From a virus: a DNA stretch of 35,514 nt. How positions within the stretch are numbered: position 1 is the stretch's first letter; each line of letters begins with the position of its first letter. Location of the stretch: positions 1 through 35,514 of IMG/VR virus record IMGVR_UViG_3300038696_000289. One strand, given 5' to 3'. The position numbers were made by a program, and so were the translations under genes. Below, piece by piece: positions 1 to 35,514 of this stretch. A model generated the notes under the pieces. The model saw nothing but the letters and a program-made list of their open reading frames with translations. It was not told where the DNA came from and did not search any database.

Positions 1-74
1 GGTGTTAAATCCAGAGATAAAGACACTTCGGCCGCCAGTCACTTTTTCGAAACCAGCACTTGGATCGAAAGCGG
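1..74. other. Left host flank, not folP
   Basis: These 74 bp lie outside the TG terminus. Two frames stay open across the segment: a minus-strand frame reading AFDPSAGFEKVTGG and a plus-strand frame reading GVKSRDKDTSAASHFF. Neither continues FolP, although the right flank is folP and an intact insertion would predict its 3' half here. The gene is not recognised. Confidence 0.6.
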
Positions 75-120
75 TGTAAAAAAGCAGAAGGTTTAGTATC
101 TCTGGACAGAGGTTTAGTAT
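75..120 (+). other. Phage left end with two transposase-binding-like boxes
   Basis: The terminal TG is at 75-76. Two boxes share the core AGGTTTAGTAT: L1 (84-99, GCAGAAGGTTTAGTAT) and L2 (105-120, GACAGAGGTTTAGTAT), 21 bp apart. The same box occurs three times in inverted orientation at the right end. In Mu, three MuA sites lie at each end; this arrangement matches that role. Binding is inferred, not shown. Confidence 0.8.
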
Positions 121-185
121 TTTTGTGAGTTTTTGGGGCCGCTGCACGGGTGTTGCAGGACTATTTCAAAAGGCTTTAAGGGTGG

Positions 186-1184
186 CTAGAGCGGCAGGCC
201 CGTCGTGGCGCTATACATTGGCGTGCCGTCTTCTTTGGCGTAGGGCCACCACTTCTTCGCGGTGATGACGAAATCTGTCACCGTGTCTGAATTTAATGTA
301 TATAACGGACATGAAACAAAATCCATGCCAGTCAACTGAAGCTTTAGAACAGCGGAAGCGTCTGATTTTCCAGTCTCGTTTGAAGATGCATCACCACCAG
401 ATCCGCTAACATCGAAATCCAAGCCAACGTAAAGCTTCGCCGCTGGGTCAAATGGATTGTCACCACCTACCCATGTTACTTTCCCGCTGAAAATAAGAGA
501 CAGTCTTTCAGACCCTCCATTAGTGTTGGTGGGCTGTAGTCCGTAGTTGCCTTCAATGTCCGCACCATCATCGGTATCCGTTAATATCGCGTGTTCAAAC
601 GCGCTCCTATTATACAGTTGGAAAAAAGGGTCGGAGTTATAATAAAACGACGATCCATGTCCTGCTGTAGATCCTCCAAAGCTTGACCACATTCCGTATT
701 CGTTATCCATATCGTAAGCATGCTCGCCGCGGCCTCCCACTGCGTATGGGGTGGAATAATACTCTAAATCTGGCAAGTCTATCAAATAGAAGGATGGGTC
801 AGCCTCTAAACTGTAACCTCTGCGGCTATATCCATAGTCTACAAATGATGATTCAAAATAGGAAAACTTCTCGGCTGGTGGAGTCCCTGCTATGGTGGTT
901 GTCGAGGACGATCCTTCATCTGGAATATCAGTGATTTTCGACAAAGATCCAGCCGTGAACCAGCTATCCCTCACTCGATACATGATCTCGGAAAGTTGCT
1001 CCACTGTAACTTCTAATGGATATTCCGTGCCATCACCACACTCGACGCTTCCGTCTTCTGGATCGGTTCCGCCTGTCTCCCAGCCTTTGATGAACTTAAC
1101 CCTCGGCTCGGTGATAGAGACTGCGCCATTATCTTCGACCACTCGGCCTCGGCCCTTGTTTCGGAATGTCACAAAGTCACCCAT
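186..1184 (-). CDS. Putative tail-tip or tail-fibre protein, last late gene
   Basis: A 332-residue protein that is acidic and rich in Gly, Ser, Tyr and Phe. No enzyme motif is visible. The middle (residues 100-200) is unusually aromatic (FSYFESSF, SSFYYNSDPF), as seen in adhesive or receptor-binding tail proteins. It starts in a TAATG overlap with the stop of the upstream hub-like gene and has a clear GGAGG Shine-Dalgarno about 10 nt before the ATG, so the two genes are translationally coupled. It is the last gene of the leftward late unit and ends about 110 bp from the phage end. Its position after the hub gene suggests a tail-tip accessory or fibre protein; the function is inferred from place only. 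The base composition is visibly more AT-rich than the neighbouring gene, consistent with later acquisition or fast host-range evolution. Confidence 0.7.
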   Translation of the reverse strand: MGDFVTFRNKGRGRVVEDNGAVSITEPRVKFIKGWETGGTDPEDGSVECGDGTEYPLEVTVEQLSEIMYRVRDSWFTAGSLSKITDIPDEGSSSTTTIAGTPPAEKFSYFESSFVDYGYSRRGYSLEADPSFYLIDLPDLEYYSTPYAVGGRGEHAYDMDNEYGMWSSFGGSTAGHGSSFYYNSDPFFQLYNRSAFEHAILTDTDDGADIEGNYGLQPTNTNGGSERLSLIFSGKVTWVGGDNPFDPAAKLYVGLDFDVSGSGGDASSNETGKSDASAVLKLQLTGMDFVSCPLYTLNSDTVTDFVITAKKWWPYAKEDGTPMYSATTGLPL

Positions 1185-3151
1185 TACGCTGACCCTCCTT
1201 CAAATGCTGCGGTGTAGTGGTATTTTCCATTGGTAAATGACAGCACCAGCTCGCAGTTGCCTGAGCGGTATTGCGCTACGGTGTATGGGGTTTCGTCGCC
1301 GTCGCCAATCACTTCGGCGAGTAGGATGTTTGAGTATTCAATATAGGTGTCATCAATGTCCAGGGTAGTTGTGGCCAAGCCTGGGCTGGCCGAAACCTCT
1401 AGCGCAACGGGAGTTGTCGCATCGAGCACGCCTGCGGATGAATGTTTGATCTGGAGATAGGCGTAGTCGCCTGCCGCTGGCTCTGTGGTGTCCAGGTAGG
1501 TAGCCGTGTTGACGATCAGGTAGTGTCCTGCCGCGATAGTTAGCTCGCCGTCAGCGTTGATGCTGGCTGTAAATGGGGCCGTGCCGCTGCCGCCGTCGTC
1601 GGCGGTGGTTGTGTTGGGCGATTTGGTGGGGAGGTCGTTTGAGCCGCCTCCTCCGGTGCTGGCTCTTTGGGCTCCTATTGCTCCTTTGCGGGTGCGGGTG
1701 TTGCGGAGGAGCTGGAAGAGGTCTGTGGCTCCGAGGTGTTTTGCGGCGCCGAACTGGATCTGTGTGCTACCTGCATCAAGGTCATAGACTACGATGTAGA
1801 TTTGGGCGGCCATGCTGGCCCACTCGCTGCGGCCTCCGGTGACATTGAGGGTGCGGCTAATGTGGGAGATGTTCCCGGCCTCGGCTTCTTTGAGGGTTAG
1901 GGTGCCGTCGAATTGGAGGGTTGAGAAACTGGCGTGGATGGCTGCGGCTAGGCCGTCGGGGGTGGGCTCGGCGGGGCTGGCGTCGCCGATGGTGGTATAG
2001 GTTTGATTGCTGGCGTTGGTGCCTTGGACTTGGAGGCGGATGGTCTCGGTTTTAGCGGTGCCACCAGGTGGGGTGTAGGTGACGTCGGCTTTGATGATTT
2101 GGGCGTTGGCCCCGACGCCTCCCATCCAGTCGGCGATGCTGCCGGAGATGAGTTCTTTGGTGTAGGCGGTGCCGTCGTTTTCTTCTTCGTCGTCGACGGC
2201 GGTTGTGGTGGCGTTGGCGACGGTTACGGCGGTCGCGGCTTGGAGTTTTGGGTGGCGTTTTTTCCACCAGGTTGCGGAGGTCGCTTGGATGGCGGAAGTG
2301 ACGACTTTTTGGCGCACGTAGGAGACGGAGGAGCCTTGTAAATCAAAAAATAGATTGAGGGTTTTTAGGGGGTTGCTGGTGTCGCCTGCAGTGTCGGTGA
2401 TGATGTTTTTTTGCTCGTTGCCATCATAGGTGTCGTTGCGCTCGTATTGGACGACGACGCCATCGAGTTGGAGGTCATGGCGGGGGTTGATTGAGTTGTC
2501 GGCGATGATGGCATCGGAGTGGGCGATGTTGAGGGCGGGGAGACTTGCACGAGGCGCAAAATTTAGGGTCGGAATGTCGGTCGAGTAATCGAAATAGGCG
2601 ACGACGTTGGGGGTCCATCGGAGGACTCGTGTGATGACATCGGCGCAGGCGAGGGCATTCAACTCCTCGAACGGCATTTGGGTGGCGACGGCTACGGTGC
2701 CGAGTTGGAATTGTGCGTCGGTGCCGAGTTGCGTGCTGGCGTAGTTTACGGCTGCGGTGATGACTTGGCCGGAGGTGACTCGCGCCCCGGCGGAGTCGGT
2801 GCCAATTATTAGTTTGGAAAGATTTGGGGCGGCGGCCACGCCGCCGACGAAGCGCGCATATTCTTGCTGGTAGGTAACTTTTTGGAGCTGCCACCAGGGG
2901 CCGCTGATCTGGTATTGGATGCGCTCTAATGCTCCGCTGCCGATCCTTGAAATGTTAGTGCAGGTGCCTTTAAACCATTGTGCACCATCTCGGCGGATCG
3001 TGACGGCAGCGCCGTAGTCGTAAACGGGATCGGCATCGTAGGGGGCGGCCTGGGTAAATGTGAGGGTGTCGGGTGCCTGGGTGATGATTCGCAGCAGGAA
3101 CCCAGAGAGGTTGAGTTCGGCGGGGTCTTGGTTGTTAATGAGCCAGGTCAT
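1184..3151 (-). CDS. Putative tail hub / distal tail protein (gpD-like N-terminus)
   Basis: A 655-residue protein directly downstream of the tape measure gene, where siphoviruses and Mu-like phages encode the distal tail or hub proteins that form the tail tip. The N-terminus (MTWLINNQDPAELNL, then beta-rich text with ITQAPDTLTFTQ and VTIRRDGAQWFKGTCT) resembles the beta-barrel of phage late-control D / hub proteins. The C-terminal third is rich in Gly, Thr and Asp and reads like a beta-structured carbohydrate-binding or fibre domain. No catalytic motif is recognised. Only 15 bp separate it from the tape measure stop, and it overlaps the next gene in a TAATG. The hub role is inferred from position and a weak N-terminal likeness; the coding call itself is secure. 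Confidence 0.72.
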   Translation of the reverse strand: MTWLINNQDPAELNLSGFLLRIITQAPDTLTFTQAAPYDADPVYDYGAAVTIRRDGAQWFKGTCTNISRIGSGALERIQYQISGPWWQLQKVTYQQEYARFVGGVAAAPNLSKLIIGTDSAGARVTSGQVITAAVNYASTQLGTDAQFQLGTVAVATQMPFEELNALACADVITRVLRWTPNVVAYFDYSTDIPTLNFAPRASLPALNIAHSDAIIADNSINPRHDLQLDGVVVQYERNDTYDGNEQKNIITDTAGDTSNPLKTLNLFFDLQGSSVSYVRQKVVTSAIQATSATWWKKRHPKLQAATAVTVANATTTAVDDEEENDGTAYTKELISGSIADWMGGVGANAQIIKADVTYTPPGGTAKTETIRLQVQGTNASNQTYTTIGDASPAEPTPDGLAAAIHASFSTLQFDGTLTLKEAEAGNISHISRTLNVTGGRSEWASMAAQIYIVVYDLDAGSTQIQFGAAKHLGATDLFQLLRNTRTRKGAIGAQRASTGGGGSNDLPTKSPNTTTADDGGSGTAPFTASINADGELTIAAGHYLIVNTATYLDTTEPAAGDYAYLQIKHSSAGVLDATTPVALEVSASPGLATTTLDIDDTYIEYSNILLAEVIGDGDETPYTVAQYRSGNCELVLSFTNGKYHYTAAFEGGSA

Positions 3152-3166
3152 TTCGTGGGGTGCTGA

Positions 3167-5299
3167 TTAGTTGCCTAGCTGGTCGATCCGGGAGGCATTA
3201 TTATCGACCGCTGACTGGATACGGGCTTGGAGTGAGGCGTTGGCGGCGACGATGGGCCCGTGGTCGATGGTGATGGCGGCGAGGGCGTCGATGGCGGGGG
3301 AGAGGTCTGGGGCGTTGGGTGCGGTCGGGGTGTTGGACGGGGTGCTTGGCTGGGTTGGGCTTGGCTGGGTTGGGCTTGGCTGGGTTGGGCTTGGCTGGGT
3401 TGGAGCGGCTAGGGGGTTGGCGGGGTCAGTGGTGCGGCCGAAATCGTCGGAGTCTCCTAGTAATTTCCCTCCCTCGAAGAACCGCTCTTTTTTTTTGCCG
3501 TCTACGTCGATAAATTTCTCTGCGCGGACACCTTCGCGGAGTTTGCGCTTTTGTTGTTCGGCTTGGCCTACTTGGCCGGTGAGGGCGATGCGCTCGGTGA
3601 GGTCGGAGTTGTCGAGGTGGTCGGGCTTGGGTGCGTTGCGTCGTTTTTCTTCGGCGGTGGCGAGTTGCTGCTCGAGCTGGACGCGCTCTTTGGCCATGGC
3701 GACGGGATCGTAGCCGCGCTCTTCGGTGAATCCGTATTTGCGGAGGCGGTTGGCGATCTTGATTTGATCTTGCTCTGCTTTGAGTGACTCGACGCGTTGC
3801 TTGTCGCCGTCGATTTGGGCGCGGAGGATCTCGTTTTGGAGTTCAAAATTGGCGGAGATGTCATCGAGCAGATCGAGCTGCTCTTCGGTGAGGGCTACTT
3901 TTTCGAGGCCGAACGTGATGCCTTCGGCTTCGAGGGCATTAGTCGCGGCTTGCGCGGCGGTGACTTCTTGCTCTGATGCGATGCGCTCCTGGTTGTGGCC
4001 TAAGATTTTACCGAGTGAGTCGAGGAGGCGGTCGACTTTGGAGATCTGCTCGTCGTAACGGGCGATGGCCTCTTTGTCGCCACTGGAGCGGGCGGTGTTG
4101 AGTGCGCTGACGTAAACTCCTCGGCGGGCGATGGCTGCAGTGCGGACCTCTTCGAGTTCGCCGAGGTTTTGCATTTCTGCGGCCTGGGACTGGAGGTCAG
4201 AGAACTGGTCGTGGAGGAGGCCGTTGAGGGCGTCTTCGGCGGCGTTGGATTTTTTGGCGATGTCTCCGATGGCGTCGGAGAAGCCGGTGATCTCGTCGAT
4301 GGCGGTGCCGATGGCGTAGCCTCCGGCGAGCGCGGCGAGGTATGGCGTAGCTGTTTTGGCGGCGAGACCGACTGCGCGAATCCCTGCGGCGGCTTTTGGC
4401 GTGACCGCAGCAATGGCGGTGTAACCTCTCGCCATCGCTCCCAGTCCAATAAGTAAAGGACCTACCCCCGCCGCGAAGGCTCCGATGCCGACGACAATGC
4501 CGCGCATGGCGGGCGACATGCTTTGCGCGGCTTTGGCGGCATCTTTGAGGCCGCTGACGATGGGTGTGATCGCGGGCAGGAGCGATTGCCCCATGACGGT
4601 GGCCAGCTCTTTGGTTTCTTTGGCGAGGAATTTTAGGGCGTTGGCATCTGAGTCTTTGGTCTTGGCTGCATCGCCGTGGGCTTTGCTGGTGCCGTCGAGG
4701 ATGAGTTGATAGCTGACGAGGGCTCGCTCGGAGGCGGTGAGTTCGCGTTTGCCGTCGCCGATGCCTTGTTTGAATGCCTCTGCTTTGACTTTACCTGCGT
4801 TGAGGGCGACGCCGAATTGTAAGAGTGGTTCGTATTGGCCGACGAGGCCGGAGCGGATCTTGGCCAGGGCTTCGTCGACTGGGATGTTATTGAAGGATGC
4901 GAGATCACCGGCGAGGGTGACGATGCTCTTTGTCATCTCCTCGGCTTCGGCATCGGCCATGCCGAGCGGCACGAGTAGATCTTGCGTGCCGGATACGAGG
5001 TCTTGAATCTCTGCGGTGGTGGCGGGCACGCTTTCGCGTAGCTCTTTGATCCACTCATTTATCGCGCCTGCGCGGTCGCCGAAGACGGCTTCTAGCTTGG
5101 AGAGCGACTCGTTGGCGTCGGCGGCGAACTTGGCCGAGATCGCACCGAGGCCGACCAGAGGCGCTGTGACCGAGAGGCTGAGCGTCTTGCCGAGGGCGGT
5201 GGCCTTATCGCCGAGTTGATCGAGCGATTTGCCTACCTTCTCACTGCCTGAGCTGTCGCCTTTGGTGAGGATCTTGATGAGTATATCGCGGGCGGACAT
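3167..5299 (-). CDS. Tail tape measure protein
   Basis: A 710-residue tape measure protein, which sets tail length and is threaded through the tail tube before DNA ejection. Evidence: an N-terminal alpha-helical region (SARDILIKILTKGDSS, LGDKATALGKTL), the typical early text on MTKSIVTLAGDLASFNN and EALAKIRSGLVGQ found in tape measure proteins, a central hydrophobic stretch with repeated Gly/Ala (about residues 265-345), and long Glu/Gln/Lys coiled-coil sequence (about 440-590). Near the C-terminus lies a PTQPS tandem repeat. It follows a small gene that fits a tail assembly chaperone and precedes the hub-like gene, the standard order. The length would predict a short to medium non-contractile tail. 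Confidence 0.92.
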   Translation of the reverse strand: MSARDILIKILTKGDSSGSEKVGKSLDQLGDKATALGKTLSLSVTAPLVGLGAISAKFAADANESLSKLEAVFGDRAGAINEWIKELRESVPATTAEIQDLVSGTQDLLVPLGMADAEAEEMTKSIVTLAGDLASFNNIPVDEALAKIRSGLVGQYEPLLQFGVALNAGKVKAEAFKQGIGDGKRELTASERALVSYQLILDGTSKAHGDAAKTKDSDANALKFLAKETKELATVMGQSLLPAITPIVSGLKDAAKAAQSMSPAMRGIVVGIGAFAAGVGPLLIGLGAMARGYTAIAAVTPKAAAGIRAVGLAAKTATPYLAALAGGYAIGTAIDEITGFSDAIGDIAKKSNAAEDALNGLLHDQFSDLQSQAAEMQNLGELEEVRTAAIARRGVYVSALNTARSSGDKEAIARYDEQISKVDRLLDSLGKILGHNQERIASEQEVTAAQAATNALEAEGITFGLEKVALTEEQLDLLDDISANFELQNEILRAQIDGDKQRVESLKAEQDQIKIANRLRKYGFTEERGYDPVAMAKERVQLEQQLATAEEKRRNAPKPDHLDNSDLTERIALTGQVGQAEQQKRKLREGVRAEKFIDVDGKKKERFFEGGKLLGDSDDFGRTTDPANPLAAPTQPSPTQPSPTQPSPTQPSTPSNTPTAPNAPDLSPAIDALAAITIDHGPIVAANASLQARIQSAVDNNASRIDQLGN
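3346..3407 (-). repeat. 15-bp tandem repeat encoding PTQPS in the tape measure protein
   Basis: The plus-strand unit TGGGTTGGGCTTGGC occurs three times exactly (3351-3365, 3366-3380, 3381-3395), with a partial fourth copy and a related left edge. It encodes a Pro-Thr-Gln-Pro-Ser linker, so slippage changes the protein length by five residues without breaking the frame. Confidence 0.9.
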
Positions 5300-5324
5300 T
5301 TAATTGATGGCTAATGGCTGAGAG

Positions 5325-5355
5325 GATCGGTCTGATTGGTCGGATCTGACCGATC
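5325..5355. repeat. GATC nonamer array, copy 1
   Basis: GATC or GATT recurs every 9 bp: GATCGGTCT, GATTGGTCG, GATCTGACC, GATC. It fills the gap between the tail chaperone and tape measure genes and can fold on itself. Member of a nine-copy family in this phage. Confidence 0.85.
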
Positions 5356-5660
5356 TATTTTCTGGCTAAGGTCGGTGCGGCGGTTAGCCAGCCGATTGCG
5401 TATACGGTTTGGAAGACGGGCTCGAAGATCTCGGTGGCGTCGGTGTCGATGACATCGACTAGGGATTCGGGCGTGGGATACGTTTCGCGCTCGGCATCGG
5501 GGAGCGCGGCCCAGATAAGGATGAGCGAGGCGGCGTAGTCGGTGCCTGCTTCGAGGAGCCCGGAGAAGCTGAGGCCGAAGACGCCGTAGCGGAATCTTGC
5601 GTGCTTGTCGAATGTGAGGGTGGCCGGGCGGCCTGCGAGTTGGATGGTTGTAGTGTTCAT
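5355..5660 (-). CDS. Putative tail assembly chaperone (gp41-like position)
   Basis: A 101-residue protein immediately upstream of the tape measure gene, the usual place of the tail assembly chaperone that keeps the tape measure protein soluble before tube assembly. The sequence (IQLAGRPATLTFDKHARFRYGV, then YAASLILIWAALPD) has the pattern of these small proteins: a short beta hairpin, then helices ending in a tryptophan-rich segment. Its stop is at the edge of GATC array copy 1. In many phages this gene makes a longer product by ribosomal frameshifting; I see no second chaperone frame before the tape measure start, so a single product is likely. Its leader is an unusually T-rich (plus strand) tract at 5661-5690. 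Confidence 0.65.
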   Translation of the reverse strand: MNTTTIQLAGRPATLTFDKHARFRYGVFGLSFSGLLEAGTDYAASLILIWAALPDAERETYPTPESLVDVIDTDATEIFEPVFQTVYAIGWLTAAPTLARK

Positions 5661-5695
5661 TTTTTTGTTTGTTTTTTTTTTTGTTTTTTAGCTGC

Positions 5696-5815
5696 TTACA
5701 GGTTTTTGACGGCATCAGCCATACGACGACCAACCAACTCTTTCGACTCGCTGGTGTAGTGGATGTCATCACCCAAATTCACGGGTAGTTTGATTGCGGC
5801 CTCCCGTCCATTCCG
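5696..5815 (-). pseudogene. 3' remnant of an SGNH/acetylesterase-like gene
   Basis: Between the 105-residue gene and the tail chaperone gene, a minus-strand frame reads REAAIKLPVNLGDDIHYTSE and then SKELVGRRMADAVKNL before a TAA at 5696-5698. DxIHY(T) followed by a Gly-Arg-Arg helix is the C-terminal block of SGNH hydrolases and sialate O-acetylesterases, where the D and H are catalytic. No start or upstream catalytic Ser block is visible in this frame, and its 5' part overlaps the neighbouring gene in a different frame. I read it as the tail end of a deleted or frameshifted esterase gene. Moderate confidence, because only about 40 residues remain. Confidence 0.5.
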
Positions 5816-6086
5816 CTCGGGTGACAAAATTTGCGCGTTTTTCCTCTATGCTCATGTGGACATAGGGATCAGCGGCATGGTTAATTATTTCGGCGGCCTG
5901 CCCCTTTTGATCGCTCACTATGGCGACAAGGGCTGTTGTCGTCTCTTCGCGTGGCGCGTAGCGGTCATCCAGCACGAAAAACACACCGCCAAATATGCCA
6001 CCAACTACGGCAGATAGCGTCAGCATGAAATTTATAGCTGCTCGATACCACTCTATACGGGCGATTTGATCTTTGAATTTTTGCAT
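5769..6086 (-). CDS. Small membrane-anchored protein of unknown function
   Basis: A 105-residue protein with one clear transmembrane segment (about residues 18-40, INFMLTLSAVVGGIFGGVFFVL) flanked by charged residues. It is followed by a polar helix and a short block, VHMSIEEKRANFVTRAEW, similar in style to phage virion or lysis-associated small proteins that carry an HM-(S/T)-x-EEK segment. It lies between a tail-fibre-assembly-like gene and the tail chaperone. The final residues may derive from a fusion: the sequence past its TGA is an esterase-like remnant in another frame. The function is unknown; a holin or spanin-like role is possible but not supported by more than the single membrane helix. 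Confidence 0.65.
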   Translation of the reverse strand: MQKFKDQIARIEWYRAAINFMLTLSAVVGGIFGGVFFVLDDRYAPREETTTALVAIVSDQKGQAAEIINHAADPYVHMSIEEKRANFVTRAEWTGGRNQTTREFG

Positions 6087-6092
6087 TCGATT

Positions 6093-6596
6093 TTATAGTG
6101 CAGCGGGGTCGATCTGGCTGGCGGAGATGAATAGAGCATCGACCTGCGCGGAGGTGAGTCCTGCGACAGTGCCCAGGGCATCGACGATGCTGGCGGAGCG
6201 CGTATAATATTCGGCGTCGTTGACTAGGATATTTGCCACCGCTTGTTGCTCGGCGGGGAGTCCTGTGATGAGGGTAGCGAGGTCGATTCCTTGGCTGAGC
6301 AGCGCGAGTTTAAGCTGCGCCTTGGAGACTCGGGAAGGCACGACAGGCGGTGTTGGCGCGGTGATGTGAGCAATGCCCGCATCAATCTCGGACTGAGTTA
6401 TCACGCGGTCAATCAGCGTGGGCTCTCCGTCCTCGGTTGCAGGCGGGACGCTGTAGGAGAGCGTGTGCGTCTCCTGATCCCATGCTAGTAGCGTTGCGTC
6501 GTCCTCGGGGGCGAATGGCAACGGCGCGGTAAACACCTGTGTAGGGTGTCCCTTGCTGTAGATTAGGTGATTAAGATTTGCTGATACGATTTGCAT
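6093..6596 (-). CDS. Tail fibre accessory / assembly-like protein
   Basis: A 167-residue protein translated in a TAATG overlap with the large fibre-like gene upstream, with a GGAGG-type ribosome site inside that gene's end. The N-terminal half (MQIVSANLNHLIYSKGHPTQ; LLAWDQETHTLSYSVPP) fits tail-fibre-linked proteins. The C-terminal half contains RVSKAQLKLALLSQGIDLAT and a helical YYTRSASIVDALGTV segment, a pattern common in small proteins encoded just after phage tail fibre genes. The tight coupling argues for a chaperone or a fibre-tip partner of the upstream product. No catalytic motif is visible. Confidence 0.68.
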   Translation of the reverse strand: MQIVSANLNHLIYSKGHPTQVFTAPLPFAPEDDATLLAWDQETHTLSYSVPPATEDGEPTLIDRVITQSEIDAGIAHITAPTPPVVPSRVSKAQLKLALLSQGIDLATLITGLPAEQQAVANILVNDAEYYTRSASIVDALGTVAGLTSAQVDALFISASQIDPAAL

Positions 6597-8350
6597 TATA
6601 GGTTGCCTCCACGTTGGGTGAGTATTGTTAGGTCAAAATCGGACTGAGTGGTCGCTGTGATCGTGACTAAATCCTGATGAGTTGTGCCGTCGGAGCGCTG
6701 GATGATGTCAGTCCCGCCGCTCACTTCGATGTGGATTTCGCGGTAGCTTAAATTTTGCTCTACGGTCGAGTCCACGGGTATGTAGCGATTATCGACGATG
6801 ACCCCTGTGATGATGGTGTAAGGACTGAGCGTGATGACGTCCCCGAACGGGAATGAATCTGCGGAACCATCGACGTTAATGACGCGGATATTGCCAAAGT
6901 CTCGCGGTGCTAGGTGCCCGTCGGTCAGGCTGGCAAGCGCATCGTAGCGATTAGTTGATAGATCGCGGTGTTGTGCGCCGTTGCCCTCTGTTAGTGGCAA
7001 TGATGCAACCGCGCCTAATCTCGTTACTTCAATCGCGGTTATCGCAAAAGCACCACCCTCAGTCATCCCACGGATATTGATTCTACCATCAGTCCCACTA
7101 GATACAACTCCTTCAAAGACCGTCTCACCATCAGTCAGTGTAAATGTGTCAATATGACTATTTCCAACGAATAGACCAACAGATGCGTTCTGGACACAGG
7201 TCAAACGCACGGTGCCTCCGCTGCTAGTAATCACCAATCGGACAGATTGACCTGCTACTAGCCCAACGGAGCGGATCAGTGAACTGTCATTGTCCGCATC
7301 ATAGTTCCATGCGTTGCCGCTAAAAGTAAATGCGCTGTTTGAAGTAGAAAAAGAATCGCCGTCGGCTGTAAAGTCGCTAGAGTAAATTAAGCTACCCCAT
7401 TGATTAACAGGATTTTGAGCCAACCAACTCGGCACCCCGTATGTTGCAATCGCGGCAATCTGCGTGCCTGTTAGCGAGGTATTATACAGAGCCATGCCTG
7501 AGATGATCGCGCCTGCTGCGACAGTCGATACCGTATCAAGATTAACATCGCCAGATAGCACTTGGCTGGCTCCTGTGGACACGCCGTTGACGAAAACACT
7601 CAGGGCAGTGCCTGTGCGGGTGAGTGCCACCTCGGCACGCCCTGCGATGGTCGCGGTGTAGGTGCGAGTCGTCGCGCCAAGGGTTACAGTGATGTCGCCC
7701 GCATTGACCTCGATAGTGGTATCTGTGCCGCTGATACGGATGCCAGTGGATGCAGTAAATACGAAGGCAAAGTCGCCCGCGAGCGTCGGCAGTGTGCTGA
7801 TGTCGATAGTGTCAGCGACTTGCAGGGCACGGCCAGCCGCGTAAGTCTTATTGTTGAGCTCGGTGACGGTATCTGCGTCCGTTTGCGTTATCGCGGCGGC
7901 GAGCGCGGTGAGCTCGTCCTGGATGACTGCATCGGAGGCTAGGATTTGTGCCCGAGTGAATCCGGTATTCTCATCGAGCAGATCTACGCCTCGGGCGTCG
8001 TTCAGATTACTAAGAAACTCAGGGAAGGTCGATTGATCAACACCGCCTGCTGCACCCCATACGACGGGCTGCTGGGTGACAGGTGACGTAGCTTCAGAGA
8101 TGATTACTTCACCAAACCCACTGCCAGTGTCGAGCAGCGCGGCGGTGCCGATCTCGCTGTCGAGGGTTGCGCCGGCGGGCAGGTCGGCGGTAGTGAGGGT
8201 GACTGCTCCAGTGAGGTTGAGGGTAGTGGGCTCAGTTAAGGTGCCGTCGGCAGGGTTGTAGCGCACGGCGGCGGACTGGGCGGCTGCTCCAGCTGCTAGG
8301 GCTAGGAGCGAGTAGGTAATGGCTGCAAGGAGCTTGTATGGTGTTTTCAT
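6596..8350 (-). CDS. LamG-like tail fibre / receptor-binding protein with a Sec-type signal
   Basis: A 584-residue, beta-rich, Thr/Gly/Asp-rich protein. Residues 1-25 (KTPYKLLAAITYSLLALAAG, then AAAQS) form a textbook Sec signal peptide with a basic start, a hydrophobic core and an AxA-type cleavage site. Residues about 180-310 (FAFVFTASTGIRISG; AGRAEVALTRTGTALSVFVNG; GMALYNTSLTGTQIAAI) match the pattern of LamG/concanavalin carbohydrate-binding folds. The remainder continues with jelly-roll-like text. The position in the tail module and the coupled fibre-accessory gene point to a host-range protein. The signal peptide is unusual for a virion tail protein and suggests capture of a secreted host protein, or display on the infected cell. 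Confidence 0.78.
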   Translation of the reverse strand: MKTPYKLLAAITYSLLALAAGAAAQSAAVRYNPADGTLTEPTTLNLTGAVTLTTADLPAGATLDSEIGTAALLDTGSGFGEVIISEATSPVTQQPVVWGAAGGVDQSTFPEFLSNLNDARGVDLLDENTGFTRAQILASDAVIQDELTALAAAITQTDADTVTELNNKTYAAGRALQVADTIDISTLPTLAGDFAFVFTASTGIRISGTDTTIEVNAGDITVTLGATTRTYTATIAGRAEVALTRTGTALSVFVNGVSTGASQVLSGDVNLDTVSTVAAGAIISGMALYNTSLTGTQIAAIATYGVPSWLAQNPVNQWGSLIYSSDFTADGDSFSTSNSAFTFSGNAWNYDADNDSSLIRSVGLVAGQSVRLVITSSGGTVRLTCVQNASVGLFVGNSHIDTFTLTDGETVFEGVVSSGTDGRINIRGMTEGGAFAITAIEVTRLGAVASLPLTEGNGAQHRDLSTNRYDALASLTDGHLAPRDFGNIRVINVDGSADSFPFGDVITLSPYTIITGVIVDNRYIPVDSTVEQNLSYREIHIEVSGGTDIIQRSDGTTHQDLVTITATTQSDFDLTILTQRGGNL

Positions 8351-8368
8351 GACTATTTATTTAGGTTA

Positions 8369-8390
8369 GATCGGACTGATCGGTCGGATC
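8369..8390. repeat. GATC nonamer array, copy 2
   Basis: GATCGGACT, GATCGGTCG, GATC with an exact 9-bp period, followed by a T run on the plus strand. It sits in the gap between two tail genes. Confidence 0.85.
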
Positions 8391-8414
8391 TTTTTTATTG
8401 AGTGTGAGCTTATG

Positions 8415-9185
8415 TTAGAGGACTCTGATCCAGATTTTTTCGTTGGTCGACGCGGCGTAGTCGTCTGGACGGACGATGCCTTGGGCGGCGGCTTCGCCGT
8501 TGGTTCCCGCCTGCAAACGCCAAAATTGGAGGGCGCCGGAGATGACGATGGAGACCTTGGAATTTACGGCTAGCTCGGTAGTGGCTATGGAGTCGAGGTC
8601 GGTGGCGGTGCCTCCGGTTAGGCCGGTAAAATCTCGGAGGTCGTGGGTGCTGGCGGCGAGTGTGCGGTAGGCATCGAGCTGGGTGGTAGTGACATAGTCG
8701 GGATCGATGACGGCGGGGGTGCTGGTGGGGCCGGTGCCGTCCTGGACGATTTCGACTTGACCCCAGCCTAGGGAGACGAGGGAGCCGTCGTCCATCACTG
8801 CGGAGATGACTAGCCAGGCTGGGCCGATTGCGATGTTGGTCTCGGTGTCGGCAAAAACAAAGGTGACGTGCTGGGCGGTTGTGGCGGCCCACTGGGCTGC
8901 CGTAAATGTCACGGCATCGAGGGCGGTAATGGTGTCGGCCATGAGGGCGGCGGCTCCGGCGGCGGGTGCCGATCCGGAGACGAGTGCTTTGACCTCGAGG
9001 GTGATGTTGGCGACATTGGTGAGATCGTAGGGCGTGGAGCCGCTCTCCATGATGCCGACCTCGATTTGCACGTCTACTCCGGCGGGGATCTTGAGCTGCT
9101 TGGATGTGAGGGCGTCGATCCAGCTGCCCTGGTCGACAAATGCGTTTACGGGGAGGCGGTAGCGAGTTTTTGCGAGTGTGGTCAT
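8415..9185 (-). CDS. Putative tail protein, upper baseplate/fibre anchor
   Basis: A 256-residue protein with a beta-rich N-terminal half: VDVQIEVGIMESGSTPYDLT and ANITLEVKAL read like the beta-sandwich of phage BppU-type baseplate or fibre-anchoring proteins. The middle section is Thr/Ala-rich with a helical TTTQLDAYRTLAASTHDLRD, and the C-terminus ends in polar beta text (RPDDYAASTNEKIWIRVL). It precedes the LamG-like fibre gene in the same unit, which fits an anchor for that fibre. The family name is a guess from the sequence pattern; the coding call is firm. Confidence 0.65.
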   Translation of the reverse strand: MTTLAKTRYRLPVNAFVDQGSWIDALTSKQLKIPAGVDVQIEVGIMESGSTPYDLTNVANITLEVKALVSGSAPAAGAAALMADTITALDAVTFTAAQWAATTAQHVTFVFADTETNIAIGPAWLVISAVMDDGSLVSLGWGQVEIVQDGTGPTSTPAVIDPDYVTTTQLDAYRTLAASTHDLRDFTGLTGGTATDLDSIATTELAVNSKVSIVISGALQFWRLQAGTNGEAAAQGIVRPDDYAASTNEKIWIRVL

Positions 9186-9197
9186 AATGTGGGAGGC

Positions 9198-9635
9198 TTA
9201 GAATTTTGTGAGTCGCGAGATTGAGATTTGGAGGCGGCCGCCGGTGAGGCGGTAGGTGTGCTCGGTGCGGGAGCCTTTGATGTTGGAATCTAGGATCTCG
9301 ATAAATGGGGTCGTCAGGTAACGGACGGCTCCGTTGTTTAGGGTGACTTCGCAGACCATGTCATCGGCGGTGGGCAGGTCGGCTGGGTGGAGGATTAAAA
9401 AATCTTGCGCGCTCTCGATGTCGAGATGCTCCCGCCAGACCGTAAATGAGCCCTGCCAAGTCACGTTGCCGCGATTAAAAATTTTGGCGGTGTCCGCGCG
9501 GAGGAAAGAAACTGTCTCTAGGATAGGGCCGCCTGCGACACGTAAACCGGACGGGCCGCGCGCCTCGATGGGCCCACCGACGCCGAGGGCGACGAAGGTG
9601 GGCGATCCAGTTTTCGTAAAGCGGACGGATTTCAT
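9198..9635 (-). CDS. Tail protein of unknown role
   Basis: A 145-residue beta-rich protein (VRFTKTGSPTFVALGVGGPI; SFTVWREHLDIESAQDFLIL; VRYLTTPFIEILDS). It sits between the tail tube-like gene and the anchor-like gene, with small gaps on either side. The HTYRLTGGRLQISI ending resembles the final strands of small tail or head-tail proteins that report a ligand-binding barrel. No motif identifies it further. Upstream of its start, at 9642-9680, a short AT-rich sequence carries a TGACTAAT direct repeat. Confidence 0.62.
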   Translation of the reverse strand: MKSVRFTKTGSPTFVALGVGGPIEARGPSGLRVAGGPILETVSFLRADTAKIFNRGNVTWQGSFTVWREHLDIESAQDFLILHPADLPTADDMVCEVTLNNGAVRYLTTPFIEILDSNIKGSRTEHTYRLTGGRLQISISRLTKF

Positions 9636-9683
9636 AATTCAACAATGACTAATTGATAATTATTAATGACTAATCATGGAGAG

Positions 9684-10598
9684 CTAGGCGACTACGCCGA
9701 CTGAGAAAAGGGCATCGTTGTCTCCGGTAGTTTGGCGGCGGGCGGTGCGGAATGTGAGCGCCTGAGTGCGGTAGGTGTCGCTGCCGTATGCGTAGCCGCC
9801 CGGCTCGGCAGAGCAGTCTTGTAGGACTACGGAGGGGTCGCCGGTGGCACCGCCCGCGATGGTGAGATCGTAGCGAGCGGCCTCCTTGCCGATGCCACCG
9901 CCAAACCCGATGAGGGTAGTCAGGGCGCTTTCGGCCATGGCTGGCGGGATGAATGTGGCGCTCACCCGCAGATCTTGCAGCGCCATGCCGACGATGCCGA
10001 GGCCGTCGATGCGATTTTCGGAGAGCGTCATGTCAAAACTGATCGTGTAGCCCTCGCTGCTGTGGTAGGTCGTGCTGTTATAGCTAGCGGTGTAGGCCGC
10101 GTTTAGGACCTTGGTGAGATCGAGGCCGGTGAGTGATGCGCCGGTGGCATCGGTGCCAAAGGCCAGGTAACTGGCTAGGGCGTCGACTTCGCTTTCGTTG
10201 GCGATCAGGCAGGTGATGGTCATCTCGCCAAATTGGCTGCCGCTGCCGGAGAGCAAAATATCGGACATCGATGTGATGGCGGCATTTGCAAACGTGATCG
10301 GAACGCCATTTATCGGCGTGAGCACGGCGGCGGCGTCCGCTGCCCCGAAAATATCGGTGCCGATGGTTGTGCTGGCATAGGGAAAGAGCACGCCGAGATT
10401 ATCCCACTGTGTGGGGGTGCCGGAGATCTCGACGGTCTTACCGATGAGCAGCTCTTTGACGATGCCGAAAGCATCGATCGTGCGAGTCTCTTTTTCCATA
10501 TTGAGATTTACGGTGAGGCCGTTTTCAAAGAAGAATGAGCCTCCACCGAGTGTGAGTTTGGCGGGGCCTTTGCGGATGTTTGTGCGATCGATGGACAT
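9684..10598 (-). CDS. Putative major tail tube protein
   Basis: A 304-residue protein with the usual features of phage tube or tail-structural proteins: a beta-rich text with LTLGGGSFFFENGLTVNLNM near the start, alternating Gly and Thr strands, and no charged clusters or catalytic motifs. It is preceded by the tail terminator and completion genes and by a small gene at the place of Mu gp38. No tail sheath (Mu gpL-like) precedes it, which favours a flexible non-contractile tail. It is the best candidate for the tube because no other protein in the tail module is of that kind. A heptamer repeat array lies just upstream. Confidence 0.65.
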   Translation of the reverse strand: MSIDRTNIRKGPAKLTLGGGSFFFENGLTVNLNMEKETRTIDAFGIVKELLIGKTVEISGTPTQWDNLGVLFPYASTTIGTDIFGAADAAAVLTPINGVPITFANAAITSMSDILLSGSGSQFGEMTITCLIANESEVDALASYLAFGTDATGASLTGLDLTKVLNAAYTASYNSTTYHSSEGYTISFDMTLSENRIDGLGIVGMALQDLRVSATFIPPAMAESALTTLIGFGGGIGKEAARYDLTIAGGATGDPSVVLQDCSAEPGGYAYGSDTYRTQALTFRTARRQTTGDNDALFSVGVVA

Positions 10599-10607
10599 AA
10601 TATTTTA

Positions 10608-10640
10608 GAATTAAGAATTAGGAATGAAGAATGGAGAATT
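10608..10640. repeat. Heptamer tandem array GAATNNN
   Basis: Five consecutive 7-bp units on the plus strand: GAATTAA, GAATTAG, GAATGAA, GAATGGA, GAATT. It lies in the gap between the tail tube-like gene and the small downstream gene. It is unrelated to the GATC arrays but shares their intergenic position. Confidence 0.8.
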
Positions 10641-10657
10641 GTGTATGGATGACAGTC

Positions 10658-10834
10658 CTAGGAAGCTTTGGGCTTGCCTGCGGATTCGGCGACTTGCGCG
10701 GCGTGGGCGGCTTGGCGTTTGGCTTCGCGGTCTTTGAGCGTCTTGCCGTCGGCTTCGTGTTGGGTTGCGGCTTTTTCGCAGAGGGCTTTGTTTGGATCCT
10801 CGACTGTGGTGGGAGTTGGTTTTGCTGGTTTCAT
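10658..10834 (-). CDS. Small hydrophilic protein, Mu gp38-like position
   Basis: A 58-residue protein, MKPAKPTPTTVEDPNKALC then an Ala/Lys/Glu-rich helix and a TAG stop at 10658-10660. It uses the same GC-rich codon pattern as its neighbours and fills the otherwise empty gap between the tail terminator and tube-like genes, in the late direction. Many Mu-like phages have a tiny gene here (Mu gp38). The function is unknown. Confidence 0.6.
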   Translation of the reverse strand: MKPAKPTPTTVEDPNKALCEKAATQHEADGKTLKDREAKRQAAHAAQVAESAGKPKAS

Positions 10835-10875
10835 TTTATCGGTGGGTTGGATTGTGAGTGGTTTTTTTTTTGTGA

Positions 10876-11343
10876 TTATTCGGGACGGGCTTGGAGCCCG
10901 GCGGCGGTTTCAAAGTTGACCCCGAAGCTGCGGTAGCCCTCGGGGGCATCCTCTACTGTGAGGGCGTTGCTTTGTGCGCTGACCATGCAGTGTTGGCCGT
11001 CGGCGAGATTGAGATTAAACTGGTGTAGTGAGCGCAGGATGCGCTCTGCGATTTCGATGGCGGTGGCGCCTTGGTTTACGATGGGGCTCTCGGCGATTAG
11101 TATCGCGATCTCGATGGTGTCAAAATACGGGCCTGGGAGATTTGGCCGCGACACACGAGGCACGGGGTAGCGGACGATGATCGATACGCCGATCTCGTCG
11201 ACGGCTTTTTGCACCTCATACTCGGTCTCGGCCTGATCCTCTGAGAGCACGCCGAGGGAGTCGCCAGCGAAGAGCGTGATGAGGCGGATGCGGACGAGCT
11301 CTTGGATTTGCTCGAGGGTGGAGGTGGAGGTTGATTTGTTCAT
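10876..11343 (-). CDS. Putative tail terminator (Mu gp37-like)
   Basis: A 155-residue protein beginning right after the tail completion gene (a 1-bp gap), as for Mu gp37. The middle reads VDEIGVSIIVRYPVPRVSRP and DTIEIAILIAESPIVNQG, a mixed beta sheet with an Asp/Glu-rich edge, as in phage tail terminator proteins that cap the tube and join it to the head. The C-terminal half has SLHQFNLNLADGQHCMVSAQ. The assignment rests on synteny and general fold pattern. Confidence 0.68.
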   Translation of the reverse strand: MNKSTSTSTLEQIQELVRIRLITLFAGDSLGVLSEDQAETEYEVQKAVDEIGVSIIVRYPVPRVSRPNLPGPYFDTIEIAILIAESPIVNQGATAIEIAERILRSLHQFNLNLADGQHCMVSAQSNALTVEDAPEGYRSFGVNFETAAGLQARPE

Positions 11344-11928
11344 TTAGCTGGTTTGTCTGGCGATGTAGTCCTGAGCGGCCTCGACGAGGGCGCTGCCTGA
11401 CTCGGCCTCGGTGGGGAGGGCGGTGGGATCTTTGGGCACGGTGACTTTGGGCGTGAGAAAATAAAAAAATCTTAGGGAGTCGTCGCCTTGCGATTGGACC
11501 AGGAAGCCGCCGGGCTTGCTGCCTTTGCGCGGGATAAAAAAGAGATTAGGCACGGTGCCCGCTGAGGCGCGGACGCCGTAAACGGACTCGTCCATGGGGA
11601 TGGCTAGGAATTTACTGCGGCGCGGGGTGATGGTGGCACCGTAGATTTTTGCCGCGATGGCGGGATCGCCGATGGCGATGGTGGCGTTGCTGGTAGTGGC
11701 TCCGGTGTAGGAGGTGGCGCGACGGATGCGCGCCCAGAAGTTTGTCTTTTTCCACCCGCGCTTGTTTGGCTTTTGGTTTTTGCGGAGGAAATGGTTGTGC
11801 AGGGTTTGTTCATGGGTTTTTCCTAGCACTTGCATGAGGCCCTGGCGGCGGGGGCCGTCCACGGTCGAGGCGAGCCGGGCAAGTTCGGCTTGGGTCGCTT
11901 CGTCTGTGACTGTGATTTTTGATTTCAA
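11344..11928 (-). CDS. Phage virion morphogenesis protein (Mu gpG-like tail completion)
   Basis: A 194-residue protein matching the pattern of the phage virion morphogenesis/tail completion family. The diagnostic parts are the N-terminal helix with GLMQVLGKTHEQTLHNHFLR, then NKRGWKKTNFWARIRRATSY, then the beta text ATIAIGDPAIAAKIYGATIT and PRRSKFLAIPMDESVYG. The protein completes the neck so that tails can attach to filled heads. It lies between the minor head-like gene and the tail terminator, the usual gpF-gpG-gp37 order. The C-terminus (TVPKDPTALPTEAESGSALV) also follows the family, with a helical DYIARQ end. Confidence 0.82.
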   Translation of the reverse strand: MKSKITVTDEATQAELARLASTVDGPRRQGLMQVLGKTHEQTLHNHFLRKNQKPNKRGWKKTNFWARIRRATSYTGATTSNATIAIGDPAIAAKIYGATITPRRSKFLAIPMDESVYGVRASAGTVPNLFFIPRKGSKPGGFLVQSQGDDSLRFFYFLTPKVTVPKDPTALPTEAESGSALVEAAQDYIARQTS

Positions 11929-11955
11929 AAGGTTTGGAGGTGGGAAGGTTTCGAG

Positions 11956-11986
11956 GATCGGTCGGATCAGACTGATCGGACTGATC
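11956..11986. repeat. GATC nonamer array, copy 3
   Basis: GATCGGTCG, GATCAGACT, GATCGGACT, GATC with an exact 9-bp period, located between the morphogenesis and minor-head-like genes and followed by a short T run on the plus strand. Confidence 0.85.
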
Positions 11987-11996
11987 TTTTATTTTG

Positions 11997-12791
11997 CTAG
12001 GTGAGTGAGGCTTTTAGCCCTTGGATGACCACGCCGGGAAAGAGGGTTTTGAGGGTGGCTATCATATCGGGTTTGAAGCCTCGGATGCTTTGCTGGTTGG
12101 CGGCGTTGTAGCTGGGGTCGGCTGAGGGTTGCGGTGCGGGGTCGTCTGCGGTGATGACGCCGAGGGCGATGGCTTCGCGGCGGGGGATGGCAGCGACGCC
12201 CATGCCGCTCCCGAAATTGAATGGGGGATAGGGGCGACCGAATCGGCTGATCGCTATCCAGATCGGTGCGTTGACCAGGGCGATCATGCGGCCGCCGTAT
12301 AGGGTGCCGCCATTGGCTGACCAAATGCTGATCCAGTCGCGGCGCTCTTCGCGGCCTTCGACGCGGATCAGCTCTTGGGCGGGGAATGCTTCGAGCAGCT
12401 CGGGAGTCTGCTGGGCTTTGTGGCGACCGAATGAGTAGGCCTCCTCCATCTGAAAATCGTAGATTAACTCTAGGCGGCGGCGGCTAGTGATGTCGGTTAG
12501 GGAGCCAGAGTCTCCGGGAGCGGCGCCGAGGTTTTTGCGCATGTCGGCGACGAAGCGAGACCGATCGGCAAAGGCGTCTTCCGGATTGAGGGTGAGTGCC
12601 TCGTCGAGGATGCCCTGCATGTCGGAGAGAGTGCGCATCTCGGTGATCGTCGAGGAGAAAAACGCGCGGTCGGTGATCTCGCTCGGCACCTCTGCCCATT
12701 GCGCTGAGTTCAAGGCCGAGGCAACCGGCGTCTTGGAGCCCAGGCGGTCGACGGCCTCCGAGAAGGGAGCGATGTTGGCGTTTAGTTTCAT
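11997..12791 (-). CDS. Putative minor head protein (Mu gpF / head morphogenesis-like)
   Basis: A 264-residue protein with a helical N-terminal half (SQMTDMQGILDEALTL-type text around residues 55-70; RRRLELIYDFQMEEAYSFGR around 103-123) and a compact C-terminal half. That half reads EGREERRDWISIWSANGG, APIWIAISRFGRPYPPFNFG and PRREAIALGVI, which follows the DPxW...PPxxxxxCR...RR-A-xx-LG pattern of Mu gpF/SPP1 gp7 minor head proteins, although the cysteines of that motif are missing. The role is inferred as a portal-associated minor head protein. Its place after the C5 methyltransferase rather than after the portal is unusual. Confidence 0.62.
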   Translation of the reverse strand: MKLNANIAPFSEAVDRLGSKTPVASALNSAQWAEVPSEITDRAFFSSTITEMRTLSDMQGILDEALTLNPEDAFADRSRFVADMRKNLGAAPGDSGSLTDITSRRRLELIYDFQMEEAYSFGRHKAQQTPELLEAFPAQELIRVEGREERRDWISIWSANGGTLYGGRMIALVNAPIWIAISRFGRPYPPFNFGSGMGVAAIPRREAIALGVITADDPAPQPSADPSYNAANQQSIRGFKPDMIATLKTLFPGVVIQGLKASLT

Positions 12792-12812
12792 TTAAATCAG
12801 GATTTTTGGCTC

Positions 12813-13685
12813 TTAGGCTTTATTTAGTTTTTGCGCAATCCATTCAGCAATTTGCGGACAGATGGCATCTCCGGCTGCATGAGCCTCTGCCCAGTTCCAG
12901 TCATCCAGTCCGCTGGGAATCCCTGTCTCAGCAGACACTCTTTCCCGCTCAACCATCTGATGCCATCTGTTTTCCTCAGCAACGAGAAGCTGACTGCCAA
13001 GGTTAATTCGTGCCCGCGTATTGGTTGCCGTCTGAGTATGCCCAGGCCAGCAGTCCGCTTGCCGCCATGGCTGCTCGACCTTACCAAACGAGCAAGGTAA
13101 AGCTTCCATTGGTGCGGCATCAGCCAGCAGGTCAAAGGGGGGCATTTCTCCAAGACCGCAGACCAAGAAAACGCGACGGCGTTTTTGGGCGACTCCGAAA
13201 TATTGAGCATCAAGCACCCTTGCAAATCCCACATAATTGCAGTCGGCAATATCGCTGATGACTTTTTCAATGTCCTGGCAATCGTTGCTATGGAGCAATG
13301 CCGGGACGTTTTCAAGGACCAGCCAGCGGGGTTGTATTTCCCTGGCGATACGAATGAACTCCGAAAATAAACCGGATCGCTCACCTTTGAGTCCTTGGAT
13401 GCCGCCTTTTTTTCTGTGCCCCATGTCGGAGATGTCGGTGCAGGGGAAACCTCCTGCGATGCAATCCACTGGGCAAAGTTCTTTTGCTGAGACTTTACGG
13501 ACATCTTCAAACTGTCTGGCATGGGGAAATCTGTCACTAAGCACAGCCCGTTTGATTGGGTTAATTTCGACTTGCCATGCTGTTTCCCAGCCTGCGGCTT
13601 CGAAGCCGAGGCTGAACCCTCCGACGCCTGCAAAGAGTTCGCCGATTTTGAGTTTGTTGTCTGAGGATTTGTCATTGGTGGGCAT
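12813..13685 (-). CDS. C5 cytosine DNA methyltransferase with compensating frameshifts
   Basis: A 290-residue protein that would place a methyl group on C5 of cytosine in phage or host DNA using SAM, protecting phage DNA against restriction. Visible motifs: I (FAGVGGFSLGFEAAGW, residues 18-33), IV with the catalytic Cys82 (GGFPCTDIS), VI (LENVPALL, 124-131), VIII (QKRRRVFLV, 167-175) and X (GDAICPQIAEWI, 272-283). Motif IX is missing from this frame but is present in the next frame at 12905-12955 (LSGKECLLRQGFPADW). So a frame change before IX, near the A run around 12970, and a second change back after it would rebuild a normal enzyme. Either the gene has two small indels (a recent pseudogene or sequencing errors) or it is truly altered in its target-recognition region. 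It is inserted between DUF1320 and minor-head genes as a moron and is flanked by GATC array copy 4. Confidence 0.87.
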   Translation of the reverse strand: MPTNDKSSDNKLKIGELFAGVGGFSLGFEAAGWETAWQVEINPIKRAVLSDRFPHARQFEDVRKVSAKELCPVDCIAGGFPCTDISDMGHRKKGGIQGLKGERSGLFSEFIRIAREIQPRWLVLENVPALLHSNDCQDIEKVISDIADCNYVGFARVLDAQYFGVAQKRRRVFLVCGLGEMPPFDLLADAAPMEALPCSFGKVEQPWRQADCWPGHTQTATNTRARINLGSQLLVAEENRWHQMVERERVSAETGIPSGLDDWNWAEAHAAGDAICPQIAEWIAQKLNKA

Positions 13686-13699
13686 GTGCTTTTTTTTTT

Positions 13700-13730
13700 G
13701 ATCGGACTGATCGGACAGATCAGTCGGATG
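13700..13730. repeat. GATC nonamer array, copy 4
   Basis: GATCGGACT, GATCGGACA, GATCAGTCG, GATG, 9-bp period. It lies directly upstream of the methyltransferase gene and may contribute to its leader. Confidence 0.83.
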
Positions 13731-13742
13731 TTTTTTGATTGG

Positions 13743-14204
13743 TTAGAGGCCGTTTAGGTCATCGTGACGGATTGGGTTTTCGCGCTTGGTTGCGACTTGG
13801 ATGCGGCCGCTGGAGCCTTGGTCGGTGGGCGTGGTCTGGGGGTCGGTGGGCGCGGCGACGGTGTAATCACAGGCGGCGATCATCTTGAGGAGCTTGCGGG
13901 CGTTTTCGGCGGCGGCTTTTTGATCGTCGCTTAGTTTTAGTTTTAGGCGGGGTTGCGCGGCCTCTATAATTAGCGCGACTGCATGGCGGCGTAACTCGGG
14001 CGGAATGGCGTTGGGTGTGATGCTGAGGATGTTGGTCGAGCAGCTGCGGATGTAATTGCGCACCTCGGCTGAGATGTCGGCGATGGCCTCAGCTACAGGA
14101 TCGCTCTGACCGGCGGAGAGGGCGGCGGTGCGGAGGGCGTTGACTTGGGCTCCGACGAGATAGTCGGCGACATCGTCTATGGTGAGTGTGATCCAGGCGG
14201 GCAT
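13743..14204 (-). CDS. DUF1320 head-tail connector protein (Mu gp36-like)
   Basis: A 153-residue protein beginning MPAWITLTIDDVADYLVG, the DUF1320 signature of a short strand then a helix, followed by PVAEAIADISAEVRNYIRSC, the helical pattern of head-tail adaptor proteins, and PPELRRHAVALIIEAAQPRL. Mu gp36 belongs to this family, and the gene follows the capsid here as in Mu. It probably joins the head and tail. The C-terminal tail (AATDPQ/TPTDQG-like text, then KRENPIRHDDLNGL) is polar and probably flexible. Confidence 0.85.
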   Translation of the reverse strand: MPAWITLTIDDVADYLVGAQVNALRTAALSAGQSDPVAEAIADISAEVRNYIRSCSTNILSITPNAIPPELRRHAVALIIEAAQPRLKLKLSDDQKAAAENARKLLKMIAACDYTVAAPTDPQTTPTDQGSSGRIQVATKRENPIRHDDLNGL

Positions 14205-14222
14205 GATATGTCGTTTGGGAGT

Positions 14223-14253
14223 GATCGGTCGGATTGGTCTGATCTGACCGATC
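14223..14253. repeat. GATC nonamer array, copy 5
   Basis: GATCGGTCG, GATTGGTCT, GATCTGACC, GATC; very similar to copy 1. It lies in the capsid-DUF1320 gap and can form an imperfect hairpin. Confidence 0.85.
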
Positions 14254-14325
14254 TGTGAAAGTTTGAAAACAGTCGCGTGATTGGATCCGGAATGCGCGTC
14301 CCTCCGGGTTGACTATGGCAAGTCT

Positions 14326-15303
14326 CTAGCTGGCAGTGACGGTCTGCTTGCGGATGCCGAGCGTGCTGGTGATCTTGATCTTGCTCTTGTGAGCGAGGGT
14401 GATCTCGACCTTGCGGGCGAACTCCTGCCGGTAGACCATAACGTTTTGTCCACCTGTCATCGCGATGAATCGCTTGATGTTGGAGGGGTCATCTTTGCTC
14501 ATGCCGGAGGCGGCGTTGAACATGAGCACCTTGCTCCCGAGGAATGTGCTCAGACCACTGGAGCCACGGTAGCGGCTCTCGCGGTAGGCGAGCGCGTTGA
14601 CCATGAGGAAATCGGCCAACTCATCGGGTGTCATCTTGGCGCTGGCGTAACCGCCAGCGTTGTTTTGAGCGCGATACGCCTTTTGGCGAAGCGACCATGC
14701 GGCAGAACCGTAAATGACATTCGTGGGGCGGACGCCGCTGGTATCCTCTGCGGTGAGTAGGGTGTCGGAGACAAACTGATCGGGATCGGTTGCCGAGCTG
14801 TAGATCTTGCCCTCGTTGGTGGCAGCGGCATCGAGCAAACCAAATGCGCGGCGGATTTCTGTGCGAAACAGGATGCGACGGAGGCGGTCGACGGCCTTCT
14901 CTTCGGCGTCTGGGTCGGCTTCGATCTCGCGGGCATCGACCACGATGACTAAGCCCTTTTCGTCGAGTTGCTCATTGACCTCGTCTTGGCGTCCGGTGTC
15001 GAGGCGACCGAAATCGCCGCCCATGGCGCGGATATCTTCATCGCCCTCGAGGCGTTGAAAATAGTCTGCGTGTTGAGCCGTCTTGTAATTAAATCGCTCA
15101 GGCACTGTGACGGCGGGCGAGAGAAACTCGAGCAGCTCTTGCAGGGGATCGCTATCCCAACCGCCGACGGCGTAGTTTGCGAGTGGCTCGCTGCTAAAGG
15201 CAGACTCGAAGCGGCTGGCGTTGGCCATCGCTGCGTAGACTTGCCCGATTTGCCCGTCGCCTGGACGGCACTCGGGGAGAATTAAATCTAGGTTATCTTT
15301 CAT
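14326..15303 (-). CDS. Major capsid protein
   Basis: A 325-residue protein in the place of the Mu major head gene, following the protease/scaffold and decoration genes. Features fit an HK97-fold capsid protein of Mu-like phages: an N-terminal arm (to about residue 45), then FNYKTAQHADYF and an E-loop-like segment, an acidic helix around residues 115-150 (EIEADPDAEEKAVDRLRRIL, the spine-helix pattern), PTNVIYGSAAWSLRQ, and a C-terminal beta strand run (VEITLAHKSKIKITSTLG). The first 30 residues contain YAAMANASRF, a MANA tetrapeptide repeated in the scaffold, which could mark a maturation cleavage. The leader lacks a clear Shine-Dalgarno sequence and is T-rich on the plus strand. Confidence 0.85.
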   Translation of the reverse strand: MKDNLDLILPECRPGDGQIGQVYAAMANASRFESAFSSEPLANYAVGGWDSDPLQELLEFLSPAVTVPERFNYKTAQHADYFQRLEGDEDIRAMGGDFGRLDTGRQDEVNEQLDEKGLVIVVDAREIEADPDAEEKAVDRLRRILFRTEIRRAFGLLDAAATNEGKIYSSATDPDQFVSDTLLTAEDTSGVRPTNVIYGSAAWSLRQKAYRAQNNAGGYASAKMTPDELADFLMVNALAYRESRYRGSSGLSTFLGSKVLMFNAASGMSKDDPSNIKRFIAMTGGQNVMVYRQEFARKVEITLAHKSKIKITSTLGIRKQTVTAS

Positions 15304-15358
15304 AATTTTTGGATCTTTGAATTTTTTTTTAATTGGTGAGTGGGAACGTAGCCGCCTC

Positions 15359-15862
15359 TTATTCAGAGACTACGGTTGCGATGGGGAAGCAGGGATCGAC
15401 CTCGACCTCTTCGCCGTCGGCTGCTGCGGTGAGCGCGGTGCCGATGAGGTAGTAGGTGCCGGAGGCGACTGGTAGGTCTTGGACTTGGCCAGCTGCTGCG
15501 GTAAATACGTCTTCGCCGATCACGATGTCGCCACTAGCTGTGAGGACTGCGGTATTGGGCGAGGTGCCGAGCAGTGCGACTGGGATCGTCGTATCGATCA
15601 GAGCAGTGTCCTCGATCCAGCCGATGGGCTTATCGCTTGCGCCGCAGATCAGCACTTCGTTGGCGGCGGTGCCTGGCTTGACGAGCACATGGGCGGCGGT
15701 AAACGCTGCCTCAGCGTAGCGAGTGATGTTTCCGGGATGGGAGCTGACTGTGCCAGCGACGACGTTGGCCATGATAGCCGTATGACCGACGATGCCGCGA
15801 ACGGTGTCGATCATAGTGAGCGCCACGAAGGCGAGTAGTTGGATGATTGGATTTTTTTTCAT
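15359..15862 (-). CDS. Putative head decoration protein (DUF2190-like)
   Basis: A 167-residue protein between the capsid gene and the small helical gene. After residue 31 it reads MANVVAGTVSSHPGNITRYA, then AAHVLVKPGTAANEVLICG and GEDVFTAAAGQVQDLP, the Gly/Ala/Val-rich pattern of phage decoration or DUF2190 proteins that cap the capsid. The start at 15862 gives a hydrophobic N-terminus (KKNPIIQLLAFVALTM) that is odd for this family. Met31 could be the true start or a processing site, as it begins the MAN motif shared with the capsid and scaffold. The C-terminus ends acidic, EVDPCFPIATVVSE. Confidence 0.7.
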   Translation of the reverse strand: MKKNPIIQLLAFVALTMIDTVRGIVGHTAIMANVVAGTVSSHPGNITRYAEAAFTAAHVLVKPGTAANEVLICGASDKPIGWIEDTALIDTTIPVALLGTSPNTAVLTASGDIVIGEDVFTAAAGQVQDLPVASGTYYLIGTALTAAADGEEVEVDPCFPIATVVSE

Positions 15863-15933
15863 GATGATTTTCTTTGAGCGATTATTTATTTGTGATTGTG
15901 ATTTGGTGTCTAAATTAGACAGGGCGATTTGCG

Positions 15934-16206
15934 TTACTTTTTGGCGGCGGCTTTTGCTTCGGAATCGAATAGCGCGTCGGCGCGCACCTGGGCTTCTTGG
16001 GCCTCGATGGCTTGGGCGCGGTCGAGACCAGCGGCGATCTTGGCTTTGATTTCCTTGGCGTAGCGCGTTTGGAATGCGTTTGCGGCGTCGGCCAGTTGCA
16101 CGCCGTTGCTGGCTGCGGGTGCAGCCTTGAGGGCGTCGAGCTCGGTTTTGAGAGCGGCGTTCTCAGCGATAAGAGCGTCGAGTTGATCTTGTTCTTTTTT
16201 GTTCAT
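15934..16206 (-). CDS. Small helical head-module protein
   Basis: A 90-residue, Ala/Glu/Lys-rich protein with heptad-like leucines (LDALIAENAALKTELDALKA), probably a short coiled coil. A second helix contains AFQTRYAKEIKAKIAAGLDR. It is encoded between the protease/scaffold and decoration genes, so a role in head assembly is likely, perhaps as an extra scaffold piece. No family recognised. The stop lies about 70 bp before the decoration gene start. Confidence 0.62.
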   Translation of the reverse strand: MNKKEQDQLDALIAENAALKTELDALKAAPAASNGVQLADAANAFQTRYAKEIKAKIAAGLDRAQAIEAQEAQVRADALFDSEAKAAAKK

Positions 16207-16239
16207 GATTTTTTTTTAGGTGATTGTTTGTTGGATTAG

Positions 16240-16270
16240 GATCGGTCGGATCGGACTGATCCGACCGATC
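16240..16270. repeat. GATC nonamer array, copy 6 (perfect hairpin)
   Basis: GATCGGTCG, GATCGGACT, GATCCGACC, GATC. The first 13 bp (GATCGGTCGGATC, 16240-16252) and the last 13 bp (16258-16270) are perfect reverse complements around a 5-bp loop. It sits between the scaffold/protease gene and the small helical gene. Confidence 0.9.
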
Positions 16271-16285
16271 AGGAATGCGGATCGA

Positions 16286-17020
16286 CTACTCGGCAGACTC
16301 GCTCATCTGAGTGAGCAGCTCTTGACCCTCGGCGGTTTTCTTAAACTTAAAATACGCCGTTGGATAATCGGCCTTGAGGTCGATCCCTTTGGCGTTTGCG
16401 AAGTCCTCTAACTTGCGGTTGAAGGTGTTGCGAGCGTTTGCCATGTCTTGCATCTCGCCTTTGCGCTTACCGACGCCGTCGACGACGCTGCCGGTGGGCA
16501 AGGCTGCTTCGGCCTTTTCGAGGTCGGCGATGGCGTTTGCCATATCAGCGGACTCGGTGAGCTGCGTGATGGTGGCGACGCGGTCGGCCTCGGGGAGGCG
16601 GCCTGCTTCGATGGCGTTTTCCACAACGAGGGTGGCGTGTGCCTGGCGCGCATTGGCGAGATCGGCGGTGAGTGCGGTGACGCGCTCTTGCTCAGTGGTG
16701 AGTTCGGCCTGTGCGGTAGTGAGGCTTTCGTTGGCCTGATCGGCGGTGCCAAAGGCAGCGGTCATCTTGGCGACAAGATCTTCGAGGGATGGTGCGGTGG
16801 CACCGTCGTCGCGCAGGCCGTCGATCTCCTCGTCTGCATAGCCGAGGGCACGCATGAGTGCGATCTGTAGATCAAAGTAGCCGTTGGCCATATCGAGCTG
16901 AGCGCCGAGGCGTGACTCGATCTCAGTGTCTGCGGGCGCGCCCTCTGCCGAGTTTGCGAATGCGGTGATTTGAGGCTCGGTAAATCCGAGGCGATTGAGG
17001 ATGTCCTGTATCAGTTTCAT
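16286..17020 (-). CDS. Putative nested scaffold protein (Mu gpZ-like)
   Basis: An internal ATG (Met255 of the protease) begins MKLIQDILNRLGFTEPQ in the same frame and stop. Everything after this point is helical and charged, without protease motifs. Mu makes its scaffold Z from an internal start inside the I gene, so the same arrangement is plausible. Only a weak purine-rich leader precedes it, so a separate start is inferred. Confidence 0.4.
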   Translation of the reverse strand: MKLIQDILNRLGFTEPQITAFANSAEGAPADTEIESRLGAQLDMANGYFDLQIALMRALGYADEEIDGLRDDGATAPSLEDLVAKMTAAFGTADQANESLTTAQAELTTEQERVTALTADLANARQAHATLVVENAIEAGRLPEADRVATITQLTESADMANAIADLEKAEAALPTGSVVDGVGKRKGEMQDMANARNTFNRKLEDFANAKGIDLKADYPTAYFKFKKTAEGQELLTQMSESAE

Positions 17021-17782
17021 TTTCTTTTTGGTTTGGATTTTAGGGAGGCTATTAGCAGCACAGCCCATGATGTTTGGCGTAGGGGTGAGCCCCGCGCTCA
17101 TTAATTTGTAAGGTCGCCAAATGCGCACGTCTTGTTCGCGGCCAGTGAGCGTAGTCACCCAACGGGGCGACCAGTAAAGTTTTTCGCCGGAGTTTAAGAG
17201 CTCGTTACCAGCGTCCTTCCACACGGGTTTTACGTAGATGCCGTCGGCACGCGTCTGGATAGCCGTAATCTCTCCCTGAATGGTGCAGTTGTCGTGGCCA
17301 TGCCTGGATGAAAATACGGGATGGTCTGGATGGCCCTCATAAATAGGGCGGTGGCCGCTGCCCTTGCGCATCATGTTTACAAATAGACTATTCGCCGCGT
17401 CAAAACGGCGCACGAGTGCATCGCCGCCGGCCTGATCGACGACTTGCAGGTCGCCGCCATCGCCATAGGGATGGCGGCCGTAGGGTGTGAGCCGGTAAAA
17501 GCCATCTTCTCCGCGTGGGCCTAGCTCGATGGCGTTGGCCATACACTCCACCTTTTTACCGATCGCTGTGCTGTCATCGCCCAGAGCTTCCAGCCCGGTG
17601 ATTTCGTCCAACTCCAGATCAGAGTTGGCAAAATCTCCGAGTGCGATGCGCGCTCGGAGACGAGACCCTTTTGCAAATCGTTGCAAAGTTGTTGCAAAAT
17701 TGTTTGCGGGGAAGATATGACTCAATATATACTCTGCGAGGCGTCGGGTCTTGTGAGGCATCCTGTGGCTTTTAGTTTTCAT
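16286..17782 (-). CDS. Prohead protease and scaffold (Mu gpI/Z-like)
   Basis: A 498-residue protein whose N-terminal half matches Mu-like phage proteases and whose C-terminal half looks like scaffold. Protease signatures: HRPIYEGHPDHPVF (residues 144-157), WKDAGNELL, YWSPRW (203-208), then LMSAGLTPTPNIMG (227-240). Residues 255-498 are Ala/Glu/Leu-rich, with heptad-type coiled-coil text and no catalytic motif, as in the Mu scaffold. An in-frame ATG at 17020 could start a separate scaffold product. The tetrapeptides FANS, MANA, MANG and LANA occur eight times. It precedes the small helical protein, decoration and capsid genes; the order is the standard head-assembly order. Confidence 0.85.
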   Translation of the reverse strand: MKTKSHRMPHKTRRLAEYILSHIFPANNFATTLQRFAKGSRLRARIALGDFANSDLELDEITGLEALGDDSTAIGKKVECMANAIELGPRGEDGFYRLTPYGRHPYGDGGDLQVVDQAGGDALVRRFDAANSLFVNMMRKGSGHRPIYEGHPDHPVFSSRHGHDNCTIQGEITAIQTRADGIYVKPVWKDAGNELLNSGEKLYWSPRWVTTLTGREQDVRIWRPYKLMSAGLTPTPNIMGCAANSLPKIQTKKKMKLIQDILNRLGFTEPQITAFANSAEGAPADTEIESRLGAQLDMANGYFDLQIALMRALGYADEEIDGLRDDGATAPSLEDLVAKMTAAFGTADQANESLTTAQAELTTEQERVTALTADLANARQAHATLVVENAIEAGRLPEADRVATITQLTESADMANAIADLEKAEAALPTGSVVDGVGKRKGEMQDMANARNTFNRKLEDFANAKGIDLKADYPTAYFKFKKTAEGQELLTQMSESAE

Positions 17783-17810
17783 CGTGATTTTTAAGTTTTT
17801 GGATTGATAG

Positions 17811-17836
17811 GATCGGTCGGATTAATCGGTCGGATC
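17811..17836. repeat. GATC nonamer array, copy 7
   Basis: GATCGGTCG, GATTAATCG, GTCG, GATC. It overlaps the last codons of the portal gene, encoding KDPTD before the stop. Confidence 0.75.
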
Positions 17837-19363
17837 TTTGGGAGCGGTCAAAATCTCAGAGGCGCCGTCGACGACGGCGGTGCCGAGTGCGGCTTCCAGG
17901 AGCTGGGCAAACGCGGATTGCTTGGGGTCGATCTCGCGATCACGCAGCGCAATCGAGAGCGCTCCGAGGGCGTCGACGTAGTCCTCTGGCGTGTCGGCGG
18001 CTTCGATCTGCGCCATCAGCGGATGGAGGTCGGCGAAATCTTCGGCGAGTGCTTCAGCGATTTGCGCGACTTCGGCGGTCGTGGCATTGGCCATGTCGGT
18101 GGCTCCTGGAGCGGAGTCACTGATTTGCTTGGGTGGCGTGAGGATCGCATCAGCGCTCATCTCACCTGTGCCGACGATATTAAGCCTCTCACAATAATCG
18201 GCCTGATCGATGGGGACGCCGTAATCGGCGGCGGCGTGGAGTTTGTCCTGCTCAGCCTTTTCATCTTGGCGGTCCGGGGCGGTGAGCTTAAATGAGCATA
18301 GCGGTTTTACCTCGTTGCCAAATTTCCAGCGCAAAGCGGGCAGGCTCAGGGCGTGCTCAAGGGTCTCATTGATCATCTCGATATCGTCCTCGACCAGGAG
18401 GTCGCTCTCATCCTGTTGCAGACTGGCACCCATCCCATCCTTGCTACTCATGGTGGAGAGGTCGGCACCGCGCCAAAGCATGGCGAGGGCGCGATCCATG
18501 CGCTCGACGAGTTGGGGCATCGGTAGCTCGCCACTAACAGTCATGTCGTGGATGCTTATCTCAGAGCCTCGGCTGTGCTGCATGGCAAACTCCTGCGCGA
18601 TGCTTTTGAGGGCCTCGATGCCGTCATCCCACTCTTTAGAGCCATAGGCTGCATCGGTGGCGTTAGCGACAAACGGCATCCCGCACCGCCCGGAATATAC
18701 GAGCCAGTCCTTGAGAGGTAAATGTTTAAACATATAGGCGACGAGCGACGCCACCATTAGGCCGTCGCCACAAGTGACCATCCAGCGGAGTGGCTCCAGC
18801 TCGACGCCATGCAGCTGGCCCGCCGACTGTAAAAAGCGTAGCTCGCCATCGGTGGCCTCGAAAAACCAGAGCGGAGTAAATGTGAGCGATGCGGTCAGTG
18901 AGCCATCGCGGCCAGGCAACCAGCTGATATTATGCACCGCATACTCTTTGCCGATGGCATCGGCCATCTGGTAGATCATTTTGCGCACGCCGCCGCGCAC
19001 GTTGCGTTTGAGCGCGTGAGTAGTCGTCAGCCGATTGTAAAAGTCCTGGAGAAATTCCTTTTGCGCTTCTAGCTGAGCAGCCGTGCCGAGATTTTCCCAC
19101 GACTCATAAGCTACGATGTCATACTCCTGGCGACTTAGACCTTTTTTTCGTTTGGGCGCGACAGTCTGGAGCATGTCGTCGGTGCGCTCGACCTTATCCA
19201 TCATCCACGCAGCATCGCGCAGGATACCACGGTCGAACTGCTCAAGCATCGTGACTATACGTTGCGGCGTGAGGTTCTTGATCGGGCTAAACCGCGATTG
19301 GATCTCGTAGCGCACACGTGCAGCGGTCACTGCCGGGGCTTGGTCTTTAGGTAATTGAGTCAT
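17822..19363 (-). CDS. Portal protein (DUF935, Mu gp29-like)
   Basis: A 513-residue portal protein that forms the ring through which DNA enters and leaves the head. It begins with VTAARVRYEIQSRFSPIKNL, followed by the DUF935-type segment of TPQRIVTMLEQFDRGILRDA and WMMDKVERTDDMLQTV. Further on come YNRLTTTHALKRNV, HNISWLPG, TFTPLWFFEATDGEL and RWMVTCGDGLMVASL. The C-terminal 90 residues begin at DMANATT and are helical (DTPEDYVDALGALSIALRDR), a common tail in Mu-like portals. It lies 6 bp from the terminase gene in the usual order. Its last codons are supplied by GATC array copy 7. Confidence 0.88.
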   Translation of the reverse strand: MTQLPKDQAPAVTAARVRYEIQSRFSPIKNLTPQRIVTMLEQFDRGILRDAAWMMDKVERTDDMLQTVAPKRKKGLSRQEYDIVAYESWENLGTAAQLEAQKEFLQDFYNRLTTTHALKRNVRGGVRKMIYQMADAIGKEYAVHNISWLPGRDGSLTASLTFTPLWFFEATDGELRFLQSAGQLHGVELEPLRWMVTCGDGLMVASLVAYMFKHLPLKDWLVYSGRCGMPFVANATDAAYGSKEWDDGIEALKSIAQEFAMQHSRGSEISIHDMTVSGELPMPQLVERMDRALAMLWRGADLSTMSSKDGMGASLQQDESDLLVEDDIEMINETLEHALSLPALRWKFGNEVKPLCSFKLTAPDRQDEKAEQDKLHAAADYGVPIDQADYCERLNIVGTGEMSADAILTPPKQISDSAPGATDMANATTAEVAQIAEALAEDFADLHPLMAQIEAADTPEDYVDALGALSIALRDREIDPKQSAFAQLLEAALGTAVVDGASEILTAPKDPTD

Positions 19364-19369
19364 GGGGTG

Positions 19370-20908
19370 CTAAAAGTTACGGCGTGAGGAGGCACCGGCT
19401 GTGCCAGTGCCGGAAAAGTGAGTGGGGCCGCCGGAGGTCTTCCCTGCGTGCATCATCAGGGCCAGCGCCCAGAATCTGTCGGCGTGTGAGTCGCCCTCAT
19501 TGTCTTCGTCTTCGGCGACGTAGCGGACTTTGTCGCCCACGGTCTCTTTCTTGATCATGCGTAGATCGGTCTCGAAGAGGTCATCATCCGGCACGCGGAT
19601 CGAGCGATCCTCAAAGGCGGTGCGCACGGGCGGTGCGAGCATTTGCTTATTACCAGGCGTAAAGGTCACGCCTTCGACGCGCCAATCGCCAAACTTCTCG
19701 GCGGCGCGCTCGGCAAACTGCATCCCGATGCCCGTCTCGTCCACGCAACTGCGGGACATAGAGGGCATGAGCGGGTAAAGGATCGCCTCCTGGCGCGAGA
19801 AGGCGCAGCGGTCGAACTCGATCACGCAGCGCACGAAGAGCATGCCGTCGCGCTTCTCACCGATCACATCGACCGAGAGGTCATGGCGACGAGCAACGTC
19901 TTTGCCGTGGTAGAGGTCGCCGCCATCGGCTTTGACCTTTTTGATATAGGCGAACAGGCCAGCAGGCTCGACACCCTTGGGGAGTAGATAGCGGATGCGA
20001 CCCTTCTTCCCGCGAAAGTCCGTCGTCTCCTCAGTATGCGCGACGAGGTTATCCTCCGGAGTGTAGTAGCTGCCTTGTAAGAGATCGTAAGGCAGATACA
20101 CGCTGGATTCGTCCTCGGGCTGGCACTCATACTCCTGGAGGAAGCGCTCGTCAGTCGAGGCGCGGCGCTTCAAGTAGTCGTAATACTCGGCCTCGTCCAT
20201 CGCCATGCGCGGATCGGATTCGGGCAAAACGGTTTGCAGTTTCCAGAGGAAAAACTGATCGAGCGCATCGCTGAGCGTGACCCGGTGGATCGATAGGCCG
20301 CGATGCTTGCGCGCGTCGGTGTCGCGCTCGTCGGTGATCAGCTTGTTAAAAAAGTTCTTCGCGCCCCGGTGCGTGGAGATAATCGAGAGGCGACCGCCCC
20401 AGTCGATAGTCGGCTGTGCGATATCGTAAACATGCCGTGGATCGTTACGCAGCGCGAACTCGTCGAGGCCGACATTGCCACCCTTACCCGCAAACACATC
20501 AGGGTTTGAGGAGATCGAGTTGATCGTGGTATCGGTGGCGAAGCGGAGCACGCGAGCGGTCGCTGAGTCCTTACCATCGTTAAAGAGGATCGCCTCATCG
20601 TAGGCGTTGGCCGCTAGATTAAGGACCCCTGCAAACTTCTTGCAGTAGTTGATAAAGCCCTGCGCGGTGAGGTCATCGCGGCTACTAAACCACGTATCGA
20701 CCTTGCAGCCTTTGAGTGACTTCTGCCGGACTTCGTCGTAAGCCGTGGCGTAGCTGATGCCGACGCGGCGGCTCTTTTCCATCACGCGGACCAGTGAGCG
20801 GTCATTGACCCAGCGCGCTTGATACGGCAGCAAGAACGTATCCCGATCGGGGATGTGCTTCGCACGGCCGCGAAAGCTCTTAGCGTGATCTGGGAGTCGG
20901 TTGGCCAT
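19370..20908 (-). CDS. Terminase large subunit (Mu gp28-like)
   Basis: A 512-residue packaging ATPase and nuclease. ATPase domain: adenine-binding-type FLLPYQARWVND (about residues 25-36), Walker A-like KSRRVGISYATAYD (about 45-58) and Walker B NVGLDEFA (about 143-150), followed by a coupling STHRGAKN motif. Nuclease domain: GKDVARRHDLSVDVIGEK, the conserved CVDETGIGMQFAER block, and a C-terminal HADRFWALALMM, which carries the acidic residues expected for an RNase H-fold nuclease. It starts 3 bp after the small-subunit-like stop and is followed by the portal. The Mu-type terminase cuts host DNA at a fixed distance from the phage end and packages by headful, relevant to the host flanks. Confidence 0.92.
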   Translation of the reverse strand: MANRLPDHAKSFRGRAKHIPDRDTFLLPYQARWVNDRSLVRVMEKSRRVGISYATAYDEVRQKSLKGCKVDTWFSSRDDLTAQGFINYCKKFAGVLNLAANAYDEAILFNDGKDSATARVLRFATDTTINSISSNPDVFAGKGGNVGLDEFALRNDPRHVYDIAQPTIDWGGRLSIISTHRGAKNFFNKLITDERDTDARKHRGLSIHRVTLSDALDQFFLWKLQTVLPESDPRMAMDEAEYYDYLKRRASTDERFLQEYECQPEDESSVYLPYDLLQGSYYTPEDNLVAHTEETTDFRGKKGRIRYLLPKGVEPAGLFAYIKKVKADGGDLYHGKDVARRHDLSVDVIGEKRDGMLFVRCVIEFDRCAFSRQEAILYPLMPSMSRSCVDETGIGMQFAERAAEKFGDWRVEGVTFTPGNKQMLAPPVRTAFEDRSIRVPDDDLFETDLRMIKKETVGDKVRYVAEDEDNEGDSHADRFWALALMMHAGKTSGGPTHFSGTGTAGASSRRNF

Positions 20909-20911
20909 CGG

Positions 20912-21442
20912 TTACAGTAGCTTGAGCTTACGCTCGATCTCCTCCATGTCTTCCGGGGTGAGTCCGCCTTCGCGGTTTTCGGCGCGGTCCTTCATCTCAT
21001 CGACAAAGGCAGCCTTGGCCTCCAGCAGCGCGATCTTGCGCTCGTCTTGGCCGAGTTTTTTTTCCTGAAGCTCCAGCTTGCGGGAGTCGCCGATCATCTT
21101 GGCGAGCTTACCTAGCTCGTCGATGCTGGCGTCTCGGCACATGCTGAGCTCAAAAGCGCGTTGCTCGACGGCCTTGATCGTGAGATCGGAAAAGTCAGTC
21201 TCTTGGCGATACATTTCCCCGACCTGCTCAGCCAGCTTGCGCGCCTTTTTATGTTTATACCCGATGCAGTGTTTTTGGTAAAAGCTCCACAGCATGCCGA
21301 CGCTCGCTTCGACGCCATACTCCTCTGCGAGCTTGTCCGATGTCTGCTCATAGGTGAGCCCCTCGATAGAGAGCCACTCGACCAGCAGGTCAAATTGCTC
21401 CTCGGGTAGGAGGTCGAGCATGGCTTTGGATTTGCGAGACAT
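20912..21442 (-). CDS. DUF3486 protein, terminase small subunit-like (Mu gp27)
   Basis: A 176-residue protein beginning MSRKSKAMLDLLPEEQFDLL, the standard DUF3486 start, followed by GLTYEQTSDKLAEEYGVEAS, a helix-turn-helix-like segment. The C-terminal half is a long basic-acidic coiled coil (ESKRKLELQEKK-like, EDMEEIERKLKLL). Mu gp27 belongs here and lies upstream of the large terminase as in this window. It likely recognises DNA for packaging. A 3-bp gap separates it from the large subunit. Confidence 0.85.
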   Translation of the reverse strand: MSRKSKAMLDLLPEEQFDLLVEWLSIEGLTYEQTSDKLAEEYGVEASVGMLWSFYQKHCIGYKHKKARKLAEQVGEMYRQETDFSDLTIKAVEQRAFELSMCRDASIDELGKLAKMIGDSRKLELQEKKLGQDERKIALLEAKAAFVDEMKDRAENREGGLTPEDMEEIERKLKLL

Positions 21443-21466
21443 TGTAAAAGTGGGAAGGTGGAAAAG

Positions 21467-21721
21467 TTAGATGCGGTTATTTTGCAACCAGACGCGGCCT
21501 GCGTCGGTGATGGCGTATTTAGTGCCACGGTCGCTGGCCACGCTCGTCACGAGGCGCCGGGTGTCTGCGGTGGCGAGGGCGCAATCGAACTCTGCCGTGA
21601 TCAGCTGGCGCGTCGCCATGGCCACATCGGCCTGTAGATGCACCGATGTAGTCGGGTAGTCGCCTGCCTCGGCTAGAGAGGTGAGCAGGTTGCGCAGGAT
21701 TAAAAATTCGCGGTTGTTCAT
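21467..21721 (-). CDS. Small winged-helix-like protein (Mu gp26 position)
   Basis: An 84-residue protein with a helical N-terminus (FLILRNLLTSLAEAGDYPTT), a central helix pair, and the ending GTKYAITDAGRVWLQNNR, which follows the Gly-x-x-Tyr-x-Ile-T...G...L pattern at the wing of small winged-helix proteins. It sits between the DUF2730-like and gp27-like genes, the slot of Mu gp26. The role is unknown, possibly DNA binding in packaging or late regulation. Confidence 0.65.
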   Translation of the reverse strand: MNNREFLILRNLLTSLAEAGDYPTTSVHLQADVAMATRQLITAEFDCALATADTRRLVTSVASDRGTKYAITDAGRVWLQNNRI

Positions 21722-21724
21722 ATC

Positions 21725-22129
21725 TTAACTCCGTTTGAGTAGTTGAGTGTTTACCGCTCGCTGCTCCTTCGAGAATTCTCGGAAATCCGCAGAGAGTAGC
21801 TCGAGCGTGTTGGTCTGAGATTTGTTTTGCTCCTCCAGCCGTGCGATGCGGGTGCCTTGCTCCTCCTGTGTCTCGTGGATTTGTTTGCGGCTCATCGCCG
21901 CAGTCACGAGTTTGCCCTCAACATAATTAGCGTGTTTGTGGTGATCGGTCTGGCTCACAAAACGCTCCTCCATCGATATGATAAATGGTTGCTCAGTTTT
22001 GCGTTTGCCCAGCGCAACCTGCATCTGATTCCAAAATCCGACCATGGCAAAAAGCGAAACAAACACGGCCGCAAAAACGAGAGCCATCATAGGATCAGGC
22101 AGAGCGGAGAGCTGTGAGAGAGGTAACAT
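21725..22129 (-). CDS. Membrane-anchored coiled-coil protein (DUF2730/Mu gp25-like)
   Basis: A 134-residue protein with one transmembrane helix near the N-terminus (about residues 14-34, MMALVFAAVFVSLFAMVGFW), a linker, then a coiled coil to the end (RIARLEEQNKSQTNTLELLS). This is the layout of DUF2730 (Mu gp25) and of inner-membrane spanins. The gene lies 3 bp from the winged-helix gene and next to two lipoprotein genes, so a lysis role (i-spanin) is possible. I cannot choose between gp25-like and spanin from sequence alone. Confidence 0.68.
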   Translation of the reverse strand: MLPLSQLSALPDPMMALVFAAVFVSLFAMVGFWNQMQVALGKRKTEQPFIISMEERFVSQTDHHKHANYVEGKLVTAAMSRKQIHETQEEQGTRIARLEEQNKSQTNTLELLSADFREFSKEQRAVNTQLLKRS

Positions 22130-22156
22130 AAAAATGAGAGCTAAAAAGCGGAAAGC

Positions 22157-22780
22157 TTAGTAGCTGTGAAAATCGCGGAATCCGGCATAGCTATCGCAGC
22201 CGCTAAACCACGCGGTGGCCGCCCAAATCGGATTACTCCAGTTTGGGCCATATCTCACCCTCGCCTCCGGAGTGGTCACCCATAGGGTGCCTTTTACATA
22301 CGCAGCATTCCTCGCCGAGGCAGGCGAGGCATAGACCGGGGCTAACTCTGAGTCGTTGGCTACCGTCGCGGCGAGCGCATCCGCCAGCTGCTGCTGGTAG
22401 GTATGGGCAGGGCCACTAGCCGGGACGGTCGGATCCGGCTCAGCCGCCAGCACATTCGCCCACTCATCCACAATTAACCTTTGCAGGCTCGTATCATCCG
22501 GATAGACTGAGGCCACACCCTCCTGTAGCGCGAGGGCCACATCACCCGGCGCAGAGGCACGGTCAAATGCCGCATCGATCACAGTGCGGAGTGCAAACTG
22601 CCCCGCGCCGTCTTCGGTGATTTGAGGCACCTGCGAAAGCAGGAGCGCCTTGGCCGTGCCCTTAATCAGATCATAAGCGACCGGTCGATCCTCCTTAAAA
22701 TCATCAATAGCCTGGCAGCCCGTAAACGCAACCGCTCCAATGAGCAGCGCAGTGAGTAGTATCTGAGTTAGTTTTTTCAT
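22157..22780 (-). CDS. Lipoprotein of the lysis/virion-associated region
   Basis: A 207-residue lipoprotein: a basic start, MKKLTQILLTALLIGAVAF, then TGC at the lipobox (Cys21), so it is expected to be lipid-anchored after signal peptidase II cleavage. The middle is helical and acidic (EGVASVYPDDTSLQRLIVDE, QQLADALAATVANDSELA). The end contains tryptophans and GCDSYAGFRDFHSY. Together with the 41-residue lipoprotein upstream it may act in lysis (outer-membrane partner) or superinfection immunity. No family recognised. Confidence 0.75.
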   Translation of the reverse strand: MKKLTQILLTALLIGAVAFTGCQAIDDFKEDRPVAYDLIKGTAKALLLSQVPQITEDGAGQFALRTVIDAAFDRASAPGDVALALQEGVASVYPDDTSLQRLIVDEWANVLAAEPDPTVPASGPAHTYQQQLADALAATVANDSELAPVYASPASARNAAYVKGTLWVTTPEARVRYGPNWSNPIWAATAWFSGCDSYAGFRDFHSY

Positions 22781-22821
22781 GATTAAGTGTTAGGTTTAGG
22801 TTTTAGTTTTAGTTTTAAAAA

Positions 22822-22843
22822 GATCAGTCCGATCAATCCGATC
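22822..22843. repeat. GATC nonamer array, copy 8
   Basis: GATCAGTCC, GATCAATCC, GATC, 9-bp period, in the gap between the two lipoprotein genes. An isolated GATCAGTCG lies 18 bp further on at 22862. Confidence 0.82.
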
Positions 22844-22863
22844 CCCTTCAGAGGCAAATCTGA

Positions 22864-22989
22864 TCAGTCGAGCGGTTGAAATTCAATCGGCGGGAACGCG
22901 GGCAAATCGCTGCCTGCGGTGGTATCGGCAGTGTGCGCACAGCCGATCATTGAGAGCGCGAGCGCACATGCTAGAATAATGCGAACCAT
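22864..22989 (-). CDS. Small Pro-rich lipoprotein, probable o-spanin-like (Rz1-type)
   Basis: A 41-residue lipoprotein: MVRIILACALALSMIGC, a clear signal with a lipobox (LSMIGC, Cys17), followed by a short Pro-rich mature part (LPAFPPIEFQPLD). It starts inside the end of the cysteine peptidase gene (a 19-bp overlap). Tiny lipoproteins overlapping lysis genes are typical of Rz1 outer-membrane spanins, so I propose that role. It is too short for reliable family assignment, but the signal, lipobox and coupling support a real gene. Confidence 0.7.
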   Translation of the reverse strand: MVRIILACALALSMIGCAHTADTTAGSDLPAFPPIEFQPLD

Positions 22990-23414
22990 ACAGAGTCCAT
23001 TTCCTTGCGGGTGAGTGTGTAGGGGCCACCTTTAGGCTGGGGCTCGATTTCGGTGATGCGGAATCCCTGGCCATCGGCGATGATCGCCGCGTTGACGCTG
23101 TGCGGCTGGCTCGGGTCGCCCTCCTGTAAGTAGCAGATCAGCCCAATCGCTCGAGCATTCTCGCTCCGGCCCAGAGCATTGCGCACGATCACGTAAGCGC
23201 GAAACAACCACGCCCAGTCGTCACAATCCAGTTTATCGCGCAGCCAATAAGTCAGGCCGATCAAACGCATCTGCCAAACAAATTGTTTATAGACGGGCAG
23301 GAGTTTACCCGGCTCCCACACATCGACCGAGGCATCCATCAGCTCGACATGCGCATTCGGGTAGCGCCGACGCAGGCTCTCTCGCAACTGAAAAGAGATT
23401 ACAGTCTTGCTCAC
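22971..23414 (-). CDS. Papain-fold cysteine peptidase, MOA C-terminal (Agglutinin_C) type; candidate endolysin
   Basis: A 147-residue protein containing DKLDCDDWAW (Cys64 at the head of a helix), then QPHSVNAAII (His105), then RITEIEPQ (Glu122/Glu124). This Cys-His-Glu order with HSxNA and the EPQ ending matches the cysteine peptidase domain at the end of Marasmius oreades agglutinin. The N-terminal half (LRRRYPNAHVELMDASVDVW) may position the domain. It starts in an ATGA overlap with the alpha/beta hydrolase stop and is followed by a small lipoprotein overlapping its end. Its position just before terminase genes is the lysis slot in Mu-like phages, so a peptidoglycan peptidase role is plausible. 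An alternative is host-protein processing. No signal peptide is visible. Confidence 0.62.
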   Translation of the reverse strand: MSKTVISFQLRESLRRRYPNAHVELMDASVDVWEPGKLLPVYKQFVWQMRLIGLTYWLRDKLDCDDWAWLFRAYVIVRNALGRSENARAIGLICYLQEGDPSQPHSVNAAIIADGQGFRITEIEPQPKGGPYTLTRKEMDSVWFALF

Positions 23415-24277
23415 AGCGCACCCCCTCTCAATTTTTCGGTCTCAGGCCGGCGGGCTGGATCTAACGCTAGATGCCCTAGTCGCGCATGGATCACATCCTC
23501 CGCCTCCTTGATCGCTACCCGGTGGTAACTCCCACTCTCATCTATTGAGGCGTGGTCATAACCATGTTGCTCTATCATATCGACCGCAGTGGCATCCCAA
23601 TCCTCGGCGCACACTAGATGCCCATGCAGGAGGCCGTCCTCACGCTGGAAAAACGCATACACAGTTGAGACATTACTCGGCACCCGGATCGCAAACAGCC
23701 CACGAAACCATTTTGCGCTCAACCATTTCAGCCAGCGGAATCGCTTAATCCCATCACAAAGCACCGCCGTTTCAACCGCGATTCCATGGGCCTGCAAAGC
23801 CTCTGCAAGCCGCACAAAATAATGCCCCGCCCCATAAGAGTAACCCGTGAAAAACACGACCGGCTTACGTATCGAGTTGCGAGCGATGTAGTCCGCCAGA
23901 GCCACCGCATCATCATCCCAGCGCTGCGGGGTGAGCACGCAAACATCAGGAGAGGCCAACGAGCGCAGTTTGCGCCACAGCAACTCCACCCCCGTCGGTC
24001 GGTGCCAGTCCTGGCCGAACCCCGTGGCCGACACAAGCCAGACCGCAATCGTGCCCGTAGAAGCGACACTCTTGTCGCTTTTTTTGGCGCTCGATCCGCT
24101 AGCTAACAGTCCAACAGATCGAGCGCCCCGGCTCACAGTCCGGCAGGCGTTGCGTATTAGGTTAATATGGTAAAAAAAGGATGCGACCCGACGGCCTACC
24201 CCTAGTCCGCCGGGCCGGGGGCCGGAAACAAAAAAACGGCCCCTTTGGTTAACCCCAAAATTGATAAGTGTGCTCAT
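23411..24277 (-). CDS. Alpha/beta hydrolase-like protein in the lysis region
   Basis: A 288-residue protein with a nucleophile elbow FFTGYSYGAGH (Ser147 in GxSxG), a preceding strand RKPVVFF, and a later CAEDWDATAVD and HGYDHASIDESGSYH with the acid/His candidates of a Ser-Asp-His triad. So a lipase or esterase fold is likely; the substrate is unknown. About 75 residues at the N-terminus are Gly/Arg/Ser-rich and unlike a hydrolase, so the true start may be downstream. It is coupled to both neighbours by ATGA overlaps. Lipolytic enzymes occur in phage lysis cassettes (for example mycobacteriophage LysB), which would fit here, but this is inference. Confidence 0.6.
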   Translation of the reverse strand: MSTLINFGVNQRGRFFVSGPRPGGLGVGRRVASFFYHINLIRNACRTVSRGARSVGLLASGSSAKKSDKSVASTGTIAVWLVSATGFGQDWHRPTGVELLWRKLRSLASPDVCVLTPQRWDDDAVALADYIARNSIRKPVVFFTGYSYGAGHYFVRLAEALQAHGIAVETAVLCDGIKRFRWLKWLSAKWFRGLFAIRVPSNVSTVYAFFQREDGLLHGHLVCAEDWDATAVDMIEQHGYDHASIDESGSYHRVAIKEAEDVIHARLGHLALDPARRPETEKLRGGAL

Positions 24278-24603
24278 CGCGCACCTCCCGTTTCAGATTT
24301 TGCCGACGTCGCGATAGTCGCCGCCTTACCCAGCGGCGTCGAATCGCAAACGATCACAGCCAGCCCAGCAGGCATCCGGATCTCCACCACCTGCCCCTCA
24401 TCGATGGTTGCCCGCAATATCGAGCGACCATCCACAGTCGGAGTGCTCACCCCGTGTGCAGCAAACTGCACCGCCCCACACTTGCCCTTAGTCGCAGGCA
24501 GCTCACGCTGCCCACGCACCGCCGCCCGGTAGCCCGGCGAGCACCGAGCAAGGAAGGCATCTTTTTCTTGTGTTTTTACGGCAGGGATCATAATGTGAGC
24601 CAC
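24274..24603 (-). CDS. First gene of the late unit, unknown function
   Basis: A 109-residue protein starting MAHIMIPAVKTQEKDAFLAR, then CSPGYRAAVRGQRELP, and ending in short beta text (EGQVVEIRMPAGLAVIVC, DSTPLGKAATIATS). No motif recognised. It opens the long leftward late unit and overlaps the hydrolase start (ATGA). Upstream, 24604-24670, is the only place for a late promoter before the preceding unit's terminator; I see no strong -10/-35 pair there, as expected if an activator is needed. Confidence 0.6.
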   Translation of the reverse strand: MAHIMIPAVKTQEKDAFLARCSPGYRAAVRGQRELPATKGKCGAVQFAAHGVSTPTVDGRSILRATIDEGQVVEIRMPAGLAVIVCDSTPLGKAATIATSAKSETGGAR

Positions 24604-24670
24604 ACCATAACAGACCCCAAAAAAGCCGTCTAATCACCAGTCCCACCAGTCCAGTCGGTCATAAAAAACA

Positions 24671-24955
24671 TCAAAAGCCCCGCTCAGACAACCAGTCTGG
24701 CGGGGCTTTGTATTTTAAAAGTCCGCATTCGCCAGCTCGCTGTGAGTCACCTTGGACGTTCTCAGTCTTGTGGATAATTTGGACAGATAGAGAGTTATCG
24801 TCATCCTTATGATCAGGGCAGTTCGGACAGTAGATCGCTGTCACTCGATTTTCCGTGTGGAGAGCGTCGAACATCGAACCAGTCCAGCCGCAGCGATGAC
24901 ATCGGCAGGACTGAGAACCAGACGGACTATTCAATTCATTTCGTTCCTCATTCAT
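24671..24955 (-). CDS. Zinc-ribbon protein of the accessory island
   Basis: A 94-residue protein with CRCHRCGW (residues 16-23) and YCPNC (residues 40-44), two Cys pairs of a zinc-ribbon or DUF-type zinc finger. The start reads MNEERNELNSPSGSQS, almost the same as the start of the methyltransferase at 26478 (MNEVRNERNELADPLGSA); the DNA of both contains the repeated box. The C-terminus (PPDWLSERGF) is encoded inside the terminator stem, so the terminator overlaps the stop. It is the last gene of the accessory island. Binding partner unknown. Confidence 0.6.
   Translation of the reverse strand: MNEERNELNSPSGSQSCRCHRCGWTGSMFDALHTENRVTAIYCPNCPDHKDDDNSLSVQIIHKTENVQGDSQRAGECGLLKYKAPPDWLSERGF
24674..24715. 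terminator. Strong bidirectional hairpin terminator, end of accessory island
   Basis: AAAGCCCCGC (24674-24683) pairs with GCGGGGCTTT (24700-24709). An inner CAGAC/GTCTG stem (685-689 with 695-699) extends it around an AACCA loop with a single bulged T. T-rich sequence follows on both strands: TTTTGATGTTTTTT on the minus strand, and GTATTTT on the plus. It overlaps the last codons of the zinc-ribbon gene and separates the island from the late unit. Confidence 0.88.
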
Positions 24956-25265
24956 GATTCAGTTCCACGTTCTGAGAAAGTTTCTTTGCCGCTTTGCGCT
25001 CTCGTTTGAGCCTCGCCGCTTCCAGCTTTTCCAGATCGCTTTTAGTTTTTGGCCGCGCTGGATCGTTGCGGATAGACACCGCTGACCTTTTTCGACGTCT
25101 AGGCATTTTGTATCCATAATCATAATCCATAGGGGTCACACCGAAAGCGGCAGCGAGCATCATGGATCCTGCCGTACGATCCCGAACCACACCCACAGAA
25201 CCAGTCAGATCGTGCGAACGCGAGCTATCGTCGCGGTTGTTTGAGTCATTGATTGTATTAGTCAT
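24948..25265 (-). CDS. Small basic protein with PTGS-type box, unknown function
   Basis: A 105-residue protein with a polar N-terminus (NDSNNRDDSSRSHDLTGSVG) containing the LTGS coded by the repeated box. Then come a hydrophobic MMLAAAFGVTPMDYDYGY and a very basic C-terminus (PRRRKRSAVSIRNDP; KLEAARLKRERKAAKKLSQN), typical of nucleic-acid contacts. It overlaps the next gene by 8 bp. No family recognised. Confidence 0.55.
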   Translation of the reverse strand: MTNTINDSNNRDDSSRSHDLTGSVGVVRDRTAGSMMLAAAFGVTPMDYDYGYKMPRRRKRSAVSIRNDPARPKTKSDLEKLEAARLKRERKAAKKLSQNVELNHE

Positions 25266-25317
25266 AATTGTGTTAGTTCAGGATTCAGGCGGACGGCTCG
25301 CGTCCACGTCTTCGATG

Positions 25318-25785
25318 TTATTGTAGATTGAAAAATCCAAGCGCCCCTTTGCATGGCGTGAATGGAAGCGGACGGGCGTTCTTTAGCACAAAGCCGTAAT
25401 CACCCATAAACCAATTGGAGTCGGAACTATCCACGCAATCAACTATTTCGGCCACACCGACAACGCCGCCCCGTTGCAACTCGGACAGTTTCGGCAGGTT
25501 GTTGACCCCGCAATATTGGATGGCGAAAAATTCAGCATCATCGTATTCATCGCGGGTGCAGCCCTTCCCAGCGTGAACTAAAAAGCGACCTCGAAAGTTT
25601 GTCTTCCAGCTACGATTCTCTATGTCTTTGCCAGCATTGACAATGAGCCATGCCCAAGGCTGTCTGATCGAGAGCGCGGGCAGTTTCGGCAAGTCCAACA
25701 CAGAACCAGCCGGAGCAGGACAATCCAGCTCGCGCTCGGTTATTTGAGGCATTTCATCCTCTAGTAGATTCATTTGTTTTTCCAT
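25318..25785 (-). CDS. ASCH-domain protein
   Basis: A 155-residue protein with the ASCH/PUA-like signature LPALSIRQPWAWLIVNAGKD and ENRSWKTNFRGRFLVHAGKG, followed by GGVVGVAEIVDCVDSSDS and the closing beta strand FTPCKGALGFFNL. ASCH proteins bind RNA or modified nucleotides, and are common as stand-alone phage genes; the precise target here is unknown. The first 35 residues are an acidic extension with PAPAGSV, encoded by the repeated box, and are not part of the ASCH fold. The next island gene starts 4 bp upstream. Confidence 0.85.
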   Translation of the reverse strand: MEKQMNLLEDEMPQITERELDCPAPAGSVLDLPKLPALSIRQPWAWLIVNAGKDIENRSWKTNFRGRFLVHAGKGCTRDEYDDAEFFAIQYCGVNNLPKLSELQRGGVVGVAEIVDCVDSSDSNWFMGDYGFVLKNARPLPFTPCKGALGFFNLQ

Positions 25786-25789
25786 CGTT

Positions 25790-26200
25790 TTAGTCCTTTC
25801 GTTCGCTGGATCGCCTGTCCTCAGTGTTATTGTTTCCCATCTCTTGGATCAGATTCGGCGTGTGGACGCGCCACTCCAAAGATGAATACGGAGAACCAGT
25901 CGGTTCGATTAATATCGTTCGTGTCATACTTCCTCCTCGGTTCGTTAAATCGGAAACGCGCCGAGTTCCACCCGTAACGCTAGTTCCCATCCTGCCTTTT
26001 TGATTGGGCATTTCGTCCCATAGGACACAAATCGAACCCGCTTTGTTTCGATACACATCTCCCCGCATTCCGAAGAATGCGGATCGTGTCGTCTCTTGAA
26101 CTCTTTCGCCGTTTTGCAGCGATTGCAGGTATTTAACCAATGCCGAACCAGTCGGTTGGATCAATGGCGAGGTCGTGGGTTTTTCGTTATCAGTCTGCAT
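25790..26200 (-). CDS. Island protein with two box-derived segments, unknown function
   Basis: A 136-residue protein with two copies of the box peptide: LIQPTGSALVKYL near residues 13-25 and LIEPTGSPYSSLEW near 97-110. Between them is a compact basic region (RGDVYRNKAGSICVLWDEMP, KGRMGTSVTGGTRRVSDLTN) that could be a small RNA- or DNA-binding fold. The last 40 residues (SLEWRVHTPNLIQEMG) are shared almost letter for letter with the gene at 27046, due to a 77-bp DNA repeat. An inner ATG around residue 91 (MTRTILIEP) may begin a separate small frame. Function unknown. Confidence 0.58.
   Translation of the reverse strand: MQTDNEKPTTSPLIQPTGSALVKYLQSLQNGERVQETTRSAFFGMRGDVYRNKAGSICVLWDEMPNQKGRMGTSVTGGTRRVSDLTNRGGSMTRTILIEPTGSPYSSLEWRVHTPNLIQEMGNNNTEDRRSSERKD
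25826..25902. repeat. 77-bp direct repeat, copy A
   Basis: Matches 27271-27347 at 74 of 77 positions, same orientation, starting with GTTATT and ending in the box (CCAGTCG). It codes in both places for SLEWRVHTPNLIQEMG. Recombination between the copies would delete 1,445 bp, including the small gene and the methyltransferase. Confidence 0.95.
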
Positions 26201-26204
26201 GATT

Positions 26205-26429
26205 TTAGTCTTTGGTTGATTTTACATTGTCGGGGTTTTCCTTCTGCCACACTTCCATGCGTTCAGCAAAGGCTCTGCATTCGTCGTGACCCGTCTGGTC
26301 TCCGTTCATCCATAGTAATTTTGCGTATTTCCTGACCGCCTTCGGAGCGATCTTATCTTGAGCACGGAGAAAAAAGTAAGGCTCACCATCATGGAGCTTA
26401 CTGAGTGTGTTTGTGTTTTCATATTTCAT
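26205..26429 (-). CDS. Small island protein, unknown function
   Basis: A 74-residue protein starting MKYENTNTLSKLHDGEPYFF, then FFLRAQDKIAPKAVRKYAKL and CRAFAERMEVWQKENPDN, an all-helical pattern with charged and aromatic residues. This gene has no box inside its coding sequence. The box lies 19 bp upstream of its ATG instead, in a short open frame that ends TGSKPITL. It is 5 bp from the next gene. No motif recognised. Confidence 0.55.
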   Translation of the reverse strand: MKYENTNTLSKLHDGEPYFFLRAQDKIAPKAVRKYAKLLWMNGDQTGHDECRAFAERMEVWQKENPDNVKSTKD

Positions 26430-26477
26430 AGTGTTATCGGTTTAGAACCAGTCGAATCTGCGAATGCGAGTTTCGCG

Positions 26478-27053
26478 CTAGTGTTTGATTGAATCAGTCG
26501 GCTCGCATCCGCTGATCTCAGTGTTCAGCTTCATAAAAACCAGCCAATGGGTTTTCGCAGTTTTGCCGCAGCGTTGACCGATCAGCGGCCGCTCGGACGT
26601 TAATTTTAAAATCTGGCTCACAGGGATTTCGTGCTCGTTCCATTTAAAAATCAGCGTCCCTTCGTTTTTTAGCACCCGAAAGCACTCCGAGAATCCAGCA
26701 CGTATCATGTCCTTCCAGTCTGTCGGTAGCTTTCCGTATTTCTTAGCCTGCCATCCTTTCTCGCCCGCACGTAGCAAGTGCGGCGGATCGAATACGACCA
26801 TCGCGAAACTTCCGTCAGGCCACGGCAGAGCGGTGAAGTCGGCCAGCACGTCGGGATTGACTGTCAGCGTCCGGCGACCGCCTTTGCTGGACTTGTCTTT
26901 GAGTTCGTGCGTTTCCCTTCGCTTGTCAGCAAAAACCGCGCGATCATCTTGGCGGTCCAACCAAAACATTCGAGACCCGCAGCAGGCATCCAGCACCGGG
27001 GCTGAACCAAGCGGATCAGCCAATTCATTACGTTCGTTCCTCACTTCATTCAT
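26478..27053 (-). CDS. SAM-dependent methyltransferase with DPPH motif
   Basis: A 191-residue class I methyltransferase with VLDACCGSRMFW (SAM-binding motif I, residues 20-31) and VVFDPPHLLRAG (DPPH at 89-92, the catalytic motif of N6-adenine and related methyltransferases), followed by YGKLPTDWKDMIRAGFSECF and LIFKWNEHEIPVSQ. This family is common in phages; the likely substrate is DNA adenine, but RNA or other nucleotides cannot be excluded. The first 18 residues (MNEVRNERNELADPLGSA) come from the repeated box and precede the enzyme domain. A second box-like sequence (GCEPTDSIKH) ends the protein. It overlaps the next gene by 8 bp. Confidence 0.8.
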   Translation of the reverse strand: MNEVRNERNELADPLGSAPVLDACCGSRMFWLDRQDDRAVFADKRRETHELKDKSSKGGRRTLTVNPDVLADFTALPWPDGSFAMVVFDPPHLLRAGEKGWQAKKYGKLPTDWKDMIRAGFSECFRVLKNEGTLIFKWNEHEIPVSQILKLTSERPLIGQRCGKTAKTHWLVFMKLNTEISGCEPTDSIKH

Positions 27054-27420
27054 GGTGGTCCTTATCGTTCGCCGGAATAAATTCCATGACCTGCTTTGTG
27101 AGGTCGGGATCGTATTCGGGGCTTTCGGGATCAGCGCATGAGTAGATCGTGAGGCGACACATCAGCGCGTTCAGAGACGGGTCGTTGATTCGTGCGGCCT
27201 CCTCACCTAATTTGTGCAGCAGGCTTCCGAGGATCATCAGTGGCTGGCGCATCGTAGCCGAGAAGCTGCTGTTATTCTTTCCCATCTCTTGGATCAGATT
27301 CGGCGTGTGGACGCGCCACTCCAAAGATGAAGACGGAGAACAAGTCGCTTCTGGACAACCCTCACCATCCTCTTGTTGGAGTTCGGTTCCGGGCTTCGTT
27401 GTATCGTTTTCGGTTTGCAT
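27046..27420 (-). CDS. First gene of the accessory island, unknown function
   Basis: A 124-residue acidic protein. Residues 1-50 are polar and contain PEATCSPSSSLEWRVHTPNL, from the box and the 77-bp repeat. Residues 55-124 are helical (MRQPLMILGSLLHKLGEEA; ALMCRLTIYSC), then acidic (ADPESPEYDPDLTKQVMEFI). The start lies next to the divergent regulatory region and the gene is transcribed away from the early genes. No family recognised; the helical part could be a small antirepressor or regulator. Confidence 0.58.
   Translation of the reverse strand: MQTENDTTKPGTELQQEDGEGCPEATCSPSSSLEWRVHTPNLIQEMGKNNSSFSATMRQPLMILGSLLHKLGEEAARINDPSLNALMCRLTIYSCADPESPEYDPDLTKQVMEFIPANDKDHHE
27271..27347. repeat. 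77-bp direct repeat, copy B
   Basis: The partner of 25826-25902 (three mismatches). The box in this copy is degenerate (ACAAGTCG instead of ACCAGTCG), so the encoded peptide reads ATCS rather than PTGS. Confidence 0.95.
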
Positions 27421-27480
27421 AGTTTTTCGTGGTTAGTGGTTAGTTTGTCGTCGGATTCGCCAGGATTGACGGCTCCGAAT

Positions 27481-27502
27481 TGTCAGGTGTTTACACCCGA
27501 CA
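27481..27502. promoter_or_regulatory. Palindromic operator candidate in the divergent control region
   Basis: Left arm TGTCAGGTGT and right arm ACACCCGACA are reverse complements at 9 of 10 positions around a central TT. It lies about 80 bp upstream of the Cro/Ner-like ATG and 61 bp from the start of the accessory island, so one regulator could control both units. Confidence 0.7.
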
Positions 27503-27523
27503 AAAATAAATTAAACTTTTTGC

Positions 27524-27557
27524 TTGCACAGTCAAGACATTTGGCTAAACATTTGGC
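27524..27557 (+). promoter_or_regulatory. Possible early promoter with CATTTGGC operator half-sites
   Basis: A possible -35 TTGCAC (27524-27529) is 16 bp from TAAACA (27546-27551), leaving only about 11 bp to the ATG, so the transcript would be almost leaderless. Two direct CATTTGGC copies (27538-27545 and 27550-27557, 12 bp apart) overlap it and are good candidates for autoregulation by the Cro/Ner-like protein. Weak hexamers; low confidence. Confidence 0.4.
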
Positions 27558-27562
27558 GAATC

Positions 27563-27760
27563 ATGCAAAACACCAGCACCAACATTAAATCTTTTGCCGA
27601 GTGGCGATCCGGATTCGCCCTGCGCGGCACCTCGATCAATAAGTGGGCAACGCAGTCGGGTTTTCGGCCTCACACCGCTTACGACGCCCTAAAAGGCGCG
27701 CGCGGTGGTCCCAAAGCACAGGCCGTGCTCAAAGCGGCAGACAAATACCTCGCACAATAA
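27563..27760 (+). CDS. Cro/Ner-like HTH regulator
   Basis: A 65-residue DNA-binding protein, starting at MQNTSTNIKSFAEWR (27563; an earlier ATG at 27524 overlaps the promoter and is less likely). The core GTSINKWATQSGFRPHTAYD, then LKGARGGPKAQAVLKA, has the helix-turn-helix pattern of Ner/Cro-like phage proteins with an Arg/Gly recognition loop. As the first gene of the early unit it probably represses its own promoter through the CATTTGGC repeats or the palindrome, as Mu Ner does. No separate long repressor like Mu c is seen, so this protein may be the immunity regulator. Confidence 0.75.
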   Translation: MQNTSTNIKSFAEWRSGFALRGTSINKWATQSGFRPHTAYDALKGARGGPKAQAVLKAADKYLAQ

Positions 27761-27778
27761 TAGCCTCCACTATACCCC

Positions 27779-28144
27779 ATGCCAAAAATATCACAGCCCC
27801 ACCAGATAGAGCTAGCCCTCACCGAGTTAGGGTTCCCAGGTCGCGACACCGTGACCGCCGGGGAGATCGCAGAAAAATTAGGATGTGACCTAAAGCACAT
27901 CCACAACCTCATCGATGAGGGGCACATCGTCGCGGCCAACATAGCCCGACGCCAGCGCGGAGCCTATCGCATCCCCGTCTCCGCCTACTACGCCTGGCTC
28001 ACGACCTGCCTCACGGCAATGCCTGCCGAGAATCCAGTCCTAAACCTGGAAACGGGAAAACTAATCCAACTTTTTCGTCAGCTCGCCGAGCGCCTAGAGC
28101 TACGCGGCGAGCATCCAATAACCCTGCTCAAAAATAAAAAATAA
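27779..28144 (+). CDS. Excisionase/MerR-like HTH protein
   Basis: A 121-residue protein with DTVTAGEIAEKLGCDLKHIH and NLIDEGHIVAANIARRQRGA, then YRIPVSAYYAWL, the winged-helix pattern of HTH_17/excisionase-type proteins: recognition helix, then a basic wing and the YRIP strand. It lies 18 bp after the Cro/Ner-like gene. It is probably an early regulator or DNA-bending factor. The C-terminal half is helical (LIQLFRQLAERLELRG). Confidence 0.75.
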   Translation: MPKISQPHQIELALTELGFPGRDTVTAGEIAEKLGCDLKHIHNLIDEGHIVAANIARRQRGAYRIPVSAYYAWLTTCLTAMPAENPVLNLETGKLIQLFRQLAERLELRGEHPITLLKNKK

Positions 28145-28165
28145 ACAACAAAACCGCCTAACCCC

Positions 28166-28327
28166 ATGACCGTCACACTCCTCACAACCATCACACTCAC
28201 CATCCTAGCCGCCGTGCTAGTCGCCACACTCACGCTAGCCTCCATGCTACTCGCCGAGGAGGCAAACGACCGCCGCGACCGCCGCGACCGCGCCCACCGC
28301 CTAACCCAAGGCGGCAGCCTCTCCTAG
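28166..28327 (+). CDS. Small single-pass membrane protein
   Basis: A 53-residue protein, MTVTLLTTITLTILAAVLVA, continuing TLTLASMLLA as one transmembrane helix, then an arginine-aspartate tail (EANDRRDRRDRAHRL). It uses the same codons as the neighbours and its stop joins GATC array copy 9. Small early membrane proteins can serve in exclusion or host takeover; the function is unknown. Confidence 0.58.
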   Translation: MTVTLLTTITLTILAAVLVATLTLASMLLAEEANDRRDRRDRAHRLTQGGSLS

Positions 28328-28348
28328 ATCCGTCCGATCCATCTGATC
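28327..28348. repeat. GATC nonamer array, copy 9
   Basis: GATCCGTCC, GATCCATCT, GATC, 9-bp period. It is the only copy in the rightward early unit. Confidence 0.8.
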
Positions 28349-28375
28349 AAAATCAAACCCACAAAAAAAATTACC

Positions 28376-28642
28376 ATGAAAATCGAACTCCAAATCAACA
28401 ACTCCCGCCCCTGGCAGATCAACACGCCACCACCCCGCGACCGCCTCTTCGAAATCATGCACCAAGGCACCCGCCTAATCTGCGGCTACGACGAGCGCCG
28501 AGAGTGCTGGGGAATCGGCACCGACACCCGCCTGGAGCGTGAGGACATCACCCACTGGCGCGAGCTCAGCACCGAGCAACACGCTTACATTTGGGACACA
28601 CTCATCGCCAATCCATTCAATAGCAATTTCGACCAAAAGTAA
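28376..28642 (+). CDS. Early protein of unknown function
   Basis: An 88-residue protein, MKIELQINNSRPWQINTPPP, then RDRLFEIMHQGTRLICGYDE, with a Trp-containing C-terminal half (ECWGIGTDTRLEREDITHWR; HAYIWDTLIANPF). The text suggests a compact alpha-beta domain. No homolog recognised. It lies upstream of the ParB-like gene in the early unit. Confidence 0.6.
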   Translation: MKIELQINNSRPWQINTPPPRDRLFEIMHQGTRLICGYDERRECWGIGTDTRLEREDITHWRELSTEQHAYIWDTLIANPFNSNFDQK

Positions 28643-28668
28643 ATACCTCGCCACCAACCACTAAAAAC

Positions 28669-29415
28669 ATGAACACACCCACACCAAAACACAGCCCCTC
28701 CATCGAGATCAGCCGCATCCTGGATCTCACCCTACAAGAGCTACAGATGCGCGAGGAGATCGACCACACCCATATCGACGACCTCAAGGAGCACCTCGAT
28801 GAGCTCCCCCCGATCACAGTTTTCCAAGACGGCGAGTTTGATCGCTATTTTATCGGCGATGGATGGCACCGATTCCTGGCGCATAAACTGAGCAATAAAA
28901 AGCAGATCAAAGCCGACATCCGCCCAGGCGGCAAAGACGCCGCCCTACGCCACGCCCTAGGAGCCAACGCCGAACACGACGCCCTCCGCCGCACAAATCG
29001 CGACAAGCGCAAGGCCGTAAAAATCGCCCTAAAATCGCATAGTGCGATTTTTGGCACCGATAAAATCAAGAATGTAGCCGTCGCGGAACTCTGCAAAGTC
29101 GCCGAATCATTCGTCCGCAAAGTCCGCAAAGAGCTAGAGATAAAAGCCGACAACCAGCCAGCCGAAAGCGGATCAACCGGGGGCGAGCCTCCCGCCCAAA
29201 TCGACTTTTTCGCTGAGCTAAACGCCTCTTACAAAACCATTGCAGACGGGTTTAACCAGGTCTTAAACCACACCTATTTTATCCGCCCGGACGTTACTAA
29301 GGCCGAAAAACTCGCAGCCGTAGCCGACATCCAGCGCGACCTAGCCAACCGCTCCCAGTCCATCAAAGATCTCAAGGCCAGGCTCGAAGCTCAGGAGGAT
29401 GCCTCCGGAAAATAA
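28669..29415 (+). CDS. ParB/Srx-fold nuclease-like protein
   Basis: A 248-residue protein with a ParB N-terminal domain: EISRILDLTLQELQMREEID, DDLKEHLDELPPITVFQDGE and the signature YFIGDGWHRFLAHK (about residues 60-73), matching the G-D-G-(F/W)-H-R box of ParB/KorB proteins. The following basic region ALRHALGANAEHDALRRTNR and an HTH-like CKVAESFVRKVRKE suggest DNA binding. The C-terminus is a helical coiled segment. It is placed 20 bp before the transposase, and could help target choice or replication; the role is inferred. The upstream leader CTAAAAAC before the ATG has no Shine-Dalgarno. Confidence 0.82.
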   Translation: MNTPTPKHSPSIEISRILDLTLQELQMREEIDHTHIDDLKEHLDELPPITVFQDGEFDRYFIGDGWHRFLAHKLSNKKQIKADIRPGGKDAALRHALGANAEHDALRRTNRDKRKAVKIALKSHSAIFGTDKIKNVAVAELCKVAESFVRKVRKELEIKADNQPAESGSTGGEPPAQIDFFAELNASYKTIADGFNQVLNHTYFIRPDVTKAEKLAAVADIQRDLANRSQSIKDLKARLEAQEDASGK

Positions 29416-29434
29416 TCATCCTGCCTAAAAAATC

Positions 29435-31573
29435 ATGACACAACTCGCCTCCACCTCCACCCTGCACACCGCCGCGCTCGACATCGTCTCACAATCAGGC
29501 GGGATCGAAGCACTCTTGAATCTGCGCAAACAGGTCGACCGCGACAACGTGCTGCATAAGGTCGAGGCGATGCTCCACATCGAGCACATGCTCGCTGAGA
29601 GCGCCCCACGCAAAACCGCGATAGCAAATACGGCCATCCGCTATCGCGGTCAGCGCGGCTTCTCCGCCGCTAAACTCGCCAGCGACTATCGTATATGGGC
29701 TCAAGGCGGACAAAAGCCCGGCAGCGACGGCAAACCCACCGGCCATACCTACGCCGCCCGCTCTTGGAAAATTTTCCTGCCCAACTATACCAACGGCGAT
29801 AAATCAGCCGCCCTAAGAAACCACGAATTTACCCGCTACATCCGGCAGCTCTTCGCCCAGACCTCCCGCGCCGACGCCACCGGCAACGCTCTCCACGAGC
29901 GACTCCTCGACAACTGGTTTGCCGGCCACCACATACCCGGCTACGGCACTATCCAAAAATGGTGCGCCGCCCAAGGCCGCCCCGTCCCCAAGGGCCACCT
30001 CGCAAGAGCCCGCGCCGAGAACTTCCCCGGCGGCTGGAGCGCGAATAACCTCCGGCGCATGCTCCCCAGTATGCCCACCCGCATCTACCTCCAGCGCGGC
30101 GAGCATGCCGCCCACTCACACTGGGGCGACCAGCTCCTACGCGATCGCTCAAAACTCATGCCCTTCCAGATGCTCACGTTCGACGATGTTCGTTTCGATC
30201 TTAAAGTGATCCAGCCAATGCCAGGCAAAGCCGCGCAAGTCGTCTATCCCGAGGCAATTTTTACGCTCGACGTAGCCACTGGCCTGATCCTCGCCAAGGC
30301 CGTCGTCGGCACCTACACCCGCGATGCCGACTCAGACGGCGGCAAAAAAGGCACCAAGCGCGCCTTCCAACACGCCGATATGCGCTGGCTGATGGCTAAG
30401 GTGATCGAGCAATACGGCCTCCCGGCAGATTGGAAAATGCGCGTCCTCCTCGAAAATGCCTCCGCCTCAATGAGCACCGCCGATATTCACACATTCGAGC
30501 AGCTCACCGGAATCGAGTTTGAAAAAACCGGCTTAATCCGCCAAAAGCTCACGCAATCAGGATTCGTCGAGCAGGGCGGCATGCCCTGGCAAAAAGGCTG
30601 GATCGAGGCTCTATTCCGCCTCGTCCACACCCGCATCAATCACCTACCGGGCACAGTCGGCGCCCGCTACGACCTCACCGATGGCCGAATGACACAGACC
30701 GAGCGCTACACCCTCAACACTATCGCCGAGGCTCACCGCAAAGGCATCCCGCTCGACGAGCTAAACCTCCCACTCCTCACCATCGATCAATTCCACAGCC
30801 TGCTCGACGAGTATGTCCAGCGTCTCAACTGGCGCATCAACCACAACCTCCAAGGGTTCGCCCGCGTCCATGAGCTAGAGATCGAGCCAGGCCGCTACAT
30901 CCGTCACGACGATCCACTCGCCGCCCAACTCATGACAGTCGGCACACGCCTAGACTCACGCCAAGAGAGCCCCGCCGAGCGGTTTACGCGCCTCATGGCA
31001 GGCCACAAAATGCAGCCCGCACACCCCCGGCAACTGCTGCCGCTGAGTCTCGATAAAAAGCCCGTCACCGTCGCCGCCGAGCGCGTGGCCTACAAGCCCA
31101 ACGGCGAGGACACCATCTATTTCCGCGATCAAAAAACCGCCCAAGCCCTCGCAAAATGGAACGGCCAGAAAAAAGCCCTCATCGGATTCCTCGCCACCGA
31201 TCGCAGCGCCATCCACCTGTTTACCAACGATGACAACCTCGAATACATCGGCAGCCCCGCCCGAGTAGGCCGCGTCGACATCACCGACGAGCACGCCATC
31301 CTAGCCCGCTCCGGAGAGGTGCATCGCGGCCGCGAAAATGTCCGCCAATACGCCGCCGACCTCATGGCCGATCAAGACGCCACTCACAGTGAAATGCGCC
31401 AACACAATGCCGACCGCCTAGGCTCAGCCATAGCCACCGCCGAACATCGCCAAGCCAAACGCCAGCCAAAAAACAATATCACCGAAGCCGAGGCCGACGA
31501 ATATTTCTCAACCGTGGCGCGTCCGCGCGCGGACGCCTCAGAGGATCTAATTGAAGACGAGGAAATTTTTTAA
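29435..31573 (+). CDS. MuA-like DDE transposase with atypical second catalytic residue
   Basis: A 712-residue transposase that cuts the phage ends and joins them to target DNA during replicative transposition. The N-terminal quarter (DNA-binding) precedes a core with LTFDDVRFDLKV (Asp250), then RVLLENASASMS (Glu340) and KGWIEALFRLVHTRINH (Glu391). These align with MuA D269, D336 and E392. The Glu at the second position is notable, because Asp is typical there. The spacing D250-E340-E391 is otherwise sensible. The C-terminal part (AERVAYKPNGEDTIYFRD) follows the MuA beta-barrel and activation tail. It ends acidic, with EDLIEDEEIF. The gene uses a near-leaderless AAAAAATC before the ATG. Confidence 0.93.
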   Translation: MTQLASTSTLHTAALDIVSQSGGIEALLNLRKQVDRDNVLHKVEAMLHIEHMLAESAPRKTAIANTAIRYRGQRGFSAAKLASDYRIWAQGGQKPGSDGKPTGHTYAARSWKIFLPNYTNGDKSAALRNHEFTRYIRQLFAQTSRADATGNALHERLLDNWFAGHHIPGYGTIQKWCAAQGRPVPKGHLARARAENFPGGWSANNLRRMLPSMPTRIYLQRGEHAAHSHWGDQLLRDRSKLMPFQMLTFDDVRFDLKVIQPMPGKAAQVVYPEAIFTLDVATGLILAKAVVGTYTRDADSDGGKKGTKRAFQHADMRWLMAKVIEQYGLPADWKMRVLLENASASMSTADIHTFEQLTGIEFEKTGLIRQKLTQSGFVEQGGMPWQKGWIEALFRLVHTRINHLPGTVGARYDLTDGRMTQTERYTLNTIAEAHRKGIPLDELNLPLLTIDQFHSLLDEYVQRLNWRINHNLQGFARVHELEIEPGRYIRHDDPLAAQLMTVGTRLDSRQESPAERFTRLMAGHKMQPAHPRQLLPLSLDKKPVTVAAERVAYKPNGEDTIYFRDQKTAQALAKWNGQKKALIGFLATDRSAIHLFTNDDNLEYIGSPARVGRVDITDEHAILARSGEVHRGRENVRQYAADLMADQDATHSEMRQHNADRLGSAIATAEHRQAKRQPKNNITEAEADEYFSTVARPRADASEDLIEDEEIF

Positions 31574-31613
31574 TCTCTCAACCAACAAAAAAACAAAAAA
31601 CAGGAAAACAAAA

Positions 31614-32639
31614 ATGACACAGCAGCAACCCAATCAGCCCTCCCTCTCCATCCCCGGCGACGCCGTAAACCGCGCCACCGCCGATCTACCCGACTCGCAG
31701 CGCAGCGCAATCCGCTGGCTCCACGCCCACGCCCTAGACCAGGGCTGGACTATCGACGAGGCCGCCGCCAAGATCAAAAAGGCACCCAACACACTCTATC
31801 AGGTCCTAACCGGTCGCCACCAGGCAGGCAAAGCAGCCATCGTTGCCGAGATCGAAAAACTACGCGCTATGGTCCAAGCACGCGCAGGCACAAACGCCCT
31901 AACCTATATAGAGACCGCCCTCACCAAGCGCATCTGGACAGTCTGCGACAGCTGCCTAACCTACCAGCGCATCGCATTCATTTTCGGCGACTCCCAAATC
32001 GGCAAAACAACAGCCCTTGAAGAGTATCAGCGCACCCACAATCACGGATCTACCATCATGATCCGCATGCCAGCCGGAGGCAAGATGGGCGATTTTCTCC
32101 GCGCTCTAGCAAACGCGCTGCGCATCTCCACGCGCATCAACACCTCAGATCTAAAGCAGCGCATCAAAGCCGCCTTTGATGACCGCATGATCCTCATCGT
32201 CGACGAGGCGCACCAGGCAATGCGCCAGAGTCGCAACGGCCGCACCTACAGCACCGAGCCCTACGAGTTCCTGCGTGAGATCCACGACGAGCAGAGATGC
32301 GGGCTAGTCATCAGCGCCACCAACGTTTTCCGCGATGAGCTCGACCACGGCCAACAAGCCGGAGTCTTAGAGCAGCTCAGCCGCCGCAAATTAGTAGCCC
32401 TCCAATTGCCAAACATACCCACCGAAACCGACCTCCAAACATTCGCGGCGAACTACGGACTAGATAAGCCCGAAGGCGAAGCCGCAGAGCTGCAAAAAAC
32501 CGTCATCAAAGAGCAAGCGCTCGGCGTCTGGCTAATGCTCCTACGCATGACCGCCGGACGCACCCACAAACAAGAGATCCCTATGACCTGGGATCAAGTC
32601 ATCCGCTCCCGCGACCTATTAGCAAAATTAGAAGGATAA
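31614..32639 (+). CDS. MuB-like AAA+ ATPase target-selection protein
   Basis: A 341-residue ATPase expected to bind target DNA non-specifically, stimulate the transposase and provide target immunity. Start 31614 is chosen over 31551 because it follows CAGGAAAACAAA and avoids overlapping the end of the transposase. Visible parts: an N-terminal HTH-like region (TIDEAAAKIKKAPNTLYQVL), Walker A GDSQIGKTTALEE, Walker B ILIVDEAHQAM, a sensor-1-like LVISATNVFRDE and an arginine-rich QLSRRKLVALQLP. This is the layout of MuB/TniB-family AAA+ ATPases. It follows the transposase in the early unit, as B follows A. Confidence 0.92.
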   Translation: MTQQQPNQPSLSIPGDAVNRATADLPDSQRSAIRWLHAHALDQGWTIDEAAAKIKKAPNTLYQVLTGRHQAGKAAIVAEIEKLRAMVQARAGTNALTYIETALTKRIWTVCDSCLTYQRIAFIFGDSQIGKTTALEEYQRTHNHGSTIMIRMPAGGKMGDFLRALANALRISTRINTSDLKQRIKAAFDDRMILIVDEAHQAMRQSRNGRTYSTEPYEFLREIHDEQRCGLVISATNVFRDELDHGQQAGVLEQLSRRKLVALQLPNIPTETDLQTFAANYGLDKPEGEAAELQKTVIKEQALGVWLMLLRMTAGRTHKQEIPMTWDQVIRSRDLLAKLEG

Positions 32640-32643
32640 GACC

Positions 32644-32856
32644 ATGGATACCACCGCAAAAATCACCTGGATAAACGTCCAAGACGAAGAGCCCGACGCC
32701 GACGTCGAAGTCCTTATGGCCATCGACGACGACAGCGTCGAGACAGGCTACCACGACGGCGAAGAATGGAAGTATTCCCCCGGCTGCCCTGTCCAAGACC
32801 TCACGGTTCTATACTGGGCAGAATACCCAAACCCACCCACCAGCAACAAACAATAA
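32644..32856 (+). CDS. DUF551-like small protein
   Basis: A 70-residue protein, ITWINVQDEEPDADVEVLMA, then YHDGEEWKYSPGC and LTVLYWAEYPNPP. The W(I/L)xVxDxxP...V...H-W...P pattern is that of DUF551, a small family common in phages. It is an acidic, single-domain protein of unknown function. It lies 4 bp after the ATPase stop and is probably cotranslated. Confidence 0.65.
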   Translation: MDTTAKITWINVQDEEPDADVEVLMAIDDDSVETGYHDGEEWKYSPGCPVQDLTVLYWAEYPNPPTSNKQ

Positions 32857-32873
32857 TTAGATCACGAAAAATC

Positions 32874-33497
32874 ATGAACACCACCGAACAACCCACCGCC
32901 CCCGCAGGCTACCGTCAAAATGCCCACGGCCACCTAATCCCCATCGATCAAATCAAAGAGATCGACCTCGCCCGTGACGAACTCGTCAACGAGATCGTCA
33001 CCCAAGCAAAAGCAATCTCCGGAACCCTCCGCAAATTCCGCGACCAGGCACTCGACGACAGCCACGCATTCGTCCAGCTCTCAGCCGAAAAATACGGATC
33101 ATCCATCGGCGGCAAAAAAGGCAACCTTAGCCTCCACAGCTTCGATGGCCGCTACCGCCTAGACCGAGCCATCGCCGACAGCATCACCTTCGACGAGCGT
33201 CTTCAAGCCGCCAAATCCCTGATTGATCAATGCCTCAATGAATGGAGCCAGACCGCCGATCCAAAGATCAAGACAGTCATCCAAAGCGCATTCGAGACCG
33301 ACGCCAAAGGTAACGTCGCCACTCACAAAGTCCTCGAACTACGCCGCATCAAGATCTCCGACCCCGCCTGGGAAAAAGCCATGGAAGCCATCGCCGACGC
33401 CATAAACATCACCGGCAGCAAAACCTACATCCGCCTCTACGAGCGCGACGAGCACGGACGCTACAACCAAATCCCCCTCGACCCAAACAAACTATGA
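32874..33497 (+). CDS. DUF3164 protein
   Basis: A 207-residue protein of a family found in the early region of Mu-like phages. Start 32874 is preferred to 32766, which overlaps the previous gene. Family features: APAGYRQNAHGHLIPIDQIK at the start, then a helical part with DELVNEIVTQAKAISGTLRK and the GKKGNLSLHSFDGRYRLDRA segment, followed by NEWSQTADPKIKTVIQSAFE, LELRRIKISDPAWEKAMEAI and a final strand KTYIRLYERDEHG. The function is unknown; a role in DNA transposition or replication is usual by context. Confidence 0.88.
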   Translation: MNTTEQPTAPAGYRQNAHGHLIPIDQIKEIDLARDELVNEIVTQAKAISGTLRKFRDQALDDSHAFVQLSAEKYGSSIGGKKGNLSLHSFDGRYRLDRAIADSITFDERLQAAKSLIDQCLNEWSQTADPKIKTVIQSAFETDAKGNVATHKVLELRRIKISDPAWEKAMEAIADAINITGSKTYIRLYERDEHGRYNQIPLDPNKL

Positions 33498-33934
33498 ACG
33501 AAGACACCCAAGCCAAATGCCGCGAAGCAATCATCTACATGCTGCAACGTATCCAGCGCGAGCCTCGACTCGCCTGGTATATGATCGCCACAGAAGCCCA
33601 CGCCCGCATGCTCGAAGCCATAAGCGAAATAGATAGCATCACACTCGCCGACGCCGAAGAGAAATACTACCTAAAAGAGTCCGAGGATCCCTACGAAGCA
33701 GGGCGCGAAAAGGCCATCAACGATGCCGCAGAATGCGGTGATTTAGATCACCAACTGGGAGCAGCTATCATTGACGAACGAGACCCCATCGTGGTCGATA
33801 TTCGAGAGTCTGATGCTATCCAGGATGTATTCTTCAGCCTAAACGCTGCGCTCTCTGAAAATTACGCAGGGCGAGTCGAGTTCATGCCTAATAAATTCCA
33901 AGGTTATCACCGCATCACACTGATCCCATCATGA
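33494..33934 (+). CDS. Early protein of unknown function
   Basis: A 146-residue protein starting in an ATGA overlap with the DUF3164 stop. It is acidic (EEKYYLKESEDPYEAGREKA, LDHQLGAAIIDERDPIVVDI), with a helical N-terminus (REAIIYMLQRIQREPRLAWY). The end (RVEFMPNKFQGYHRITLIPS) is a beta strand. No motif recognised. It is coupled to both neighbours. Confidence 0.62.
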   Translation: MNEDTQAKCREAIIYMLQRIQREPRLAWYMIATEAHARMLEAISEIDSITLADAEEKYYLKESEDPYEAGREKAINDAAECGDLDHQLGAAIIDERDPIVVDIRESDAIQDVFFSLNAALSENYAGRVEFMPNKFQGYHRITLIPS

Positions 33935-34377
33935 ACGCCAAAACCGCAGCCTCCCTCCGTGGTCGATACCACGCCATCATCGCCGAGCTATGCCGCCAGT
34001 TCGAACTGTCAAAAACCAGCGAGACCAGGCATCAGCTAACCGAATGGATCCTAGGCTATTCAAAGAGCTCCAGCCAATTCACAGCCAAGGAGTATTGCCT
34101 CATTATCGATCAAGTCGTCGAATGGATCAAAGGCGATGTCGAGCCACACCCGCTCAGCAAAACCGAGCAAGCCCGCCTCTCACACGACGAGCGCCAAAAG
34201 CAACTCGTCCACGCCATCAGCCAACTAGCGCCCGAGCAGTATATCCAAGCCGTCTGCAACGACCGCCACAGCCAGCGCCCCTGGCGCGACCTCACGGCGT
34301 TTCAACTCACACGCCTAAGATACACAATAGCATCCCGAGCAGCAGCAGCCCATAAAAAGGGCAAACCACTCGCATAG
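33931..34377 (+). CDS. GemA/gp16-like regulator candidate (DUF1018-like)
   Basis: A 148-residue protein, MNAKTAASLRGRYHAIIAEL, then RHQLTEWILGYSKSSSQFTA and a final WRDLTAFQLTRLRYTIASRA. The spacing of an RH-x-L helix, an SS-x-x-(F/L)T-x-x-E segment and a DLT-x-x-Q helix resembles the DUF1018/GemA pattern (Mu gp16). The likeness is modest, so GemA is only a candidate. It overlaps the previous gene in an ATGA. Mu GemA modulates host supercoiling during the lytic cycle. Confidence 0.55.
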   Translation: MNAKTAASLRGRYHAIIAELCRQFELSKTSETRHQLTEWILGYSKSSSQFTAKEYCLIIDQVVEWIKGDVEPHPLSKTEQARLSHDERQKQLVHAISQLAPEQYIQAVCNDRHSQRPWRDLTAFQLTRLRYTIASRAAAAHKKGKPLA

Positions 34378-34379
34378 CC

Positions 34380-34739
34380 ATGGACGACCAGCTCTCACTA
34401 TTCCAAACTGCCAAAGACGACCCCGAAGTGGATCGCCTCATTCGCATCCTGGACAAACGAGGCTGGCTCACAGCCGCGCAGCTCTCCCAAGCCACCGGGC
34501 ACCCAGACCGCAAGATCCGCAGCATCGCCAGCGCCACGCCCAAGATTTTGAGCTACCCAGGCAGCCCCGGTTACAGACTCACCCACCAAGCCAGCCGAGA
34601 AGAGATCGACGCCGCAGTCACCCTAAAAACCCAAGGGCAAGCCATGATTGCCCGCTACGTAGCCCTACTCAACGAGCATCGCTACGGCCAAGGCACTTTC
34701 CGAGACCCCGCAAGCAGCTCCTACGCCGCCGGATTATGA
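34380..34739 (+). CDS. Winged-helix DNA-binding protein
   Basis: A 119-residue protein with DRLIRILDKRGWLTAAQLSQ, ATGHPDRKIRSIASATPKIL and SYPGSPGYRLTHQASREEID, a winged-helix signature seen in small phage regulatory proteins: an helix pair, the R-K-I-R-x-I-A recognition helix, then a G-S-P-G-Y wing. The later ALLNEHRYGQG ends the domain. It lies 2 bp after the previous stop and is likely a regulator of the early or late switch; Mor/C is otherwise not seen. Confidence 0.75.
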   Translation: MDDQLSLFQTAKDDPEVDRLIRILDKRGWLTAAQLSQATGHPDRKIRSIASATPKILSYPGSPGYRLTHQASREEIDAAVTLKTQGQAMIARYVALLNEHRYGQGTFRDPASSSYAAGL

Positions 34740-35299
34740 TGAAAAAAAACGAAGCTCAAGAGGTGATCCAGCTCCTCAAAAAAAACGGCGGCCCTCTAGC
34801 CAAGAGAGCCGCCGCGCTAATTTTACAGCTCCTCAAAGAGACTACCCCCGCCAAACAATCCGCAGGCTTACACCCCGACCACGAGGCAATCGTGCTGCTA
34901 TTCCAGCAGCGTCTCAACAAGCCCCAAAGAGACGCCAAAGAAACCCGCGTTTTCAGAGACATTTCGCATCTAATCACAGCTCAAGATTTAAAAAATCTAA
35001 AACGCCTCTACAAGCAGCCGCAGTCTAAAGGTTTTCATAAAATCCTTTCCCGACGCAAAAACTCGCCGACAACACTAATGCGCGCTTATATCGAGCAAGC
35101 CGATCTTGCTGCCCAATGGAGCAACGTAAATCCACCCGCACCCGACCCCAAATCCACCAAATACCCAGAGTTAAAAGGCTGGCAATCTAAAGCTCCCGGA
35201 AGACTAAGCGAGCGATCATGGCCACTCGTTTGCAGCCAATACCCCGAGATCGCTAAAGAAATTTCAGAAACGATGCAGGCCACCTGCACCAACTCTTAA
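34736..35299 (+). CDS. Last early gene, unknown function
   Basis: A 187-residue basic protein starting in an overlap with the previous stop (two adjacent ATGs; the first is given). Helical N-terminus (KKNEAQEVIQLLKKNGGPLA), a central basic segment (LKNLKRLYKQPQSKGFHKIL), then a Trp/Pro-rich end (SERSWPLVCSQYPEIAKEI). No motif recognised. It ends 17 bp before the first right-end box, so the early transcript terminates within the phage end. Confidence 0.62.
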   Translation: MMKKNEAQEVIQLLKKNGGPLAKRAAALILQLLKETTPAKQSAGLHPDHEAIVLLFQQRLNKPQRDAKETRVFRDISHLITAQDLKNLKRLYKQPQSKGFHKILSRRKNSPTTLMRAYIEQADLAAQWSNVNPPAPDPKSTKYPELKGWQSKAPGRLSERSWPLVCSQYPEIAKEISETMQATCTNS

Positions 35300-35315
35300 C
35301 AGAGCCTTAAAAAAG

Positions 35316-35461
35316 TTCTAAACCTCTGTCTAAGGGCCATATTCGGCCTAAAAGTTCTAAACCCCGTCAAAGATCCCCGAATTCCCTAAGTCATTGATTT
35401 TGGGCTTAATTCGGGGATTTTTTTGTTTTTTCGGTCTTTCTAAACCTTCTGTCTTTGTTCA
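35316..35461 (-). other. Phage right end with three inverted transposase-binding-like boxes
   Basis: Read on the minus strand, the boxes are R3 (35316-35330, GACAGAGGTTTAGAA), R2 (35354-35368, GACGGGGTTTAGAAC) and R1 (35437-35453, GACAGAAGGTTTAGAAA). R1 is at the same distance from its end as L1 is from the left end. The terminal CA is 35460-35461. Spacing between R2 and R1 is larger (83 bp) and holds the terminator. Together with two left boxes this gives an asymmetric 2+3 arrangement. Confidence 0.82.
35373..35430 (+). terminator. Rho-independent terminator of the early unit, inside the right end
   Basis: ATCCCCGAATT (35373-35383) pairs with AATTCGGGGAT (35408-35418), an 11-bp perfect stem with a 24-base loop, followed by a T-rich tract TTTTTTGTTTTTT. 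It is located between boxes R2 and R1 and stops early transcripts before the phage terminus and host folP. Confidence 0.85.
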
Positions 35462-35514
35462 GACTCGCCGCCGATATCTATGATTTGCGCACCCTCCTCC
35501 ACCATTCGAAGAAA
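35462..35514 (-). pseudogene. folP: Host folP fragment (dihydropteroate synthase), interrupted
   Basis: The minus strand reads RMVEEGAQIIDIGGES, the conserved FolP segment (GA-x-IIDIGGESTRPG), and the frame then runs into the phage as EQRQKV and a stop, so FolP is cut just before TRPG. Only 53 bp of host DNA are present. FolP makes dihydropteroate in folate synthesis and is essential in most bacteria lacking folate uptake, so this insertion should be harmful unless the DNA is from a particle, a lytic cell or a strain with a second copy. Confidence 0.85.

Follow-up and report, generated by a model that had tools for sequence, protein, structure and literature searches.

Known tailed phages are considered to produce their tail fibres, and to mount them on the tail, inside the cytoplasm, and the locus examined here raises the question of why a fibre-like gene of such a phage should begin with what looks like a Sec signal peptide. 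The window (the whole stretch of 35,514 bases that was analysed, from IMG/VR virus record IMGVR_UViG_3300038696_000289) has genes for Mu-type transposition and for a terminase, a portal protein, a protease and a tape measure. A MuA-type transposase (phrog_310; 29435-31573, plus strand) and a MuB-type protein (phrog_296) were found together with tailed-phage structural genes, and this gene content makes the virus a Mu-like tailed phage. The terminase shares 87% identity with that of a Puniceicoccaceae MAG (Verrucomicrobiota), and the hosts are taken to be Verrucomicrobiota-type bacteria. A preliminary description of this DNA had noted that a signal on a tail fibre-like protein is odd, and the present analysis agrees.

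The fibre gene and its signal-like N-terminus

The fibre gene (6596-8350, minus strand; 584 amino acids, ATG start) lies between a putative adaptor gene of 256 amino acids (8415-9185, minus), whose role is assigned from homologues that are fused to fibre bodies elsewhere, and a partner gene of 167 amino acids (6093-6596, minus; phrog_6034, function unknown), ahead of the tape measure gene (3167-5299, minus). The same strand encodes a 105 amino acid protein with one membrane-like segment (5769-6086), for which a lysis role is a guess, a 655 amino acid protein behind the tape measure that is hub-like by position only (1184-3151) and a tail-tube-like protein (9684-10598), the anchor of the survey described below, whose role was assigned from position and size and which had no PHROG match. 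The adaptor had no Pfam match at E <= 1, to BppU_N or any other domain, and its predicted structure (from four sequences) had a mean pLDDT of 38.1, too low for use.

Residues 1-25 of the fibre (8276-8350, minus; MKTPYKLLAAITYSLLALAAGAAAQ) consist of MKTPYK, an uncharged hydrophobic stretch and AGAAAQ. A positive n-region, a hydrophobic core and small residues at -3 and -1, as expected of a Sec signal cleaved by signal peptidase I, were found in this fibre and in that of a sibling phage. All signal calls reported here are predictions made by a home-made rule, under which these residues scored H = 2.03. The scores of ten E. coli signal peptides ran from 1.92 to 3.18, all of them passing, and 2.03 was reached by 34 of 5000 shuffles of fibre residues 2-200. 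The pass mark (H = 1.75) was fixed only after the window, E. coli and shuffle scores were known. The signal proposed for residues 1-25 in the preliminary description is thus borne out, as a prediction, by the score and the shuffles. Three of 47 tiled window genes pass the rule, namely the fibre, the membrane protein at 5769-6086 and a lipoprotein-like gene (22157-22780; MKKLTQILLTALLIGAVAFTGC) that is kept in the sibling.

The body of the fibre had also been described as LamG-like, which is plausible and falls short of being established: there was no Pfam LamG match at E <= 1, and a profile comparison with the LamG regions of related fibres gave E = 0.008 with a probability of just 5%. No PHROG match and no meaningful Pfam match was obtained for the protein, its predicted structure (single sequence) had a mean pLDDT of 34.6, too low for use, and sequence searches of the PDB returned nothing beyond one irrelevant match (E = 0.45).

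The sibling phage (L012), Mu-like as well, encodes at the same locus a 756 amino acid protein with its own signal (MKTTSKPIACALYALAITVLAATSADGQ), behind it the same segment of about 40 residues, a repetitive middle and a GDSL-like C-terminus (Pfam Lipase_GDSL at 21.2 bits, below the cut-off of 23.6), the body of which matches tail fibre phrog_11419 (E = 1e-12). The two phages offer a clean natural comparison, with a near-identical backbone, different bodies and the signal retained. In the signal part 10 of 25 aligned residues are identical, substitutions number 11, 10 and 14 at codon positions 1, 2 and 3, and two indels, of 6 and 3 nt, are both in frame. In the segment behind it (residues 26-67; 8150-8275, minus) 31 of 42 aligned residues are identical, with 8, 6 and 23 substitutions at the three codon positions. 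The signal sequence drifts, to judge from this alignment, while its class, a charged start and a hydrophobic core, is kept. Since 2.4-12.5% of sequences still passed the signal rule in a drift simulation, the comparison of two siblings is moderate evidence. The comparison of N-termini across relatives recommended in the preliminary description thus yielded a diverged signal with the same segment behind it in the sibling, and signals recurring in related prophages.

These alignments bear on two alternatives to an export signal. The N-terminal helix might, as the preliminary description had also suggested, stay uncleaved and serve as a hydrophobic anchor to the tail or the adaptor, and the conservation of the segment behind it in both siblings is what would be expected of an attachment segment. 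We nevertheless consider an anchor improbable, given that the signal parts have diverged more than this segment while retaining the charged start and hydrophobic core, and that the signals of different loci are wholly different; divergence with retention of class is the behaviour of signal peptides and not of packed anchors. Alternatively, translation might begin at GTG codon 29, leaving the signal-like stretch as an upstream leader. A later start of this kind, which the preliminary description had named as the finding that would speak against a signal, has this one weak candidate: the codon is the sole alternative in-frame start among the first 80, it is the same Val codon in the sibling, and all indels fall upstream of it. 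No Shine-Dalgarno sequence is evident there (nor is one evident at the fibre ATG), and the 6 and 3 nt indels keep the frame of the supposed leader. In other loci, moreover, the frame with the signal opens across the stop codon of the gene before it, with an overlap of 4 nt in six and of 1 nt in one of the 17 loci checked, which favours the full-length start for those loci. A late start is accordingly judged more doubtful still than an anchor.

The fibre gene itself is a mosaic. Outside it, positions 8415-12791 and 5523-5671 share 97% and 98% DNA identity with the sibling (genome G002); inside it, at 8144-8278, identity to the sibling is 72%. A module at 7866-8151 (minus; fibre residues 67-162) is common to a 125-kb phage (G004; 90% DNA identity), and a block at 6376-7828 (minus), comprising the body, the stop codon and the start of the next gene, is common to a lambda-like phage (G003; 96% DNA identity). 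The G003 gene joins the window-type body to an N-terminus of another kind that has no signal; it stands in a tail locus, after a tape measure and a virion structural protein, and its weak match to tail fibre phrog_6578 (E = 3e-4) falls outside the body common to the two. The N-terminus ahead of the middle module in G004 is different again, and likewise signal-less. Since the signal and residues 26-67 recur at the sibling locus, they belong to this phage line; what follows them matches G003 and G004 and was acquired from other phages, the body having been swapped in.

The mosaic tells heavily against the suggestion, made in the preliminary description, of a captured host secreted lectin. The general look of a signal followed by a lectin-like body is all that recommends it; the DNA of the body matches that of a phage fibre without a signal at 96% identity, the signal and N-segment precede an unrelated body at the same locus of the sibling, and the N-terminus had no confirmed relative in genome contigs and two weak matches only in 43 genomes of the family (E = 0.008; L018 and L019), of which the first looks unrelated and the second sits in an open frame of 6253 residues. 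We regard such a capture as very improbable indeed. In a tblastn search of INPHARED neither the fibre (E <= 1e-3) nor its N-segment (E <= 1) had a relative, and among IMG/VR viruses the N-terminus was found in the sibling alone; the window and the sibling are the only free-virus examples of the arrangement.

Further features of the window were recorded. Dispersed 9-bp iteron-like repeats of the GATCGGTCG/GATCGGACT type occupy gaps between late genes (5325-5356, 8360-8400, 11947-11987, 13700-13731, 14214-14263, 16240-16271 and 17815-17846); one block lies directly upstream of the fibre start, and the sibling has some of them. Two direct repeats of 82 bp (25825-25906 and 27270-27351) are 95% identical and 1.4 kb apart. 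A DNA methyltransferase gene (12813-13685) stands amid the head-tail genes, and in the sibling its place is taken by a different gene that is methylase-like by eye.

Signals in the fibre regions of related prophages

Among 372 genomes from the order to which genome G001 belongs, 56 had homologues of the adaptor and 7 had homologues of the tail tube; a tail-tube profile run against 387 genomes of the phylum matched 17 of them, at 19 places. From 25 distinct tube places 20 loci were counted, five being dropped: four on contigs that stop a short way past the tube (G688, G561, G506 and G667) and G107, with no readable gene and 2.2 kb left, while G092, with 2.1 kb, was kept. At least one signal-bearing sense ORF of at least 200 amino acids was present within 6.5 kb behind the tube in 15 of the 20 loci (15 of 21 with G107 included). 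No signal was found in L053, L055, L109 and L118, of which L109 was counted as signal-less although its fibre region is hard to read; the reading of the fibre regions of L054/L109 and L111 is unreliable. L052 becomes a further signal locus if the start adjoining the adaptor is used, as automatic gene picking overlooks true starts such as this one and is imperfect in high-GC contigs. The first start is TTG in L116.

By ORF, a signal at the first start was observed in 24 of 99 sense against 0 of 43 antisense frames, and at any start within 45 amino acids in 30 of 99 against 4 of 43. Signal-passing genes were also more frequent in the fibre region (28/101) than over the 10 kb preceding the tube (13/155; P = 9e-5). 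As a baseline, one of 15 annotated tail proteins from eight other phages passes the rule, probably as a false positive, although these phages (seven from 14 listed matches and one other) are too few for a general claim of rarity. The signal-bearing ORF lies behind a hub-like gene in L122 and, in the other 14 loci, ahead of any recognisable tape-measure- or hub-like gene, none being recognised in several within the sequence read. Some of the ORFs counted resemble lipoproteins and not fibres, for example the third in L117.

Eight prophages (L129, L131, L132, L134, L137, L140, L142 and L143) have a small signal-bearing gene about 1-1.8 kb before the tail tube. These genes encode 110-137 amino acids (225 in one case) and account, one per locus, for 8 of the 13 upstream signal passes; they may possibly encode another tail-module protein that is exported.

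A contrast emerged between adaptors that are fused to a fibre and those that are not. Fifty-nine adaptor loci were examined, 11 of which gave no match on re-search and several of which end before the next gene. In 35 loci one gene of at least 430 amino acids combines the adaptor domain with a fibre-like body, and none of the 35 has a signal at any start; most of these genes belong to small genomes from a single order and so are not independent, and a prophage origin is not certain for all of them, L094, L100 and L102 adjoining genes that are not phage-like by eye. Among separate fibres adjoining an adaptor, a signal was predicted in 10 of 11 (window, L012, L052, L056, L059, L063, L116, L117, L120 and L121, the last with an adaptor assigned from position and alignment alone), L091 being the exception; L060-L062, in which the gene that follows is short or unrelated, were excluded, and with them the count is 10 of 14. 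The P values for the contrast between fused and separate genes (3e-9 and 1e-7) are overstated, as these loci are relatives of one another and came from more than one kind of search.

Some bodies on the two sides of this contrast are homologous. Window residues 435-579 are related to the fused bodies of L097 (E = 1e-14), L102 and L107, the L052 fibre to the fused body of L053 (E = 1e-17) and the L063 fibre to fused L107 (55%, E = 1e-45) and others; fused L102 and L107 match Pfam Laminin_G_3. Because such bodies presumably act on the virion when fused, their separate, signal-bearing forms can be argued to be virion fibres too.

Tail identity and possible role of the signal-bearing proteins

Nine signal-bearing proteins were scanned for tail domains, and five matched a tail-class PHROG at E <= 0.01, in two cases through collagen repeats and in one weakly. 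The first signal-bearing fibre of L117 matched Pfam Collar (Tail Collar; E = 2e-19) and many tail fibre PHROGs, and L059 matched a tail fibre PHROG (E = 5e-23) and GDSL; L114 and the second L117 fibre matched tail fibre PHROGs mainly via collagen-like repeats. In L124 a BppU_N match lies right behind the signal (E = 1.4e-4; 22.1 bits, just below the cut-off of 23.1); it was seen in one of three L124-type proteins scanned, being absent in L125 and L126. L121 matched BNR_2, and a tail PHROG at E = 0.007 only, L063 came just below the cut-off for Laminin_G_3 and matched no PHROG, and L115 and L125 gave no useful Pfam or PHROG match. A search with L063 returned two distant relatives, both without a signal. 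Not all signal-bearing genes of the region are shown to be fibres. A GDSGSP motif, known from trypsin-like proteases, occurs near the C-terminus of three signal-bearing proteins (L114 2629-4596, L115 2069-3427 and L123 2226-4229).

The fibre gene of the window lies in the tail module beside the adaptor gene, and its body has been exchanged between phages, as would be the case for a tail fibre. Taking this locus and mosaic together with the signal-like N-terminus, its recurrence and the homologous bodies in signal-less adaptor fusions, we tentatively prefer, at a little short of even confidence, the reading that the window gene encodes a virion tail fibre that is made through Sec and joins the tail after export, probably at lysis. 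On this view the fibre would serve a Mu-like tailed phage as its receptor-binding protein and would be synthesized with a Sec signal peptide that can be cleaved. Its export to the periplasm, where it would be trimmed and folded, would come late in infection, and when the membranes break at lysis it would join tails carrying the adaptor, probably docking via the conserved segment at residues 26-67. Recombination would swap its body between phages. Somewhat more tentatively, the same scheme may extend to a lineage of Verrucomicrobiota tailed phages that would build heads and tails in the cytoplasm and pass their adhesion proteins (fibres and some adaptors) through Sec into the periplasm, the two being joined at lysis.

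The main rival, akin to the display on the host surface raised in the preliminary description, accepts export and denies the virion. The protein would remain on the envelope of the cell that makes it, or of a lysogen, where it would mask or modify receptors, giving superinfection exclusion or blocked re-adsorption in the manner of a secreted moron built of fibre parts. The signals do look cleavable, and several bodies are of enzyme- or lectin-like types that could act on a cell surface (GDSL in L059 and weakly in L012, BNR_2 in L121 and Laminin_G_3 near the cut-off in L063). The partner gene also lacks a signal in the window, as it does in L063, whereas its homologue in L052 (6595-7098, reversed) has a predicted signal peptide of its own, a distribution that counts against a strict co-export unit. 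Against a role off the virion, phages with separate fibres would then be left without an obvious receptor-binding body, since elsewhere it is on the adaptor, in fused genes that have no signal, that homologous bodies are found, and Collar and BppU_N-like proteins are signal-bearing as well. We consider this rival unlikely, if the most serious of the alternatives to a virion fibre joined after export.

If a lineage regularly has Sec signals on the genes of its fibre region, then either its virions are finished outside the cytoplasm or its fibre genes now encode envelope proteins of the infected cell. Both readings bear on how fibres fold, how premature binding to the receptors of the phage's own host is avoided and how competitors are blocked.

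Comparison with known systems

No account of Sec signals on tail fibres was found in the titles and abstract openings of the open-licence literature, the full texts of which may hold such accounts. The arrangement of the locus resembles that of the BppU-type adaptors of lactococcal siphophages, in which the adaptor gene adjoins a swappable receptor-binding gene in the tail module, and the signal-bearing relative L124 matches BppU_N itself, just below the cut-off. It differs in that the signal is on the fibre and the window adaptor is without a Pfam match; to our knowledge, BppU and its receptor-binding proteins have no signal peptide. A comparison of the profile of the window adaptor (A4) with that containing L124 (A5) gave an hhalign probability of 0.3%, so that a link between the window adaptor and BppU is not shown by either the Pfam search or the profile comparison; A5 had no confirmed match in viral contigs.

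PblA and PblB of Streptococcus phage SM1 are phage tail proteins and end up on the bacterial surface; they are not known to have a signal peptide, their release needing the lysis genes, whereas a Sec-type signal is predicted in the window fibre. Exported morons such as Lom of phage lambda are signal-bearing genes near the fibre genes of temperate phages. Lom, however, is a separate outer membrane protein, while here the fibre-type proteins themselves bear the signal. A parallel to the preferred reading would be pIII of the filamentous phages, a receptor-binding protein of the virion with a Sec signal that is cleaved in pIII and predicted here. Filamentous phages assemble in the membrane, whereas the window, which has terminase, portal and tape measure genes, is from a tailed phage.
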